The notes under the pieces are model-generated. The model did no database searches. It had not been told where the DNA came from and was given only the letters and a program-made list of their open reading frames with translations. Shown piece after piece: positions 1 to 64,000 of a stretch of DNA of 64,000 nucleotides (the stretch's first letter is position 1; the number at the start of each line of letters is the position of its first letter). This DNA comes from Candidatus Latescibacterota bacterium (GTDB lineage Bacteria > Latescibacterota > UBA2968 > UBA8231), in the NCBI GenBank assembly GCA_022826515.1, contig JAJDUT010000024.1, forward strand, positions 29,277 through 93,276, read 5' to 3'. The position numbers and the translations under genes were made by a program.

Positions 1-2018
1 ATCGCATCGCCCGGGCCGCATTGAAACAGGCGCGTACCCGCGGAATCGTACCCAGAAGCCCGGCCCGCAAGCAGCAGTTGCAGACCTTCTTGTGGCGCAT
101 CCGGTCCTACGAGAGCCTCGCCGGCAGCGTACTGGCGCGGATTCAGCCAAGGTCGAAGTTCCTCCAGCAGATCTTCGAAATCAATTTGCCGCTCTAGGTA
201 GCGCTCGAGATCATCAACGGTGTGTTCCATCAGCGAAGCGCGACGCTCGCCCGCCTTGTCCACGTTCGCCCTCCACTCCGCAATGACGATGTCCTCACAG
301 CGCTCGAGGGCGCGGTCCACATCCGGCTCCACTAGCAACTCGGCATATAGAGCAGGCGGAAGGTTGTGTTCAAAGCCGGTACGCAATCCCTCGGACAATG
401 CGCTCAGAGCTACTCGTACACCAGCAGCGTGTGCCGTTTGCAGAAACCTGCTCAGGACGTTCACTGCCGAGAAGTCGAAGCCGGAAACGGCACCGAAGTC
501 CAGTATTAGGCAAGTAGGACGCGAAGCGCCGCGCAGGGACTGCCTGAGATGATCGGCGAGGGGGCACACGCTGCCGAAAAAGAGGTAGCCGCGCAGTTGG
601 TATGCCTGCACCCGCTCTCCCTCCTCCAGCAGGATGGCGCGATCGGGGACGGGACGGGTCTTGTTGCTCTCGCGCTCGTGCGCGGTGAACTGCGATGCGA
701 TTGGGTCCACGCGGCTGAGGCGCACGGCAAAGAACACGAGGGTGGCGAGCATCCCGACGCCCACACCCTCAATCAGTCCGAAGGACAGGATCGCAATGAA
801 AATCAACAGAATGATGCCGTACTCCGACCAAGGGAGCCGCTTGCGGCTTTTCACGAGACCTTCGTCTAACATGCCGAGTCCGGCAAAGATCAGGATGCCT
901 CCTCCTACGAGTGAAGCCGGGACGAATCCCAGTATTCCGTCGCCTAGGAACAACGCGGTCCCGATCACGAGGGCGGCGACCACCCCAGTCAACCTTGTTG
1001 TGGCCCCGAGCAGCTTGCTGCGCAGGGAAGCCGGGACGACAAAGGTCGCCACTGTGCCGCCGCCTAGACCAGCGACCATACTCGCGACGCCCGTCACCCG
1101 GAACTCCCGGTCCCAGTCCAACTCCTGATTCGTCGCCAATTCGAGACCGGCAAAATTCATGATTACGCAGATGAAAGCGACCAAGATCAGCGTCAGCATG
1201 TAGGGAGCCTGCTCGGCCATTGAGGCCCATTGCACGTGCACTAGATCGGCAGGGAACAAAGCTGGCCACAGGCTCCCGTCCGCGGTGCTCGTAAGCAGCA
1301 GGCCCTCCGCCCGCGCCGCTTCAACCGAAATGCCGAGGCCAGCGAGTACGAGATGGTACGCAGCGCCGGCCAGTGCGACGCTCACCGGCAAGATCAGCGG
1401 GTTGCCCCAGCGCTTAATCGCGAGGTACAAGGCGATCCCATACGCCGCACCCGGGCTCCACTTCCACAGCACAGAGGGTTCAAAGAGTGCGGGAATCGCT
1501 CGCCAATCTGGTTTGGCTCCCATCAACGACATGGCCGCCAAGCACACGGCTCCCCCGATCCCAGCTACAAACCCACCCGTCACCGGATAGGGGATGAAGC
1601 GGACTAGATTGGCGAGCCGGAATCGCCCGATCAGGAGACAGCACGCGCCAGTGGCGACGGCACTGATGATGAGCGCGACCGCGGTGGTGACGAACAGCGC
1701 GTCGCCCTCGGCGCTCATCGTGAAGCCGACCGTGGCCATGACGATCACCAGCGCGGGAGACAACCCCGCAATCGCGCCGAGGTAGCCGCCCGCGAGGGCG
1801 ATGGTGAGGCACGCCGCGAAGTTCCCGAACAGCACTAGACCGACGCCTTGGGAGGAATAGGAGGCCAACGGCCCCGAGAATATGAAGCTCCCGAAGGCAA
1901 TCTGGGAGACGAGCAGACCTAGGCCCGAGGTGAAGCCGGCTGACAGCGCTGGAACGGCCTTCGCGGACAGGAGGTCGGCGCGAAGCTCGGACGTAAAATT
2001 TTGGAGCAAGGATTTCAC
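1..2018 (-). CDS. SulP-family anion transporter with STAS and cyclic-nucleotide-binding domains (3' end outside window)
   Basis: This frame is open from position 2018 to the left edge (672 codons) and is incomplete at its C-terminus. Residues about 1-410 form a very hydrophobic SulP/SLC26-type membrane domain with many glycine-rich helices (for example IPYPVTGGFVAGIGGA). Residues about 440-550 look like a STAS domain (core LILDFGAVSGFDFSAVNVL, the Asp/Ser region of STAS). A helical linker then leads into the start of a cyclic-nucleotide-binding fold (LNPRQYAAGEALV ... LLLAGRASGYD) near residues 615-672. SulP proteins import sulfate, bicarbonate or other anions across the inner membrane. A cNMP-binding tail suggests second-messenger gating, which is inference. 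The start is GTG at 2018, because an in-frame TGA lies only 19 codons upstream and no other good start follows it; the GTG overlaps the stop of a short leader frame. Confidence 0.85.
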   Translation of the reverse strand, partial: MKSLLQNFTSELRADLLSAKAVPALSAGFTSGLGLLVSQIAFGSFIFSGPLASYSSQGVGLVLFGNFAACLTIALAGGYLGAIAGLSPALVIVMATVGFTMSAEGDALFVTTAVALIISAVATGACCLLIGRFRLANLVRFIPYPVTGGFVAGIGGAVCLAAMSLMGAKPDWRAIPALFEPSVLWKWSPGAAYGIALYLAIKRWGNPLILPVSVALAGAAYHLVLAGLGISVEAARAEGLLLTSTADGSLWPALFPADLVHVQWASMAEQAPYMLTLILVAFICVIMNFAGLELATNQELDWDREFRVTGVASMVAGLGGGTVATFVVPASLRSKLLGATTRLTGVVAALVIGTALFLGDGILGFVPASLVGGGILIFAGLGMLDEGLVKSRKRLPWSEYGIILLIFIAILSFGLIEGVGVGMLATLVFFAVRLSRVDPIASQFTAHERESNKTRPVPDRAILLEEGERVQAYQLRGYLFFGSVCPLADHLRQSLRGASRPTCLILDFGAVSGFDFSAVNVLSRFLQTAHAAGVRVALSALSEGLRTGFEHNLPPALYAELLVEPDVDRALERCEDIVIAEWRANVDKAGERRASLMEHTVDDLERYLERQIDFEDLLEELRPWLNPRQYAAGEALVGPDAPQEGLQLLLAGRASGYDSAGTRLFQCGPGDA

Positions 2019-2050
2019 TCTGCTAGGTTGGAGAAACTGAACTGATGCAC
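2015..2050 (-). CDS. possible 11-codon leader peptide coupled to the SulP gene
   Basis: A GTG at 2050-2048 is preceded, 8 nt upstream, by a strong Shine-Dalgarno sequence GGGGAGG (complement of 2059-2065). The frame reads MHQFSFSNLAE and stops at TGA (2015-2017). That stop overlaps the GTG start of the SulP gene as GTGA, the geometry of translational coupling. The SulP start has no good ribosome-binding site of its own, which supports the idea. Nothing in the peptide suggests amino-acid sensing. It could simply be that the SulP start is misjudged. Confidence 0.4.
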   Translation of the reverse strand: MHQFSFSNLAE

Positions 2051-2278
2051 CGCGATTACCTCCCCTTTGTAATCAGGTGCCGCTAAGGGAAAAGCTTGTT
2101 AGGGGACTCGCCAAGATAAAATAAGGACCCTTTTTATAGGTTCTCTGTCAAGACGATAGACGTTTTTCCGGGCCGGGTTTCCTTCCCGCCTTGCCCTAGC
2201 CCAACGGCTTAGCTATTCTCTTTCCCTCCCCGCTATCCCCATTCGTCTTCGCCGCACACTGCTTCAGGAATTTGTACC

Positions 2279-5194
2279 TTGATCAGCGACGCTGAGAGCA
2301 TCGCCGAGCACATTCGCTTTCTCAAACGCCGCATCTTGGGCAACGAGGTCGTCCATCACCAGACCTTGCCCGCGCGTCCGGCGCGCCTAGTCCGCGATTT
2401 GGCTGGTTTGCCTCCGGCCATGGCCCGCATCCTCGAAATCGCCCGCATTCCCGCGCTCTATACGCACCAAGCCGAGGGCATCCAAAAAGTGCTGGAGGGT
2501 CAGCACGTGGCCATTGCCACGCCCACGGCCTCGGGCAAGACCTTGGTGTACAACGCGCCCGTGCTGACCACACTGCTCGACGATCCAGAGGCGCACGCGC
2601 TCTACGTGTTCCCGCTCAAGGCGCTGGAGCAGGATCAGTTCGACGAGCTGAGCGGCCTGATGCAGGGTTTGGGAGGCACGCTAAAAGCGGCCATTTACGA
2701 CGGCGACACCACGAGCCATCGCCGTCGACAAATTCGCAATAAGCCACCGCAGGTGCTGTTCACCACGCCGGACATGCTGCACTCGGGCATCCTCGCCTTC
2801 CACGAGGCTTGGGCCGGCTTTTTCGCTCGCTTGCGCTACGTGGTCATCGACGAGCTGCACGCGTACAGCGGCGTGTTTGGCTCCCACGTCCTGCACCTGT
2901 TTCGCCGCTTGAACCGCATCTGCGCGCACTATGGGTCCGATCCGGTGTACATCACCAGTTCGGCGACGATGGGCAATCCCCGAGAGCTAGCGGGCGAGTT
3001 GCTCAACCGCTCCTTTTACGCGATTGAAGATCACGGCGCTCCGGCTGCGGCGCGCCACTTCGTGTTCGTCAATCCGAGCGAAAGCCCCAACACCCTCGCG
3101 GCCCATCTGCTGCGCGCTAGCGTGCTCCAGGACTATCGCACGATTGTCTTCACTCGCGCCCGCATCACCACCGAACTGGTGTACCGCTGGGCAACCCAGA
3201 GCCGCCCGGACTTGCGGGAGCGGATTTCTTCGTATCGCGCGGGCTATTTGCCTACGGAGCGCCGCCAGATCGAACAGGCGCTCAACGGTGGCGAGCTCAT
3301 GGGCGTAGTAGCCACGTCGGCCCTAGAGTTGGGCATTGACATCGGCGGCTTGGACATCTGCGTGTTGGTCGGCTATCCCGGTTCGATCATCAACACTTGG
3401 CAGCGCGCTGGTCGCGTGGGCCGCGCCGGCCGCGAGTCGCTCATCCTCCTCATCGCGTCTCCCGACGCGCTCGACCAGTATTTCATGCGGCACCCAGGGG
3501 AGTTTTTTGCGCGCGATTTAGAGGACGCGGTGGTGGATCCGACGAATCAGTACATCCTCAAAAACCACCTCACATGCGCGGCGCGCGAATTGCCTCTCGT
3601 CGCTAGCGAGCCGGAGTACGCGCTGCCCAACTATCAGACGGCGATTGATGCGCTGACCGAGGAGGGCACGCTGCTGCAGAATGCCGAGGGCGACGCTTGG
3701 TTTGCCGCGCGCAAGCAGCCGCATCGCTTGGTCAACATGCGCACCATCGGCGAGTCGTATCGCATCGTCGATCGCGGCGATAACCAAATTGGCACGGTCA
3801 GTGGCGGTCAGGTGTACGGCGAGTGCTACAAAGGCGCGATTTACTTGCATCGCGGCCGCCAGTACGAGATCGGCGACCGCAACCCCGAGCGGGGCCAGAT
3901 CTACGCCGAGGAAGTGGATGTGGCATACTTCACGCGCGCCCGCACGGAAAAGGACACGGAGATCTTGGAGGAGCTGCGCTCGCGGCCGTTGACGGGCTTT
4001 ATGGCGCGGCTGGGTCGGCTCAAGGTCAGTTCGCAGGTGGTGGGCTACGAAAAGATCCGCGTCGGCGACCAAGTCGTGCTCAGCAAACACGAATTGGAGT
4101 CGCCGGTGGAGCACTTTGAGACGATTGGCTTTTGGATTGAACTCGACGCCCACTTCAAGGCCGATCTCAGCCGCCATCAGCACCACTACATGGGTTCGAT
4201 CCACGCGATTGAACACGCCATGAAATCGCTCTTCCCGCTGCTGGCTTTGTGCGACCGCACGGACGTCGGCGGGATTTGCTATCCCCTGCATCCTCAGCTC
4301 GGCAAGGGCGCGATTTTCGTGTACGACTATCACCCCGGCGGCATTGGCCTGGCGGAAAAGGGCTTTGCCCAGCTCGACCGCCTCTTGGACATGACGCTGT
4401 CCATGGTCGAAACCTGCGATTGTCTGCTCGGCTGCCCGTCTTGCATCCATTTCCCCACGTGCGGCGCAGGTAATGTTCCCCTCGACAAAGATGGCGCGAT
4501 CCATTTGCTCGGCGCGCTCACGGGTCGCCGGACTATCGAGCGCACCTCGGCCACAGCCGAAAGCGCAGAGGATGCGCCGATTTTTGCTGATTGGGAAGAA
4601 GAGGAGGAGGTAGAAGAAATGCCGCCCGAACAAGGTCCGCACGTGGTCGTATTCGACCTCGAAACCCAGCGCTCGGCTGCCGAAGTCGGCGGTTGGAACA
4701 AAGCCCACATGATGGGCATGTCGGTCGGCGTGGTGTGGGACAGCCGTGCGCAGGATTGTACCACGTATTTTGAGGAAGACATCGACCGGCTCTTAGAGCA
4801 CTTACAGGCGGCCGATTTGGTCGTCGGCTTCAACATCATCGGCTTTGACTATTCAGTCTTGCGCGGGTACAGCCCTTATGACTTCCGCACGCTCAACACG
4901 CTCGACATGCTGCGCGAAATCCACCAGCGGCTGCGCTACCGGGTGAGCCTCGACTCGCTGGGCCGAGCCACGCTCGACGCAGCCAAGAGCGCCGACGGGC
5001 TGGACGCGCTGCGGTGGTTCAAAGAGGGGCGGCTGGACTTGATTGCCGAGTACTGCCAAAAGGACGTGGAGCTGACCCGCGACCTGTTCTACTTCGGGCT
5101 GCGCGAAAACTACTTGCTCTTCGACCGCCGCAACGAGGGGCGGATGCGCATCCCGCTCGATTGGAAGCTAGAAGAATTGGTCGCCCGCAAATGA
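2279..5194 (+). CDS. YprA-like DEAD/H-box helicase with DUF1998/MZB domain fused to a YprB-like DEDDy exonuclease
   Basis: A 971-residue protein, probably acting on nucleic acids in repair. Helicase motifs: Walker A TPTASGKT (residues 81-88), DELH (about 191-194), SSAT (motif III), and motif VI-like QRAGRVGRAGR. A cysteine cluster CDCLLGCPSC...C (about 712-727) is typical of the MZB/DUF1998 zinc-binding domain of the YprA/MrfA family. After an acidic linker (EEEEEVEE) the C-terminus carries an RNase H-like exonuclease: FDLET (about 792), GFNIIGFDY, and YCQKD (about 924), giving a DEDDy set. In Bacillus these are two adjacent genes, yprA and yprB (MrfA and MrfB, mitomycin repair). The start is TTG at 2279; no better start is visible, and the ribosome-binding site is weak. 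Confidence 0.9.
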   Translation: MISDAESIAEHIRFLKRRILGNEVVHHQTLPARPARLVRDLAGLPPAMARILEIARIPALYTHQAEGIQKVLEGQHVAIATPTASGKTLVYNAPVLTTLLDDPEAHALYVFPLKALEQDQFDELSGLMQGLGGTLKAAIYDGDTTSHRRRQIRNKPPQVLFTTPDMLHSGILAFHEAWAGFFARLRYVVIDELHAYSGVFGSHVLHLFRRLNRICAHYGSDPVYITSSATMGNPRELAGELLNRSFYAIEDHGAPAAARHFVFVNPSESPNTLAAHLLRASVLQDYRTIVFTRARITTELVYRWATQSRPDLRERISSYRAGYLPTERRQIEQALNGGELMGVVATSALELGIDIGGLDICVLVGYPGSIINTWQRAGRVGRAGRESLILLIASPDALDQYFMRHPGEFFARDLEDAVVDPTNQYILKNHLTCAARELPLVASEPEYALPNYQTAIDALTEEGTLLQNAEGDAWFAARKQPHRLVNMRTIGESYRIVDRGDNQIGTVSGGQVYGECYKGAIYLHRGRQYEIGDRNPERGQIYAEEVDVAYFTRARTEKDTEILEELRSRPLTGFMARLGRLKVSSQVVGYEKIRVGDQVVLSKHELESPVEHFETIGFWIELDAHFKADLSRHQHHYMGSIHAIEHAMKSLFPLLALCDRTDVGGICYPLHPQLGKGAIFVYDYHPGGIGLAEKGFAQLDRLLDMTLSMVETCDCLLGCPSCIHFPTCGAGNVPLDKDGAIHLLGALTGRRTIERTSATAESAEDAPIFADWEEEEEVEEMPPEQGPHVVVFDLETQRSAAEVGGWNKAHMMGMSVGVVWDSRAQDCTTYFEEDIDRLLEHLQAADLVVGFNIIGFDYSVLRGYSPYDFRTLNTLDMLREIHQRLRYRVSLDSLGRATLDAAKSADGLDALRWFKEGRLDLIAEYCQKDVELTRDLFYFGLRENYLLFDRRNEGRMRIPLDWKLEELVARK

Positions 5195-5203
5195 GTACAG
5201 CCC

Positions 5204-5743
5204 TTATCTAACCTCTATGACCCCACAGCCGACGCGGGGACCAGCATTGCCATAGGGTTGCGAGAAATCGTCCGGGAGAGCGTGAACGATGACCGCAAGC
5301 CCGATGATGCTGTTGTCGCCATCCAATTCGAGGAGGGTGTCGAGGCGGTTGTACGTGGCTTGCCCAGAGGCATCGGCGGTGATGTTGCCGAGGGCACCGA
5401 CGTGCCGTTCAGGAGCGTCATCGGGTGCGCCGTGGACTGTGTCGTGGGGATTGAAGTGACCGCCCGCCGACGTGCCATCGGCTGCGCTGCAATCGCCCTT
5501 TTCGTGGATGTGAAATCCGTGGTCGCCTTCGGTAAGCCCGGTCAGGTTGGCTATAACGCGCACCCCGTCGGCTTCCTGAGTGAACTCGACCGTCCCTTGG
5601 GCTTGGTTGCCCTCGGTGGGGTTGACGACGGTGCTGGCTTGCGTGGCCTCAGACGCGGTTGGTTCGTCTGAGGAGCATCCCAAGCAACTCGCCGCCAACG
5701 CGAGTGCTAAGCCGATGATGGGTTTGTCAATGAATCGGATCAT
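5204..5743 (-). CDS. sodC: Cu/Zn superoxide dismutase, probable lipoprotein
   Basis: A 179-residue protein that would disproportionate superoxide in the envelope. The N-terminus is a signal sequence with two candidate lipobox cysteines (Cys20, Cys23). Copper-site histidines are in GFHIHEKGDC; GGHFNP gives the bridging His; VHG and RHVG give zinc-ligand histidines; AVIVHALPDD gives the last copper His; GPRVGCGV holds the catalytic Arg and the second disulfide Cys. Oddly, the usual zinc ligand Asp in VGDLGN is Ala here (VGALGN). The ATG at 5743 is chosen over an upstream TTG because AAAGGAG lies 7 nt before it. The gene converges with the helicase, 9 nt apart. Confidence 0.93.
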   Translation of the reverse strand: MIRFIDKPIIGLALALAASCLGCSSDEPTASEATQASTVVNPTEGNQAQGTVEFTQEADGVRVIANLTGLTEGDHGFHIHEKGDCSAADGTSAGGHFNPHDTVHGAPDDAPERHVGALGNITADASGQATYNRLDTLLELDGDNSIIGLAVIVHALPDDFSQPYGNAGPRVGCGVIEVR

Positions 5744-5944
5744 GATCAATCTCCTTTATGTGGGTTGTTCAACATTATAGCAATCAAATTCTACGGCGCA
5801 ATACCTAGGCGCTTAATACGCGACAGCAGATGCGACGCGATGTCGGCTCGTCGTTGGCGAATGTCCTTGATTGGAGAGACTTGGGTTGTTTAGCTTACGA
5901 AGATGCCTGCTACTTTTCCACAATCTGCCAGTGAGGAAAACGCG

Positions 5945-7198
5945 ATGATGAAGCTGGCGCGGCGTTTGGTTCCCCTCCTTGTGATGGGGTTGCTGCTGGC
6001 GACTATGGCCTGTGTGGGCGAGCAGGATGCCCCCGAGGCAAATGACGGCGGCAGGGAAATGAATGCGCCGCACCCGGCAACAGCGCCGGAAGAAGGCCAC
6101 GAGGACCCCGGGTTTTCCGACGACCACATCCTTTTTGGTCAATCGGCCGCGTTTACCGGCCCGGCCCAGGAATTGGGCAAGGCGATGCGCTTGGGAATTG
6201 AGGCGGCATTCCACGAGGCCAATCAGGCAGGAGGCGTCCATGGCCGCGAACTCAAGCTCAAGGCGTTGGATGACGGCTATGAAACCGACTTTGCCGCTTC
6301 CAACACGCAACGGTTGATTGAGAATGAAAGGGTATTCGCGCTGATCGGCGCGGTGGGCACACCCACGTCCCGCGCTGCATCACCGCTGGCCCAAGCTGCC
6401 GGGGTGCCCTTCCTCGCTCCGTTCACGGGAGCCGAGTTCTTGCGCGATCGGGAGTTGGACCATGTGCTCAACGTCCGGGCATCGTACTACCAAGAAACCG
6501 AGGAGATGGTGGCGCGGCTCACCGAGGATTTGGGGATCACCCGCGTTGCCGTCCTCTATCAGGATGATTCCTTCGGCTTGAACGGGCTGGAGGGCACGCG
6601 ATTGGCACTGGAGCGCCGGGGCTTGGAGCCGGTAGCGGCCTCGCACTACCCACGCAATACCCGCGCTGTGAAGGGAGCCGCGCTCAAAATCATCGCGGCC
6701 AAGCCGGAAGCGGTGATCATGATTGCCTCGTACAATCCGGTGGTCAAGACCATAGAGTTGGTGCGGCGGGAACTGGACCCGGTATTCATGACGGTCTCCT
6801 TCGTGGGGAGCAACGCTTTGGCGAACGAGTTGGGGCCCGACGGGGCCGGCGTGTACGTTACGCAAGTGGTTCCTCTCCCCGATGACAAAAACATCCCGGT
6901 GGTGGCTCGATACCACCGCGCCCTCTCCGAGTACGACCCCCAAGCGGAACCCGGGTTCGTTTCGTTGGAAGGTTATCTGGCCGGACGCTTGGCCGTCGCT
7001 GGTCTCAAAGCCTGCGGCCCCGACCTGAGTCGAGCGTGCCTGCTCCACGCGGTGCGAGATACCGGCACCATAGAAATTGACGGGATGCAGCTTAAATACG
7101 GGCCGGACGATAATCAGGGATCCGACGCCGTGTTCTTGACCGTGATTGGTACGGACGGCAAGTACCACGGGGTCGAAAAACTAAAAGGCCTGTACTAA
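5945..7198 (+). CDS. LivK/Peripla_BP_6-type substrate-binding lipoprotein
   Basis: A 417-residue type I periplasmic binding protein. The N-terminus is a signal peptide ending in a lipobox-like TMAC. The mature part begins with ILFGQSAAFTGPAQELG, typical of branched-chain amino-acid-type binding proteins, and continues with VFALIGAVGTPTSRA and VLYQDDSFG. No ABC permease or ATPase lies nearby; the next gene is an antiporter 25 nt downstream. It is closely related to the binding protein at 21262-22455, so it may serve sensing rather than import. ATG at 5945 is preferred to an upstream in-frame ATG at 5903 because GAGG lies 8 nt before it and the signal peptide then starts properly. Confidence 0.9.
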   Translation: MMKLARRLVPLLVMGLLLATMACVGEQDAPEANDGGREMNAPHPATAPEEGHEDPGFSDDHILFGQSAAFTGPAQELGKAMRLGIEAAFHEANQAGGVHGRELKLKALDDGYETDFAASNTQRLIENERVFALIGAVGTPTSRAASPLAQAAGVPFLAPFTGAEFLRDRELDHVLNVRASYYQETEEMVARLTEDLGITRVAVLYQDDSFGLNGLEGTRLALERRGLEPVAASHYPRNTRAVKGAALKIIAAKPEAVIMIASYNPVVKTIELVRRELDPVFMTVSFVGSNALANELGPDGAGVYVTQVVPLPDDKNIPVVARYHRALSEYDPQAEPGFVSLEGYLAGRLAVAGLKACGPDLSRACLLHAVRDTGTIEIDGMQLKYGPDDNQGSDAVFLTVIGTDGKYHGVEKLKGLY

Positions 7199-7223
7199 AG
7201 AGGCACCTACGGAGAACCTCAAG

Positions 7224-8969
7224 ATGTCCATGGAAGGCTTCTCGCTCCAAGCGATAGTGGATCTGTTTAGATTCGGTGAGCACGCGCATGAACTACACCA
7301 ATCGCTGTTGACGCTCGGGATGCTCATCATCGTCGCCAAGTTGGCCGAGGGCGTTTTTCGCCGGCTGCGGTTGAACGCCATCATCGCCTATGCGGCGACC
7401 GGTATGTTGCTTGGGCCGGTCATGGAACTGACCGGCGTCTGGTGGATTGAGTCTTCGCTGCACCTCGAGTTGGTTTTGGCGCTGGGGGTGTTCATATTTT
7501 TTTTCCTGATCGGCCTAGACGAAGTGGATATTTCCAGTTTCATGGCGTCTCTCAAAGGCCATTACTTCCTCGCCGCCGTACTCTCCGTGACCGTGTCGCT
7601 AAGCATTTCGATGCTGGTCACCACCGATTTGGTTTTCGACTTCGGACTAAAACTGAATTTCACCGAGTCGCTGGCGTTGGCTGGCGTGCTGTCGATGACC
7701 AGTCTGGGCATCGTGGCCAAAGTGCTGACGGACGGCGGATACCTGAAACAGCCGGTTGGACTGCAAATTTTCACGGTGGTGATCATCGCCGAGTTGATTG
7801 CCCTGCTGCTGATCGGCTTCAGCATCGGCGAACACGCCCACCAAGTTTCGCCGGTCGGCATACTGATTTTGCTGGGCAAAGTGGCCGGTTTTTCGGTGGT
7901 GACTTGGGTGTTGTCGTCGCGGGTGTTGCCGCCGTTGGTGGCGCTGTTGCAGCGGGTGATCCAAGTGCCGCAACTCTCCTTGGGTTTGCTGCTTGGCATG
8001 CTCTTCCTGATAGTGTACGGCGCGGAAGCAGTGGGACTCCACGGCTCACTCGGTGCTTTACTGTTCGGGGCGTCGCTGTCGAGCCTGCCCTACCAAGTGC
8101 AGCGGGAGATCATCCCGGGGATTCGCAGCGTGGCCGAGGGGTTTTTCGTGCCGCTGTTTTTTGCTTCCGCCGGATTGAGCTTCAGCTTTACCTTCGCAAC
8201 CTTGCCGCTGGGGGCCATGGCGGGTTTGGCGCTGATCCCATTGCTCGGCAACTTCACCGGCGCTTTCATCGGCGCTTACGTGTCCCGCCTCGCCGTGCCC
8301 TACGCCGTGGCCACCGGGCTGATGGGTAAGGGAGTGGCTGAAATCGCGCTGCTGCTGGTTATGTGGAATTCTGGAATCATTGACGAGGTGGTTTTCTCGT
8401 TCTTGGTGCTGGTCATGTTCTGCTACATCTTGTTCATGCCGTCGGTGATCAACTTCGCGGTGAGCCGGGCCAGCCGCCGGACCGACCTGCCAGCGCAACT
8501 TGACGACATTCCATTGGGCATAGTCCGCTTCGCGCTGGAAGACATCAAGATTGATGACATTCTGGACCGCTCGCGTCGGCACCCTGCGCCTTCGGTCACC
8601 GTGCGCGATTTCACCGAGCAGTGGATCGTCCCGCACCAGCCCCACTACGTTGTGGCAGATAGGGAAGCGCTGGTCGGGATCGTGTCCTTGGAGATGCTCC
8701 GCTACCTGCCTAAGGACGCTTGGGGCAAGACCCAACTCGACGCTGTGGTCCGCCGCCAAACCCCATTGGCCTATCCCGATGAGCAAGTCGAAGATGTGCT
8801 GCACCGCATGTCAGAGAATTCTCTTTCCGTCATGCCCGTTGTGGAAAGGGATGCGGAAAAGTTTTTGGGCGCGGTCACCAACAGCGACATCATCCAACTC
8901 ATGACCATGGAGACTATGGGCGAGGGCAGATCGCTGCACCGGCCGGTGCGGTCTCGACAGAATCATTAA
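7224..8969 (+). CDS. Kef-type cation:proton antiporter with C-terminal CBS pair
   Basis: A 581-residue inner-membrane protein. Residues about 20-415 make a CPA2-type Na+/H+ or K+/H+ exchanger with about 12 hydrophobic segments (LNAIIAYAATGMLLGPV near the N-terminus; FFFLIGLDEVDISS; GLMGKGVAEIALLLVMW). The C-terminus has two CBS motifs (SVTVRDFTEQ...GIVSLEML and ...VLHRMSENSLSVMPVV...GAVTNSDIIQLM) that in this family bind adenine nucleotides and regulate activity. The ion is not predictable from sequence. It lies 25 nt after the binding-protein gene, in the same direction, so co-transcription is likely. Confidence 0.9.
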   Translation: MSMEGFSLQAIVDLFRFGEHAHELHQSLLTLGMLIIVAKLAEGVFRRLRLNAIIAYAATGMLLGPVMELTGVWWIESSLHLELVLALGVFIFFFLIGLDEVDISSFMASLKGHYFLAAVLSVTVSLSISMLVTTDLVFDFGLKLNFTESLALAGVLSMTSLGIVAKVLTDGGYLKQPVGLQIFTVVIIAELIALLLIGFSIGEHAHQVSPVGILILLGKVAGFSVVTWVLSSRVLPPLVALLQRVIQVPQLSLGLLLGMLFLIVYGAEAVGLHGSLGALLFGASLSSLPYQVQREIIPGIRSVAEGFFVPLFFASAGLSFSFTFATLPLGAMAGLALIPLLGNFTGAFIGAYVSRLAVPYAVATGLMGKGVAEIALLLVMWNSGIIDEVVFSFLVLVMFCYILFMPSVINFAVSRASRRTDLPAQLDDIPLGIVRFALEDIKIDDILDRSRRHPAPSVTVRDFTEQWIVPHQPHYVVADREALVGIVSLEMLRYLPKDAWGKTQLDAVVRRQTPLAYPDEQVEDVLHRMSENSLSVMPVVERDAEKFLGAVTNSDIIQLMTMETMGEGRSLHRPVRSRQNH

Positions 8970-9005
8970 GGTGGACAAGTCCATCGAACGCAAAAAAGGA
9001 AAAAT

Positions 9006-10223
9006 ATGAAAATCACGGATCTCAAATGCGCGGTCATCGGCAACAACCCGGTCGTGCGCATCAATACCGACGAGGGCATTTACGGCCTCGGAGAAGTCGA
9101 GGCGAGCAAGTCCTATCTCAAGCCTCACGTGCTGTTTTACAAAGACCGCATCCTCGGCCAGGACCCGACCGACGTCGAGCGGGTGATGCTCAATATCCGC
9201 CGCTTGGGCAGCTTCAAGCCTTGGGGCAGTGCGGTCAGCGCGATTGAGATGGCGCTGTGGGACATTGCCGGCAAGGCCGCGGGCGTGCCGGTGTACAAGC
9301 TGCTCGGCGGCAAAATCCGCGACCGCGTGCGGGTGTACAACGGCGCGGTGCGCTTCCCCATGGCACCCGCCCGCCCGCCTGCGGAGGGTGGCCGCCCGCC
9401 CGAGGACTACGCGGACAATATGCAGCGCATGATAGACGCGCCGCAGAAGTTCAGCATCATCAAGCAGGGCCTCGCCTTCCACGGCGGACGGATCACTGAG
9501 TCGCCTAAACATTTCTACGGCACTCACCAAGCCGGTCCGGGCCACGCCAATCGCGGCCCTTTGAGCGAACGCGGCCTCAACTACATCGTCGATTGCATCC
9601 GCGCGATGAAGGAAGTGTGTGGCGACGAGGTTGGCTTGGCGCTGGATTTGGGTCCGGGTATGCTCGTGCCGGATGCGCGCCGTCTCGCCCAAGCGGTCGA
9701 AGACCTCAACGTGGCGTGGCTAGAGGACATGCTCACCGGCGATTACGTGCCCTATGTGTCGGCGGATCACTACCGCGAGGTCACGCAGAGCACCTCGACG
9801 CCGATCCACACGGGCGAGCAGATCTACCTGCGGCACAATTTTCAAGACCTGATTGAGAAGCGCGCCGTAGATGTCATCGGCCCGGATCCCTGCGACATCG
9901 GCGGTATCGCGGAGCTAAAATGGGTGGCTGAATACGCCGATATGCACGGCATCCTCATGGCTCCCCACGGCGTGCTCGACGGCCTGTTGGGTTTGGCGGC
10001 TTTGGTGCAGGTCGCGGCGACGCTGCCGCAAAACTACATTGCGTTTGAATATCCAACCGGCCAGCCCGAGTGGTGGTACGACATCGTCACGGGCTTGCCC
10101 GACCCGATTGTGGTCGATAGCCACATCGCCGTTTGGGACGCGCCCGGGATGGGCGTTGATTTAATTGCCGAAGAAGCGCGGTGCTATCTGCGCGAGGAAG
10201 ATGCCGACTTTTTTGACCAGTAG
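9006..10223 (+). CDS. mandelate racemase/enolase-superfamily dehydratase (mannonate/galactonate-type)
   Basis: A 405-residue enolase-superfamily enzyme. The N-terminal capping domain contains GIYGLGEVEASKSY. Metal ligands are Asp214 (ALDLGPG), Glu240 (AWLED) and Glu271 (HTGEQ); His321 (MAPHG) matches the His of ManD-like sugar-acid dehydratases. Such enzymes remove water from sugar acids to give 2-keto-3-deoxy acids. A KDPG-type aldolase at 15528 could act on the phosphorylated product, which fits a sugar-acid route; that link is inference. AAGGA precedes the ATG. It is followed by a dehydrogenase and a second enolase-superfamily gene in one direction with short gaps. Confidence 0.88.
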   Translation: MKITDLKCAVIGNNPVVRINTDEGIYGLGEVEASKSYLKPHVLFYKDRILGQDPTDVERVMLNIRRLGSFKPWGSAVSAIEMALWDIAGKAAGVPVYKLLGGKIRDRVRVYNGAVRFPMAPARPPAEGGRPPEDYADNMQRMIDAPQKFSIIKQGLAFHGGRITESPKHFYGTHQAGPGHANRGPLSERGLNYIVDCIRAMKEVCGDEVGLALDLGPGMLVPDARRLAQAVEDLNVAWLEDMLTGDYVPYVSADHYREVTQSTSTPIHTGEQIYLRHNFQDLIEKRAVDVIGPDPCDIGGIAELKWVAEYADMHGILMAPHGVLDGLLGLAALVQVAATLPQNYIAFEYPTGQPEWWYDIVTGLPDPIVVDSHIAVWDAPGMGVDLIAEEARCYLREEDADFFDQ

Positions 10224-10245
10224 AGATAGAGTAGAAAGGAAAGGT

Positions 10246-11214
10246 ATGCGCGCGGCCCAACTAGTCGCCCCGCGTCAGTGGGAAATCATCGAGACGGACA
10301 AACCCGAGCCGGTCGGCGATCGGATGCTGGTGAAAATGGAACGGGTCGCGGTTTGCGGCAGCGACAAGCCGCCGTTTTGCGGCCCCCATAGGCGCTATCC
10401 GCAGCCGCCCGGAGCCACTGGGCACGAAGGCATGGGCGTGGTCCAAGCCTGCCCGTCGGGGCGCTATCGGGAGGGGGAACGGGTGCTGTTGTGGGGATTT
10501 GACCGCGGGCTTTTTCAGGAGTACGTCTTGGCCAAGGACGACGGCGGCTGCATCCGCCTGCCCGGCGATTTGCCCGAGGAAAAGGTGCTGATGAGTCAGC
10601 TTTTGGGCACGGTGATCCACAGCTTCTACAAGCTGGGCAACATCATTGACCGCGACGTGGTAGTGATCGGCCAAGGGCCGGTGGGGCTGCTGTTTAACGC
10701 AGTGCTGCGCAACCTCGGCGCGCGCCGCATCATGGCGATTGATCCGCTGCCGTACCGCTTGGAGGTGGGCCGCCAGATGGGGGCCACGCACGCGATTTGC
10801 TCGGCATCCCAAGACCCAGTCGCCGCGGTCGCCGAGATCACCGGTGGTGCTATGGCCGATCTCGCAGTCGAGGCCGTGGGCGTGGCCGAAACCCTCGATC
10901 TCGTGCCTGATCTCTGCTGCCGCAACGCGGAGGTAATCTGCTTTGGCGTCCCGGACAAGGCCCACGTCGAAGGCTTAATGACGGTCAGGATGTTGGACCT
11001 GCTGCGCCAGGAACTGCGCCTGATTTTCTCGATCGGTCCCAATCCCGACCGCGACTATCGGCCCGCGCTCGACTGGATCGTTCAAGGGCGCATCGACGTG
11101 GCTCCGATTGTCAGCCACGTCCTGCCCTTTGCCGAGATCCAGCAAGCCTTTGCCATGGCCTTCGACGATCCCGAGCCGCACCGAGCACTGAAGGTCGTGC
11201 TCAAATTCCCCTGA
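10246..11214 (+). CDS. medium-chain (zinc-type) dehydrogenase/reductase
   Basis: A 322-residue MDR-family oxidoreductase. VAVCGSDKPPF and ATGHEGMG are the catalytic zinc Cys and GHE motifs; VVIGQGPVGLL is the NAD(P)-binding GxGxxG loop. The four-cysteine structural zinc lobe is absent, so the protein is shorter than classic alcohol dehydrogenases. The start at 10246 (MRAAQLV) has GAAAGG just before it; an in-frame upstream start at 10165 lies within the previous gene and adds non-homologous sequence. It is 22 nt after the first dehydratase gene and 23 nt before the next, so it probably oxidises a polyol or sugar acid in the same route. Confidence 0.88.
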   Translation: MRAAQLVAPRQWEIIETDKPEPVGDRMLVKMERVAVCGSDKPPFCGPHRRYPQPPGATGHEGMGVVQACPSGRYREGERVLLWGFDRGLFQEYVLAKDDGGCIRLPGDLPEEKVLMSQLLGTVIHSFYKLGNIIDRDVVVIGQGPVGLLFNAVLRNLGARRIMAIDPLPYRLEVGRQMGATHAICSASQDPVAAVAEITGGAMADLAVEAVGVAETLDLVPDLCCRNAEVICFGVPDKAHVEGLMTVRMLDLLRQELRLIFSIGPNPDRDYRPALDWIVQGRIDVAPIVSHVLPFAEIQQAFAMAFDDPEPHRALKVVLKFP

Positions 11215-11237
11215 CGCTGAGCAGAAAGGCATCCATC

Positions 11238-12473
11238 ATGCAAGTTACCCAAATCGAAGTCCACGAAATCGCGCTCGCGTACCACGACTGGATCGCCTAC
11301 CCGCTCAACCACTACTACGGCCCGGCGAGCCGTACGATCTACATCGCCCACACCGACGACGGCCGGATTGGCCTCGGCGAGAGCGGGAGCACCGAGCCGC
11401 AGGAGACCATCGACCAATACATCGGCAGCAATCCCTTTGACTGGATCGGCGACGAGACTTCGCTGGGGTTGGGCACGGCCATGTACGACCTGATGGGGCA
11501 GGCGGCTGGCGTCCCCGTCTATAAGCTGTTCGGCCAGAAGTATCGGTCGTTTGTGCCCGTGGGCGCTTGGACCGTATCGACCCATCCCGAGCACATGGCC
11601 GAGACCGTAACCCGCTATGCGGCGCAGGGCTACACTTGGCTGAAGTATCACCTCTCGCCGTTTGAAAACGTCTTTGACCAGACCGAGGCTATGCAGGCAG
11701 TCGCGCCGCCCGGATTTAAAATCCACTACGACTTCACCATGCACGGCACGGACGACCACATGCCCGAGCTGGTGGAAAAGCTAGCCGAGTATCCGATTGC
11801 TGGTTGCTTTGAGGACCCGTTACCGCCCGGCGACATCGAGGGCTACATCGACCTGCGCAAGCGGGCCAAGCGGCCCATCGTCTTGCACCACTTCCCGCTC
11901 GGAGCCACCTATGAGGTGTTGATGGAGCCGGCCGATATCTACATGCTCGGGCACGCAAAAATCGGCGATGCCATGCGCCGCGCTGGCTTGTTTGCCGCGG
12001 CCGGCAAGCCCTTTATGCTGCAAAACGTCGGCGGTGCCATCACCCGCGCCATGGTCGTACACATGATGGCCGCCGCGCCCACGGCGACCTTCCACTGCCA
12101 CAACGATTACGAGGTCTGGCAGAGCGACGTGGTAGAAGAGCGACTGGATCCGGTCAACGGCTTGGTGCGGGTGCCGGAAAAGCCGGGGCTGGGGCTGACT
12201 TTGGACCGGAAAGAATTGGAGCGGCTGAAAGCGCTAGAGTTGCCCGCACAAGACAAGTGGATCATCAAATCGCGCTTCAAAAACGGCACCCGCATGTACA
12301 ACATCGCCGACCCGGCCAACTCGATTTTTATGGTGCGGCCCGACCGCAACCGCCTGATGCCCATGAGCTATGCCGCGCCCATTGAGACCGAGTATTGGGA
12401 CGACGACGGGACGGAGGAGTACCGGGCGATGTTCAGCAGGATTGAGCGCGAGGGGATCGTGCTGGAGCGTTGA
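11238..12473 (+). CDS. second enolase-superfamily enzyme, divergent metal site
   Basis: A 411-residue protein of the mandelate racemase/muconate-lactonising enolase superfamily: N-terminal cap with GRIGLGESG, Lys136 in YTWLKYH, metal ligands Asp165 (HYDFTMHG) and Glu192 (GCFEDPLPP). The third ligand, normally Glu/Asp in a GEN-like motif after the next strand, appears as His217/His218 (RPIVLHHFPLG). The C-terminal about 90 residues (from GTRMYNIADP) are longer than in simple family members. Substrate unknown; dehydration or isomerisation of a sugar acid is likely from context. AGAAAGG precedes the ATG. Confidence 0.82.
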   Translation: MQVTQIEVHEIALAYHDWIAYPLNHYYGPASRTIYIAHTDDGRIGLGESGSTEPQETIDQYIGSNPFDWIGDETSLGLGTAMYDLMGQAAGVPVYKLFGQKYRSFVPVGAWTVSTHPEHMAETVTRYAAQGYTWLKYHLSPFENVFDQTEAMQAVAPPGFKIHYDFTMHGTDDHMPELVEKLAEYPIAGCFEDPLPPGDIEGYIDLRKRAKRPIVLHHFPLGATYEVLMEPADIYMLGHAKIGDAMRRAGLFAAAGKPFMLQNVGGAITRAMVVHMMAAAPTATFHCHNDYEVWQSDVVEERLDPVNGLVRVPEKPGLGLTLDRKELERLKALELPAQDKWIIKSRFKNGTRMYNIADPANSIFMVRPDRNRLMPMSYAAPIETEYWDDDGTEEYRAMFSRIEREGIVLER

Positions 12474-12475
12474 GA

Positions 12476-12877
12476 TTACTCCTGCTCGCTCTCGAATTTG
12501 AGCGCCGCTGAGTTCATGCAGTAGCGCAGGCCGGTCGGCTGGGGGCCGTCGGGGAAGACGTGGCCGAGATGGGCGTCGCACTGGCTGCACAGCACTTCGG
12601 TGCGCACCATGCCGTGGCTGGAGTCGCGCTCCTCGGCGACCTTGTCCGCGGCGATGGGCTGCCAGAAACTGGGCCAACCGGACCGCGAATCGTACTTGGT
12701 CTCCGAACTGAACAGTTCGCTGCCGCAGCAGATACAGCGATAGACGCCCTGCTCTTTATTGTTGTTGTACTCGCCGGTGAAGGCGCGCTCGGTACCCTTC
12801 TGCCGCGTTACGTGGTACTGCTCTTCGGTGAGTTCCCGCCGCCACTCGGCCTCGCTTTTGACGATTTTTTTCTCCAT
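12476..12877 (-). CDS. msrB: peptide methionine-R-sulfoxide reductase MsrB
   Basis: A 133-residue cytoplasmic repair enzyme that reduces methionine-R-sulfoxide in proteins. Zinc-binding pairs CICCGSE and [10 protein letters not shown] are present, as are SGWPSF and the catalytic cysteine in RYCMNSAAL. Length and motif order match free-standing MsrB. It converges with the enolase-type gene (2-nt gap) and lies 27 nt downstream of the flavin-reductase gene on the same strand, so the two may share a transcript. AAAGGA precedes the ATG. Confidence 0.97.
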
Positions 12878-12904
12878 TGTAGCATTCCTTTCTCTTGGGC
12901 CAGT

Positions 12905-13378
12905 CTAATCGGCCAACTCGGCGTATTGTCCGCCGAAGAAGATCAGCGGCGCGCCGCTGCCCACCTCGCCGGCGAGGCATTCGCCGATGAACATGTCGTG
13001 GTCGCCCGCGGCCGCGACGTCCACTAGTTTGCAATCCACATAGGCCAAGGTGTCGGCTAAAATCGGCGCGCCGGTCTGGGCCACTTTGGTCGCCAGATCC
13101 GCAAAGTCCTTGGGGCCGCGCTGGGCAAAGCGCACGGAGAGGTCCTCCTGCTCTCGCTTGAGGATGTTGATGGCAAAGCCCTCGGCTTTTTGCAACAGGC
13201 CGTGCATGGACGCGCTTTTGTCAACCGAGACCACCACCAGCGGCGGCGACAGGGACAGCGACATGACCGCGTTGGCCGTCATGCCCCAAAGCTGGCCGTC
13301 GCAGGAGGTGGTCACCACGGTGACGCCGGTGGCAAAGCGGCCCATAATTTGCCGCTGAAGCTGAGAATCAAACGCCAT
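12905..13378 (-). CDS. flavin reductase-like FMN-binding protein
   Basis: A 157-residue member of the flavin reductase family. The N-terminus MGRFATGVTVVTT and the loop GMTANAVMSLSLSPPLVVVSVDKSA are typical of the FMN-binding split barrel. It would supply reduced FMN to an oxygenase or reduce flavin with NAD(P)H. No partner monooxygenase is beside it; the PhyH dioxygenases nearby use iron and 2-oxoglutarate, not flavin. AAAGGAAA precedes the ATG, and the gene is 16 nt after the iron alcohol dehydrogenase. Confidence 0.92.
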   Translation of the reverse strand: MAFDSQLQRQIMGRFATGVTVVTTSCDGQLWGMTANAVMSLSLSPPLVVVSVDKSASMHGLLQKAEGFAINILKREQEDLSVRFAQRGPKDFADLATKVAQTGAPILADTLAYVDCKLVDVAAAGDHDMFIGECLAGEVGSGAPLIFFGGQYAELAD

Positions 13379-13394
13379 CGCGTTTCCTTTCGCT

Positions 13395-14627
13395 TTAGTT
13401 GAGTGCGTTTTGATAGATGCGGGCCGCGTCGTCCGCTTCCACTGCGACCGGATTGGGTTCGAGCAGGCGCTGGACGCTCAGGGCACTTTCGACCATCTGC
13501 GGGATGTCGGCGGCACTTATCCCGGCCGCGCTCAGCGAGCCGTAGGGGGTGTGCTGCCGCCGCAACCCGTCGATCCATTCCGCGGCTAGCTCGACCACTT
13601 CCTCGCGGCTCTTGCCGCCCAGCGCCAGCCCAGCGGCTCCCGCGGTAAAGTAGTATTTGTCGGCCACGGCCGGGGCGTTGTGCCGCATTACTCCGGGCAA
13701 GACGAGGGCTACGGCCGCGCCGTGCGGCACGGGTGCGCCGCGCTCAAAGGAGACCTTCTCGATTCCGTAGCCGAGCGCATGGCCAGCCCCGGTGTTGATG
13801 GGGCTCAACAGCAGGCCGGCGAGTAGGGCACAGCGCGCCATTTGATAGCGCGCGTCGGGGTCGCCGTGGACTACGGCTTGTACGTACGCCGGACAGCCTG
13901 CGGTCAGAGCTGCTCGCGCTACGGCGTCGCCGATGGCATTGCTCTTGGTGGAAGCCGTGCATTCGAGGGCGTGCCCGAGGGCGTCCAAGCCGGTGATTGC
14001 GGTCAATACCGGCGGCAGGTCTTGGTGCAAACGCGGGTCCACCAGCGCGGCCTTGGGCTGTAGATAGCTGCTATACACAGCCTTCTTGCCGGTTGCGTCG
14101 GCGATTACGGCCACCCGGCTGACCTCGCTGCCCGTGCCCGCGGTGGTTGGGATGCCGACGAGTGGGGCCAACGGTGGTTTTGCGTACAGGTCGAAGCCAA
14201 AGTAATCGGCCACCGAGCCGCCATTGGCAGCAGTGCAGAGCGCGGCCTTGGCCGTGTCCATGGTGCTGCCCCCGCCCAAGGCGACGGCTACGTCGAAATC
14301 TGCGGCTGCCAGTGCGTGTGCGCAGGCATCGACGCTTTGCACGGAGGGGTTGGGTGCGATCTCGCTGTACGTACCCACCACGTCCAAGCTGTGGAGGGCT
14401 TGGCGGACTAAATCGACGAGTGGGGCGATGCCTGGATCGTGGATGAGCAGCACCCGACCCGCGCCGAGGCGGCCGCACTCGTCGGCTAGCTGCGACAGAG
14501 CACCCGCTCCGAATACGACCCGCCGGTCGCGGAATTCGAACATTTCTGCTAACGCTGCCCGCCGACTTGCTGCGGCAAAATAGGCGCTATCCGATAGCAG
14601 GTCCTCGTTGATTTGCACACTGCCCAT
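13395..14627 (-). CDS. iron-containing (group III) alcohol dehydrogenase
   Basis: A 410-residue cytoplasmic NAD(P)-linked dehydrogenase. The NAD loop GGGSTMDTAKA, the metal-site region GLDALGHALE, and GAGHALGYGIE with a following PHGAAVAL are characteristic of the family. Substrates range over short alcohols, lactaldehyde and glycerol-like compounds and cannot be fixed here. The ATG at 14627 has GAGGAAGG before it; the longer frame back to 14702 adds non-homologous residues. It diverges from the PhyH gene at 14734, leaving a 106-nt shared upstream region. Confidence 0.92.
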   Translation of the reverse strand: MGSVQINEDLLSDSAYFAAASRRAALAEMFEFRDRRVVFGAGALSQLADECGRLGAGRVLLIHDPGIAPLVDLVRQALHSLDVVGTYSEIAPNPSVQSVDACAHALAAADFDVAVALGGGSTMDTAKAALCTAANGGSVADYFGFDLYAKPPLAPLVGIPTTAGTGSEVSRVAVIADATGKKAVYSSYLQPKAALVDPRLHQDLPPVLTAITGLDALGHALECTASTKSNAIGDAVARAALTAGCPAYVQAVVHGDPDARYQMARCALLAGLLLSPINTGAGHALGYGIEKVSFERGAPVPHGAAVALVLPGVMRHNAPAVADKYYFTAGAAGLALGGKSREEVVELAAEWIDGLRRQHTPYGSLSAAGISAADIPQMVESALSVQRLLEPNPVAVEADDAARIYQNALN

Positions 14628-14733
14628 TGCGGCCTTCCTCATATGTGTTGACGCGGCGAACCGAGTCTTGTTTCGCGCGGGGGATTTGTGCAATATATAC
14701 ACGGAATCGCAGCACTACAAAAACGGAGCTACC

Positions 14734-15495
14734 ATGACCCAAACCGCCGCCCAGACGTATGCCGAGCAAGGCTTTCTCACGGGCATTGACCTGTTCAGCG
14801 CCAGCGAGATCGATCACTTCCGCTCCTGCTTCGACGAATTGGAAGCCCGCGAGGGCCGCGAAAAGTGCCAGATCGGCCTACAAGCCCGCCATCTCGACGA
14901 AGAATTCATCTGGCAGATGGCCACGGATCCGCGCATCCTCGACGCCATACAGGAGGTCATGGGCGAGGACATTATGCTGCTATCGACGCACTTTTTCTGC
15001 AAATATCCCGACCCAGATGCCAAGCACTTTGTGGCTTGGCATCAAGACGTCACCTACTGGGGCTTAGAGCCGCCCGAGGCCCACACCGCTTGGGTGGCCG
15101 TGGATGCCAGCGACGTGGAAAACGGCTGTATGCGGGTCATCCCCGGCTCGCACAAAAACGGCATTGCCACCCACGGCGAGTCGGCCAGAGTCGGCAACCT
15201 ACTCAGCATTAATCAGGAGATCCCCGACGAACTCGTCGATGACAGCCACGCCGTCGATTTAGTGCTCGCGCCGGGCCAGATATCCATCCACGATGGCCAA
15301 GCATTCCACGCCAGCAATCCCAATACCTCCAATCGCCGCCGCTGCGGACTGACGCTGCGCTACGTGGCCCCGCACGTTGCGCAGCCCGAGCTCAACTCGC
15401 TGGGCAATAAGTATCCGACCACCTTGGTGCGCGGCGAGGACCGCTACGGCAACTTTCCCGAGCAGCACATACCCTTTGCCTCTGTTGCTCGATAA
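14734..15495 (+). CDS. phytanoyl-CoA dioxygenase (PhyH) family protein
   Basis: A 253-residue Fe(II)/2-oxoglutarate oxygenase. The iron-binding HxD is in AWHQDVTYWGL, followed by HTAWVAVDASDVENGCMRVIPGSH (in two parts a PhyH hallmark); the distal His and the 2-oxoglutarate-binding Arg are in AFHASNPN and CGLTLRY. Substrate unknown; the family hydroxylates many small molecules. The ATG at 14734 has GGAG 6 nt before it; the longer upstream frame overlaps the divergent promoter region. It is 32 nt before the aldolase gene, so co-expressed with it. Confidence 0.92.
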   Translation: MTQTAAQTYAEQGFLTGIDLFSASEIDHFRSCFDELEAREGREKCQIGLQARHLDEEFIWQMATDPRILDAIQEVMGEDIMLLSTHFFCKYPDPDAKHFVAWHQDVTYWGLEPPEAHTAWVAVDASDVENGCMRVIPGSHKNGIATHGESARVGNLLSINQEIPDELVDDSHAVDLVLAPGQISIHDGQAFHASNPNTSNRRRCGLTLRYVAPHVAQPELNSLGNKYPTTLVRGEDRYGNFPEQHIPFASVAR

Positions 15496-15527
15496 TTACA
15501 CATTTCCATTACACATAAGGAGACACA

Positions 15528-16211
15528 ATGGCCCAGTACGACCGGATGGCCGTCCTCAACGCCATCTACGACACGGGTATCGTCCCGGTCTTTTACAACG
15601 CCGACCCAGAAACCACCATCCACATCGTCGAAGCCTGCGCCCGAGGGGGTGCTCGCTGCGCTGAATTTACCAATCGCGGCGATCTGGCTTACCACGTCTT
15701 CACCGAGACCGTGCGCCACGTGATGGCCGAGAAAACCGACATCATCATGGGCGTTGGCTCGATCTGCGACGCGCCCACCGCAGCTCTCTATATCGCCAAT
15801 GGTGCGAACTTCGTCGTCGGTCCCTTGCTCAACGAGGAGGTCGCCCGCCTGTGCAATCGCCGCAAAATTGCCTATTCGCCCGGCTGCGGATCGGTCAGTG
15901 AGATTGGCCAGGCCGAAGAGCTAGGCGTCGAGATCGTCAAGGTGTTCCCCGGCAGCGAAGTAGGTGGTCCGGCTTTCGTCAAATCCGTGCTCGGCCCCTG
16001 TCCGTGGACTCGGATTATGCCCACCGGCGGCGTTGATGCCACCCGCGAGAGTTTGGCGGCGTGGTTTGAGGCTGGCGTTGCGGCCGTCGGCGCAGGCTCT
16101 AAGTTGATTACCAAGGAACTCGTCGCCGCCAAGGACTGGGATGGATTGGAGGCCAAGGTGCGCCAGAGCGTCGATTGGATTCGGGAAATCCGCGCTGAGA
16201 TGGCGGGCTAG
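15528..16211 (+). CDS. KDPG/KHG-type aldolase
   Basis: A 227-residue class I aldolase of the Eda family (2-keto-3-deoxy-6-phosphogluconate / 4-hydroxy-2-oxoglutarate aldolase). GIVPVFYNAD at the N-terminus, CAEFTNRGD (the equivalent of the E-T-R segment), PGCGSVSEI, and the Schiff-base lysine in IVKVFPGSEVGG are seen, then IMPTGGVDA. It would cleave a 2-keto-3-deoxy acid into pyruvate and an aldehyde or triose phosphate, completing the sugar-acid route suggested by the enolase-type dehydratases upstream. AAGGAG precedes the ATG. Confidence 0.93.
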   Translation: MAQYDRMAVLNAIYDTGIVPVFYNADPETTIHIVEACARGGARCAEFTNRGDLAYHVFTETVRHVMAEKTDIIMGVGSICDAPTAALYIANGANFVVGPLLNEEVARLCNRRKIAYSPGCGSVSEIGQAEELGVEIVKVFPGSEVGGPAFVKSVLGPCPWTRIMPTGGVDATRESLAAWFEAGVAAVGAGSKLITKELVAAKDWDGLEAKVRQSVDWIREIRAEMAG

Positions 16212-16305
16212 CCCGGGTCCATTGGCACGGTACCGGTCAATAGTATCCTGTACTTAGCGATTTGAAAAACTGAGACATCTGCTCGTTGGTTCAAAGGATT
16301 GAGCC

Positions 16306-17103
16306 ATGACCTTGACGCAAGCGCAAAAAGCCCACTTTGAGGAACAGGGCTACCTGCCTTATCACCGTATTCTCTCCGACGACGAATTGCAGGCCCTGCG
16401 CCAGCGCAGCGAGGAGATCGCCCAGGGCCAAGCCGACCACGTGCCGCCGCGCTACGTCCAGTTGGAAGCTGCCTTCCGCGAGGGAGAGGATGCTGAGGTG
16501 GATCGCCTCGACCAGGTGCGTAAAATGACCCACCTGTGCTATTTTGATCCCCTCTTTGAGGCTGTGGCCCGCAAGGCGGAGATCGTCGATGTCATCGAGG
16601 ATTTGCTCGGTCCCAACATCAAACTCTACTGCGACCAGTTGATGATGAAAGCCCGCTATCACGGCACGGTCACCGACTGGCACCAAGATTCCGTGGCGTG
16701 GCCGCAGTTTGCTCCGCAAGACCACGTCTCCTGCTGGGTCGCCCTCGACGACGCCACCGTGAAAAACGGCTGCATGACCGTGTTGCCGGGCAGCCACAGA
16801 TGGGGGCCTATCAATTCGGCGCACAAAGCCCGCTTTCTGGAAAATCCCCTGATCCCCGAGCCTGTACCAGTGGAATTGGCGGCCGGCTCCTGCTTGTTCC
16901 ACCACGGCCTTAACTTCCACCGCACGGGAGCCAATCCCACGCCCAACCGGCGGCGCGGCCTAGCCCTGCACTACCTCCGCTCGGAGACCATATATATCGG
17001 CGTTGGAAGCGAGGAGCAGCGCCTGATGACCGAATGCGAAAAGCCGCGCGGCGAATTTCGCTTTATGCTGATCAGGGGACGCGAATTCGACGGGCGGGTG
17101 TAG
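16306..17103 (+). CDS. second PhyH-family dioxygenase
   Basis: A 265-residue Fe(II)/2-oxoglutarate oxygenase. HxD lies in DWHQDSVAWPQ; CWVALDDATVKNGCMTVLPGSH is split over the usual PhyH strand; the distal His and Arg region is LNFHRTGANPTPNRRRGLALHY. It is only moderately similar to the dioxygenase at 14734, so it is not a recent copy. AAGGATTGAGCC precedes the ATG. Substrate unknown. It ends about 140 nt before the ammonium transporter, which has its own promoter. Confidence 0.92.
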   Translation: MTLTQAQKAHFEEQGYLPYHRILSDDELQALRQRSEEIAQGQADHVPPRYVQLEAAFREGEDAEVDRLDQVRKMTHLCYFDPLFEAVARKAEIVDVIEDLLGPNIKLYCDQLMMKARYHGTVTDWHQDSVAWPQFAPQDHVSCWVALDDATVKNGCMTVLPGSHRWGPINSAHKARFLENPLIPEPVPVELAAGSCLFHHGLNFHRTGANPTPNRRRGLALHYLRSETIYIGVGSEEQRLMTECEKPRGEFRFMLIRGREFDGRV

Positions 17104-17169
17104 AAGCTGCCAATCGCAACGATATTCAAAGTACCGAGAGGATTCTGTCGTCTTATATTGTTGCGGAAA

Positions 17170-17198
17170 TTGCAAGAGGATTAGTCATTGGCTATAAT
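17170..17198 (+). promoter_or_regulatory. sigma-70-type promoter of the ammonium transporter gene
   Basis: TTGCAA (17170-17175) and a perfect TATAAT (17193-17198) are separated by exactly 17 nt, in the short gap upstream of the ammonium transporter gene. Transcription would begin near 17205. No GG-N10-GC sigma-54 element was seen here. Confidence 0.7.
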
Positions 17199-17245
17199 TA
17201 AAACTCCTATATTAGCACTTACTCGATCAAAGGAGGGAGATCGAG

Positions 17246-18631
17246 ATGATTGGAAAGTCGAGTGGCGACGCATTGCGGGTGGGCGGATTTATTGTGGCCT
17301 GCGGCCTCCTAATGGGAGCGACCGGGGCTTATGCCGCGAGCGGCGAAGAGCTGCAATTCATTCTCAACACCTTTTCGTTTCTCGTTTGGGGCGTGCTGAT
17401 AATGTGGATGTGCGCGGGCTTTACCATGCTCGAAGCCGGGTCCGTGCGCACCAAGAACGCCTCCATGATCTGCCTCAAGAACATCGGGCTTTATTCGATT
17501 GCCGGTATCACGTATTACTTGCTCGGCTACAACCTCATGTACGTCGATGTGCAGGAAGGCTGGATCGGCTCTCTCAAGTTTTTATACGGGCCTTCGGATA
17601 ATGAGCTCAAGCTGTTGTCCGGGCAGGCGGCATCCGCCGCAGACGTAACAAAGGCTGGCCATGCCACCATGTCGGACTGGTTTTTCCAGATGGTCTTTGT
17701 GGCGACAACCGCTTCTATTGTATCGGGAACGATGGCCGAAAGGGTGAAGCTGTGGGCGTTTTTTGCTTTTACGGCCGTGCTGACGGTAATCATTTATCCC
17801 ATCGTCGGGGCTTGGACTTGGGGCGGCGGCTGGCTCAGTGCCATGGGATTTAAGGATTTCGCTGGCTCTACCATCGTGCATTCGACCGGCGGTTGGGCTG
17901 CGCTGGCCGGGGCGATCGTGGTCGGGGCGCGCTACGGGAAATTCCGCGCCGATGGCAGCGTCAAGGTCACGCCGCCTTCTAACGTCCCGGCCGTGACCTT
18001 GGGCGTTTTCATTTTGTGGCTGGGTTGGTTTGGCTTCAACGGCGGCTCGCAGCTTGCGCTGTCGAGCGCGAGCGATGCTGTCGCCATGAGCCATGTGCTG
18101 GTGAATACCAACCTCGCGGCCGCAGCCGGCGTCATAGCGGCGCTCTTCTTGTCGCGGCCCATCCTAGGACGCATCGACCTGATGGCCGTTCTCAACGGTG
18201 CGTTGGCCGGACTCGTCTCCATTACGGCCGGGCCAGATATCGTCGATCACTACTGGGCGCTCATAATTGGTGCCGTGGGCAGCGTGTTGTGCGTCGGCGG
18301 GATGAGATTTTTGGAGGTCGTCAAAATAGACGACATAGTAGGCGCGATTCCGGTCCACTTGTTCGCCGGCATCTGGGGGACCTTGGCGGTCTGCATTGCC
18401 GCCGGTGGCGACTTCGGCGTCCAGCTCACTGGGGTGCTGGCGATAGGCGCGTTCGCGTTTGCGGCTTCGTGGCTTGCGTGGTTTGTTCTAGACAAGATAA
18501 TGGGGGTGCGGGTGTCGCAGACTGCTGAAGAGCTCGGCCAGGATACCGCAGAGCTCGGAATCGAAGCGTACCCTGAGTTTGTGCTCATGCCCGATCAGGA
18601 TGACGTTGACCAAATTCGGAACAATGCTTAA
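17246..18631 (+). CDS. amt: ammonium transporter (Amt family)
   Basis: A 461-residue inner-membrane ammonium channel. The N-terminus looks like a cleavable signal (GATGAYAASGEE), as in many bacterial Amt proteins, followed by about 11 hydrophobic helices. Family signatures: FTMLEAGSVRTKN, the first pore His in VHSTGGWAALAGA, and the second pore His in AIPVHLFAGIWGTLA. A hydrophilic tail of about 30 residues ends the protein. AAAGGAGGGAGA precedes the ATG. The gene is followed 45 nt later by a STAS antagonist rather than by glnB, which is unusual; GlnD is encoded at 41961. Confidence 0.95.
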   Translation: MIGKSSGDALRVGGFIVACGLLMGATGAYAASGEELQFILNTFSFLVWGVLIMWMCAGFTMLEAGSVRTKNASMICLKNIGLYSIAGITYYLLGYNLMYVDVQEGWIGSLKFLYGPSDNELKLLSGQAASAADVTKAGHATMSDWFFQMVFVATTASIVSGTMAERVKLWAFFAFTAVLTVIIYPIVGAWTWGGGWLSAMGFKDFAGSTIVHSTGGWAALAGAIVVGARYGKFRADGSVKVTPPSNVPAVTLGVFILWLGWFGFNGGSQLALSSASDAVAMSHVLVNTNLAAAAGVIAALFLSRPILGRIDLMAVLNGALAGLVSITAGPDIVDHYWALIIGAVGSVLCVGGMRFLEVVKIDDIVGAIPVHLFAGIWGTLAVCIAAGGDFGVQLTGVLAIGAFAFAASWLAWFVLDKIMGVRVSQTAEELGQDTAELGIEAYPEFVLMPDQDDVDQIRNNA

Positions 18632-18676
18632 ATCAGATAAAAACGGTGCATACCATTTAGAAAGGTAGGAGATCAA

Positions 18677-19006
18677 GTGAATACCGAACAGAAGGACGGC
18701 GTATTAATCGCCAAGCCCGAAGGCCGCATCGACGGGGTCAATGCCCGCGACTTCCACGATGCCTTAAGCGAGGCGATCGGCGAGGACAACAACCCGGTGC
18801 TCGTCGATTTGACGGCCATCAACTACATCAGCAGCGCGGGCCTGCGGACGTTTCTGCTGATTGCCAAAACGCTCCAGCAGCGCAGCGCTCAGTTCGCGCT
18901 ATGCTCGCTTTCGGAGCCGATACGGGAAATTTTCGAAATCAGCGGCTTTGACAAGATCATTGCGATCCATGCCTCCGAAGAGGAGGCACTTGCCGCGCTG
19001 TTGTAA
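18677..19006 (+). CDS. STAS-domain anti-sigma-factor antagonist
   Basis: A 109-residue SpoIIAA/RsbV-like protein starting at GTG 18677 with AGGAG 6 nt before it. The motif INYISSAGLRTFLLIAK carries the serine that RsbW-type kinases phosphorylate. In partner switching, the dephosphorylated form sequesters the kinase and frees its target. The cognate kinase and phosphatase are very likely the products of 22452-22874 and 22871-24040, encoded convergently next door; the gene ends one base before the end of the histidine-kinase gene. Co-transcription with amt is likely. Confidence 0.92.
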   Translation: MNTEQKDGVLIAKPEGRIDGVNARDFHDALSEAIGEDNNPVLVDLTAINYISSAGLRTFLLIAKTLQQRSAQFALCSLSEPIREIFEISGFDKIIAIHASEEEALAALL

Positions 19007-21265
19007 TTAAACTGAAGAGGGCGTTGTGGTCGCGTCTGAATCGGCTGGGTCTGATTGCAAGGACGCCGACCGCTCCGTGGGCAGTTCGATGGTCATTTCG
19101 GTAAATTCGCCAGGCTCGGAATGGACCTTTATGATGCCCCCATGTTCGCGTACGATATCGTTGGAAAGCGCGAGGCCAAGCCCGGTTCCTTGATCGGTCG
19201 GCTTAGTTGTAAAGAATGGGTTGAAAATTTTATCGACGACATCCGGTGGAATCCCGTTCCCATTGTCGCGGATGCGGACTTCGACTTGATCGGGCGTTCG
19301 CCGGGAGCTGATCCAGAGCGTGGGAACGTAGTCCGATGCCGTCTCTGGAGCGTGTCGCTTCTCGTTGGTGGCGTAGCAGGCATTGCTCACCATGTTCAGA
19401 AAAACGCGAGCCAAATCCTGCGGGACCACCTCTAACTCTCCCACCTCCTCGTCTAAATCCTCCTTGATGTCGAGCTGAAAATCCGCATTAGTCGCTCGGG
19501 CGCTGTGGAAAGCGAGACGGGCGTGTTCTTCGAGCAGGTCGTTGATAGCCGCGGCCCGTGCCTCGCCGGACCCGCGACCCATCTGCAGCATGTCGCGGAC
19601 AATGCGGTTGGCGCGGTCGCCGTGGTGGCGGATGCGCCCGAGATTGTCGGTCAAGTCGCCCTTGATCTCGTTGAGTAGCTCGCGCTGCTCTTCGTTTATC
19701 TTTACGTCTTCTTCCTCTAGTACCTCTTGCAATTCCTCTAACAGTTCCTCCGAGACTTCTGCGAAGTTCTTGACGAAGTTCAAGGGGTTCTGGATTTCGT
19801 GCGCCACGCCCGCGGTGAGTTCGCCTAGGGCAGCCAGTTTTTCGCGCGTGACGATCTGATCCTGCGCCAGCTGCAGATCTTCGAGCACCTTTTCGAGCGT
19901 GGCATTTTTCTCTTCCAAATCCGCGGCGAGTTTTTCCACCAAGTTGAGCCGCTGGGCCTCCAACGAGTTATGGCGGAAAATTTCGAGGGCCGCGGCCATG
20001 TCGGCGACCTCGTCGCGCCCGGGCATCTCGATCTTTGCCTCTAGGTCGCCTTCTGCCATCCGGCGCATTCGGTTAGACAGAAATTCGAGGCGGCGCAACA
20101 GCACCCGACCCACTAACAGCCAAGCGATCAGGATCGCTCCGATGATGCCGATCGCGTTAATAGCGAGCAGGAGCTTGCGACCGGTGAAGATGGCTTGAGT
20201 GGAGGTTTGCGTGGCTTCCTGCGCGCTCCCTCGGGCCGTGTTGACTAGGCCCTCGACTTCGGAGACTAATTCAATGGACAAGTCGCGGTTGCGGTCGAGC
20301 AGTGCTCGTTGCTGTTCAACGACCTGGAGTTCCAAGGCGCGCAGAGCGAAAATCTTCTCGTCCCCTCGGCCTAGGTCAAACAGACGGTTAAAGGCTTGGT
20401 CGAGTTCGCTATGCAAGTAGGCGCGCTCGATGCGGAAGCCAACTTTGGGTATCTGGCGGTCAGAGGTCTGGTCGAGCGTGCCGTGCAAGGGGCCTGAGCC
20501 GAGCGCAGCGAGTTTTCGTTCGATGCCATCGACTGTGGAGTCGAAGCGCTCCTGTAAGGGCTCTAGCAGGAGCACGTCCGATAGGTTGAAGGTACTGGCC
20601 AGCAGGCGCGTGGCTGTGGTGGTCCCTTCCTGCAACTCGGCTAGATCGCGATAGAGAGAAAGTTCGGCCTCTGAAAGGTGTTGAGCGCGGGGTGCGGGCG
20701 GTTTGCCGAGGGTGCGGTAGCCGGTCATTGTGTAGAATAGCTGATCGTCGATGGCCGGAATCAAGATGCCTGTCAGTTCGTTTTGCAGTGACTCTAGGTT
20801 TTTTTGCAATCCACGGCTGCGCGCATTGAGCTCAAAGCGCTTGGACACCGAAAGCTCAATCGCGTTGATGTTGGCGATGAGGGTGTCGCCGCGGGCGCGA
20901 ATCCGCGCGAAGCGCTCCTCGGCTGCGCCCTGCTGAGTTAGGGCCGCCAATTGCTTTTTAAAGTCGTCTCGCTCGGAGGCGACTTTGGTGGCGACCTCAG
21001 CAAAGGCCATCGGCGTCTCGGCTGCTACCAAACGCGGGGCCGCCGCAGCGAGGGTGCCGCTTTGCTGGGCGACTGCAAAAGCGGTGGCTATTTCCGGGAC
21101 CGCCCGCTCGTTTACCTGCCTTTGGGCATCGCCGACTTGGTCGAAGGAAAACCACGCCACCAAACTCGCCACCATGGTGAGGACTACGGCCGTGCCGATG
21201 CCCATGTAGAGATGAAAGGCGATGCGGTGCCGGGCGGCGAGTACGCGTTTCAGAAGGGCGATCAT
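19007..21265 (-). CDS. membrane histidine kinase with TorS-like helical sensor
   Basis: A 752-residue sensor kinase. Transmembrane helix at about 19-40, a long mainly helical periplasmic region (about 42-362), a second helix at about 365-390, HAMP to about 440, coiled coil to 480, HisKA with phospho-acceptor His489 (TAGVAHEIQNPLNF), and HATPase with N624 (NMVSNAC), DNGNGIPP and GTGLGLAL. The tail after 735 is disordered. Its ATG overlaps the TGA of the binding-protein gene (ATGA). A helical periplasmic sensor next to a type I binding protein resembles the TorS-TorT arrangement, so the binding protein probably presents the signal; this is inference. The likely receiver is in the 22871-24040 product. 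Confidence 0.92.
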   Translation of the reverse strand: MIALLKRVLAARHRIAFHLYMGIGTAVVLTMVASLVAWFSFDQVGDAQRQVNERAVPEIATAFAVAQQSGTLAAAAPRLVAAETPMAFAEVATKVASERDDFKKQLAALTQQGAAEERFARIRARGDTLIANINAIELSVSKRFELNARSRGLQKNLESLQNELTGILIPAIDDQLFYTMTGYRTLGKPPAPRAQHLSEAELSLYRDLAELQEGTTTATRLLASTFNLSDVLLLEPLQERFDSTVDGIERKLAALGSGPLHGTLDQTSDRQIPKVGFRIERAYLHSELDQAFNRLFDLGRGDEKIFALRALELQVVEQQRALLDRNRDLSIELVSEVEGLVNTARGSAQEATQTSTQAIFTGRKLLLAINAIGIIGAILIAWLLVGRVLLRRLEFLSNRMRRMAEGDLEAKIEMPGRDEVADMAAALEIFRHNSLEAQRLNLVEKLAADLEEKNATLEKVLEDLQLAQDQIVTREKLAALGELTAGVAHEIQNPLNFVKNFAEVSEELLEELQEVLEEEDVKINEEQRELLNEIKGDLTDNLGRIRHHGDRANRIVRDMLQMGRGSGEARAAAINDLLEEHARLAFHSARATNADFQLDIKEDLDEEVGELEVVPQDLARVFLNMVSNACYATNEKRHAPETASDYVPTLWISSRRTPDQVEVRIRDNGNGIPPDVVDKIFNPFFTTKPTDQGTGLGLALSNDIVREHGGIIKVHSEPGEFTEMTIELPTERSASLQSDPADSDATTTPSSV

Positions 21266-22455
21266 GGCTTCGTCGCGCTTTTCAAAGAGCGGATGGGGTG
21301 GTATTGGCCGTCGCTGTCGAGCACGGTGAGGAAGACCGCGTCCGAACCCTGATTATCGCCGTCTCCATAGCGGAGCTCGAACCCATCTAGGTTGATGACA
21401 TCGGCGCTACGCAAGTTGTCTAATAAACAGGCTCGGCTGACCGCCCGCCCGCAGCCGGTGAGGGCGGCGATGGCTAGGCGGCCGGCTAGGTAGCCCTCGA
21501 ACGAGACAAAGCTAGGCTCTGCTCTCGGGGCGTGAGCTGTGAGGGCGCGGCGGTACGAGCCGACGATGGTCGGCTCGGTGGCTGTTGGGAAGGGCACGAC
21601 CTGTGAGACAATAACCCCCGTGCCGGCGGGGCCGAGTTCCCGCGCCAATGCTTTACTGCCCACGAAGGAGATGGTCACAAAGATGGGGGTGAAATTCGTC
21701 GCTTGCGCCCAGGCGATGAGGGTGGCGACTGGCTGGTAGGTCCCGACTAAAATCACGGCTTGAGGCTGGCCGCTGCGCAGGTCGAGCAGAGCGGTTTTTA
21801 CCGCCTTGGTGTTGCGCGGATACACGCCGACCGCCACGAGCGATAGCTCGCGACGTTCTAGTGCGAGGCGCACGCCGCGAAATCCCTCCCGGCCGAAGGA
21901 ATCGTCTTGGTACATGATGGCAATGCGCTTGATGTCTAGGTCTTCAGTCAGGCGGGCGACGATTTCTTCGGTTTCTTGATAGTAGGAGGCGCGCAGGTTG
22001 ACCACGCCGCGCCACTTGGGATCGCGGAGAAAGCTACTGCCCGTGAAGGGAGCGATGTAGGGGACGCCAGCGTCCTCGGCAATGGGAACAGTTGCGCGCG
22101 AGGTTGGAGTGCCGACGGCACCGATCAGCGCGAAGACCTGCTCGCCTTCGATTAGCTGGCGGGTGTTGTCGATGGCGGCTTCCGGCTCGTACCCGTCGTC
22201 GAGCGACACCAATTCGAGTCGTCGCCCGTGGACCCCGCCCTGCTCATTCACCTCGCGGAAGGCCGCCTGCATCCCGAGTCGCATGTTCCGGCCCAACTCT
22301 TGGGCTGGGCCGCTAAAGGCGGCGGATTGGCCAAAGAGGATACTCCGGTCAGAGACGCCGGACTGCTTCGACTTGAGCTCAGCCGAAAGTTCCTCGCCAA
22401 GCGCAGCACTCGCAATCAGCAGCGCGGTCGCGCATCGGGTAAGTGCGCTACTCAA
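21262..22455 (-). CDS. periplasmic type I binding protein, probable ligand sensor for the adjacent kinase
   Basis: A 397-residue protein with an N-terminal signal peptide and a Peripla_BP_6 fold. It shares long near-identical stretches with the protein at 5945-7198 (FGQSAAF.GPAQELG, FALIGAVGTPTSRA, LRASYYQETEE, YQDDSFG, DNQGSDAVFLTV). No ABC permease or ATPase is present; instead it sits between the RsbW-like gene and the histidine-kinase gene, overlapping both by 4 nt. It starts at TTG 22455, whose bases overlap the previous stop as TTGA. A role as a sensor component rather than an importer is inferred from this layout. Confidence 0.9.
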   Translation of the reverse strand: MSSALTRCATALLIASAALGEELSAELKSKQSGVSDRSILFGQSAAFSGPAQELGRNMRLGMQAAFREVNEQGGVHGRRLELVSLDDGYEPEAAIDNTRQLIEGEQVFALIGAVGTPTSRATVPIAEDAGVPYIAPFTGSSFLRDPKWRGVVNLRASYYQETEEIVARLTEDLDIKRIAIMYQDDSFGREGFRGVRLALERRELSLVAVGVYPRNTKAVKTALLDLRSGQPQAVILVGTYQPVATLIAWAQATNFTPIFVTISFVGSKALARELGPAGTGVIVSQVVPFPTATEPTIVGSYRRALTAHAPRAEPSFVSFEGYLAGRLAIAALTGCGRAVSRACLLDNLRSADVINLDGFELRYGDGDNQGSDAVFLTVLDSDGQYHPIRSLKSATKP

Positions 22456-22874
22456 CTATCCCTCCGCTTGACCAAGGTCAGGCAGTTCTTGTTTTGCTGT
22501 CGCTGGTAGCGGACCTCGTCCATCATGGTGCGCACGAGGTGGATGCCCAGCCCGCCCACGGTGCGGTCCTCAACCTCGGCGTTCAAGTCTGGCTCTGGAG
22601 CATCGACGAGTGGATTGAAGGCGTGGCCGTCGTCCTCGATCTCGATGGTGATCGCCTCGTCCTCTGAGGAGATGACTATTTTGATTTCGTGGGATTGATC
22701 GTCATCGTGTCCGTAGTTGACGATGTTGACCCCCAATTCCTCGACGGCTAGCCCGATCTGAAAGGTGACGTCTGGCGACCAGTTTTCTTCTTCTGCTAGC
22801 TCCTCAATAGCGGCGTTGACCTTGTGCAGTTCGTCTAGTTCAGTCGCGATGAGCAGCGATCTTTGGGCACTCAT
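22452..22874 (-). CDS. RsbW/SpoIIAB-like serine kinase (HATPase anti-sigma factor)
   Basis: A 140-residue HATPase_c_2 protein. The N box is in AVEELGVNIVNYGH, the G1-like segment in IEDDGHAFNPL, and the glycine-rich lid in TVGGLGIHLVRTMMDEVRY. Such proteins bind a sigma factor or other target and phosphorylate the STAS antagonist. The gene overlaps its upstream phosphatase gene (ATGA) and downstream binding-protein gene. No sigma factor gene is in the window, so the target is unknown. Confidence 0.93.
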   Translation of the reverse strand: MSAQRSLLIATELDELHKVNAAIEELAEEENWSPDVTFQIGLAVEELGVNIVNYGHDDDQSHEIKIVISSEDEAITIEIEDDGHAFNPLVDAPEPDLNAEVEDRTVGGLGIHLVRTMMDEVRYQRQQNKNCLTLVKRRDS

Positions 22875-24040
22875 TGGTCGGTCTCGCTGCGGCGAAGCGT
22901 CAGGCAGGTGACGTCGTCAAATTGAGGGGCATCGCCGGCAAAGGCTTCAACCGCCGCAAAAACCGCCTCGTTGGTAGCGCGGGCGTCCATAGGCGTCCCG
23001 TCGGTGAAAATTTTGCACAAACGCTCTAGCTCGAACTGGTCGCCTTGGTCGTTTTCGGCCTCGGTGACGCCATCGGTGTACAAGACGACGCGGTCGCCGG
23101 GTTGCAGGAACATCGAGCTTTCGTCAAAAGTGAAATCTGGCACCACGCCGAGCGCCACCCCGCCGGTCGGCGGAATCACGGTCGAGCTGCCATCGGCGTG
23201 GACCACCAGCGGCGTATTGTGCCCGCCATTGGCATAGGCCAACTCACCGGTTGCTGGATCGAAAGTCGCGTAAAAGACGGTTACGAACATGGCGGCGTCG
23301 TTTTCTTCTTGCAGCAGTTGATTTACTTCGCTCAACACCTTGCCCGGCGAATCGAGGCCAATGGCCGAGCCTTTCAGCAGGGTGCGGCTCGACATCATAA
23401 ACAGGGCCGCCGGCACGCCCTTGTCCGAGACATCGGCGACGACGAGGCCGATGCGGCCGTCTTCAAGGGTCAAGACGTCGAAGAAATCGCCACCGACATC
23501 GCGCGCGGGCTTCATGCCGCCAAAAATTTCAAAGCCCGAACCCGTGGGGAAACTGGTGGGCAAGATGGACTGCTGCATCTTGTTGGCCACGCTGAGTTCG
23601 TTTTGCAAGGCGACCAATTTGTCGCGCGATTCCAGCGCCTCGCGCCACAACTCCAGATGGCGCAAGGTGCGCTGGATGGTCACCTTCATGTCCTCGAAGT
23701 CGATGGGCTTGGTGATAAAGTCAAACGCGCCCCGGTTCATGGCCGTGCGGATGTTCTTCATATCGCCGTAGGCCGAGACGATGACCGAGCGGATGTTGGG
23801 GTCCACCTTGGGGATCTGCTCTAGCAAGGTGAGTCCGTCCATCCGCGGCATGTTAATATCCGAGAGCACCATGTCGACGTCTTGCTCTTCGGTTAGCACC
23901 TCTAGGGCTTCAACGCCGTTTTGGGCAAACATAAAGCTGTACTGGCCCGAGCGAATTTCGCGGCGCATGCGCTGCCTTACTAGGTGCTCTAAATCTGGCT
24001 CGTCATCGACGACGAGGATCTTAGGTCGTATTATTGCCAT
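22871..24040 (-). CDS. response regulator with PP2C/SpoIIE phosphatase output (RsbU/RssB-like)
   Basis: A 389-residue protein. The receiver (about 5-125) has the acidic pair in VVDDEPD and the phosphorylated Asp in MVLSDINMPRMDG. A short helical linker leads to a PP2C-type SpoIIE phosphatase with GGDFFDVL and GLVVADVSDKGVPAALFM, metal-binding aspartates of the family. It would dephosphorylate the STAS antagonist when its receiver is phosphorylated, presumably by the kinase at 19007. ATG at 24040 is preferred; an in-frame TTG lies 12 nt upstream. First gene of the four-gene overlapping operon. Confidence 0.93.
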   Translation of the reverse strand: MAIIRPKILVVDDEPDLEHLVRQRMRREIRSGQYSFMFAQNGVEALEVLTEEQDVDMVLSDINMPRMDGLTLLEQIPKVDPNIRSVIVSAYGDMKNIRTAMNRGAFDFITKPIDFEDMKVTIQRTLRHLELWREALESRDKLVALQNELSVANKMQQSILPTSFPTGSGFEIFGGMKPARDVGGDFFDVLTLEDGRIGLVVADVSDKGVPAALFMMSSRTLLKGSAIGLDSPGKVLSEVNQLLQEENDAAMFVTVFYATFDPATGELAYANGGHNTPLVVHADGSSTVIPPTGGVALGVVPDFTFDESSMFLQPGDRVVLYTDGVTEAENDQGDQFELERLCKIFTDGTPMDARATNEAVFAAVEAFAGDAPQFDDVTCLTLRRSETDQ

Positions 24041-24083
24041 TTTTTTTCCCAAGTTTGGGTTAGCCTAACGCGGCTGTCAAAGG

Positions 24084-25211
24084 TTAATTGCCCGGTTCTA
24101 TCACTACCTTCATGGCCGCTTCGCCGCCGGTAATATCGAGGCCCTCGCGGATGTCGGATAGCGGCAGCCGATGCGTGATAAAGCGATCCAAGGGCGCGGT
24201 GGTGCGGCGCAAAAAAGATAGCGCGGTCTTGAACTGCATGGAAGGATAGGCCCACATGCCGCGGATGTCCAAATCTTTAAAACAGACGATGTGCGGGTGG
24301 ATCTCTACTGCCCCTGGGTCGGTGAAGTGCCCGACCTCCACGACGATGCCACCCCGGCGCACCAAGTCGAGCGATTCTTTGAAGGCTATGGGCACGCCGG
24401 CTGTTTCAATGACGATATCGGCTCCCACGCCCTCGGTCATGTCGTGGAGGGCTTGCTGCCGCTGCTCGGGACTACCTTCGCCCATCGCGAGTACTTGATG
24501 AGCGCCCATGGTGCGGGCGAGTTCCAGCCGGGCCGCACTTAGGTCGCCGGCAATAATTAGGTCCGTGCCGATGTGGCTCAGCACTGCCACCACGAGCTGG
24601 CCGATGGGGCCGGCTCCGAGGACCAGCACGGATTTGTCGAGGCCCAGCCCTTCGCCGATGTGCGGGATACCCGGTCCCAAGGCGCGCTCTACGGCGCGGG
24701 TGGCCACAGCGGCTGGCTCGGTGAGTACAGCCCGTTCCGAGGGCAGATCATCGGGAATCTTGAAGAGCCACGAATGGCCCGTCAGATGAAGGTATTCGGC
24801 AAAACCGCCGCGCGGCATGGGTGCTATATCGGCGCTTACGAATCCATACACAAAGCGGTTGGAGCACAGGGTGGGCCGCTGGGGCATGTGCAGGCAGTAG
24901 TAGCACCGCCCACAGGCCCGCGACGAGGGCGTCGTGGTGACGCGGTCGCCCACTGCGACTGGGCCGCCCACTATAGCCAAGCTATCGGCTGCGGCCGGGC
25001 CCATCTCTTCGATGGTGCCTACTAATTCGTGGCCGGGTATCACGGGAAACGGCAGGGCCATGTGGCCAGCGAACATGTGCTTGTCGCTGCCGCAGATGCC
25101 GGTGCGTTCGATTTTCAGTAGGACTTCGTCGTCGCCGATCTGGGGTTTGGGATACGAGCGCACGGCGATCTGGCCTGGGCCGGTCATAATCGCTGCCTGT
25201 ATCTGACTCAT
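24084..25211 (-). CDS. zinc-binding alcohol/sorbitol dehydrogenase (MDR family)
   Basis: A 375-residue NAD(P)-dependent dehydrogenase. Catalytic zinc motifs TGICGSDKHMF and PGHELVG; structural zinc lobe ACGRCYYCLHMPQRPTLC with four cysteines; nucleotide loop VLGAGPIGQLVV. It belongs to the sorbitol/threonine dehydrogenase branch of the MDR family. Last gene of a three-gene minus-strand set (dehydrogenase, isomerase, dehydrogenase), 22 nt after the isomerase gene, suggesting polyol or rare-sugar oxidation. Confidence 0.92.
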   Translation of the reverse strand: MSQIQAAIMTGPGQIAVRSYPKPQIGDDEVLLKIERTGICGSDKHMFAGHMALPFPVIPGHELVGTIEEMGPAAADSLAIVGGPVAVGDRVTTTPSSRACGRCYYCLHMPQRPTLCSNRFVYGFVSADIAPMPRGGFAEYLHLTGHSWLFKIPDDLPSERAVLTEPAAVATRAVERALGPGIPHIGEGLGLDKSVLVLGAGPIGQLVVAVLSHIGTDLIIAGDLSAARLELARTMGAHQVLAMGEGSPEQRQQALHDMTEGVGADIVIETAGVPIAFKESLDLVRRGGIVVEVGHFTDPGAVEIHPHIVCFKDLDIRGMWAYPSMQFKTALSFLRRTTAPLDRFITHRLPLSDIREGLDITGGEAAMKVVIEPGN

Positions 25212-25233
25212 GCTGTTCTTCTCCTATACAATT

Positions 25234-25989
25234 CTAATAGCCAATGCTGCGCATGTACTGGCGGTTGATTTGCATCTTTTCGGTTTCGGGCCGCTTGGCT
25301 GCTCCGGGACAGACTGTGATCCAGCCGGTGTATCCGGCCTCCCGCAGCGCCGCCATAAATGCCGGGTAGTCGCACATGGGGCCTTCGCCTAGTTCCACGG
25401 TCTGTCCGTCTTTGAAATCGTGCAGATGCACGTACGCGATTCGCGCGGCGAAATCGCGCACGGCTTGGACCGGGTCGTAGCCCCAATGCACGGCGTGGGA
25501 CATGTCCATACAGAGGCGGCACGCGTCTAGGCGACCCATGAAGCGCTTCCACTCTGCGGCGCTATCGACGAGGTGATTGATATGCGGATGAAATGTAACC
25601 ATAACGCCTAAGTTTGCGCCGTACGCGGCTAGATCCTCGTACGCGGCTGCCATCTGGTCCAGTTCCGCGTCCGTGCCGTTGCGGTTTTCTCGCCCCGGCC
25701 CTTTGGTCATAAAGGTTGCGACCCCGAGCTCGGCGGCAAACTCGATTCGCCGCTTGTTGATCTGTTGGCTCGGCCCGTCGAGGTCCAGCGCGACATTCGG
25801 CCCGCAGACCGCGGCCACTTCCACGCCAGATGCCTCGCAGAGCCGACGCACGCGCTGGGGCGTGCCCAACCAGTCGAGCGGTTGCCGTGCCTCCCAGCCA
25901 TCCCAGCCAAAAGTTCGCAGGGCTTCTAGCTCTTGCGCTAGGTCGGGTGCCCGCCAGAATAGGCCGCTGTACGCCAATTTGTAGCTCAT
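25234..25989 (-). CDS. sugar phosphate isomerase/epimerase-like TIM barrel
   Basis: A 251-residue protein of the AP-endonuclease-2/xylose isomerase-like TIM-barrel family. Typical metal-site segments: VMVTFHPHINHLVDS, LCMDMSHAVHWGYDP, and IAYVHLHDFKDG. Members isomerise or epimerise keto-sugars, inosose or related compounds. Placed between two dehydrogenases, it probably handles the keto-sugar that one of them makes; the substrate is not readable from sequence. Confidence 0.88.
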   Translation of the reverse strand: MSYKLAYSGLFWRAPDLAQELEALRTFGWDGWEARQPLDWLGTPQRVRRLCEASGVEVAAVCGPNVALDLDGPSQQINKRRIEFAAELGVATFMTKGPGRENRNGTDAELDQMAAAYEDLAAYGANLGVMVTFHPHINHLVDSAAEWKRFMGRLDACRLCMDMSHAVHWGYDPVQAVRDFAARIAYVHLHDFKDGQTVELGEGPMCDYPAFMAALREAGYTGWITVCPGAAKRPETEKMQINRQYMRSIGY

Positions 25990-26057
25990 TTCCCTACGCC
26001 TGTTTGCAAAGGTTTCAATGTACCCAACCGCCTAGGCTGGGGCAAATAAAGGCGGGG

Positions 26058-27050
26058 TCACTTCCACTCAAATACCACGCCCAACGCTTCTTGTGGATTG
26101 TCGGCGAGCATGTCGTAGGTGGTTTGGCAATCGGCGGGGTTGGCGACGTGGGTGATTAGATCTTCGATGGGTAACTTGCCTGTGGCCATCAAGCGCAGGA
26201 CTAGGTCGCGGTCTCTGGTTTTGTTCCAAGGATAATAGATGTGGTCGTGATCCGGGGTTTTGGGTTGATGCGCGCCGAGGATCGCGATTTCGCGCTGGTG
26301 AACTTCGGGCAAAAAGCTCACTTCGACGGTGCCGCGCGGAGATCCCAACGCGACTAAGCGCCCCCCTAGCCTCGGCAAGGTCAGGGCCATGGGATAGACG
26401 GCGGGGATGCCGGTTGCTTCGATGACCAGATCGACGCCATCGCCCACGCAATGCTGGCGCACGATTTCGGCGACATCGCCTGCGGTGTTGGGATTGATAC
26501 AAACATCCGCGCCCTGATCCTTGGCTTTGCCCAAGCGGAAATCGTCAAGATCGATTGCAATGACCGGGAGTGCACCGGCCAACCGCGCAAAGGTCGCGGC
26601 CAATTGGCCGACAATGCCCATGCCGGTGATGGCAACGGCCTCGCCCAATTCGGGGCGACCAACCCGATGTCCGTGCAGGGCAATGGCACCCATGACCATG
26701 AATGCCGCGACTTTGGGCGAGACACCGGCAGGTGCTTTGCGGAAATTGCCGGTCAAGACCGCGTGGCTTGCGTGGTTGCCTTGACCAGCAATGCAGTCGC
26801 CGGGTTGTATTCCCTTGACGTCTTTGCCGACTTCGAGCACCACGCCTGTGTTGCAGTAGCCGGTGGAGCGCGGAAATGTTGCTGCACTCGCTGGTTCGCC
26901 GCCGTGGGCGTAGCCGTAGATTTCGGTGCCGACGCTTACGGCGGTGTAGTCGTTTTGCACCAAAATGCCGTGGTCGGGCACGGGCGGCAGTTCGAATTCG
27001 GCCAATTCGATCCGCCGGATGTCGGTGCAAATTAGTCGTTGTGCTTTCAC
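26058..27050 (-). CDS. MDR-family alcohol dehydrogenase lacking the structural zinc lobe
   Basis: A 330-residue protein. The nucleotide-binding loop is ITGMGIVGQLAATF followed by IAIDLDDFRLGKAKDQGAD; the N-terminal GroES-like part has GTEIYGYAHG and QPGDCIAGQG but not the classic GHE zinc site or the four-cysteine lobe. It resembles the bi-domain oxidoreductases of sugar metabolism. First gene of the minus-strand set with the isomerase and zinc dehydrogenase; a gap of about 68 nt separates it from the isomerase. Confidence 0.85.
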   Translation of the reverse strand: MKAQRLICTDIRRIELAEFELPPVPDHGILVQNDYTAVSVGTEIYGYAHGGEPASAATFPRSTGYCNTGVVLEVGKDVKGIQPGDCIAGQGNHASHAVLTGNFRKAPAGVSPKVAAFMVMGAIALHGHRVGRPELGEAVAITGMGIVGQLAATFARLAGALPVIAIDLDDFRLGKAKDQGADVCINPNTAGDVAEIVRQHCVGDGVDLVIEATGIPAVYPMALTLPRLGGRLVALGSPRGTVEVSFLPEVHQREIAILGAHQPKTPDHDHIYYPWNKTRDRDLVLRLMATGKLPIEDLITHVANPADCQTTYDMLADNPQEALGVVFEWK

Positions 27051-27307
27051 GGCCGTCTCCTCTGTGAATTCTGCCCTGTCTCTGAAGTAGCACCGCCACT
27101 TTTTGGCAGCACACCTGCAGGGACGACAGAAGATAACTCGCCGAGGACCGGTCGCCTATTGACCAATCCTCATTCACCAACTAGTACTTGGATGACACTG
27201 ACCTAATTGCCGTGAAACGTCCGCAGCCTAGAGGCGTCTCAATAGTGAGTCCATTCTGGCTGGGAATCGGGCCTTGTTGCCAACCTTAGACTGAAGGAGG
27301 ACCAACA

Positions 27308-29464
27308 ATGCTCAACCAAGGGTTTACCTTTGTGTTGCCTCTGCTGATCGTCCTCGTTGCCACGACGGCCTCCGGCCATCCCGCGCCCATTTTTGCGCCC
27401 GCTGATGCGCCCGATAGCCTCAATGTGGAACGCGTCGGCGAAATCGTCCTCTTCAGCCCTCCCAAAGGCGAAGACGCTCACTTCTTTCCCGACGGCTCGG
27501 ACCTCTATCTCGCCGGCGACCACGCGCTGATGGGCGACTTTCGCGGCATCGTCCATATCGTCGATATCTCCGACCCGGCCAACATGCGCAAAGTAGCCGA
27601 AGTGCATACCCCCGGACCCGCACTAGACATAAAGATCGCGGGCGATTTAGCCGTCATTGGCGTACAGGAGTTCGAAGCCACCTTTGGGTTGTTGATTCTC
27701 GACATCTCCGACCCGGCCAATCCCGTCGAGCTGTCGCGGTTTGATCAGGAAAGCTGGCAAGGCGTCCACAATCTCTTTCTGCACGGCGATCGTCTTTATC
27801 TCGCTCACATGACAAATCCGGGCCTGAGCATTGTCGATATCTCCGACCCGACCGCGCCCTTGGTCTCGGGCTTCTGGCAGCACGAGGGCGATTTCAGCAA
27901 TAAGATCCACGATGTATTCATCCGCGACCGTCTCGCCGTCGTCAGCGATTTTTCCTCTGGCCTGGTCCTCCTCGACCTCGCCGACCCCGACGCCCCCGCG
28001 ATGCTCGCCGCGCTCCCCTTCGCCGAAGGCATTCACAGCGCCTGGGCCGCGGGCGACTACGTTTACTGCAACCAAGAATTCGGCGGCTGGGAGCGGCGTC
28101 TCTATGTCGTCGATATTGCCGACCCCCGGCAGCCGCAGGTCGTCCACTCTTTCGGCAGTGGTCCGCCGCCCCAAGGGCCCATTCTCGGCCCGCACAATCC
28201 TTGGGTTCACAACGGGCTGTTGTACTGGGCCTATTACGAGGCGGGCTTGCGCGTCTTTGACCTGCTTGACCCGGCGCGACCGGTGGAAATCGGCTATCAC
28301 ACCTATCCGGGGTTCGCTTGGAGCGTCCAACCACACGACGACGGGCTGCTCTATGTGGCCGATGGCGCGGTCGGCATCGAAGCCTTCAGGCTGAACGAGC
28401 CGGCCTTCACCATTCGCACGGTCGCCGTCGATCCGCCCGTTGCCATCCGCGGCCGCCACTGGAGCGTGGACATCGAGGCCACGGTCGCTCCCTCGCCGCG
28501 CCGCCCCACTGGGCACATCGCACGAGTCGGCGTCCGCCTCAACGACGAGACCACCGTACAGCCGCTCCGCGCCGAGGGGCGCACCTTTACCGGCTCTCTG
28601 TCGCTGCCACCTGACCTGCCTACTGGGCGTCATCGCCTGCACGTCGAACTGGTTGACGACCGCGGCTCCATGTATCCCTACAACCTTCCCTACATCCTGT
28701 ATCCCGAGCGAGATTTGGAAATTTACGCGGAGACCCTAGCCGCAGGTTGGTCGCTGGAAAGGGGCGAGACCGTCCGCTTCGCCGGACGCCAAGCCCTGAT
28801 CCTGTCCGGGAACCTCAACGCTACCTTTGAGGCGCGGACCCCTTTCGGCTCGATCGGCTACACTGCGTTGCGCTTCGCCTTCCGCCCCGACGCGATGGAG
28901 AATTTTACTACCAAGCCCATACTAGGTGTCAACATGGGTGGACGCACCGTGAGGATCGGGCTTGGCGGCGGGGATTCACTCGCCGTTGATCTTGCAGATA
29001 AGCGCTGGCAAATCGTGGAAATCCCCCTGTCCACCCTGTCCGCCGCCGATCCCTCATTCAAAATTGATTCGGTGCGAATCTCCGCTTATTTGCAGGGGGT
29101 GGCGTATATCGCCGATCTCGTCTTGGTCGCGGCCACGCCGCCGATTGATACCGCCGTGCGTGAGGCGCGGGTGGATGTCCGGCCGGCGGCTTTCCTCCTC
29201 ACGCAAAATTTCCCCAATCCCTTCAACCAATCGACGGTGATCCGCATCGACTTGGAGACTGGGGCTGAGGTGGAGTTGGCCGTTTACAATATATCTGGGC
29301 AGCAGGTCGCAACGCTGGCCCAAGGGCTGTACCCGGCGGGCGCGTACACCTTCACTTGGGACGGACGCAACACCCACGGGGCCGAACTGGCTTCAGGCGT
29401 CTATTGCTATCGGCTCAGGGCCAATGGGCGGGAGCAGACGCGCAAACTGATCCTCCTCCGCTAG
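27308..29464 (+). CDS. secreted LVIVD-repeat beta-propeller with FlgD-like C-terminal sorting-type domain
   Basis: A 718-residue secreted protein. N-terminal signal peptide ends near ASGHP. Residues about 40-380 hold repeated VDISDPANP / VDIADPRQP units, the hallmark of LVIVD-type propeller blades. A middle beta-sandwich (about 470-615) resembles a carbohydrate-binding-type fold. The last about 85 residues (NFPNPFNQSTVIRI ... YNISGQQVATL ... GVYCYRLRANG) match the FlgD Ig-like/T9SS-type C-terminal domain used for surface attachment in FCB-group bacteria. Ligand or activity unknown. AAGGAGG precedes the ATG. The 257 bases upstream of it hold no recognisable gene. Confidence 0.88.
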   Translation: MLNQGFTFVLPLLIVLVATTASGHPAPIFAPADAPDSLNVERVGEIVLFSPPKGEDAHFFPDGSDLYLAGDHALMGDFRGIVHIVDISDPANMRKVAEVHTPGPALDIKIAGDLAVIGVQEFEATFGLLILDISDPANPVELSRFDQESWQGVHNLFLHGDRLYLAHMTNPGLSIVDISDPTAPLVSGFWQHEGDFSNKIHDVFIRDRLAVVSDFSSGLVLLDLADPDAPAMLAALPFAEGIHSAWAAGDYVYCNQEFGGWERRLYVVDIADPRQPQVVHSFGSGPPPQGPILGPHNPWVHNGLLYWAYYEAGLRVFDLLDPARPVEIGYHTYPGFAWSVQPHDDGLLYVADGAVGIEAFRLNEPAFTIRTVAVDPPVAIRGRHWSVDIEATVAPSPRRPTGHIARVGVRLNDETTVQPLRAEGRTFTGSLSLPPDLPTGRHRLHVELVDDRGSMYPYNLPYILYPERDLEIYAETLAAGWSLERGETVRFAGRQALILSGNLNATFEARTPFGSIGYTALRFAFRPDAMENFTTKPILGVNMGGRTVRIGLGGGDSLAVDLADKRWQIVEIPLSTLSAADPSFKIDSVRISAYLQGVAYIADLVLVAATPPIDTAVREARVDVRPAAFLLTQNFPNPFNQSTVIRIDLETGAEVELAVYNISGQQVATLAQGLYPAGAYTFTWDGRNTHGAELASGVYCYRLRANGREQTRKLILLR

Positions 29465-29532
29465 CGACCTCACGAATCGCCGAGGTTACTCATTCCAAAT
29501 CTCGCATGAAGTAATTCGTTTTGGCACCCGGC

Positions 29533-29763
29533 TCAGCCGTCCGGCGGGAGAGCCGCAGAGGGCGGTGAAACAGGGGGCGGTTTCCCAGCCCCGCGGCCAG
29601 CCCCTCTAGCTACCGTGCATCTGCGAGTCGGTCCCGGCGGCCCAAGCGCACACTTGGGCTTCGTCTGCGAGAAAGATTCCCTTTTCTTGAAGAGGTCGAT
29701 CTCCGCCAGGCCGGGGGCGAAGGTGTTGCTTTCGAAGATGAACTGGGCGAGGGCGGCTTTCAT
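29533..29763 (-). pseudogene. N-terminal remnant of an M81/MlrC-like metallopeptidase
   Basis: From ATG 29763 the frame reads MKAALAQFIFESNTFAPG and on to DLFKKRE, matching the start of the MlrC/M81 family (the H/ESNTF motif near the N-terminus). After about 30 residues the sequence becomes low-complexity, proline- and arginine-rich and unlike the family, and it stops at 29533, whereas intact members have about 480-500 residues. It is therefore a decayed or deleted gene. The 395-nt gap 29465-29859 otherwise holds only a terminator. Confidence 0.6.
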
Positions 29764-29789
29764 CAGACAGCTCGGGTAATGGGTTGTAA

Positions 29790-29824
29790 GTGCCTTATCT
29801 GATTCTGCTATAAGGCACCTTTTT
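29790..29824 (+). terminator. rho-independent terminator-like hairpin
   Basis: A nine-base perfect stem (GTGCCTTAT ... ATAAGGCAC) with an 11-base loop is followed by CTTTTT on the plus strand. It would stop transcription coming from the propeller gene and separates it from the haem operon on the other strand. Confidence 0.65.
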
Positions 29825-29859
29825 GGCCCCACTGTCAAGGCGCTGAGCGTATGTAAGAG

Positions 29860-30651
29860 TCAGGTGGGATTAGCTGCGGGGACGACGAGTGGGCAGGGGC
29901 TGTGGGGGTGAGGAATGACCGTTATTGGGATTTCGTAAACGGCTTCTATTATTTCGGCTTGTAGCACTTGCTCAGGAGGGCCTGTGGCTACTGTGCGGCC
30001 CGCTTTCAGCAGCAGGACGCGATCGGCGTATTGGGCCGCTAAATTGAGGTCGTGTAGTACCACGAGTACGCCGACTTGCCGCTCGGCAAAGGCCCGCGCC
30101 ACGGTCAGGGTGTGGTGTTGATGGGCTAAGTCTAAGCTGGACGTGGGTTCGTCTAGCAACAGATAGCGCGGTTTCCCGTCCGCCGCTTCCCAAATTTGCG
30201 CGAGCACTCGTCCCAAGTGTACGCGCTGTCCCTCTCCTCCCGACAGCGTCGGATAAAGGCGATCCTCTAGGTGATCGACGCCGGCCTCCTGTAAGGCTGC
30301 TCGTGCAATGGCGTAGTCATGCTTCGTTTCAGGGCCGTGCAGATGGGGGCTTCGGCCCATGAGCGCCACTTCGAGCACGCGGAAGGGAAAATTCAGGCTG
30401 GATTGTTGCGGCAAGACGGCGCGGATTTGGGCGCTGGCTTTTTTGTCCCAAGACGCCAGCACTCGTCCTTCCATCGACACGGCTCCCTTGGTGGGGGATA
30501 AGTCACCGCATAATACTTTCAACAGGGTGGATTTGCCCGCGCCATTAGGTCCCAAGACGGCCACCACTTCGCCGGGTCGCACGTGGATAGACACGTTCTC
30601 CAGCAGGGTGCTACCGTCCAAGACTACGTGTATGTTGCGGCCTTCGAGCAT
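29860..30651 (-). CDS. hmuV: haem ABC transporter ATPase
   Basis: A 263-residue ABC ATPase. Walker A GPNGAGKST (about 35-43), signature LSGGEGQRVHLGRVLAQ, Walker B YLLLDEPTSSLD, and a switch His in VLHDLNLAAQY. Sequence and context match HmuV, which powers haem import with HmuU and HmuT. Its ATG overlaps the stop of the permease gene by one base (TAATG), so translation is probably coupled. Last gene of the island's transcription unit. Confidence 0.95.
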   Translation of the reverse strand: MLEGRNIHVVLDGSTLLENVSIHVRPGEVVAVLGPNGAGKSTLLKVLCGDLSPTKGAVSMEGRVLASWDKKASAQIRAVLPQQSSLNFPFRVLEVALMGRSPHLHGPETKHDYAIARAALQEAGVDHLEDRLYPTLSGGEGQRVHLGRVLAQIWEAADGKPRYLLLDEPTSSLDLAHQHHTLTVARAFAERQVGVLVVLHDLNLAAQYADRVLLLKAGRTVATGPPEQVLQAEIIEAVYEIPITVIPHPHSPCPLVVPAANPT

Positions 30652-31766
30652 TAGAACCTCCCCAAGCGCCGCCCGCGCTGTAGCAAGTACATGAAGAAGG
30701 GACCGCCGATGATCGCCGTCACAATGCCGATGGGAAGTTCAGCCGGGGCGACCAATGTGCGGGCGATGAGATCGGCCCCTAGGAGTAGGCTGGCGCCCAA
30801 AAGAGCGGCACCGGGGAGCAGAAATCGGTGGTCCGGTCCCAAGGTGAGGCGCAACAGGTGGGGCACGACTAGGCCGACAAAGCCGATGATGCCGGCCACG
30901 GCGACCGCCGCTCCCACGGACAAGGCGACTAGGAGGACAACTGAACGCTTGAGGCGCTCGACATTGCAGCCGAGATGGCCAGCTTCGGCCTCGCCTAGCA
31001 GCAAGGCGTTGAGGGGACGGGCGTAGCGCAACACTGCTAGGGTCGCAAGGCCGGTGAACGGCGCAGCCGCAGCCACCGCTGGCCAAGTAGCTCCGCCGAG
31101 ACTGCCCATGCTCCAGAACGTCAGGCTGCGCAGTTGGGCATCGTCCGCCACGAAAGTGAATACTCCGGTGATGGCTCCGGCCACGGCGTTGATGGCAATG
31201 CCGGCGAGCAGCATGGTGGATACGGAGACAGTGCCGTGGACTAGCGACAGGCGATAGACCAGCAAGGTCGTGGCGGCACCACCGCCAAAAGCGGCGATAG
31301 ACAGGGCAAAAGGCCCCAGTGCTTGGGTGGCGAAATCCAGCACAGTCGCTCCGAGAACAATGGTCGCCACTGCGGCGACTGCCGCGCCACTGGAAACGCC
31401 GATGAGGCCGGGGTCGGCTAGGGGGTTGCGGAAAAGGCCCTGCATGGCGGCACCGGCAACGGCGAGGCCACCGCCGATCAAGATCCCCAGCAGGATTCGC
31501 GGCAGGCGAATGCTCAGGACGATGGCCTCGTGGTGAGGCTCAAAAGCATAGGGCAGGGTTAGGTCCAGCCCTTTGCCGAGTATGGCTAGCACTTGGCTGG
31601 GTCCTATGGAAACGGCACCCGTTCCTAGGCACACTATGCTGAGTAGGCCCAATAGAACCGTTAGGATCAGCAGACCTAGGGTGCCTTTTTCACCGACTGA
31701 AACCTTGGGCAACAGGCGGCGACTGGCTTGGCGCAAGGAAGAATTAGTCGCTTCAATCGAAGTCAT
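30651..31766 (-). CDS. hmuU: haem ABC transporter permease (FecCD family)
   Basis: A 371-residue inner-membrane permease with about ten hydrophobic helices. Family signatures: RLPRILLGILIGGGLAVAGA, LFRNPLADPGLIGVSSGAA, and GFVGLVVPHLLRL. It forms the channel for haem with HmuV. It follows hmuT after 148 nt that contain an inverted repeat. Confidence 0.94.
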   Translation of the reverse strand: MTSIEATNSSLRQASRRLLPKVSVGEKGTLGLLILTVLLGLLSIVCLGTGAVSIGPSQVLAILGKGLDLTLPYAFEPHHEAIVLSIRLPRILLGILIGGGLAVAGAAMQGLFRNPLADPGLIGVSSGAAVAAVATIVLGATVLDFATQALGPFALSIAAFGGGAATTLLVYRLSLVHGTVSVSTMLLAGIAINAVAGAITGVFTFVADDAQLRSLTFWSMGSLGGATWPAVAAAAPFTGLATLAVLRYARPLNALLLGEAEAGHLGCNVERLKRSVVLLVALSVGAAVAVAGIIGFVGLVVPHLLRLTLGPDHRFLLPGAALLGASLLLGADLIARTLVAPAELPIGIVTAIIGGPFFMYLLQRGRRLGRF

Positions 31767-31819
31767 TGCTTTCCGTTAGCTATACGACAGTAACGTTATA
31801 TATGGCCATCGAGGTATGG

Positions 31820-31903
31820 GATGCTTCGACTCCGCTTCGCTCCGCTCAGCATGACATGGTGAAGCAGCGTCCCCACTTGTCGTGCTGAGCGAAGCGAAGC
31901 ATC
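31820..31903. repeat. intergenic inverted repeat between hmuT and hmuU
   Basis: Left arm about 31820-31855 and right arm 31878-31903 are imperfect reverse complements ending in CTCAGCATGACA and TGTCGTGCTGAG. The left arm has an extra CTCCGCTTCG-like insertion. It resembles small dispersed intergenic palindromes rather than a promoter, and could modulate mRNA stability between the two genes. Confidence 0.6.
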
Positions 31904-31914
31904 TCAGACCACCT

Positions 31915-32799
31915 CTACTGTTGTGTACTTAGGCTCTCCGTTTTACTCGGGACATCGTACAAGGCTTGGTTCAACGCCAGAACTGCTTGACCCAGGCGGG
32001 GACCAAATCCCAACAACAAAAGCCCATCCATCGACAAAACTCGGCCTTGTTTTCCTGCTGGCGTCAGCGCAAGTCCCGGTAATTGCCAAAGCCCTTGGTC
32101 ACCGCCGACGCTCTCTAAGCCGCTGTCCATGAGCAGGATGAGATCGGGTGCTGCGGCTACGGCTGCTTCAGAGGTGAGTGGCTTGTACCCGCTATAGCCC
32201 TGAACGGCGTTGGTGCCACCAGCCAAGCCGATCATGGTATCGGCTGAGGTGTCTTGACCGGCGACCATCAGCGTGCCTTGGCCGCGGGCGTAGAGAAAGA
32301 GAATTTTGGCTTGGGTTGCGGTCTGTGGAATGGAGGAGTGTACCTGTTGCAGCTCTTCCTTGAGGGTTTGGATCAACGTCGTGCCACGCGCTTGGACGTT
32401 CAACGCGGCGGCGATGCGTTCGATCTTGGCGATGGCCCCCTCTACCGTGGGCTCGTGAGGTAGGACGAGTACTGTTACCCCAGCGCTCTCGAGCTGTTGA
32501 ATGGCTTCGGGAGGTCCCGCTTCGGTAGTAGCGATGATGAGCGTCGGCCTCAGCGAGAGCACGCCCTCGGCTGATAGACGGCGGTGATAGGCGACTTTGG
32601 GCAACTGGTTGGCTGCCTCGGGGAAGGAGCTGGAGGCGTCCACGCCCACTACGCGCCCGCCGGCCCCCAGAGCGAAGACGATCTCGGTGATAGTCCCGCC
32701 GAGGGTGACGATGCGGGAGGAGTCGTTTGGCATCTCCTCGGCGTCGCATGTTGATCCCCACAGGGCGGTCATTAGTCCTAAGCATAGTATCCATTTCAT
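31915..32799 (-). CDS. hmuT: periplasmic haem-binding protein
   Basis: A 294-residue binding protein. A signal peptide (MKWILCLGLMTALWGSTCDA) precedes RIVTLGGTITEIVFALG and VVGVDASSSFPEAA, typical of the cluster of TroA/BtuF-like haem carriers. YHRRLSAEGVLSL holds the Tyr/His region that binds haem in HmuT/PhuT. ATG 32799 lies 5 nt after the hmuS stop; a longer in-frame extension to 33027 lies inside hmuS and is not homologous. Confidence 0.92.
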   Translation of the reverse strand: MKWILCLGLMTALWGSTCDAEEMPNDSSRIVTLGGTITEIVFALGAGGRVVGVDASSSFPEAANQLPKVAYHRRLSAEGVLSLRPTLIIATTEAGPPEAIQQLESAGVTVLVLPHEPTVEGAIAKIERIAAALNVQARGTTLIQTLKEELQQVHSSIPQTATQAKILFLYARGQGTLMVAGQDTSADTMIGLAGGTNAVQGYSGYKPLTSEAAVAAAPDLILLMDSGLESVGGDQGLWQLPGLALTPAGKQGRVLSMDGLLLLGFGPRLGQAVLALNQALYDVPSKTESLSTQQ

Positions 32800-32804
32800 G
32801 GTGA

Positions 32805-33857
32805 TTATACTCGCGTGAGTGTGGCTAGCGCGGCATTCCAAGCATCTACGGTCGCTTGGCCTTGCTTGCGCCGGGCAAAGAGCAGGGCAATGGTTTCGCC
32901 CTTGCTGTCGAACAATTCCAGACTGAGGACCGCGCCGTCGCGGGTTGGTTTTTGCACGACCCAAGCTGAATCCAAGTGGTCTTCCCTGACGTGCAGGTTG
33001 AAATCGTCGTCCAAGACATTGAGCCAAGGGCCGGTCGATTTGACGTTGTGGATCGGGCCGGAGTGAATCTGGATGACTCCGGGACTGGCGACGAAAACCA
33101 TGATGGCGATCTGGTCCCGGGCCGCGATATGCAGCACCTCATTCAGACTGGATGAATCCACGCGGCAGGCCAGCGAGTCGTTGACCAAGCGCAGGGCTTG
33201 AACGCGCCCGACTTGGAATTCGACGAGGAGCCGGTGAAAATCGTGCGTGTCTTCGAGGGCGTTCCAAGCGGCTTCTAGCCCGGCTACGTCAATGGCGTCG
33301 TCTGCCTTGTCCGGCACGGCGGGAATGGTCGGACAGACGCACTGCACGGGCGACTGATCGTCGCTGGCGAATTCGTCGACTAGCTGCTGGTAGGCCGTGT
33401 GGTCGCTCTCGGCGGTCAGGTACACTTTGTGGACTGCGGTGCCATGCTGATTGAAAAACTGAAAGCCGTGCAGGGTGGTTTTGCGGCCTTCCTGCTCGAC
33501 GGCAAAGCCGAGGTGCCAGTGGTTCATGAACAGGCGCAAATCAATGCCCTCATCGAGGACCAATCCCATCTGGCCGTGTATGTGGACATTGCGGAATACG
33601 CCGTGTTTTTCGTGGACGGCGTGGGCGTTGCGAGTGAGGGCCATGACCGGGCCGAGGCTTTCGAGGCGCTGGATGAACTGCGGCCACTCGGCCTGGAGGC
33701 GAATCGCGCCTTCGCCGCAGGAAGTAGCCAGCAGTTCGGCTTCGCTCACGCCTAGCTGTTCGGCTGCGTCGCGGATGCGCACCCTTGGGTTGTCGCGTCG
33801 AAAAGTATTCCAGAGTTGCTTGAAGTCGCCTCTGACATCGGGCGCTGTGGTAGTCAT
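32805..33857 (-). CDS. hmuS: haemin-degrading factor HmuS/HemS-like
   Basis: A 350-residue cytoplasmic protein with two related halves. GVFRNVHIHGQMGLVLDEGIDLRLF (shown here in part) and NHWHLGFAVE mark the haem-binding first half; the same pattern recurs in VIQIHSGPIHNVKSTGPWLNVLDDDFNLH. Such proteins receive, traffic or degrade haem after import. AAAGGGAGA lies before ATG 33857; the 35-codon extension upstream is discarded. It lies 11 nt after the small unknown gene. Confidence 0.93.
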   Translation of the reverse strand: MTTTAPDVRGDFKQLWNTFRRDNPRVRIRDAAEQLGVSEAELLATSCGEGAIRLQAEWPQFIQRLESLGPVMALTRNAHAVHEKHGVFRNVHIHGQMGLVLDEGIDLRLFMNHWHLGFAVEQEGRKTTLHGFQFFNQHGTAVHKVYLTAESDHTAYQQLVDEFASDDQSPVQCVCPTIPAVPDKADDAIDVAGLEAAWNALEDTHDFHRLLVEFQVGRVQALRLVNDSLACRVDSSSLNEVLHIAARDQIAIMVFVASPGVIQIHSGPIHNVKSTGPWLNVLDDDFNLHVREDHLDSAWVVQKPTRDGAVLSLELFDSKGETIALLFARRKQGQATVDAWNAALATLTRV

Positions 33858-33868
33858 GCGATCTCCCT

Positions 33869-34270
33869 TTAGTTGAGATGGTCGTCCATGTTGGGCACCG
33901 GTTGGCGCAGGACGGACTGGGATCCAGGAAAAACTTTTACACTTGGACTGCGCGGATGACACGCCGTTTTGGGCGTGGTGCTGATGCCTTCTAATTCGAT
34001 GGCCTCAGCCGCTTCCTGCATAACCTCGGCTAGGGGCGGCAGGATACTGCCACTCAGGCACAGGACCGTGGTGTGCCAGCTCAGGGATAGGTAGGAACAG
34101 GACCAGCTCCCGGCCTCAATCAGGCTCATAGCTTGTTGAACCTCTCGATTGAGGGTGAAGAATTCGTCGGGGTGCAAGCCGATGTTGATGTTCTGGCAGA
34201 CCAAGTGGATGCCGCCGTGTTCACAGCGGTAGATGGAAGCGATCGGTGGATTGCTGGCGATGGGCTGCAT
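33869..34270 (-). CDS. small protein of unknown function in the haem operon
   Basis: A 133-residue protein starting at ATG 34270 with AGGAGA 6 nt before it. It has no signal peptide. A CEHGGIHLVCQNINIGLHPDEFF segment (in part CEHGGIHLVCQN) contains a Cys, two His and a second Cys that could bind metal or haem; two further cysteines are in SWSCSYLSL and TTVLCLSG. Not recognised. Its fixed position between the HmuY-like gene and hmuS, with gaps under 20 nt, ties it to haem use or to its control. Confidence 0.75.
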   Translation of the reverse strand: MQPIASNPPIASIYRCEHGGIHLVCQNINIGLHPDEFFTLNREVQQAMSLIEAGSWSCSYLSLSWHTTVLCLSGSILPPLAEVMQEAAEAIELEGISTTPKTACHPRSPSVKVFPGSQSVLRQPVPNMDDHLN

Positions 34271-34289
34271 GGGATTTCTCCTGTGGTGT

Positions 34290-35408
34290 TTAGTTTGAGT
34301 CACTGATGTGTGACTTGATCTGTCCCCAACTCGAAGACTGGACTGCGGTCCCCGGCTCGTCTGTGAGCGGACGCCAGCGAAAGGTGATAAACCCCGATAC
34401 CGGCGAGCCTTCGACTTCTCGGTAGTAGCTGAGGAACTGCATCTTGTAGAATCCCTCGCCGGTGTCAATGACGTACACGTGATTCCGCGTCGATAGGACG
34501 TGGGTGGTGCTGTCGTAGCTGTACCACTCGCCGGTGTCGCTGCTGAAGGCCGATCCCGATTTGTCGGCGAAGTATCCGAACCCCATGGCCTCGGCAATGT
34601 CCTCGAAGGCTTGGTCGGTCTGATAGGCGGGGAATGCGCCGCCCTGACCGCAGCCGCTGATGCCGCCGTTGAGGCGGATGATGTAGCCGGAGAAGTGGAG
34701 GTCCCAGTCCGTGGAGGTGGATGGGTCGGCTGGTGTGACCACCTCTCCCGAACTCAGGCTGAAGTACACTTCCTTGCCCTCGCTCACATCTACGGTGGCG
34801 CTACTCGCTGCGCTCGTCAGGTCGGTGCCGTCGGCGACGACCCAGCGGAAGGTGATGCGGCCGGCGTCCGAGCGGCTGGCTCCTTCTATGGCATCGACGA
34901 CGAACTTGGCGAACTGGCCGTTTGCGGTGCGCAACTCGTAGGCGTTGCCGGGAACCTCCATGCGGTGCGATGACGAATTGTACGAGTACCACTCGCTAAT
35001 GGCGTAGGCTGGCCCGTCGGTGATGAAGGCGTCCGAGCCGGGAATGTCCGTCGCAGTTATCGCGTCGAAGGCTTCTTCCGCGACGACGTCCTCGGCACCT
35101 GTGAGATCAAAGCCCATGACGTTGCCCGGCCCACTGATGCCGCCGTTGAGCAGGATATTGCTGCGCTTGAAGGCGATGTGCCACTCGGTCGATTGTGCCG
35201 CTTCGGCATCGGTGAGGGCGACCACGTCTTGATCTTCAAAGCTGAAGTAGGTGAAGTCGTGGGGGTCCGTGGAAAAAGCACCGCCCGCCGTGGCGTCGAT
35301 CACCGTGAGGAAATCGCCGTTGTCGAGCTGGGTGGTCGATTTGCCGAAGGCCGGTGCGCTCAGCGCCGACAGCAAGGTGATAAGGATGGTAAAACGGATG
35401 CGTTGCAT
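34290..35408 (-). CDS. HmuY-like haem-binding protein with two tandem HmuY domains
   Basis: A 372-residue exported protein. Signal peptide to about residue 22. Domain 1 (about 52-192) has YFSFEDQDVV, STEWHIAFKRSNILLNGG and RITFRWV. Domain 2 (about 214-346) repeats these as YFSLSSGEVV, STDWDLHFSGYIIRLNGG and FITFRWR. WYSYNSSSH and WYSYDSTTH occupy equivalent places. HmuY proteins capture haem at the surface; known ones have one domain. There is no obvious lipobox. AAGGAGGG precedes the ATG, and the gene lies 48 nt after the receptor gene. Confidence 0.88.
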   Translation of the reverse strand: MQRIRFTILITLLSALSAPAFGKSTTQLDNGDFLTVIDATAGGAFSTDPHDFTYFSFEDQDVVALTDAEAAQSTEWHIAFKRSNILLNGGISGPGNVMGFDLTGAEDVVAEEAFDAITATDIPGSDAFITDGPAYAISEWYSYNSSSHRMEVPGNAYELRTANGQFAKFVVDAIEGASRSDAGRITFRWVVADGTDLTSAASSATVDVSEGKEVYFSLSSGEVVTPADPSTSTDWDLHFSGYIIRLNGGISGCGQGGAFPAYQTDQAFEDIAEAMGFGYFADKSGSAFSSDTGEWYSYDSTTHVLSTRNHVYVIDTGEGFYKMQFLSYYREVEGSPVSGFITFRWRPLTDEPGTAVQSSSWGQIKSHISDSN

Positions 35409-35456
35409 GATGGGTCCCTCCTTGGGATAGAGAATGGTGAAGTTTGACTATTGCTC

Positions 35457-37685
35457 TCACAACTGCACTCGCAGGCCGCCGCGCACGGCTCGGCCTCGCA
35501 GTGAGCGCAAATCGCCGGGGTTATCTAGGTCTCTGCGGTTGTCGAGGAGATTCTCAATGCCGAGTCTCAGGGCGACGGACCCCCACAAGGGCTGCTCCGC
35601 GTTTACGTCCCACTCGCTTCCGGCTGGCGACCGCAGGGTGCCCTCGGCGTCGGCCCACACTGGACTATCGCGGCGCAGCTTGACTTCTAGGCGGCCCTCC
35701 CCAGGCGTCGTCCACTTTGCGCGGACGCGCAGGGCGTGGCGCGGTCGTCCCGGTAGATCGCGCTGGGCATCTTGATCACGCGCCCTCAGATAGGTGTAGC
35801 CGCCGTTGACCGCGAGCCGGTCGCCGAGCTGGGCACTCAGGCCGAATTCGATCCCGCGAGTTGTGGCGCGTCCCACGTTGTCGTACGCGTAGATCGCCAC
35901 CGCGCCGGAACTCTGGGTGGGATCGAACACGGTTTGGATGAGGTTGCGCAGGCGGTTGTGGAAGAAGTTGACGCGCAGGTCTAGCGCTTCTATCGGTTCA
36001 AATTCCGCGCCCACGTTCAGGCCCCAGGTCCGTTCTGGGCTCAGCGAAGGAGTGCCCAGCACTTTGTATCCTAGGTTGCTGTGGTCGAAGACGAAGTAGC
36101 GTTCCTTGAGGGAAGGAGCGCGGTATCCAGCGCCGTACGAGGCCCGCACCCTCAAGCTCTCGGAAAGTCGCTGGGCGAAGGAGACTTTCGGCGTCAGATG
36201 GACCCCGTAGCGCGAGTGCCATTGATAGCGGGCACCCCATACGACGCCGGTGTTTTCCGCCACTTGCCAGTCGTCTTGGATATATGCCTCCGCAACATCT
36301 ACGCGCGACGGCGGCACTTCCACCGTGTGCTGTTGCTCGCCCAAGGGCTGGGTGCGTTCGAGCGAGACTTCGAGTTCTTCGCGCGTGTGTTTCAACCCGG
36401 CCGTGAGGATGTGCGTACGCCGCAACAGGTGGGTGGTGCGCAGTTGGTACTTCGTCAGCACGTTGTCGGTGGACCGGTCTCGCACTTGGCGGCTGCCGAT
36501 TAGTTCCTCTCTACTTAGCTTGTCGAAATAGGTGCGGAAGACATCGACATTGGCCGTGCTTCCTTCAGCCCACTGCCACTCGGCCTCGGCCCCGAGATCC
36601 ACCCGCTGCACCTGATCGGGATAGCGCCATACGTAGGTCTTATTGAGGGGGGCGAAGTACTGGCTGGAAACCCCCTCCTCGTTTTGCGAGAGCCAGCGCG
36701 CCGAGCCTTGCAGCAACAGGTTGGGCCGCGCTTCCCAGCGCAGTTTGCCCTGCGTAAAACGCTGGGTGTAGGCGTCGATGTCAGTGTCGGGATCGTCTGG
36801 CGAGCGATCGAGGGCTTCAAGCGCCGTTCTGGAAGCGGTGAGAGAGGCGGAAAGGCTGGAGCGCGTCAGGGCCGCTTGGCCTTCGAGCGCGGTCAAGCCC
36901 CCAGACCCCAAGCTGAACCGAACGTCGCCGCTTCGTTCCTGCGGGGAGCGGGTGAGGATGTGGACCACTCCGCCCATGGCCTCGCTGCCGTACAGAGCGG
37001 AATGCGGCCCCTTCACTACTTCGATCCGCTCGACATTGCTGACGGGCAGCTTGTCTAGATCGATCACTCCGCCCGGACCGCCGATTACTCGCTCGCCATC
37101 GACTAGGATCAGGATGCGCTTGGGATCAATGCCTTGGATCATGACGCCGGACGGAGACCCGAGATAGCCGTACAGCGAGGAATGCACGTTGAGTCCGGCC
37201 ACATCTTCGAGCAGGCCCGCGACATTCTCCGCGCTGGACAGTTCGATAGCTTCTCGGGGGACGATCGCCACTGGCACGGTTAGGGCCGCTGCGGACTTAG
37301 GTCTGCCGGTTGCCGTGATCAGCGTGGCTGCTTGGGGCAGGGCTCGTGCATTGAGCGCAAAATCGAGTTGCAGGCTTTGTCCTGCGAGTAGGTCTATCTG
37401 CTGACTCTGGGTGCCGTAGCCGATTATGCTGACTTCGACCCGATAGCGGCCCGGCGGCAGTTCCAACTCGTAGCGCCCTAGCGAGTCGGTGATGGTGCCC
37501 GCCTTGCCGGTGGAGACTGCGACGTTGGCATGGGCGAGCGGCCACTCGGAATTGGCGTCCACAATGGTGCCCGCGATCTGAGCGGCGCTTAGACTGATAG
37601 GGGCTAGGCAGGTGCCGCTCAGCAGTAATTTCCAGATCCAATTTTTCTTCGTTGCGGAATTTTTGACCGCATCGGCGTCAGTCAT
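35457..37685 (-). CDS. TonB-dependent haem/iron receptor
   Basis: A 742-residue outer-membrane receptor. A signal peptide is followed by a carboxypeptidase-regulatory-like domain (IAGTIVDANSEWPLAHANV ... GRYELELPPGRYRVEV), then the plug (AGLLEDVAGLNV, RILILVDGERVIGGPGG, VERIEVVKGPHSALYGSEAMGGVV) and a beta-barrel ending in LRVQL. It transports haem, or another ligand, using TonB energy; no tonB-exbB-exbD is in the window. ATG 37685 follows GAGGAAC; an in-frame extension to 37739 is discarded. The substrate is inferred from the adjoining HmuY and Hmu genes. Confidence 0.93.
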   Translation of the reverse strand: MTDADAVKNSATKKNWIWKLLLSGTCLAPISLSAAQIAGTIVDANSEWPLAHANVAVSTGKAGTITDSLGRYELELPPGRYRVEVSIIGYGTQSQQIDLLAGQSLQLDFALNARALPQAATLITATGRPKSAAALTVPVAIVPREAIELSSAENVAGLLEDVAGLNVHSSLYGYLGSPSGVMIQGIDPKRILILVDGERVIGGPGGVIDLDKLPVSNVERIEVVKGPHSALYGSEAMGGVVHILTRSPQERSGDVRFSLGSGGLTALEGQAALTRSSLSASLTASRTALEALDRSPDDPDTDIDAYTQRFTQGKLRWEARPNLLLQGSARWLSQNEEGVSSQYFAPLNKTYVWRYPDQVQRVDLGAEAEWQWAEGSTANVDVFRTYFDKLSREELIGSRQVRDRSTDNVLTKYQLRTTHLLRRTHILTAGLKHTREELEVSLERTQPLGEQQHTVEVPPSRVDVAEAYIQDDWQVAENTGVVWGARYQWHSRYGVHLTPKVSFAQRLSESLRVRASYGAGYRAPSLKERYFVFDHSNLGYKVLGTPSLSPERTWGLNVGAEFEPIEALDLRVNFFHNRLRNLIQTVFDPTQSSGAVAIYAYDNVGRATTRGIEFGLSAQLGDRLAVNGGYTYLRARDQDAQRDLPGRPRHALRVRAKWTTPGEGRLEVKLRRDSPVWADAEGTLRSPAGSEWDVNAEQPLWGSVALRLGIENLLDNRRDLDNPGDLRSLRGRAVRGGLRVQL

Positions 37686-37773
37686 TATGTTCCTCACAGA
37701 GGACAAAAAAAGCTCGGATATGCCCGGACCGGCGCACACCGGTTTGGATCATATCGGCGCTAAGTTCTCGACG

Positions 37774-37822
37774 GGCTATTGGCGAAGTGCTGGCAGGCGC
37801 AGCCAATAGCCTCTTTTTATTT
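37774..37822 (+). other. strong hairpin with a T-run pointing against the local genes
   Basis: A perfect 10-base stem GGCTATTGGC / GCCAATAGCC (37774-37783 and 37802-37811) is followed on the plus strand by TCTTTTTATTT. It lies between the DUF1111 gene and the receptor gene, both on the minus strand, so it has terminator form only for plus-strand transcription, where no gene is seen. In the minus direction it could still act as a processing or stability hairpin. Confidence 0.5.
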
Positions 37823-37875
37823 ATACGTTATAGCGTCGTACTAACTCGTTACATCGTTCCTCTTGTAAGCCGCAA

Positions 37876-39270
37876 TCACAGCGACTGCAAAAAGGCCACG
37901 AGCGCGTCCCGGTCGCTCTGGTCTAGTTGGCGCACAAGCTCCCGCGCTGTTTCGGCCTCGCCGCCGTGGAACATGATGGCTTCCATCAGCGTGCGGGCCC
38001 GTCCATCGTGCAGATACGCTGGGATGCCGTTGACCGTTGCCGTCAGGCCAATGCCCCACAGCGGCGGCGTGCGCCACTCGCGGCCGTCGGCCTCAAAGTC
38101 GGGACGGTCGTCGGCCAATTCTTCCCCCATATCGTGCAACAGCAGATCCGTGTAGGGATGAATGGTCTGGTTGGCTAAGGCCGCAATCTCGTGGTGGCCC
38201 GTTTGCAGGGTGGGGATGTGGCACCCCGAGCACTGGGCTGTAGCAAAGACCTCTTCGCCGCGCAAAGCCTGCGGATCGTCGATGTTGCGGCGTGCGGGCA
38301 CCGCTAGGGTTTGTACGTAAAAGGTGTTGATATCCAGTGTCTCTTGGCCAATTTCCGGGTCGTCTTGGTGGTCGTCCATTTGCGGCTGGCCGGCGGTGGA
38401 TTCCTCGGGGAAATAGGGGTTGGTGATGCCCATGTCCTGTTGGTAGGCTCCGGCGATCTGCTGCAACAGGTCGGGATTGTTGGCCTTGAGGCCAAAGCGG
38501 CCTAATTCGGTCTGTTGCGTGCGGAAGTTGTACACCCGATTGGGGCGGCCGGATATGCCGTCGCCATCGCTGTCGCCGGGGTCGGCCAGCGCCAGAATGG
38601 TTTCTTCGGGGATGGCTTCGAGCAGGCCGCGGCCAAAAACCGGCGGGGCCATGCGCGGCGAAAACAGGACGTCCGCCGGCAGCGGTTGATAAGTTTCTAC
38701 TACGTCGTACACCGGAAAGCGCAGGGAGTACGCTGTGCCGTCGGCAAAATGGCGGGTCTCCTCAAAGTAGGTGACGTCGATCCGCGCCTCGGGTGCGACC
38801 CCGAAAACGGCGCGGTCCCCAATCTGTTCGCCAAAGCCCGGCACCGGCTGTGGTGCACCCGGTACTGCGGGATTGGTGCCGGGCAGGCTGACTCGCATGA
38901 GCATGGAGCCGACAAAAGGGGAGACCTCGCCAAACCCCTCGCGCCCCCGGCCATCGCGGGCGTGACAGCCCACGCACGAGGTCTGATTGAAAACCGGTCC
39001 TAGCCCGTGCCCCACTTCGGCCGGCGAGGTGACAAAGACCTGTTCAAAGGCCGCGTCTCCGGCCAAAAAGCGGTCCAGGTCCAGTCCATCCAAAGAGGGG
39101 ATGGGGTTTTCAAACGCCAAACTGCTGGCGTCAAAAACCGTCGCCGCCCCGCCGGACAGGGCGCGGTCGTCCTCCACGGGAGTCGGGTCTAACCCCCGGT
39201 CGTCGCCGCAGTGGGTGAGTGTAGCTAGCAGGGCCATATAGTAGAGTATGGACTTACGAGTAATGATCAT
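37876..39270 (-). CDS. di-haem oxidoreductase of the DUF1111 family
   Basis: A 464-residue exported protein, probably a lipoprotein (LLATLTHC near the N-terminus). Two c-type haem sites are visible: CVGCHARDGRG (about 98-102) and CSGCHIP (about 340). The region between them (LMRVSLPGT, RFGLKANNPDLLQQ) is typical of the DUF1111 thiol-oxidoreductase-like di-haem family, often encoded with imelysins in iron-uptake loci, as here. Its exact electron partners are unknown. The weak ribosome-binding site makes the start moderately certain. Confidence 0.9.
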   Translation of the reverse strand: MIITRKSILYYMALLATLTHCGDDRGLDPTPVEDDRALSGGAATVFDASSLAFENPIPSLDGLDLDRFLAGDAAFEQVFVTSPAEVGHGLGPVFNQTSCVGCHARDGRGREGFGEVSPFVGSMLMRVSLPGTNPAVPGAPQPVPGFGEQIGDRAVFGVAPEARIDVTYFEETRHFADGTAYSLRFPVYDVVETYQPLPADVLFSPRMAPPVFGRGLLEAIPEETILALADPGDSDGDGISGRPNRVYNFRTQQTELGRFGLKANNPDLLQQIAGAYQQDMGITNPYFPEESTAGQPQMDDHQDDPEIGQETLDINTFYVQTLAVPARRNIDDPQALRGEEVFATAQCSGCHIPTLQTGHHEIAALANQTIHPYTDLLLHDMGEELADDRPDFEADGREWRTPPLWGIGLTATVNGIPAYLHDGRARTLMEAIMFHGGEAETARELVRQLDQSDRDALVAFLQSL

Positions 39271-39293
39271 TGCGAGAAACGTATTTAATTAGG

Positions 39294-39321
39294 AATTACG
39301 AATTACGAATTACGAATTAGG
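39294..39321. repeat. 7-base tandem repeat (AATTACG) x4
   Basis: Three exact AATTACG units and a fourth AATTAGG lie in the 67-nt gap between the DUF1111 and imelysin genes. A small palindromic GGGAATTCC follows. This looks like a short simple repeat of replication slippage. Confidence 0.85.
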
Positions 39322-39337
39322 GTTGGGCCGGGAATTC

Positions 39338-40414
39338 CTAATTCCCTAACACCAGCGGTAGGATATTTTCCTCTAAGGTCTGCTGAACCTTGGCTACTGC
39401 GGCCTGCGCCGTTTCGATTTGGTCCCGATCCGAGGCAATGGCGTCGCGGAAGGGGTACTGGATGCGGCCGATCTCGTTGATGGCCGTTTGGATTTCCTCT
39501 TTGAGCCGTTGATCGAGGTCGGCGTCGGCTTGGCGGATGAATTCGTCCAAGCCCGGGCCGGTGCCCGCGTAGTCGCCGGTATAGACGTGCAGGACGCTGC
39601 GGAGGTTGTTCTGGAAGTCGGCAATAGAATTGAAGCTAAATTGGGACTCTACGAGGCGGGTGTCTTGCTCGACGAAGGGGTCGGCGATTTTGCCGTTGGC
39701 GACCTCGTCGCAGATGCCGATCATGCCGCTGACCATTTCCTGGACTGCCGACTGGGCGGACGGATACGCGTCGCTGCCACTACCGGCGTTGCGGACCTTT
39801 TGGCCAAAGTTGCCGCCGGAGGAGATCCAGCTATTGTGCAGGGCGCTGGCCGTGTCCCGCAGGTCTTGGGTCGTGGCGATCAGATAGGCAAACTCGCGCT
39901 CAGTGAAATCGGCCGCAGTCTTGCTGCCGCCTTCGTCAAAGAGCAGGTACTCGATGGTGTGGAAGCCCTTGAGGGTTCCGTCTAGACTGCCCACGTACGC
40001 GGCCGTCAAGTCGTTGTCGCTGGCCAATACTCCGTCCAAGTCCGTGCGGTTGACCGGCCAACTGTCGAGTGCTGGATCGTAGCCGTTGAAGTCCACCGGC
40101 CCAAAGAGAAATCCCTCGCTGGCTTCCCAGGGGATGCGCGTGGCCACCCAAGCGTTGCGGGCCGCACTGAGGTTTTCAGGCGTAGGATCGCTGCTCAGGG
40201 CCTCGACTGCGGCAAGCAGTTCGCCGGACCGCTCGTCCAAGTCCGCGTACGTGGCAATGACGACGTTGTCGGTGAAATTGTCCAAGATGGGCCCAAAGTC
40301 GAACTCGGCCTCGGCTGGCCCGGTGGGCTCGTCGCTGTCGTCGCCGCAGCCGGCAATGAACAACAGGCTACAAGCGGCTAGTCCGATCCCCAATCGCAAG
40401 AATATGGCTTTCAT
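39338..40414 (-). CDS. imelysin family lipoprotein (iron-regulated, M75-like)
   Basis: A 358-residue lipoprotein with a clear lipobox (LLFIAGC). The helical imelysin fold is marked by ARNAWVATRIPWEASEGFLFGPV and by the HxxE motif in GFHTIEYLLFD. Imelysins such as IrpA and EfeO-like proteins act in periplasmic iron uptake; proteolysis has not been shown for most. The neighbouring di-haem DUF1111 gene and the haem operon support an iron role. AAGGGAG precedes the ATG. Confidence 0.93.
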   Translation of the reverse strand: MKAIFLRLGIGLAACSLLFIAGCGDDSDEPTGPAEAEFDFGPILDNFTDNVVIATYADLDERSGELLAAVEALSSDPTPENLSAARNAWVATRIPWEASEGFLFGPVDFNGYDPALDSWPVNRTDLDGVLASDNDLTAAYVGSLDGTLKGFHTIEYLLFDEGGSKTAADFTEREFAYLIATTQDLRDTASALHNSWISSGGNFGQKVRNAGSGSDAYPSAQSAVQEMVSGMIGICDEVANGKIADPFVEQDTRLVESQFSFNSIADFQNNLRSVLHVYTGDYAGTGPGLDEFIRQADADLDQRLKEEIQTAINEIGRIQYPFRDAIASDRDQIETAQAAVAKVQQTLEENILPLVLGN

Positions 40415-40494
40415 AAGGGTAGCTCCCTTTTGTCAAAATTGAAACTTAGCGCACAGGTGACTTCCACCCGTGCCCGGTTTCACAGTGAATGTTT

Positions 40495-41751
40495 TTAAAA
40501 CTGAAATCCCAGCCCCAAGCTCAGGGTGTTTTCAGGGTTAAAGCGGGCGGCACCCAGCCGCCGCATGGCGTAATCAGCCTTGAGTATTACGGTTTCTTCC
40601 ATGTTGTAGTTTGCGCCCAAGGTATAGACCCGGCGCGCAAAGCGCGGATTGTCAAAGGTCTCGTCCGGGACCGCGGCCATGCTGTCGTACGCGTCCAAGC
40701 GGATGAACAGGTCCAAGCGGTTGGGCGAGGGAGCAGCCAGCCAAGGCAGGACGTCGTAGCCGACTTCGACGAAAGCCGCATAAGCCGCCCGGGCTACTGG
40801 CGAGCGCAAGACGTCGAGATTGTTCGATAGGGTGCGGTTGCGGGCGCTGACGAGGGCGGCGTTCTGCAGATGCCCATAGAGATATAGCCCGCGCGCGCGG
40901 ACCCGCCCCCAGTCCAAGCTGCCGTGCACATCAACGATGGAGACGTGCGCGTCTATCCCTTCCATATCGGGCTTGGGGCGGTTGTCGGCGCTGTCGCCGC
41001 GATAGCCGGAAACACCCAGCACACAGTGCGGCGCGAGCTGATAATCGAGGCGTCCGACCCAAGCCATATTGGTCGCCTGAATCGTCTCAAAGCGCTTTTG
41101 GTGGCCGCCGACGATCCAGTTTTGCGAGCTGAAGCCGGTCGCGTCTAGGCCATTGATTAGCTGGAGCTGATAGCGCCAGCTCCGGTAGGCACCGGAGACC
41201 TCCACGCCGGTCTCGTGCCAGAGGGCTGGAATGATGGAGGTCTCGGCTTCCGCGCGCCGGGAGCCAAAGAAATCGGCTGGATGGAAGCGATGGCTCAAGT
41301 GGCCCACGGCGACGTAGAAATGCCCCAAGCGGACGCGGAAGGCATCGCTGAAGGTCCGCTCGACGGCCAACTCCTCGACGACGACTTCGCCGCCTTTTTC
41401 GATTTCCTGCTCAAACTCGCCGAACTCCTCAAACTCCAATTCCAGCGCCGCACCAGCCCCACCGTGCTCAAATTCTACCTCGGCTTCTAGCTCCGTATCC
41501 TTGAGCAACTCGACTTCTAATTCGAGCGCGAGGCGGGTGATGTCGATGGTGGCGCGACTGTCTGGGGGGGAACCGTTGGGACCGCTTTTTTGGTCAGGGC
41601 CGAAATCGAAATAGGAATAGAGCATCTCGCCGTAGCCTTCTAGATGGAAGGACGGCTTTGCCGAGGCGTTTGCGTCCTGCACGGATAGAAAAGCGAGAAG
41701 GGTAAGTAGCTGAAAAATAGGGAGATAAGGTCTGTTAGGTTCGCGTCGCAT
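40495..41751 (-). CDS. porin-like outer-membrane beta-barrel protein
   Basis: About 418 residues from the chosen ATG at 41751. A signal peptide (LLTLLAFLSVQDANASA) precedes alternating hydrophobic/polar strands of a barrel, opening with FHLEGYGEMLYSYFDF and ending in LSLGLGFQF, whose terminal Phe is typical of outer-membrane barrels. An unusual acidic run (ELEFEEFGEFEQEIEKGGE) lies near residue 105. It could be a porin or a metal-binding barrel; placed upstream of the imelysin it may pass iron. The start is uncertain; the frame is open upstream to 41874. Confidence 0.8.
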   Translation of the reverse strand: MRREPNRPYLPIFQLLTLLAFLSVQDANASAKPSFHLEGYGEMLYSYFDFGPDQKSGPNGSPPDSRATIDITRLALELEVELLKDTELEAEVEFEHGGAGAALELEFEEFGEFEQEIEKGGEVVVEELAVERTFSDAFRVRLGHFYVAVGHLSHRFHPADFFGSRRAEAETSIIPALWHETGVEVSGAYRSWRYQLQLINGLDATGFSSQNWIVGGHQKRFETIQATNMAWVGRLDYQLAPHCVLGVSGYRGDSADNRPKPDMEGIDAHVSIVDVHGSLDWGRVRARGLYLYGHLQNAALVSARNRTLSNNLDVLRSPVARAAYAAFVEVGYDVLPWLAAPSPNRLDLFIRLDAYDSMAAVPDETFDNPRFARRVYTLGANYNMEETVILKADYAMRRLGAARFNPENTLSLGLGFQF

Positions 41752-41847
41752 GGATTGAATAAAGATTCGTAATATCGCTATTACAAATTTTCTGTTAATA
41801 AAACCAAAGTTTTCTTTAATAATCTTTTGTTTTATATGACAAACAAA

Positions 41848-41874
41848 AGTATAGATAGTATTTTTATCTGTCAA
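41848..41874 (-). promoter_or_regulatory. candidate sigma-70 promoter upstream of the porin-like gene
   Basis: On the minus strand TTGACA (complement of 41869-41874) is followed after 15 nt by TATACT (complement of 41848-41853). The spacing is short, and the surrounding 120 nt are strongly AT-rich. The same AT-rich stretch is the only intergenic region before the iron island. Confidence 0.5.
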
Positions 41875-41895
41875 GGATATTATTTGATGATGTTA

Positions 41896-41932
41896 CGCGG
41901 TAGGGGGCGGTTTGAAACCGCCCCCTACCGCG
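41896..41932. repeat. 37-bp palindrome of the GTAGGGGGCGG family
   Basis: A perfect palindrome with 18-base arms around one central base, containing GTAGGGGGCGGTTT. It lies directly upstream of glnD and is related to the elements at 51552-51579 and 52626-52653. Confidence 0.85.
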
Positions 41933-41960
41933 CCGTATATTTAATGAATTTGGAGAATCT

Positions 41961-44561
41961 ATGGGATTTGTAGAGACATTCGCCGACTCGCTGAAAGAGA
42001 TGCCCCGTGCGCCGATGGGGGAGTCCCTGCGGCCGCTGTGGCAAGAGGCCCTCGCGCAGATCAAGGCCGAGCACCAAGCCGGGACCGACGGGCAGACCGT
42101 GGCCCGGCGGATCGCCGAGGCTATGGACGCGGTGGTGCTGTCTATTTACCAGAGCGCCATGCCCCAGACGGCTGGCCCCCACGCGCTGGTGGCACTGGGC
42201 GGATACGGCCGTTGCGAAATGGCGCCGCACTCCGACGTTGACTTACTCTTCTTGTTCGCCAAAAGCCAAGACAAGGTTCCCGAAGTGGTCGCTGGTGTGT
42301 TCAATCCGCTGTGGGACTTGGGGTTTGAGGTGGGGCACAGCAGTCGCACGCTGGACGATGTGGTCAGGGCGGTGCGCGAAGATCTGGAATCGCGCACCGC
42401 GATGATGGACGGCCGCCTGCTGGCCGGCGACGCTGCGCTTTTCGCCCAGTTTCAAAAGCGGCTCTACAAGCGCGTGCCCAAGCGCACGGTCATCGAGCTG
42501 AATCGGCTGCGCCAGCAGCAACTCGAAGCGCGGCAATCGGTCCAGCTTTTGGAGCCAAATGTCAAGGAGAGTCCGGGGGGCTTGCGCGAGATACAGATGT
42601 TTGAATGGGCGCTCAAGGCCAAGGTCAAAGCGCCCGAGTACGGCGATTTGTACGCGCAGTATCTCGATGGCGGCAGCAAGAGCCTCGCCCACAGCCGCGC
42701 CTTTCTTTGGCGGGTGCGGCACGCGCTCCACTTTGCCGTGGGCCGCAAGCGCGACGTGCTAGAGCACGATCTCAAGCCGCAGATCGCGGTGGCCTTGGGC
42801 TATGAGGACCAAGACCAAGAGTTGGCGGTCGAGTGCTTTATGCGCGAGTACTACCTACATGCGCGCACTGTGCACCAGCTAGTAGAACGCGCCTTCCAGC
42901 AATTGACGCGCAAGCCGCGCAATAGCAGCCGCAGCATGTATCTAGAACGCGGGGTGGCCGCGATAGAAGGAGAGATCGTCCTCGCCGATGACGAGGCGTA
43001 CTTTGCCGCCGATCCTCTGCGCCTGCTAAAAATTTTCCTCACGGCCCAGACCAAGAATTTGAAGCTGAGCGATCAGGCGCAGAGCGCGGTGCGCGCCAGT
43101 CTGCCGCTGATCAACGACGCATTCAGACGCCTGCCGGCGGCCCGCGACTTGTTCCTCAGGATACTCAAGCGCAAATACCACACGGCGCGCACCCTCCGGC
43201 GCATGCACGACTTGGGCGTTTTGGGCGCGTACTTGCCCGAGTTTGAGCGGCTGACCTGCTTGGTCCAATACGACATTTACCACATCTACACGGTCGATGA
43301 GCACACGCTGGTCGCGCTGGAAAATTTGGAAGCGCTTGGTCAGCAGGAGGGAGCCATGTCGGCGATCCTCGCCCAGTGTACGCGCCGCGATTTGTTGTTC
43401 TTCGCCGTGCTCTTGCACGACGTGGGCAAGTGGAAGCGCGACGACCACATCGCGCGCGGCATTGAGATGACCGAGGAGCTGAGCGAGCGGATAGGGCTGT
43501 CTCCAGAGGAGCGGGCCATGCTGTGCTTCCTCGTGGAGCACCACCAAGACATGGTGCTGATCTCGCGGCGGCGCAATCTCGACGACTACGAGATGATCGC
43601 CGAGTTCGCCGGGCTGTTCGCCAACGCAGAATGGCTGCGCACGCTCTACTTGGTTTCGTACGCCGACCTGTCGGCGGTTGCGCCCGACGCGTGGACCGAT
43701 TGGCAGGGGGCCTTACTGTGGGAATTGTACTACAAGACGGCCGAGCAACTGCACTCGGACCGGGAGGCGCTAGAGGCCAAACAGCGCGCGCGTCAGAAAC
43801 TCGACGAGCACCTCGATCACATCGAGGGCCACTGGCCGGCCCAACGCGTCGTCCAGTTCCAAGAGCACATCGATCAGCTACCCCCCAGCTATTTGGTGGC
43901 TTACAACCGCGCGCAGATCAGGGTACATCTGGAGATGATCGCCCGCCTGAGCCGGGAGCAGCCTTTTGTCTTGGAATTCATCGAGCACGAAGGGCATACT
44001 GAGGTCGTTGTCTGCACCCGCGACCAGCGCCAGCTCATGGCCAAGATCTGCGGTGCCTTGGCCGTCAACGACATCAATATCCTCCGCGCGGATGTCAATA
44101 CCCGCGCCGACGATGTGGTGCTCGACATTTTTCAGGTGACCAACATCGACGGCAGCCCGGCGCTGCCCGACTGGAAGAAGGAGCGCATGCGCGAGCGGGT
44201 GGCCGAGGTTATTTTGCTGCGGCTGAAGGCCCGCGACTTGATAGCAAAGTACAGCAGCAGTTGGGACCGCCGCCGCCGACAGCGGCAGTACGATCAGCCG
44301 CCGCGCATTGCGTTCGACAATCACATTTCAGCCCGCTACACGGTCGTCGATATCGAAGCCCAAGACAAGGTGGGCCTGCTGTACAGAATCGCGTACCTGC
44401 TGGACGAGCTGGATCTCGACATCCACCGCGCCATTATCAACACGGTGGCGGCGCGGGCGCAAGATTCCTTCTACATCGTCGATGCCGAGGGGCAGAAGAT
44501 CGCCAGCCATGAGGAACTCGACCGGATACAGCAGTACCTGCTCGACGGGCTGGCGTCTTAG
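41961..44561 (+). CDS. glnD: [protein-PII] uridylyltransferase/uridylyl-removing enzyme
   Basis: An 866-residue bifunctional nitrogen sensor that uridylylates PII proteins at low glutamine and removes the group at high glutamine. The nucleotidyltransferase motif GGYGRCEMAPHSDVDLLF is at about 79-96; the HD hydrolase site LLHDVGKWKRDDH is near 485; two C-terminal ACT domains begin near 681 (VVVCTRDQRQLMAKI) and 792 (YTVVDIEAQDKVGLL). All four domains are intact. No glnB/glnK lies beside it; the ammonium transporter at 17246 is a plausible downstream partner of the system. Confidence 0.95.
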   Translation: MGFVETFADSLKEMPRAPMGESLRPLWQEALAQIKAEHQAGTDGQTVARRIAEAMDAVVLSIYQSAMPQTAGPHALVALGGYGRCEMAPHSDVDLLFLFAKSQDKVPEVVAGVFNPLWDLGFEVGHSSRTLDDVVRAVREDLESRTAMMDGRLLAGDAALFAQFQKRLYKRVPKRTVIELNRLRQQQLEARQSVQLLEPNVKESPGGLREIQMFEWALKAKVKAPEYGDLYAQYLDGGSKSLAHSRAFLWRVRHALHFAVGRKRDVLEHDLKPQIAVALGYEDQDQELAVECFMREYYLHARTVHQLVERAFQQLTRKPRNSSRSMYLERGVAAIEGEIVLADDEAYFAADPLRLLKIFLTAQTKNLKLSDQAQSAVRASLPLINDAFRRLPAARDLFLRILKRKYHTARTLRRMHDLGVLGAYLPEFERLTCLVQYDIYHIYTVDEHTLVALENLEALGQQEGAMSAILAQCTRRDLLFFAVLLHDVGKWKRDDHIARGIEMTEELSERIGLSPEERAMLCFLVEHHQDMVLISRRRNLDDYEMIAEFAGLFANAEWLRTLYLVSYADLSAVAPDAWTDWQGALLWELYYKTAEQLHSDREALEAKQRARQKLDEHLDHIEGHWPAQRVVQFQEHIDQLPPSYLVAYNRAQIRVHLEMIARLSREQPFVLEFIEHEGHTEVVVCTRDQRQLMAKICGALAVNDINILRADVNTRADDVVLDIFQVTNIDGSPALPDWKKERMRERVAEVILLRLKARDLIAKYSSSWDRRRRQRQYDQPPRIAFDNHISARYTVVDIEAQDKVGLLYRIAYLLDELDLDIHRAIINTVAARAQDSFYIVDAEGQKIASHEELDRIQQYLLDGLAS

Positions 44562-44586
44562 AGCTGTAAACTCATAAAGGAAAATA

Positions 44587-45000
44587 ATGTCAGAGCATCC
44601 CAAGCCAACCTGCAAAGTGATTCGCAGCCGAGAAACCTACGAAGGCAAACAGGCACTCACCTATGTCTCGGGGATCGCAGCCGAGACCACCGGCTCGCAG
44701 GGGATTTGCATGCACCTGCTGAACTTGCCTCCTAAAGAACGGGCCAAGGCACACCTACACGAAGACCACGAGACAGCTATTTATGTCATTAGCGGCCAAG
44801 CTGGAATGTGGTATGGCGAGCGGCTGGAGGAGCATGAATCCGTCAACAGCGGCGACTTTGTTTACATCCCCGCCGGCATCCCTCACCTTCCCTACAATCC
44901 CAGCGAGACCGAAACCTGCACTGCTGTGATCGCTCGGACGGATCCCAACGAACAAGAGAGCGTTAAACTCTTACCTGAACTGGACGGGATACACAGCTAG
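44587..45000 (+). CDS. cupin-domain protein
   Basis: A 137-residue single-domain cupin. Metal-site histidines are in HLHEDHETAIYVISG and IPAGIPHLPYN. Such small cupins are often sugar or small-molecule isomerases, oxygenases or binding proteins; the role is unknown here. AAAGGAAA precedes the ATG, 26 nt after glnD. A broken partial copy of its 3' half lies at 45672-45778. Confidence 0.88.
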   Translation: MSEHPKPTCKVIRSRETYEGKQALTYVSGIAAETTGSQGICMHLLNLPPKERAKAHLHEDHETAIYVISGQAGMWYGERLEEHESVNSGDFVYIPAGIPHLPYNPSETETCTAVIARTDPNEQESVKLLPELDGIHS

Positions 45001-45075
45001 ACAGAGGAGTCGATGTGCCCATCACAAGAAAAGTGAGCGGTAAACATCGAACTCAACCTCTTTCTCTACTTGGCC

Positions 45076-45639
45076 ATGCTCAAAGAAGGTCAACTCGTCA
45101 AAGCCATTCCCCTAGAAAGGGGACAGGTGCTGTGCCGCTATCCGCGCTGGCAGGACATACCCTCGTACGTCGAAATGTGCCAGATTCTGCACCGCGAGCG
45201 GGTGCGGGCCTATCATGCTGATACGGATTTCGCCTTGGGCTGCCAACGCCTAGCCCAGATCATGGTCGAAGTCGAGACAGGTCAGGCCTCCCACCTTTTG
45301 CTGGAGGTGGATGGACGCATTATCGGCGAGGGCCGCATGGCTCCCCGCAACCGGGTCATGGGGGTTTTGGGCATCAAAATCATCGGCGAGTATCAGGGTC
45401 GGCGCTTGGGCACGGCGCTGATGGGAGTTTTGGAGGAAGAGGCGCGCAAAATGGACCTGCAGCAGATTTACCTGACTGTATTCGCCAATAACACCCCTGC
45501 CCGCCGTTTGTACGAAAAGGCCGGTTATCGGCAAGTGGGGCGCATTGCCGAATGGTTCAGTGAAGAGGACGAAGACGGCCATGTTGCACTGGTGGACAAA
45601 ATAGATATGATGAAACGCCTAGAGCCGGATGCTCGATAA
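45076..45639 (+). CDS. GNAT-family N-acetyltransferase
   Basis: A 187-residue acetyltransferase. The acetyl-CoA-binding region is IKIIGEYQGRRLGTALMG, followed by IYLTVFANNTPARRLYEKAGYRQVG. The substrate is unknown. The start is uncertain: an ATG with a good GAGGAG site at 45013 is in the same frame but meets a TGA after seven codons (45034-45036), and the frame from that TGA to ATG 45076 continues without a standard start except TTG 45070. ATG 45076 is taken, perhaps reached by re-initiation after the short frame. Confidence 0.85.
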   Translation: MLKEGQLVKAIPLERGQVLCRYPRWQDIPSYVEMCQILHRERVRAYHADTDFALGCQRLAQIMVEVETGQASHLLLEVDGRIIGEGRMAPRNRVMGVLGIKIIGEYQGRRLGTALMGVLEEEARKMDLQQIYLTVFANNTPARRLYEKAGYRQVGRIAEWFSEEDEDGHVALVDKIDMMKRLEPDAR

Positions 45640-45671
45640 TGAAGACGCCTGCGATCATTTTTACTGACGAC

Positions 45672-45778
45672 GCGGCTAGAGGAGCATGTATATATCAACA
45701 GCGGATATTCCCGCCGGCATCCCTCACCTTCCCTACAATCCCAGCGAGACGGAAACCTGCACCGCTCGGACGGACCCC
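45672..45778 (+). pseudogene. partial, broken copy of the cupin gene's 3' half
   Basis: The stretch matches 44818-44946 inside the cupin gene almost base for base, including CCGGCATCCCTCACCTTCCC and CAGCGAGAC, but carries deletions in the middle and near the end that break the frame. It is a fragment duplication placed after the GNAT gene, so the cupin-GNAT pair was probably part of a once longer repeat. Confidence 0.85.
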
Positions 45779-45870
45779 CTGCTCGAAAAGGTAGATTGAT
45801 GCAGCCGTGCCGTTCTTTGCATCACCGCATCAAATATATTATCATTTGATGTATATAACAGGAGCACCCC

Positions 45871-46098
45871 ATGAGAACGACACTCGATATCGACGACCCA
45901 GTCCTCCGGGAGTTGAAGCGGCTCCAAACCAAGGAAGGCAAGTCCTTGGGCCGGCTCGTATCCGACCTGCTGGCGCGTGCGCTGAAGGAGGACGCTGCTC
46001 CCACCCCTACTGCGCCTCCGGTCTGGATCGCAAAGCCGATGGGCGCACGCGTCAATCTCTCCGACAAGGAAGCCGTGCATCGCGCCTTAGACCGATGA
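45871..46098 (+). CDS. VapB-like antitoxin
   Basis: A 75-residue protein with an N-terminal ribbon-helix-helix-type DNA-binding segment (MRTTLDIDDPVLRELKRLQ) and a charged tail that would wrap the toxin. GGAG precedes the ATG. It lies 6 nt before a PIN-domain gene, the usual VapBC order, and would repress the pair's promoter. Confidence 0.88.
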   Translation: MRTTLDIDDPVLRELKRLQTKEGKSLGRLVSDLLARALKEDAAPTPTAPPVWIAKPMGARVNLSDKEAVHRALDR

Positions 46099-46104
46099 TC
46101 TCCC

Positions 46105-46539
46105 ATGAGCTACTCCTTGGACGTCAACATCCTTCTCTATTCGTCGGACGCCTCCAGTCCGTTCCACGCGAAGGCCAAGAGCTTTCTGGAATCCTGTATG
46201 AGTCGGAGCGATGTGCTCTATCTGAGTTGGCCGACGATAATGAGTTACCTGCGCATTGCCACGCATCCATCCATCTTCGATGAGCCGCTGACGCCCGAAG
46301 AGGCCATGGCCAACGTGGAGACGCTGCTCAATCTGCCCAATTCTCGCTGTCTGGCCGAGGAAGACGGATTCTGGGAGACGTGGCGATCCGTGACTAATGA
46401 GACATCTGTGCGTGGCAACTTGGTGCCGGATGCACACCTCGCCGCGCTGCTTCGCTTCCACGGGGTGCGTCGGCTGTACACGCACGACCGCGACTATCGG
46501 AGATTCGATTTCCTCGATGTACAGGATCCACTTGCTTGA
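46105..46539 (+). CDS. VapC-like PIN-domain toxin
   Basis: A 144-residue PIN ribonuclease. The first acidic residue lies in SLDVNILLYSSD; later acidic sites are in VPDAHLAALL and THDRDYRRFD. These match the metal-binding set of VapC toxins, which cleave RNA when free. The stop overlaps a possible TTG start of the next gene. Confidence 0.88.
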   Translation: MSYSLDVNILLYSSDASSPFHAKAKSFLESCMSRSDVLYLSWPTIMSYLRIATHPSIFDEPLTPEEAMANVETLLNLPNSRCLAEEDGFWETWRSVTNETSVRGNLVPDAHLAALLRFHGVRRLYTHDRDYRRFDFLDVQDPLA

Positions 46540-46565
46540 TTCTTGATGAACAAAAACTCAGAAGA

Positions 46566-46901
46566 ATGGTACCCGTCACCGACAATCTTCTCGACCAGAT
46601 GGTCCAGGCCATCGTCGCCGAGGTCGATCCCGAGCAGGTGATCCTCTTCGGCTCTCGCGCTCGCGGCGACGCGCGGGAAGATTCGGATGTCGATCTGGTG
46701 GTGGTGGAGGCCGAGCCGTTTGGGAAGGCTCGAAGCCGACGTTTAGAGGCCGCCCGGGTTTACGAAGCGGTGGCCGGTTTCGACGCTTTGACAGACATCT
46801 TGATTTATAGCCGCGACGAGGTTGACCACTGGCGCGACTCAGTCAACCATGTCCTTGCCCGTGCATTACGAGAGGGAACGGTGCTCTATGAGCGAGCTTG
46901 A
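46566..46901 (+). CDS. mntA: MNT-domain nucleotidyltransferase antitoxin
   Basis: A 111-residue minimal nucleotidyltransferase. GSRARGDAREDSDVDLVVVE holds the GSx10DxD metal-binding signature. In MNT-HEPN modules this protein AMPylates and silences the HEPN toxin encoded next. ATG 46566 is chosen; an in-frame TTG at 46536 overlaps the vapC stop as TTGA and is also possible. The gene overlaps its partner by 14 nt. Confidence 0.85.
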   Translation: MVPVTDNLLDQMVQAIVAEVDPEQVILFGSRARGDAREDSDVDLVVVEAEPFGKARSRRLEAARVYEAVAGFDALTDILIYSRDEVDHWRDSVNHVLARALREGTVLYERA

Positions 46902-47349
46902 TGAGGCTCGTACCCTCATGGACGCCGGGGACCGGGATCTTTCGGCACTCCGCGGAATGGAGGATACTTTAGTCTTTGCCGATGAGATCGTCGGTTTCCA
47001 CGTCCAACAGGCTGCCGAGAAATTTCTGAAGGCTTGGCTCGTCTTGTGGAGCGAGCCATATCCCCTGACTCACAACCTTGCCCGCCTTCTGACGCTCTTG
47101 CAGGAGAAGACACCTGCCGCCGCACAATTTCGCGATCTCAATGAATACACGGCTTACGCGGTTCAGTTCCGTTACGACGCCATGGAGTCCGAATCGACTC
47201 CAATCAACCGGGAAGAAGCCGTCCAGCGTTTGGAAGCGTTACGTCAGCAGGTCCGACGGCGGTTGGCGGAGGTGGAGATGACTGGCAAAACAAACGATGA
47301 TGGCCAAGACCGCGACCCGGAATTTGGATTAGGAACGCCGGAGGTATAA
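46888..47349 (+). CDS. HEPN-domain protein (toxin partner of MNT)
   Basis: A 153-residue helical protein. VGFHVQQAAEKFLKAWLVLW and LTHNLARLL are typical of PF05168 HEPN domains. The canonical RNase motif Rx4-6H is not plain; RYDAMESES lies where it might be. ATG 46888 with GAGAGG before it is used; the longer frame lies inside the MNT gene. With the MNT gene it makes a type VII-like toxin-antitoxin pair. Confidence 0.85.
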   Translation: MSELDEARTLMDAGDRDLSALRGMEDTLVFADEIVGFHVQQAAEKFLKAWLVLWSEPYPLTHNLARLLTLLQEKTPAAAQFRDLNEYTAYAVQFRYDAMESESTPINREEAVQRLEALRQQVRRRLAEVEMTGKTNDDGQDRDPEFGLGTPEV

Positions 47350-47393
47350 GATGACTAATGTTGACAAAAACGTCGAAATCAACTTGCCCCTAC

Positions 47394-49085
47394 CTAGTAC
47401 GCCCGCGTCGTCCGCCCCAACTCCTCGGCCTCAATCCACTTCCGCAACACGGCACCAGAGCGCGCTAGCAGCTCTCGATAAGGCCGCTCCAATGTCTTGT
47501 TCTTTGGGTTTTTTCCCGACTGCCGTGGCACGGCGTTGAATCGTCCCCGCGCCTCGACGATGTTGCGGCTCGGATTGTGCACGGCGATCGTCAATACCCG
47601 GGCGCTGTAGCCCTCTGGATCGGCCACCTGCATGGACCACACTGACTTGCTGCCCCGCCGGCAGTTGGAAATATAGGAGGCGACGCAGTGGTTCATCGCC
47701 CGTCCTTCCAGCGTGAGTTCTCTCTTGGAAGTTAGCTCGCGGATGGTCCAACGCAGCCCTTCCTCTTTGTCGTCTTCCCACTCAAATTCCGAGATGCCAG
47801 ACGATTCCCAACTCCCTCCGGGCTGGCGGTTGTCGCGGGCTAAGCGCTCGTGCCATTCCTCGACTTGGCGCAGGAGCTTGACCGCGCTGCGGCCCTTCAT
47901 GGTGTAGCTGGGCTGCGGTGGCTCGCCTTCCTCTGTGGGGACGAATTTTTGGTGATTTATATAATCGACGATTGGTCCCACCATGTCCGGGTCGAGCATG
48001 GGGTTTTCGACGAGGAAGAGGACTACGGTGCTCCAGAAGGATTCGTCGGCGAAACTGCGACCCAATTCCGTGGCTATTACGGCCTGCGCCAACATCTCAC
48101 TGCCTCCTTGACCCACCACTTGCGCCCAGCGCAGGGCCTCGGTCGCCGTCAGTTCGCTCGGTGCCTCGGCAAAGATGTGTGCCATGCGCTTGGAGAGCAC
48201 CAGCGGCAGGTCGGCCGTGCGGATGTTCTGCCCGCTGCCCACGTGGACAAACCACCCCTGTTGGCGTTGGGCCGCTGGCTCCCAGCCGCCGAACCACCCC
48301 GAATCCAAGCAGGTCGGCACGTCGTAGCGGGCTAATAGAAATCGGACCAGCGCGGCGAATTGCCGCCGGGGATTGCGGCTGTCTGGCTTCCACTCGGACG
48401 GCGACTGCTGCCAAGCGCCGCTGTGTCGCGCCAATGCGCCGAGGGCCTCGACGAAGGTGTTGCCCTCCACTCGGCCCAAGCGGTGGAGAGCTGGCCGCGC
48501 GTCGAGCAGATTGGGTGTCCGCTTCTCTACGTGTAAGAGCAAATCCTGTAGCTGTGTCCGCTGGTCGCCGGCCAAGCCGGCAAAGGTCCGATAGATCAGG
48601 CGCAAGACCTCGGTGCGCAATTCTTCCTCGGCGATGGCTCCGGCCCAGAGCTGGTGAATGATGTCTTTGGTGCGCCGGCTGTGTTTGCGGCCCTTGTGCA
48701 GGGCCTGGGTGCTCTGGATCTGCTGGTGGAGCTTGAGCTCCTTGCTGCGCTGGGCGTCGCTTTTGTGGACGGCGTCGCCGAGTCCCTGTTGCCGACACCA
48801 CGTCTGGTAGGCGGCCACTCCGTCTAGCCCCAGTTGCGCGACGTGTTGGTGCAGGGCGTCTTCGGCTTGGGCGACCTGTTGGTCGCGCTGGTGCGCGGCG
48901 CGCTCTTGTCGCCGCTCCTGCCAAGTCTTGCTCAGGGCTGCGCTAAACCCGTGCTGGCGGCACCAGACCTTATAGGCTTCAATGGCCTCTAGGCCCAGCG
49001 ATGCCATGTGTGCGCCCAACTCGGCATTGGCGCGCGCGGTGGCACCCCGGCGACGGCTCTTTTTGCGCTTGGGTTGTTTAGCCAT
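47394..49085 (-). CDS. PcfJ-domain protein with two N-terminal repeats
   Basis: A 563-residue protein. The C-terminus (from about 430) has WTIRELTSKRELTLEGRAMNHCVASY and VLTIAVHNPSRNIVEARGRFN, matching PcfJ-like proteins known from plasmids and many environmental genomes; the biochemical role is unknown. The basic N-terminus (KRKKSRRR) is followed by two 44-residue repeats (about 23-66 and 78-121) sharing LGLEAIEAYKVWCRQHG / LGLDGVAAYQTWCRQQG. Its start overlaps the dehydratase stop by 8 nt. Converges with the HEPN gene. Confidence 0.82.
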   Translation of the reverse strand: MAKQPKRKKSRRRGATARANAELGAHMASLGLEAIEAYKVWCRQHGFSAALSKTWQERRQERAAHQRDQQVAQAEDALHQHVAQLGLDGVAAYQTWCRQQGLGDAVHKSDAQRSKELKLHQQIQSTQALHKGRKHSRRTKDIIHQLWAGAIAEEELRTEVLRLIYRTFAGLAGDQRTQLQDLLLHVEKRTPNLLDARPALHRLGRVEGNTFVEALGALARHSGAWQQSPSEWKPDSRNPRRQFAALVRFLLARYDVPTCLDSGWFGGWEPAAQRQQGWFVHVGSGQNIRTADLPLVLSKRMAHIFAEAPSELTATEALRWAQVVGQGGSEMLAQAVIATELGRSFADESFWSTVVLFLVENPMLDPDMVGPIVDYINHQKFVPTEEGEPPQPSYTMKGRSAVKLLRQVEEWHERLARDNRQPGGSWESSGISEFEWEDDKEEGLRWTIRELTSKRELTLEGRAMNHCVASYISNCRRGSKSVWSMQVADPEGYSARVLTIAVHNPSRNIVEARGRFNAVPRQSGKNPKNKTLERPYRELLARSGAVLRKWIEAEELGRTTRAY

Positions 49086-50046
49086 TTTGCAAAATCCGTG
49101 CTAAGTGATCGGCGGGTGCGTTCCCGCCGCTGAGGATGCCGACTACTTTTTTGCCGGCTAGAGACTCGCGAATCTTCAGGGCCGCGGCCAATGATGCGGC
49201 TCCGGCTCCTTCGGCTACCAGCTTGGCCTCTCGCGCCAACAGGCCAATGGCCGCGTCAATCTCCTCGTCGGTGACGAGTTCGAAGCGATCGACGAGTTCC
49301 CACATCATGTGCGAGGTCATCGCAAAGGGCACGCGCGTGGCTAGTCCCTCGTGCCGCGTGGCCATGGGAGCGTCCACGTCGAGCCGCCGCTGCTGATAGG
49401 CTCGGTAGCAGACGGGCGCTCGCTCGCTTTGCACGCCGATGATCTCGACCGATGGGTTTAGGTGGCGGGCGACGAGCGAGATGCCGCAGATGCCGCTGCC
49501 GCCGCCGACGGGCACGATCAGTGCTTCCACATCGGGCAGGGCGGCAAAAATTTCCAAGCCCATGGTGCCCACGCCGGTGATCAGCAATGGCTCGTTGGCC
49601 GAATGTACGTAGCGGCAGCCCGTGCGGCGCGCTTCGCGCTCGACTTCTTCGCGCGCCTCGTCGAAATCGCGGCCAACGAGGCAGACTTCGGCACCGAGGG
49701 CGCGCATGGCCGCGACTTTGGCCGGGTTGCTGGCGCGCTCTGGTCCGTAGATGGTCACTGGCGTGTCAAAAAGCTGACCGGCGTACGCCAGCGACTGGCC
49801 GTGGTTGCCGGTGCTGGCGCTGATGACGCCCCGCTGTCGCTCGGCCGGGGACAAGCGCCCGATGAGGTTGACGCCACCGCGCACCTTAAAGGCCCCCACG
49901 GGCTGCAAGTTCTCGCATTTGGCATGGTAGGAGCAGCCCAGCATTTGCGAGAGCTTATAGCAGTAGATGAGCGGCGTCGGTGCGAGATGCTCGCCGATAA
50001 ACGCTGCGGCCTCTTCCACGGCCGCGAAGGTAGGTGTGTCTGTCAT
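49078..50046 (-). CDS. threonine/serine dehydratase-like PLP enzyme
   Basis: A 322-residue fold-type II PLP enzyme. The PLP lysine lies in PVGAFKVRGGVNL, the glycine loop in VPVGGGSGICG. It would deaminate L-threonine or L-serine, or racemise serine. No ACT domain is present, so it is the short catabolic form. ATG 50046 has AAGGA 8 nt upstream; the ATG at 50055 is too close to that site. Confidence 0.9.
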   Translation of the reverse strand: MTDTPTFAAVEEAAAFIGEHLAPTPLIYCYKLSQMLGCSYHAKCENLQPVGAFKVRGGVNLIGRLSPAERQRGVISASTGNHGQSLAYAGQLFDTPVTIYGPERASNPAKVAAMRALGAEVCLVGRDFDEAREEVEREARRTGCRYVHSANEPLLITGVGTMGLEIFAALPDVEALIVPVGGGSGICGISLVARHLNPSVEIIGVQSERAPVCYRAYQQRRLDVDAPMATRHEGLATRVPFAMTSHMMWELVDRFELVTDEEIDAAIGLLAREAKLVAEGAGAASLAAALKIRESLAGKKVVGILSGGNAPADHLARILQNG

Positions 50047-50140
50047 TGGTTGCATCCTTAGAATATTCGTTATTTGACGCGAGGGTTCAATCTCGCTATG
50101 GTCAACCGGCCCAATTCACCCGAATTGATTTTATCGAATA

Positions 50141-50989
50141 ATGAACGCCGATGTCTGGGGGCTTGTGTTGGCGGCGGCCATTGGCCACGCCCTGTGGAAT
50201 TTCGCTGCCTACAAGGTCGCTGGCAACGTGGCCGTGCTCTGGCTCTCTTTTGCCTCTGGTATCCTGTTCGTACTGCCGCTGTGCGCTTATATCTGGTGGC
50301 AGGGCACGCCGCTGACTCTGTCGTGGCCGGCCGGCCTCTGTTTGCTGGCTACGGGTGTTTTTCACGGGCTGTACTTTGCGCTGCTGGCGCGGGCGTACGA
50401 GCACGGCGAAATCTCGACGGTGTATCCGATTGCGCGCGGCTCGGGCGTGGGGCTGACGGCTTTTGTAGCTTATCTCAGCTTGGGCGAGGACATTTCGCTC
50501 CTGGGCGCAGGCGGGATCGCCCTAGTTTTCGCAGGCATTCTTTGCGTTGGTGCCCCGGCTCTCAAGCTCCAAGCGCGGGGCTTGCAATTGGCCCTGAGCG
50601 TGGGGCTGACGATTGTCTGTTATTCGCTGATCGACAAAATAGGCGTGGGATACGTGCAACCGATTTACTACATCTGCGGCATGTGGATCATCGCCACCCT
50701 CATGCGCATGCCCTTTGTGGTGCGCCAATACGGTATGGAACTGCTGACGACGGTTCGCGACTTCTACGGGTATATTATCTTGATTGGTGCAGGCTCGCTG
50801 GCGACCTATCTGCTGATACTGTACGCCTATACTCAAGGGCCGGTCAGCTATATTATTGCCGCGCGCGAGTCGTCGGTGGTAATCGGCGCACTGCTGGGCT
50901 GGATCTTTCTCAAAGAACGGCTCACGGCCGTTAAGACCATTGGCATCCTCGCCATTGCCGGGGGCTTGATGCTGCTCAGGGCGAGTTGA
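50141..50989 (+). CDS. EamA/DMT-family exporter
   Basis: A 282-residue inner-membrane protein with ten hydrophobic helices arranged as two EamA halves (PIARGSGVGLTAFVAYLSLGE in the first; AARESSVVIGALLGWIFLKERL in the second). Such proteins move amino acids, nucleotide sugars or other metabolites out of the cell. It is in one direction with the next gene (1-nt gap). Confidence 0.92.
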   Translation: MNADVWGLVLAAAIGHALWNFAAYKVAGNVAVLWLSFASGILFVLPLCAYIWWQGTPLTLSWPAGLCLLATGVFHGLYFALLARAYEHGEISTVYPIARGSGVGLTAFVAYLSLGEDISLLGAGGIALVFAGILCVGAPALKLQARGLQLALSVGLTIVCYSLIDKIGVGYVQPIYYICGMWIIATLMRMPFVVRQYGMELLTTVRDFYGYIILIGAGSLATYLLILYAYTQGPVSYIIAARESSVVIGALLGWIFLKERLTAVKTIGILAIAGGLMLLRAS

Positions 50990-50990
50990 C

Positions 50991-51590
50991 ATGGAACCGC
51001 GCATTTTCCCCATCCACCCGCCGTCTGCCGCTCTGTTCGGCAAAGTGCTGGCCGCGTCTTTTGGTTTGACTACCGCCTTTTTCGCCGTGTTGACCCTCGC
51101 GCTCTACGCGGCCATTGACCCGGATGGCCCAGTTGCCCACGTCGCCGCTCCCGTGGCCTTGGGTTCGTCGTACGTGCTGATGCTGATCATATTTTTTTCG
51201 GTATTTACCTGGTTTTATTTGAGTGCTCGCCGCACGGATTTTGTCTTGCTAGAGGGCCACCTGCTCATCCGCAACAGTGCTCACGGCAAGCACTTCACCT
51301 ACGACGAGCTGAAGGTGGAGGAGGCCCGCGTCGTTGATTTGCCGACCGAGCCCCAATACCGGCCTGGGGGCAAAATTTTCGCCATCAGCGCGTTTTTTTT
51401 TCGCGGAGGGGCGTTTTATCTGCACAGCGGGGAAAAGGCGCACGTTTTCTGCACAAGTGCGCCGCGCGCTGTGTATATTCCAACGCACGGTTCCCATGCT
51501 CTCTTGCTGGGGCCGTCCGATCCAGTCGTTTTTTTGCACGCCTTACGCGAAGTAGGGGCGACCGGTCGGTCGTCCCTACCTAACCACTAA
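50991..51590 (+). CDS. membrane protein with PH-like domain, unknown function
   Basis: A 199-residue protein with two helices (about 20-42 and 55-80) and a cytoplasmic C-terminal part whose RTDFVLLEGHLLIRNSAHGK and LPTEPQYRPGGKIFA resemble bacterial PH-like domains. The last about 14 residues (VGATGRSSLPNH) are encoded by one of the window's short palindromes (51552-51579), so the natural C-terminus was probably replaced when that element arrived. Confidence 0.75.
   Translation: MEPRIFPIHPPSAALFGKVLAASFGLTTAFFAVLTLALYAAIDPDGPVAHVAAPVALGSSYVLMLIIFFSVFTWFYLSARRTDFVLLEGHLLIRNSAHGKHFTYDELKVEEARVVDLPTEPQYRPGGKIFAISAFFFRGGAFYLHSGEKAHVFCTSAPRAVYIPTHGSHALLLGPSDPVVFLHALREVGATGRSSLPNH
51552..51579. 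repeat. imperfect 28-bp GTAGGGGCG palindrome inside a gene end
   Basis: An imperfect palindrome beginning GTAGGGGCGACC and ending GTCCCTAC, related to the perfect element at 52626-52653. It encodes the last residues of the preceding membrane protein. Confidence 0.75.
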
Positions 51591-51601
51591 AGGAGATTTT
51601 C

Positions 51602-52618
51602 ATGGCCTATCACGTCTATATTTCAAACTCGGGCAGCAGCTTTTTTTCGCATTTCCTGATGGACGAAGACACCGGCGCATTAGAGCCGCAGCCCAATATC
51701 GAGTTGGGCGATTCTCCGGGGGCGGTGACTGTGCGCCCGGATGGGACGCAGATGTTCGTGGCGCTGCGCTCGGCCCAAAAACTGGCTAGCTATGCGCTCG
51801 ATGGGGAACAGGGGACGCTCGCCAAGCTCGCAGAGACGAGCCTAGAAGAAGGTCCGCCCTATCTGTATTTGGACGACAGTGGTGCCTTTTTGCTGTCGTC
51901 TTACTATGGGTCGGGTCAGGTCGCCGTTCACGGCGTGGCCGCGGATGGTGCGATCTCGGCTGAGCCGTTGCAAATGCTTGCCACCGCAATACGCGCCCAC
52001 AGCATCCAGACCGACCGCTCGAACCGCTTTGCCTTTGTGCCACACACCAACCCGTCCAACGCGATATTTCAGTTTCGCTTTGACGAGCAAACCGGGCGGC
52101 TGACGCCCAACGATCCGCCGAAGATAGAGCCGGCTACGCCTGAAGGCCCGCGCCATTTTGCCTTTCACCCGACTCGCGACCTCCTTTATTCGGTCAATGA
52201 AAACGGCAGCACGGTGTCGGCTCACCACTTCGACCCGGAGGCCGGGACGCTGTCGTCGTTTCAGGTTATTTCGACCTTGCCGGAGGGATTTAACAACGAA
52301 GACAACACCACAGCCGAAATAAAGATCACGCCGGACGGACAGTTTCTCTACGGGTCCAATCGCGGTCACGATTCCTTGGCCCTTTTCGCCATTGGCGACG
52401 ATGGGCGGCTGACGGCTAAAGGACGCTATCCCACTGAGGCTACGCCTCGCTTTTTTGAGCTGGATCCGAGCGGTCGCTTCGTCTATTCGGTTGGGCAGGG
52501 ATCGGGGCGGATGACCTCGTACAGCATTGACGCGGCTACGGGTGAGTTGACGCCTCTGGAGCAACATGACGTGGGCACTAGCCCGCTGTGGATTACCTTT
52601 GTGAAACAGGGGGCGTAG
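51602..52618 (+). CDS. lactonase-family beta-propeller (6-phosphogluconolactonase-like)
   Basis: A 338-residue protein of the Lactonase (PF10282) family. Repeating blades carry motifs such as YVYISNSGSS, DRSNRFAFVPHTNPSN, and TPDGQFLYGSNRGHDSLALF. Members hydrolyse sugar lactones, some 6-phosphogluconolactone. No signal peptide is evident. AAAGGAGA precedes the ATG. It could serve the carbohydrate routes elsewhere in the window; the substrate is unproven. Confidence 0.9.
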   Translation: MAYHVYISNSGSSFFSHFLMDEDTGALEPQPNIELGDSPGAVTVRPDGTQMFVALRSAQKLASYALDGEQGTLAKLAETSLEEGPPYLYLDDSGAFLLSSYYGSGQVAVHGVAADGAISAEPLQMLATAIRAHSIQTDRSNRFAFVPHTNPSNAIFQFRFDEQTGRLTPNDPPKIEPATPEGPRHFAFHPTRDLLYSVNENGSTVSAHHFDPEAGTLSSFQVISTLPEGFNNEDNTTAEIKITPDGQFLYGSNRGHDSLALFAIGDDGRLTAKGRYPTEATPRFFELDPSGRFVYSVGQGSGRMTSYSIDAATGELTPLEQHDVGTSPLWITFVKQGA

Positions 52619-52625
52619 GGATGGG

Positions 52626-52653
52626 GTAGGGGCGGTTCGCGAACCGCCCCTAC
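52626..52653. repeat. perfect 28-bp GTAGGGGCGG palindrome
   Basis: A perfect 14-base arm palindrome (GTAGGGGCGGTTCG and its complement) just after the lactonase stop. As RNA it would be a long hairpin without a U-tract, so it is a repeat element, perhaps an mRNA end stabiliser, rather than a terminator. Confidence 0.85.
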
Positions 52654-52655
52654 TT

Positions 52656-52703
52656 ATGGACCCGATCAGAATTAATACGATCTCATCCAAAGGCCAGATC
52701 TAG
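52656..52703 (+). pseudogene. remnant of an AbrB/MazE-type antitoxin
   Basis: A 15-codon frame MDPIRINTISSKGQI then stops. ISSKGQI is the conserved start of SpoVT-AbrB domain antitoxins. The frame resumes after the stop (IYIEAMLATAV...) without matching the family, so it is a decayed fragment inside the 416-nt gap 52619-53034. Confidence 0.45.
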
Positions 52704-52791
52704 ATCTACATCGAGGCGATGCTGGCCACTGCTGTTGCTACCGGCGCCATCCTCGACGACCGGCCGGTCTCCCCGTTCTAACCGATTCTGC

Positions 52792-52990
52792 CGCACTGCG
52801 ACATCTCTGTCGCACTTTCTCTAACCTATTGTAAAAAATTGAGATAGAAGTTTAATAGAAGGGCAAGTGCGTCGAAAGGGAGCAATCAAAGCGCGATTTG
52901 GCGTTTTGCGCGAACTGCCCCAATAATTTTTAACTCTTTTTTTTACAATCAGTTATGGTTTGGTAGCTCCGCTTTGGCACGGAATGTGCT
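52792..52990 (+). promoter_or_regulatory. sigma-54 promoter with upstream repeats controlling the RND/ACP gene set
   Basis: TGGCACGGAATGTGCT at 52975-52990 has GG (52976-52977) and GC (52988-52989) exactly ten bases apart, the sigma-54 -24/-12 rule, with one mismatch from the usual TTGC (GTGC). About 170-190 bases upstream are two direct CGCACT repeats (52792-52797 and 52811-52816), 19 bp apart, the second within the inverted repeat TGCGAC/GTCGCA; these could be activator sites. The whole block is repeated at 63624-63819. Confidence 0.8.
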
Positions 52991-53034
52991 ATTAGCAAGA
53001 TAGGCCGCTGTTGGCCCATCAAGGAGGTGCTACC

Positions 53035-54213
53035 ATGAAAAACAAAGTGCTCTATTCAATCATAGCTCTGCTGACGATTATGCTGGCCAGTCAGAGCGAG
53101 ACTGTGACCGGCTTTTTCGAGGCCGACCACGTAGAGGCTAAAGACCGCTCTCAGCCCCAAGCAGTAAGACCCGCCCCCGCTGATACCCGCAAGCCCGTAG
53201 CCATAATGCAGGTGAATGAGGGGGCGCTGGTTCGAGAAGTCGTCTCGTACGGATACGTCAGCGCCACGAGGACGGCTGAAATTACGGCCCAAGTCTCCGC
53301 TAGGATCAATCGACTGCTCATCGAGGAAGGCGACTGGGTAGAGCAAGGCGATACCGTAGTAGAGTTAGAGGACGACTTGCTCAGGATAGCCCAGCAACAG
53401 GCGCGGGAGGAACTGGATAAGGCCCTCACCAAATACGCCAACATCGCCTTCTTCACCAGCGATCGCGATAACAGGGAACAAATGTTCAACCGGCTGGGTG
53501 TCGATTCGACCAATGTCAACGATGTCGAAGCATCCAGACTCATTTTTAGCAAGTCGAGAAAGGAACTGGCCGCGGACCAAGTCGGGCTCGACGAAGCTAG
53601 GCTGAAACTCAAAAGGGCGAAGATCGAACTTGAGCACGCGATCATAGGGGCATCATTCGCTGGATACGTGTCGGAAGTAGTCGTGGACAGAAGCGACTTC
53701 GTCAACAAGGGCGATGTTGTGGCGCGGGTCGTGTCGCTGGATCGGCTCCGCCTCGAAATGGATGTGTTGGAGACCGAGATCAGGCATATACGGCTAGGCG
53801 CGAGGGCTGAGATAGAGTTAGCTGCGCTGCCTGGAAAAACGGTGAGCGGGCGCGTCGTGTCGGTGAACCCAACTATAGATGCGGAACGTAGAACGTGCAG
53901 AGTCCTAGTAGAGATAGAGAACCCGGATAGGGCCGTGCGGCCCGGCATGTTCGCCGATGTACGCGTCGAGGCCGTCCGCTACAAAGATAGGCTGTTGGTG
54001 CCGAGGGAATCCCTACTCACTCGCAACGACAGGAAAGTGGTGTTCGTGTACGAGGGCGGGCGGGCTAAATGGCGCTACGTCGAAACCGGCGAGGAAACTG
54101 ACGATATGGTGGAAGTGCGGGAAGGCTTGGCCGCTAGGGATACCCTGATTACGGCCGGTCACTTCAACTTGACCCACAACGCTCAAGTCATCGTCGTCAA
54201 TGAGGAACTCTAA
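53035..54213 (+). CDS. RND efflux periplasmic adaptor
   Basis: A 392-residue HlyD/AcrA-type adaptor. A short hydrophobic N-terminus anchors it in or across the inner membrane; there is no lipobox. Residues from ISARINRLLIEEGDWVEQGDTVVEL form the first lipoyl half, then a long helical hairpin (about 100-205), IIGASFAGYVSEVVVDRSDFVNKGD the second lipoyl half, and the beta-barrel and membrane-proximal domains. AAGGAGG lies before ATG 53035. Its stop overlaps the permease start (TAATG), so the two are co-translated. No TolC-like channel gene is in the window. Confidence 0.92.
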   Translation: MKNKVLYSIIALLTIMLASQSETVTGFFEADHVEAKDRSQPQAVRPAPADTRKPVAIMQVNEGALVREVVSYGYVSATRTAEITAQVSARINRLLIEEGDWVEQGDTVVELEDDLLRIAQQQAREELDKALTKYANIAFFTSDRDNREQMFNRLGVDSTNVNDVEASRLIFSKSRKELAADQVGLDEARLKLKRAKIELEHAIIGASFAGYVSEVVVDRSDFVNKGDVVARVVSLDRLRLEMDVLETEIRHIRLGARAEIELAALPGKTVSGRVVSVNPTIDAERRTCRVLVEIENPDRAVRPGMFADVRVEAVRYKDRLLVPRESLLTRNDRKVVFVYEGGRAKWRYVETGEETDDMVEVREGLAARDTLITAGHFNLTHNAQVIVVNEEL

Positions 54214-57200
54214 TGCCTGCCAATCTCACCGCCTCGTCCGTGCGGCGGCCGGTGACAACGGTTGTCGTCTATGCCGCCGCCGTCCTGTTGGGACTCTATT
54301 CCTTTTATCAAATGGGGGTGGACTTCCTGCCGGACGTCGAAGTTCAGAAACTGGCGGTGAAGACCGAGTGTCCGGGCGTGGCTGCCATCGACATTGAGGA
54401 GGAAGTCACGCAAACGATAGAGGCCGCGCTGAGCGGCCTCTACAACATCAGGAACATGCGCTCGGTATCGCGGGACGATCTGTCGATGGTGTACTTGGAG
54501 TTCAGTTGGGACGCCGACATGGACCTGACCTTCATCAAGGTCCGCAACAAGCTCGATAGAATCCAACAACTGCTACCCGATTTCGCCGCAAGGCCGACGA
54601 TTTTGCGCTTCGATCCGTCATCATCGCCGTTTATGATGCTCGCGGTCACCGGGGATCGCATCGAGCGCCCGGTTTCGGATGAGGACTATCGGGCGGCTTT
54701 GGTCGAACTCAAAGACATCGCCGAAGCGGTAGTAAAACCCCGGCTGGAACAAATCCAAGGCGTGGCACAAGCCCTCGTAGCCGGTGGGTTGGAAAAGGAA
54801 GTCCAAGTCGAGATAGACCGCCGCAAATGTCTCGCCTATGGTGTGGAGTTCGCCGATGTCGAGGCGGCCTTGACGCGGTTTAATGCCAATTCTGCGGGAG
54901 GGACCATCCGCGAAGGTAACTTGGTGTACCCGCTGAGGATAGAAGGCCGCTACCGGGACATTGAGGACATAAGAAAAGTGCCGGTCAAACGCGTCGATAA
55001 CACGACGGTTTTCCTTGAGGACATTGCCACTGCAAAGTACGGGTTTAAAGAGCCGACCGGCTACAACCGGCTCAACGGCAAGGATACAGTCACGCTGTAT
55101 CTGTACAAGAAGTCCGGGGATAATACGGTAAAGACTGCGCGGAAAGTAGAAGCGGCGCTAGCGGCACTGGCACTTGAGTTCCCCGATTTCAGGGTGATTC
55201 CGGTTTTTGACCAAGCGGAATTCATCCAAGAGGCCGTGGACAATGTCCTCTCCTCATTGTACTGGGGAGGTTTTTTCGCGGTGCTCGTCCTATTTCTGTT
55301 CATCCGCGACTGGAAGAGTCCACTAATAGTGGGGCTGGCGGTGCCCGTATCCATTGTCATCACCTTTGCAGTGATGTACAGCATTGGCATCCATTTCAAC
55401 GTGGTTTCCCTCGGCGGACTGGCCTTGGGCATTGGCATCTTGGTCGATAATTCCATAATCGTCCTCGACAATGTGCAGCGGTTCCGGAGACAGGGTTGCT
55501 CGCTGGTAGAAGCGGCCATTGAGGGCACTAGGGAAGTCAGTCTGCCGATTGCCGCCTCGACGTTCACTACGGTGTCCGTCTTCTTGCCGCTGATGTACAT
55601 CGAAGGGCTAGCCGGGGCCTTGTATTTCGACCAAGCCATCACGGTCGTAGCGTCGCTGACCCTATCCCTATTCGTGTCGATTACCTTGGTCTCGGTGCTG
55701 CTGTCGCGCGGCGATACAAGGGACTGGCTGTCGCGCCTACTGGACAAGTTGCCCTTGCTGACTAGACTCGGCGACCGCGCCGATAGGCTGGGCGAGGGCA
55801 CGATTCGGCACTACGAAAGGCTGCTGGCAGTCTGCCTGCAAAACAAGGCGGTGACGCTAATCGCGATTGTGGTCGCGGCTGGGTTGGGTTTGTCTCTGCT
55901 GTCGGCGGTTGACCGGGAGTTAATGCCCACAGTTGACCGGAAGCGGCTGGTGCTCGAAGTGGAATTCCCGGAGTCGTCCATGCTACGGCGGACTTTGGCC
56001 GAGGTAGCCGAGATTGAACAGAGCTTGAGGGCGGACCCAGAGGTCCAAACAGTTTATTCATCCGTGGGAATAACGGATATAGATTTCGACCAATCGTACC
56101 GCCCAGGGGCCAACAAGGCCGTGATAGAAGTGAAAATTGCCCCAGAGGCCGATACCGATGCCGTCGCGGCGAGGCTGGAAGCCTCGGGCCGCACGGCTAC
56201 TGGATACGAACTGAGTGTGCGGCAGCCACCGTCCTTTCTCGAGCATTTCTTCCCGCAAAAGACCAGCGATTTCGACGTGCGCCTAAGCGGCGAGGACTGG
56301 GAGGAACTGGCCGCGGTGAGCAAGGCCATTGTGGCGCTGATGGAGGACATCCCGCGTTTTGCCCACGTCCGGTCGAGCCTCACTGAGGGGGCCGGTGGGT
56401 ACGAAGTGGCTATTGACCACGGCCAGGCCGCGCTGTACGGCATTGACGCGACAGACCTCGCCGATTTTCTCCGCCGCGAGGTACAGGGCAGCAAGCCGAC
56501 CCAGTTGGCCGACTATTCGCGCGAGGTCGATGTCAAATTGGTTGTGGGCCGGGAAGGGACCCTTGGGCTGGAAACGCTAAAGCGGTTGAGCTATCCCATT
56601 CGCCGGCAGGAGCAGACCGTGTACGTACCGGTCGAGCAGTTGGTTTCTATTACGCCCTATACGGGCTACGCCGCGCTGCACCGAAAAAACCAGAGCCGCA
56701 CCGTGGAAGTGGGTGCCGAGCTGGTGCAAGGGAATGCGGCCGCGGCCAAGCGGCAATTGGAGGCCGCCGCGAGCAGGGTAGAAAAACCCCAAGACGTTTG
56801 GCTGGAGATTGGGGCAGTTGACGACGAGATGAAGGAAATGTTAGACGACTTGGTGCTGACGCTGATAGTTTCCTTTTGCTTGGTATTTGCCATCCTCGCC
56901 GCCAAGTTTGAATCGCTCAAAATTCCATTTGTGGTCATTTCGGTCGTGCCGCTGGCGCTCGTCTGCGTAGTTGCGACGCTCTATGCGATGGGTCAGACGC
57001 TCAATTTTATGTCGGTGATGGGGGCGGTGGTACTCGTCGGCATTGTGGTCAACGACTCTATCGTCAAGGTGGATTTTATCCGCAACCGCCACCTCGCCGG
57101 GGCCGACCTGAATACCGCCATAGTCGAAGCCGGCCGCAAGCGGCTGCGCCCTATAGCTATGACCACGGTGACGACGGTGTTGGGTTTGCTGCCGATGGCA

Positions 57201-57353
57201 CTTTCTGCGGGTCAGGGCGCGGAATTACACCAGCCGATGGCTTGGGCGATTATCGGCGGGTTGACGCTATCGACCGGGCTGACGCTGGTTGTGGTGCCGG
57301 TGGTTTACTCCTTGGTGTGCGGCCGGGTGCGGGCGCAGATGCCAAAAAGTTGA
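54213..57353 (+). CDS. full-length RND efflux permease
   Basis: A 1046-residue inner-membrane pump of standard RND length: TM1 at about 12-32, porter loop, TM2-7, second porter loop, TM8-12. The proton-relay Asp of TM4 lies in GILVDNSIIVLDNVQRF, where the second Asp of AcrB is Asn. FMSVMGAVVLVGIVVNDSIVKVDF marks TM10. VTTVLGLLPMALSAGQGAE marks TM11. A substrate cannot be read. It is the first of two RND systems in this gene set. Confidence 0.94.
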   Translation: MPANLTASSVRRPVTTVVVYAAAVLLGLYSFYQMGVDFLPDVEVQKLAVKTECPGVAAIDIEEEVTQTIEAALSGLYNIRNMRSVSRDDLSMVYLEFSWDADMDLTFIKVRNKLDRIQQLLPDFAARPTILRFDPSSSPFMMLAVTGDRIERPVSDEDYRAALVELKDIAEAVVKPRLEQIQGVAQALVAGGLEKEVQVEIDRRKCLAYGVEFADVEAALTRFNANSAGGTIREGNLVYPLRIEGRYRDIEDIRKVPVKRVDNTTVFLEDIATAKYGFKEPTGYNRLNGKDTVTLYLYKKSGDNTVKTARKVEAALAALALEFPDFRVIPVFDQAEFIQEAVDNVLSSLYWGGFFAVLVLFLFIRDWKSPLIVGLAVPVSIVITFAVMYSIGIHFNVVSLGGLALGIGILVDNSIIVLDNVQRFRRQGCSLVEAAIEGTREVSLPIAASTFTTVSVFLPLMYIEGLAGALYFDQAITVVASLTLSLFVSITLVSVLLSRGDTRDWLSRLLDKLPLLTRLGDRADRLGEGTIRHYERLLAVCLQNKAVTLIAIVVAAGLGLSLLSAVDRELMPTVDRKRLVLEVEFPESSMLRRTLAEVAEIEQSLRADPEVQTVYSSVGITDIDFDQSYRPGANKAVIEVKIAPEADTDAVAARLEASGRTATGYELSVRQPPSFLEHFFPQKTSDFDVRLSGEDWEELAAVSKAIVALMEDIPRFAHVRSSLTEGAGGYEVAIDHGQAALYGIDATDLADFLRREVQGSKPTQLADYSREVDVKLVVGREGTLGLETLKRLSYPIRRQEQTVYVPVEQLVSITPYTGYAALHRKNQSRTVEVGAELVQGNAAAAKRQLEAAASRVEKPQDVWLEIGAVDDEMKEMLDDLVLTLIVSFCLVFAILAAKFESLKIPFVVISVVPLALVCVVATLYAMGQTLNFMSVMGAVVLVGIVVNDSIVKVDFIRNRHLAGADLNTAIVEAGRKRLRPIAMTTVTTVLGLLPMALSAGQGAELHQPMAWAIIGGLTLSTGLTLVVVPVVYSLVCGRVRAQMPKS

Positions 57354-57376
57354 TTCACTGCTCAGGACAACGTGCT

Positions 57377-58873
57377 ATGCGTGCGATACGCTGGACTCTT
57401 AACCATCCCATCGCGGTGTTCACCACAGTAGCTACCCTCGGCATACTGGCAGCGGCGAGCTTTGCCGTCATCTCGGTCGAGCTATCGCCGCCGAGCCAAC
57501 TGCCCGAGTTGCGCCTTGGTGTGCAATGGCCTGGGGCCTCGGCGTTCACCGTAGAATCCGCGGTAACGCGGCCGCTGGAGTCGTTGGTCCAGCAGTTGGA
57601 CCACGTCACCAGCATCCGCTCGCAGACTCGGGAAGGCCACGCCGAAATCGCGGTGCAATTCGATAGCAAAGCGAATATTGACTTGCTGGAAGTAGAATTG
57701 AACGAGCGAGTCCACCCGCTCTACGAGACCATGCCCCAAGGCGTCTTATGGCCAGTGATCCAGCGCTCGGTGCCGGAGGAATTGGCGGACTTGGCCGGTT
57801 TCCTCAGCTACCGCTTGTACGGCGACCGGAAGCCGGGTGAGTTGCGGGAGTTCGCCGAAGCTCGCATCCAAAAAGCCTTGCTCGCAGTGGCCGGCATCAA
57901 AGACGTGCAACTAGAAGGAGGCAAGCCGCTCGAACTGGTGATCGAGATAGACAGGAACGCCGCGACCAGCGCCGGTCTTGCCAGCGAGGATATAGCGGCG
58001 TTTCAGCGGCAGTTGAGCGGTGGCAAAGCGAGCTTGGGAACGCTATGGGACGCTGACACGGCGAAAAAGGTGCTCTTTGACGGGAGCTACGACAATTTGG
58101 AAACGCTTAGGCAAATGCCCGTCGGCCCGTCCGCGGTCCACTTGGGACATATTGCGCGGATCTATTGGGACGCGCCCGACGATTTTAGCCGCATCCGCAT
58201 CAACGGGAAAAACTCCGTATTGATCACCATAGAGAAGTATCCAGGAGTGGATCTGCTCGAAACGTCCGCGGCGGTCAAGGCCGCGCTGGCGAGTGCTATG
58301 CAGGACGCCCCGCCGGGTATTGGCTTGGTCAAGGAGCTGGACAAAGGCGAGGATTTGCAAAAGGAATTGGCCAAGATCGGCAACCGCTCCTTTTTGGCGG
58401 TGCTGTTCATTGCCGCTATCGTCGTCTTCACATACAAGAGAGTGTCGGCGACCCTGCTTATATGGGGCACCATCCTGCTGGTGCTGGCCTATACTGTGGG
58501 TCTGCTCCATCTGGCGGGTATGACTCTGAACGTGTTGACCTTGGCCGGTTTGACTGTGGGTTACGGCCTGAGCGTCGATAACTCGGTCGTGGTGTACGAC
58601 AGCGTCCAGCGCCACCTAACAACGGGTGGCGGCTCGGCCCAGCAGCGCATCCTCGCCGGGGTCGCCCGAGTGCTGAGACCGCTTTTGGCCTCCAACCTGA
58701 CGACCGTCGGAGCCTTGCTCCCGGTCTTTTTCCTGTCGCAAACTCTGCAACTCTATTTCAAACCCGTGGCCTTGGCGCTCGGTGCCACGGTGCTCTTTTC
58801 CTTCCTCGTCTCCTGCCTACTGCTGCCGTCCCTGATGTTGGTGTTGGACCAGCGGCGAGAAAGCACGGCTTAG
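57377..58873 (+). CDS. N-terminal half of a split RND permease (TM1-6)
   Basis: A 498-residue protein. One helix (about 12-32), a porter-type loop (VESAVTRPLESLVQQLDHV ... LRQMPVGPSAVHLGHIA), then five helices, with the proton-relay Asp in GYGLSVDNSVVVYDSVQRH and LLASNLTTVGALLPVFFL at the end. This matches residues about 1-500 of a normal RND pump. The TAG stop is followed at once by the ATG of the next gene. ATG 57377 is used; the longer in-frame start lies inside the preceding permease gene. Confidence 0.92.
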   Translation: MRAIRWTLNHPIAVFTTVATLGILAAASFAVISVELSPPSQLPELRLGVQWPGASAFTVESAVTRPLESLVQQLDHVTSIRSQTREGHAEIAVQFDSKANIDLLEVELNERVHPLYETMPQGVLWPVIQRSVPEELADLAGFLSYRLYGDRKPGELREFAEARIQKALLAVAGIKDVQLEGGKPLELVIEIDRNAATSAGLASEDIAAFQRQLSGGKASLGTLWDADTAKKVLFDGSYDNLETLRQMPVGPSAVHLGHIARIYWDAPDDFSRIRINGKNSVLITIEKYPGVDLLETSAAVKAALASAMQDAPPGIGLVKELDKGEDLQKELAKIGNRSFLAVLFIAAIVVFTYKRVSATLLIWGTILLVLAYTVGLLHLAGMTLNVLTLAGLTVGYGLSVDNSVVVYDSVQRHLTTGGGSAQQRILAGVARVLRPLLASNLTTVGALLPVFFLSQTLQLYFKPVALALGATVLFSFLVSCLLLPSLMLVLDQRRESTA

Positions 58874-60520
58874 ATGTCTCGAACATATCTTGCCTTGCTC
58901 GGCTTCTGCTGCAAGCATCGCCGGATCATGCTGGCGGTACTGGTGTTGCTATGGGGCCTGCCGGTCTGGATGCTGCCCGACTCCATTGGCGAGGACGGCG
59001 CAGTGGCTCGCGTGTACGAGGACTGGTGGATGGACCCACAGTTCGACGAGGAGACCAAACCGCTGCTGTTTAAGGTACTGGGCGGGGCCTCGTATCTGTT
59101 TTTTCAAAAGGTCCACAAGGGGGAGGTCTTTGGCCGGACTGAGGGGCAGAGCTTACAGATCGTTTTTACTATGCCGAGCAACGTGCCGGTCCAAAAGATG
59201 GAGGAACTATGTTTCGGGTTTGAAGCGGCGCTAGCCCCGTACATGGAACGAATAGAAAAAGTGGCGGTCAACTACTCGTCGAAGTCGGCGCTGATGGAGG
59301 TCGTCTTGGCCGAGGATGCCGACCGGCTTACTTTCCCCAAAAAGGTGTACGCAGCCCTATCCGGACACGCGGCCAATGTCGGCGGGGTGGGGATTTCGGT
59401 GAGCGGGTTTGGCTTTCAGCATTATCAGTCCCTGTTGAGCGACTTTGCCCAGTTTTCGCTCGAGGCCAAGGGCAGCGACTATCTCAAGCTGCGGGAGATA
59501 GCCGAACAATTCGCCGACAAACTCGCCCAGAACAAGCGCATCCGCGATGTGGATATAGACGCGGTGGCCCGGTACAGCACTGATGAGCCGTACGAGATGA
59601 TCGGTCGCTTAGATGCTAGGGCGATCAGTGCATACGGGCTGGACAGCGACCGCGTCGCCGAGGCGTTGCGGCAGCAGACGACCGCGGTGTCGCGGAGAAG
59701 TCTTTGGGTGGTCGGCGAGTTGCAGGACGTGGCCGTCAAGTTTCGCGGGGCCGATGTCGTCTCTAGCGACGAGGTGAGGGGGGTGGATCTCGGCGACCAC
59801 GTGCGGCTCGGCGATCTGATCCGGCTCGAAAAAAGCAGGATACAACCCGAAATCGTGCGCGAAGACCAAACGTATATGCGCCGGATAAATCTCAACTACT
59901 TAGGCGCACGCGAGCACGGCGAAAAACTCATTGATTTGCTCATAGACCGCGCCGAGTTTCCCTATGGTTTCAGCATCGCCCGCGAGGCGTCCTATTGGTA
60001 CTGGGAAAAGGATAATAAAAAGGAACTGATGGCCATTTTGGGCGTGGCCGTGCTGGTCGTGTGGATGATCGCGGCTTGCCTCTTCGAGTCTTGGACCAAG
60101 CCTTTCTTGGTGCTGTTAGCGGTTCCAATGGCGCTGATTGGCCTGTTCGATGCGTTCTACTTTTTAGGGGCCAGCTTTGACACCGGCGGCTATATCGCGG
60201 TGCTCTTTTTGGCTGGCATAGCAGTCAACAACGCCTTTCTCATGCTGTACCAGATGGACGAGAAAGCCAAAGCCGGGGCAGGCGATCTCGCGGCCGAGGT
60301 ATTCGCGGCCGCGGCCCACCGCCTCAAGCCGATTGCCATTACCACCCTGACCACGTTGGCCGGGCTCCTGCCCATCGTATTGTTCGAGGATACCGAGAGC
60401 ATCTGGTATCCGCTGGCTGTGGGCGTGACCGGCGGGTTGGTGGCTTCATCGGTTTTGTTGCCGATCTACCTACCTATGCTGTACCTGAGCCTGCATAGGG
60501 CGACGGTAAAAACCAAATGA
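58874..60520 (+). CDS. C-terminal half of the split RND permease (TM7-12)
   Basis: A 548-residue protein that begins with a helix (about 15-35), then a large porter-like loop with VQKMEELCFGFEAALAPYM and FRGADVVSSDEVRGVDLGDHVRLGDLI (in parts), and five helices ending in PIYLPMLYLSLH. The TM10-like AGIAVNNAFLMLYQMDEKA and TM11-like TTLTTLAGLLPIVLFEDTE match the second half of an RND pump. Its start codon follows the stop of the first half with no gap, so the two probably assemble as a heterodimeric repeat unit. It is 8 nt before the rhodanese gene. Confidence 0.9.
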   Translation: MSRTYLALLGFCCKHRRIMLAVLVLLWGLPVWMLPDSIGEDGAVARVYEDWWMDPQFDEETKPLLFKVLGGASYLFFQKVHKGEVFGRTEGQSLQIVFTMPSNVPVQKMEELCFGFEAALAPYMERIEKVAVNYSSKSALMEVVLAEDADRLTFPKKVYAALSGHAANVGGVGISVSGFGFQHYQSLLSDFAQFSLEAKGSDYLKLREIAEQFADKLAQNKRIRDVDIDAVARYSTDEPYEMIGRLDARAISAYGLDSDRVAEALRQQTTAVSRRSLWVVGELQDVAVKFRGADVVSSDEVRGVDLGDHVRLGDLIRLEKSRIQPEIVREDQTYMRRINLNYLGAREHGEKLIDLLIDRAEFPYGFSIAREASYWYWEKDNKKELMAILGVAVLVVWMIAACLFESWTKPFLVLLAVPMALIGLFDAFYFLGASFDTGGYIAVLFLAGIAVNNAFLMLYQMDEKAKAGAGDLAAEVFAAAAHRLKPIAITTLTTLAGLLPIVLFEDTESIWYPLAVGVTGGLVASSVLLPIYLPMLYLSLHRATVKTK

Positions 60521-60527
60521 GGCGAAC

Positions 60528-60986
60528 ATGGATACCGGGGTGAAGCGAATTGTCGGAAAGGCATTGCTAGTGGTGGCGGTCGGCGTCTCCAGCGGCGCGT
60601 TGCACAGCTTGGCCGTTGATGATGTCCAAAGGCCAGAAAATGGTGTGCATGTGATTGATCTAGCGATGGCCAAACGGCTCTTTGATAAAAAGGCGGCCGT
60701 TTTCGTGGACGCTCGGTCGTCTTGGCCCTACCAGTTGGGGCATGTGCCCGGTGCGCTCAATGTCCCACCGTCGGCGACCCCCGAGACCTTCAACACGGTA
60801 CTGGCCGACTTGTCCAAGGATACCGCGCTGGTCGTTTACTGTTCGGGTGAGACGTGTAACTTGGGCAGTAAGCTGGCGCAAAGGCTCGCCGAGGAAATGG
60901 ATTTCATCCGGATCTACGTCTTCGTCGGCGGGTTTCCCCAATGGGAGGAAGCGGGTTATCCCGTAGAATCGGAGGGGCCTTTCTAA
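60528..60986 (+). CDS. membrane-anchored rhodanese-domain protein
   Basis: A 152-residue protein with an N-terminal hydrophobic segment (about 8-28) and a single rhodanese domain. The active-site loop is VVYCSGETCN, with the sulfur-carrying Cys first; FVDARSSWPYQLGHVPGALNVP and GGFPQWEEAGYPVE are standard. It would carry persulfide sulfur, or relay it, on the outer face of the membrane or as a periplasmic protein. The stop overlaps the next start (TAATG). Confidence 0.92.
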   Translation: MDTGVKRIVGKALLVVAVGVSSGALHSLAVDDVQRPENGVHVIDLAMAKRLFDKKAAVFVDARSSWPYQLGHVPGALNVPPSATPETFNTVLADLSKDTALVVYCSGETCNLGSKLAQRLAEEMDFIRIYVFVGGFPQWEEAGYPVESEGPF

Positions 60987-61477
60987 TGGACAAACTTGTA
61001 CTCAGGCCCTATCAGGCTCTATCGATCCGCTTGGTGCTGGGCGGTGTCTTCGTTTGGGCAGGGACCGCAAAGCTCGTGCAGATACCGGCTTTCGTCGAGA
61101 CGGTCGCGGCCTTTGACATTCTGCCGGTGGATTGGGTCGCGCCGTTTGCGCTGTCAGTTGTCTGGATTGAACTGATCGCTGGCGGCCTCCTGCTATTGGA
61201 CATTTGGCCGCGCAGCAATGCGTTGGTCGTGTTGGGACTGTTAGTGGTTTTCAGCGCGGCGCTCGGTATCAATATGTATCGCGGCAACGATGTGATGTGC
61301 GGTTGTTTTGGGGGCGACGGGGACGCTTCGCTGGCTTGGAGCCTGTTGCGCGATGTGTTGTTGGCTGGGGGAGCTACGGTGCTACTAGTGCGGAAGGAGC
61401 AGAGAAATACTGCACGACGAGACCATCATTCAAAACGGAATCCAACCGATGTGCTGGAGGTTATAGACAATGGATAG
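60986..61477 (+). CDS. MauE/DoxX-like membrane protein
   Basis: A 163-residue protein with about four helices. The sequence VRLVLGGVFVWAGTAKLVQIP and GNDVMCGCFGG are typical of the MauE branch of the DoxX-like family, whose CxC-containing members act in disulfide or redox chemistry needed to mature periplasmic proteins. ATG 60986 has GGAGGGG before it; an in-frame extension upstream lies in the rhodanese gene. With the rhodanese it hints at thiol or sulfur chemistry at the membrane. Confidence 0.88.
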   Translation: MDKLVLRPYQALSIRLVLGGVFVWAGTAKLVQIPAFVETVAAFDILPVDWVAPFALSVVWIELIAGGLLLLDIWPRSNALVVLGLLVVFSAALGINMYRGNDVMCGCFGGDGDASLAWSLLRDVLLAGGATVLLVRKEQRNTARRDHHSKRNPTDVLEVIDNG

Positions 61478-61751
61478 GAAAAGACTAGAACACCGCATCA
61501 AGGAGAGGATTGTCAAGGCGCTAGAACTCGACATCGAACCTAGCGACATACCCGATGATGAAGTGCTTTTCGGCGGCGAGCTAGGATTGGATTCGATTGC
61601 CGTGCTTGAAGTTCTCGTCGCTATTGAGGAAGAATTCGAGATTGAAATTGAAGAGGAGAACTTTCGCATCGAAGAATTCTCTTCGATTCGCCAGCTTGCC
61701 GAATATATAGACGGTACACTGGCAAGAAACCATTCAGACAAAACGCATTAA
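61470..61751 (+). CDS. acyl carrier protein
   Basis: A 93-residue acidic, helical carrier. Ser42 in GLDSIAVLEVLV is the phosphopantetheine attachment site. ILE-, Glu-rich helices (EEEFEIEIEEENF) follow as in ACPs of secondary metabolism. It has no fabG/fabF neighbours, so it is not the housekeeping ACP. GGAGG lies before the ATG, inside the end of the MauE-like gene, which it overlaps by 8 nt. Confidence 0.93.
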   Translation: MDRKRLEHRIKERIVKALELDIEPSDIPDDEVLFGGELGLDSIAVLEVLVAIEEEFEIEIEEENFRIEEFSSIRQLAEYIDGTLARNHSDKTH

Positions 61752-61774
61752 ATCCTCAGCGAATCGGATTAATT

Positions 61775-62362
61775 ATGCAACATTATCCCCTTGACCTCAG
61801 CCGATACTTCAATAATGACGGCATCTCTTTCGAGGCCGATGTAGAGGATGGCGATTTCGATGGATTAGGTAATACCTATCCGGCTGAAAAATTGCCGCCT
61901 TCAACACAGCTCACTACCCTATGCGGGACTCCGATGCTGTTTCCCGACAAATGCGACGGTGCCTTTAATAATGTCGTTCTCGAAGCTCAGCAGTTTGTGG
62001 TATCTTCGGGCAACTATTCCATGTTAGCGGTCATCGGAGCCGCTGACTCTGGACGCTATGCGGACGGCGGATACCAAGATCTGATCGTCTTCTCGTATCG
62101 GGAAGCTGAGGAAAGCGCGACGTTGAGATTGAAAGACTGGATATGTATAGAGGAGCAGCGCCGAGGAGGACGCGAAGCATTGCGCTGTCCCTATCTGCAC
62201 GGCCCCACGGGTCGTTGCGCGATGTCTGAACGCGGATATGAGACCTATCCGACTCTTTGGTACGAGGAAATCGAGATAGACGAGTCAAAAACGCTGGAAC
62301 GCATACATCTGCCAGACAATCCCTGTATGCACATTTTTTCCATGACCTTGATAGCTCGATGA
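61775..62362 (+). CDS. free-standing beta-sandwich protein of unknown role
   Basis: A 195-residue protein without a signal peptide. DLSRYFNNDGISFEADVEDG, GAFNNVVLEAQQFVV, YSMLAVIGAADSGRY and the closing LPDNPCMHIFSMTLIAR resemble a small beta-sandwich found as a C-terminal carbohydrate-binding-type module in secreted glycoside hydrolases. Here it stands alone, in the cytoplasm, between an ACP and a BtrH-like gene, so it may bind a carried intermediate. Weak ribosome-binding site. Not recognised beyond this. Confidence 0.7.
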   Translation: MQHYPLDLSRYFNNDGISFEADVEDGDFDGLGNTYPAEKLPPSTQLTTLCGTPMLFPDKCDGAFNNVVLEAQQFVVSSGNYSMLAVIGAADSGRYADGGYQDLIVFSYREAEESATLRLKDWICIEEQRRGGREALRCPYLHGPTGRCAMSERGYETYPTLWYEEIEIDESKTLERIHLPDNPCMHIFSMTLIAR

Positions 62363-62385
62363 TTTCCGCAAAAGGAGCAAGTAAA

Positions 62386-63399
62386 ATGAAGCGAAGAGCT
62401 GCTATATACCATTTGGATCGTCGGCCCATGTACTATGGCTGTGCAGGCACGACTATGGCCGCACTGCAATACTACAATCCCAAATTGGCTGATCCGCTAG
62501 CGTACTACGCCTCTCTGCTAAGTTGGACTTTTATCTTTGACAAGGAACGGGGCATGCCTCTCAAAGTCCCGGCCAGCCAGCTCATGCAGCGGAATTTGCA
62601 GCACTTGTACGGCATTACCCAAGATGAAATTTGCAGGGACAGTTTTGATGAGTTATGGCTGGCGATTGAAGACCTGTTGGTACAAGGTCGAGTCGTCGTC
62701 GTATGGGTTGACGCCAACGATATTGACGACAGTGCATTCCATTACGACCGAGTTCCCGGGGAAATTGAACTCATGGTCATTTGCGGTTGCGACCACAGCA
62801 ACAATACCCTGGACATCATCGTCAACCCGCAGCGTTTCCACGGCCAAATACCGCTCTCCTGCCTTGCGGACATCTTGATGTTCAATCTGGCCTATGATTA
62901 TCGAGTGCCTGCCAGTCTGGTCCCTTGGCCTGAAAGCCAAGGCAAACAGCTTTTGCAAGCAGAGATTTTGGGAATGCAGCACGGACGCGCTATAGAAACG
63001 ATGGAAACAGGATTCTCCGCTATCAGCTTGTTTATAGAGGAAATGAAAGCCCGCGCTGGTTCCAGCGATGAGGTGCTGCGTCCGTGGATGAGCGAAGCAT
63101 TTGATCAGTTGGCTTTTACTGGGCCGCAACGGTCTGTCTTCGGCCAGACGCTCGAACGACTCGCCGATCTATATGGCGACCAAAAGCTAACGACCATCGC
63201 CCAGCGCTTTCTCGCTACTGCCCAGAGCTGGGAGGTCGCCCGCAATATGTTCTTCAAAGGCTGCAAGCGGGCACCGGCCGCCATGTTGCCGCGCATTTGC
63301 AAAAGAGTTGAAGCGCTTCTTGTACAAGAACAGGAACAAGCCTATATGCTCCAGACTTGGCTGCAAAAATCCTCTGACCAGCCCAAGTATGCTATCTGA
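62386..63399 (+). CDS. BtrH/C39-like protein, possible acyl transferase using the ACP
   Basis: A 337-residue protein starting at ATG 62386 after AAGGAGC. The N-terminus RRPMYYGCAGTTMAALQYY, with Cys19 followed by a Thr-Thr and a helix, and the middle strands VVVVWVDANDI and ELMVICGCDHSNNTLDIIVN resemble the papain-like N-terminal domain of BtrH, which moves an acyl group from a carrier protein (BtrI) to butirosin. The usual His in the second strand is not evident at the expected spot (GEIELMV). The helical C-terminus (about 230-337) is of unknown kind. The ACP gene close upstream supports a carrier-linked role. A strong terminator follows. Confidence 0.6.
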   Translation: MKRRAAIYHLDRRPMYYGCAGTTMAALQYYNPKLADPLAYYASLLSWTFIFDKERGMPLKVPASQLMQRNLQHLYGITQDEICRDSFDELWLAIEDLLVQGRVVVVWVDANDIDDSAFHYDRVPGEIELMVICGCDHSNNTLDIIVNPQRFHGQIPLSCLADILMFNLAYDYRVPASLVPWPESQGKQLLQAEILGMQHGRAIETMETGFSAISLFIEEMKARAGSSDEVLRPWMSEAFDQLAFTGPQRSVFGQTLERLADLYGDQKLTTIAQRFLATAQSWEVARNMFFKGCKRAPAAMLPRICKRVEALLVQEQEQAYMLQTWLQKSSDQPKYAI

Positions 63400-63508
63400 C
63401 AGCTACGTGCGTTCTCCCTAATTTGCTAGCACTACCGGCGAGTGGACCGTGGGTTCCATTGAACGCGGTCCGCCTCTTGGTCTGCTGATGACAAATTGCT
63501 TGACGGTT

Positions 63509-63550
63509 GAGCGATGAGATGTACCTGACATTTCATCGCTCATTTTTTTT
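63509..63550 (+). terminator. rho-independent terminator of the RND/ACP gene set
   Basis: The stem GAGCGATGAGATGT / ACATTTCATCGCTC (with one mismatch near the loop) is followed by ATTTTTTTT. It lies about 110 nt after the BtrH-like gene. In the 522-nt gap 63400-63921 it separates this gene set from the second sigma-54 control region. Confidence 0.9.
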
Positions 63551-63623
63551 CAAATTCACGAAATCCCTGCGATTAAATCCCAAGAAATTTAACTGAAGCA
63601 CCACTTACTCGATGCAGTTTTAG

Positions 63624-63819
63624 CGCATTGGCCCCTTTTAACGCATTTGCCCTAAGCTATTGTAAAGACGTGAGATAGAAGAAAATAGAGTGTTAGATGC
63701 GTCGAAGGGGTGCAATGGGAGCGCGATTCGGCGTCTTGTATGAAATGCTTTGATTTCTTGTAACTCTTTGTGTAACAATAGATTATGATTTTTTGGATCA
63801 GTTTGGCACGGAATCTGCT
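63624..63819 (+). promoter_or_regulatory. second copy of the sigma-54 control region
   Basis: TGGCACGGAATCTGCT at 63804-63819 again has GG and GC ten bases apart (63805-63806, 63817-63818). About 60 percent or more of the preceding bases match the region before 53035, including ATTGTAAA, GAGATAGAAG, TGCGTCGAA-GGG-GCAAT, GCGCGATT-GGCGT, AACTCTTT, and TTTGGCACGGAAT. Two CGCATT direct repeats (63624-63629, 63642-63647) sit where CGCACT pairs occur in the other copy. It controls the gene at 63922. Confidence 0.8.
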
Positions 63820-63921
63820 TATATAGTAGGTGAGCACGAAAGTAAGCCGTTGTTGGTCGCAGACGCTAAGGAGCAGAGGCCGACGGGCAGGCTTCCATTC
63901 ACCCAATAAGAGGAGGGAACA

Positions 63922-64000
63922 ATGAACCGCTTTTATCAACGTCCGCTCTCACCTGCTTGGAGAACGGCTCGCTCTCGTGCTGCGCTGGTAGAGCCCTCGT
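63922..64000 (+). CDS. start of a gene of unknown function (runs off the window)
   Basis: ATG 63922 has a strong AGGAGGG five bases upstream (63911-63917) and opens a frame reading MNRFYQRPLSPAWRTARSR and on to ALVEPS at the right edge. The first residues are basic and show no known motif. It is expressed from the second sigma-54 control region, so it belongs to the same regulon as the RND/ACP gene set. It could be a precursor peptide or an enzyme; the sequence ends too early to tell. Confidence 0.6.
   Translation, partial: MNRFYQRPLSPAWRTARSRAALVEPS

Follow-up and report, generated by a model that had tools for sequence, protein, structure and literature searches.

A sigma-54-linked operon of a Latescibacterota bacterium that probably serves the modification and export of a ribosomal peptide

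Introduction

What would an acyl carrier protein (ACP) and a BtrH-like enzyme do in one operon with a double RND exporter? The question is raised by nine genes in a window of 64,000 nucleotides, the whole stretch analysed here, from a Candidatus Latescibacterota bacterium (contig JAJDUT010000024.1, positions 29,277 to 93,276). A preliminary description had placed the genes between one sigma-54 promoter and one terminator, proposed that the ACP and the BtrH-like enzyme act on carrier-bound substrates, that the rhodanese and MauE-like proteins perform thiol or disulfide chemistry and that the RND pumps export, and held that no described pathway has this set. Its observation is confirmed and its interpretation partly supported; from the gene content, homologies and predicted folds of the operon, an upstream element that it shares with other operons, and a peptide family encoded behind that element, the nine genes are probably the arm of a ribosomal-peptide (RiPP-type) system that carries out modification and export.

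Results

Organisation of the operon

Nine ORFs occupy 53035-63399 on the forward strand (Table 1). All are open, with zero internal stops, and neighbours overlap by at most 8 bp or are separated by at most 23 bp, as had been described; Pfam and NCBIfam likewise agree with the earlier assignments of the adaptor, RND, rhodanese, MauE and ACP families.

Table 1. Coordinates of the operon and of the features that flank it in the window.
Feature	Position	Strand	Basis or remark
Shared upstream element, with a sigma-54 (-24/-12) site at its end	52810..52990	+	10 aligned copies; sigma-54 scan
First sigma-54 site, TGGCACGGAATGTGCT	52975-52990	+	one mismatch to the consensus used
RND periplasmic adaptor	53035..54213	+	HlyD_D23, RND_mfp
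RND permease 1	54213..57353	+	ACR_tran, 1046 aa
RND permease 2, N-terminal half, own gene	57377..58873	+	ATG start 57377; same split in G008
RND permease 2, C-terminal half, own gene	58874..60520	+	same split in G008
Rhodanese, hydrophobic N-terminus, Cys105 and Cys110	60528..60986	+	PF00581, 58.8 bits; sequence
MauE/DoxX-like membrane protein with CGC	60986..61477	+	PF07291, 96.8 bits; sequence
Acyl carrier protein, Ser42 in GLDS	61470..61751	+	PF00550, 48 bits
AziU2-like beta-sandwich protein	61775..62362	+	profile against 8gs1_A/7wuw_A; AF2 model
AziU3/BtrH/CcbD/CtaG-fold protein, Cys19, Glu128, Asn147	62386..63399	+	
Intrinsic terminator	63508-63542	+	stem of 15 pairs, eight T
Second element copy, with sigma-54 site TGGCACGGAATCTGCT at 63804	63650..63819	+	alignment, scan
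Start of the co-regulated peptide operon	63923..64000	+	cut by the window end

The second RND permease is also divided between two ORFs in genome G008 (526 and 560 aa) and is a single ORF in G004 (L033, 1123 aa) and G024 (L053, 1118 aa); the split is therefore no error of the window sequence. One adaptor and two RND permeases in a row are the arrangement of MdtABC-type tripartite pumps, which the window shares; it departs from them in the divided permease and in having no outer-membrane channel gene among the nine beside its adaptor and permeases, and its RND proteins score far under the MdtB and MdtC cut-offs of NCBIfam. Neither an ACP-loading enzyme nor, by Pfam and NCBIfam, any adenylation, ligase, ketosynthase or sulfotransferase gene was found among the nine. 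The nearest genome compared, G001, has 33% of sampled 31-mers in common with the window, and this operon recurs in it at the end of a contig. Its AziU3-like protein and the 62386 protein are 99% identical; the 62386 protein also has 99% identity to a protein on contig JAJEFJ010000104.1. Elsewhere in the window, TonB-type receptor, di-haem-like (CxxCH) and imelysin-like genes in a row at 35457-41874 have, by ORF reading only, the look of an iron-uptake cluster.

An AziU2/AziU3-like pair beside a carrier protein

BtrH belongs to butirosin and CcbD to celesticetin, and AziU3/U2 are the subject of Kurosawa et al. 2022. The 61775 protein had been taken for a lone beta-sandwich. A beta-sandwich fold is indeed predicted (AF2 model, pLDDT 92.2; TM 0.84 and rmsd 2.4 to 7wuw_A), but the protein does not stand alone: it is an AziU2 homologue (profile E 3e-30 against the AziU2 structures 8gs1_A and 7wuw_A), and at 11 of 12 loci the AziU2-like gene has an AziU3-type gene no more than 4 kb away. 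The 61775 protein has no family match in Pfam or NCBIfam, and a glycoside-hydrolase meaning, raised by distant hits named alpha-L-fucosidase 2 and beta-glucosidase, was dropped because AziU2 was the sole strong match among solved structures.

For the 62386 product a papain-like fold had been anticipated, and structure prediction returned a papain-like plus helical fold that spans the entire protein, as in the AziU3/CcbD/CtaG superfamily. The profile of an 11-row alignment matched AziU3 at E 1.3e-7; on BtrH_N (PF14399) the protein scored 23.2 bits, under the gathering score of 29.7. Both partners of AziU2/AziU3 (8gs1, 7wuw) are matched, U2 by sequence and fold and U3 by fold and profile sequence, and their genes are adjacent in the window; what differs from azinomycin is the adjoining ACP gene, the lack of a sulfotransferase gene among the nine, and the setting and phylum. 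One paper calls AziU3/U2 of azinomycin biosynthesis functionally an aziridine synthase (PMC12559475). CtaG is called a peptidyl transferase in a second (PMC6772006), which with PDB titles gives CcbD and CtaG carrier-protein partners; these share with the 62386 protein the same full-length fold and a Cys near the N-terminus. The earlier proposal that the ACP and the BtrH-like enzyme handle carrier-bound substrates is borne out to the extent that the closest solved relatives of the enzyme work that way, and by these relatives the pair may perform either transfer of a carrier-bound group (CtaG, CcbD) or ring closure (AziU3/U2).

CtaG variants C11A, H128A and D144N appear among PDB titles. The 62386 protein lacks a CtaG-type Cys-His-Asp triad: Cys19 is kept, and sequence alignment with His/Asp-bearing relatives places Glu128 and Asn147 at the positions of the CtaG His and Asp. 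The CtaG His and Asp are kept in 7 rows of the 11-row alignment, the window clade being without them, whereas Cys19 is present in 24 of 25 alignment rows (the remaining row is a fragment gapped there) and Glu128 in all 12 window-clade rows. The missing His and Asp argue against plain acyl transfer in the window clade and leave Cys-Glu chemistry open. Ser42 of the ACP is invariant among five aligned sequences (5/5), and an ACP-AziU2 fusion protein exists (P0071).

Two further sets of proteins resemble the 62386 product. Paralogues 42-44% identical to it (L023-L028, from G009, G001, G008, G002, G004 and G003) adjoin ABC transporter and adaptor-like genes, in L023 also a DUF1854 protein gene, with no AziU2-like match there; the Cys is replaced in four of the five that have a complete N-terminus. 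A second BtrH-like family, BtrH9, has an invariant His and no conserved N-terminal Cys, and accompanies subtilase-TIGR04066 and ACP genes in other Latescibacterota (L066, L067, L068, L073, L076, L144); it was kept apart from the window family because hhalign gave a probability of only 35% (E 4e-4, over 108 columns).

A long upstream element shared between operons

The single promoter and the closing terminator of the preliminary description were recovered, and one transcription unit is supported; the terminator call rests on its stem size, because the complete scan returned 18 such sites where 13.6 were expected. Unmentioned before was a second copy of the promoter element: the 200 bp preceding 53035 recur ahead of the next operon at 63923, as a shared element of about 190 bp. 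This second copy is matched on contig C60 of G001 (E 1.9e-41) and at four positions in G008. When ten copies were aligned (two from the window, one from G001, four from G008 and three from G004), the sigma-54 core and several upstream blocks were invariant. On their own, sigma-54-like sites occur often in the genus (55 matches with at most two mismatches in 11 genomes, against 3 for the reversed control); the link between the operons therefore comes from the long element and not from the site.

Copies of the element stand in G008 before adaptor-RND1, RND2, peptide and propeller-FGE genes; in G004 before peptide genes, redoxin-ABC-subtilase/TIGR04066 genes and a row of ACP, rhodanese, MauE, glycosyltransferase and BtrH9 genes; and in G001, on C60, before genes for a redoxin, an ABC exporter and a fusion of subtilase and TIGR04066-like domain.

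Several other features neighbour the element. An 18-bp tandem repeat (1.9 copies) lies at 63618-63652, directly ahead of the second window copy. An AAA-ATPase_like/PDDEXK_9 gene (Pfam) repeatedly adjoins element copies on the opposite strand (L140:4305-6125, also L142, L143 and L144), and similar DNA is found in G004, as if inserted or co-duplicated with the element. An FGE-sulfatase-type gene (L139:16936-17829) follows one copy in G008, where G001 has redoxin-ABC-subtilase genes.

A family of precursor-like peptides

The operon behind the second copy had not been seen in the preliminary description. In G001, 97% identical over the element, the DNA continues past the window end into a 91-aa ORF holding MTLHKP, and the next ORF, which begins MIALHKPERATY, is truncated where the contig stops; in G008 and G004 short ORFs of 43 and 46 residues follow the element. 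The peptides have the leader MIALHKPERATYGQAVEAQ and a variable, Cys-rich tail. A whole-database search gave 22 proteins of the family, both query peptides included, at E <=3.2e-6, and their alignment has 12 invariant columns, 11 of them within the first 21 residues and one a Cys. The first 20 or so residues are near-fixed and the remainder varies around C...G...CC, the CC being absent from two of the 22 (P0147 and P0148). A fixed start with a variable Cys tail is precursor-like, being the usual look of a precursor family. Known precursor families were rejected as an assignment, since none of 10 peptides tested matched an NCBIfam model at E <=10, in a search whose HMMER filters drop weak matches.

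In three cases the longest listed contig is identical in size for the peptides and for window-type AziU3 proteins (1,002,347, 47,214 and 8,019 bases), which implies, and does not prove, that both are encoded on the same contigs. A short Cys-rich precursor adjoins system genes in G008, in G004 and, cut by the contig end, in G001. At 6 of 24 loci (L033, L057, L069, L071, L072, L073) other short Cys-rich ORFs were seen no more than about 4.5 kb from a subtilase-TIGR04066 gene, and at a seventh, L075, at about 6 kb; these were picked by eye among many chance ORFs and are weaker evidence.

Gene order and neighbourhoods in related genomes

BLAST found three segments in one order in G008, namely the window at 48-60.5 kb, the window from 63.6 kb on, and G001 C60 at 5.5-16 kb, an order that joins the window-side and C60-side contig ends of G001. 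From G001 and G008 we infer that the redoxin-ABC-subtilase/TIGR04066 genes form a third operon adjacent to these two in the organism of the window. At this place G008 has the adaptor, the RND pair and the peptides behind the element, and has neither the block at window 60517-63616 (rhodanese to AziU3-like) nor the redoxin-ABC-subtilase genes; the modules are therefore separable. A separate subtilase-TIGR04066/AziU2/AziU3 locus lies elsewhere in G008 (L032). On C60 of G001 the fusion gene is followed by a family-5 solute-binding protein gene, a 711-aa histidine-kinase-like ORF, sited where G008 has a Cache histidine kinase, and an NtrC-type regulator gene.

The co-occurrence of RND genes with the enzyme genes that had been predicted was seen at 5 of the 12 AziU2-like loci, the window one of them (RND within 4 kb); an ACP gene lies within that distance at only 5 of the 12. 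These loci are 13 matches minus L054, a contig-end fragment, with the window standing for G001:C49. Around 28 subtilase-TIGR04066 loci, a subset of 46 lower-scoring PF07755 matches, the genes within 4 kb include ACP at 20, ABC at 17, BtrH9 at 6, RND at 4, and rhodanese and MauE at one each; 19 further PF07755 matches of about 250 bits look like plain DgcN and are outside this set. The counts are lower bounds, because 11 of the 28 and 4 of the 12 loci lie within 3 kb of the end of the examined stretch.

Relation to TIGR04066/TIGR04069 peptide-maturation systems

The view that no described pathway has such a set was not supported, as related Firmicutes peptide-maturation sets are published. SacP23 of Paenibacillus polymyxa comprises a precursor, a radical SAM protein, TIGR04066 and TIGR04069 proteins, a subtilase and an ABC exporter, and a Roseburia intestinalis cluster has the same set with no obvious precursor (PMC10731318, PMC4573289). 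A carrier-related protein, a TIGR04066-type protein, a subtilase and an ABC exporter are common to both kinds of system, and SacP23 also has a Cys-rich precursor. Here, in contrast, subtilase and TIGR04066-like domain form a single fused protein, the domain scoring below its cut-off, and there are in addition an AziU2/U3-like pair, a rhodanese, a MauE protein, the two RND permeases and control by sigma-54.

No TIGR04066 protein is encoded at 53-64 kb of the window; C-terminal parts of the subtilase fusion from two relatives reached 116.5 and 127.8 bits on TIGR04066 (cut-off 200), for its N-terminal part the QhpE protease model came nearest, again with a score below cut-off, and the window ACP reached 28.4 bits on TIGR04069 (cut-off 70). 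The cut-off of the radical SAM model TIGR04068 was exceeded in none of 64 phylum genomes; weaker matches occur in 63 of the 64, and in 13 of 14 control genomes. Two weak matches in G001 lie on contigs C17 and C90, and no radical SAM gene was found together with system genes in that genome; weaker matches do occur near the subtilase-TIGR04066 gene, 1.7 kb ahead of it in G008 and at a distance of some 12 kb in G031. The window system is a relative of a known kind; given the missed cut-offs and the lack of a radical SAM gene with the system in G001, it is not filed as a TIGR04066/TIGR04069 member.

Discussion

A ribosomal-peptide system could work as follows. An NtrC-type regulator would switch the operons on together, and the ACP would present a thioester-bound group, in which the AziU2/AziU3-like pair may close a ring or which it may transfer to the peptide; the cargo of the ACP and the action of the pair on it are the most uncertain part. 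The subtilase would remove the leader in the cytosol and the ABC exporter would move the peptide to the periplasm, where the rhodanese, MauE and redoxin could set the redox state of its cysteines. The adaptor and RND pair would then expel it, together with an outer-membrane channel whose gene would lie elsewhere. The thiol or disulfide function proposed earlier for rhodanese and MauE is supported as likely, and RND export is supported.

It is unlikely that the ACP and the pair instead build a non-peptide small molecule, as for azinomycin or closthioamide, which the RND pump exports while the peptides are separate and merely co-regulated. The closest structures (AziU3/U2, CcbD with its PCP, and CtaG) do act in small-molecule pathways, and G008 has the pump and peptides without ACP, U2 or U3 at that place; against this stand the absence of adenylation, ligase, ketosynthase and sulfotransferase genes among the nine, and the peptide-processing setting in which ACP genes are found at 20 of the 28 subtilase-TIGR04066 loci. 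More improbable still is that the AziU3-like protein is a scaffold or pseudoenzyme in what is mainly a stress-responsive efflux and thiol-repair unit. Glu128 and Asn147 in place of the CtaG His and Asp, and the Cys missing from four of five ABC-linked paralogues, would suit such a role, and RND, rhodanese and MauE might fit envelope stress; the near-universal Cys19, the constant Glu128, the ACP Ser and the proximity of AziU2-like and AziU3-type genes at 11 of 12 loci speak against it. Efflux by itself was rejected as a reading, as it leaves the element common to the peptide genes unexplained.

A literature search covering few subscription journals, in which absence is weak evidence, found neither AziU2 by name, nor DUF1611 with subtilase, nor BtrH with acyl carrier protein, acyltransferase and RND; no four of RiPP, acyl carrier protein, subtilisin-like, leader peptide and BtrH came together, and none of the papers listed joined papain-fold carrier-dependent enzymes with ribosomal peptides.

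Under the ribosomal-peptide reading, an uncultured bacterium appears to use one control sequence to turn on genes that modify and export small Cys-rich peptides. Somewhat doubtful, if a real possibility, is a new ribosomal-peptide class, defined by a carrier-borne modification that a heterodimer of the AziU2/AziU3 type, its active site being Cys-Glu, would install, and by exit through a double RND pump; a strained ring is one example of such a modification, an acyl or aminoacyl group another. If true, this would join the carrier-protein-dependent papain-fold enzymes of azinomycin, closthioamide and the lincosamides with ribosomal peptides, through an enzyme pair of a type so far known from the antitumour compound azinomycin. 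The locus supplies precursor sequences, from an uncultured phylum, that can be put to the test, and it offers a defined context for studying the roles of the carrier protein and of TIGR04066 in the Firmicutes clusters.
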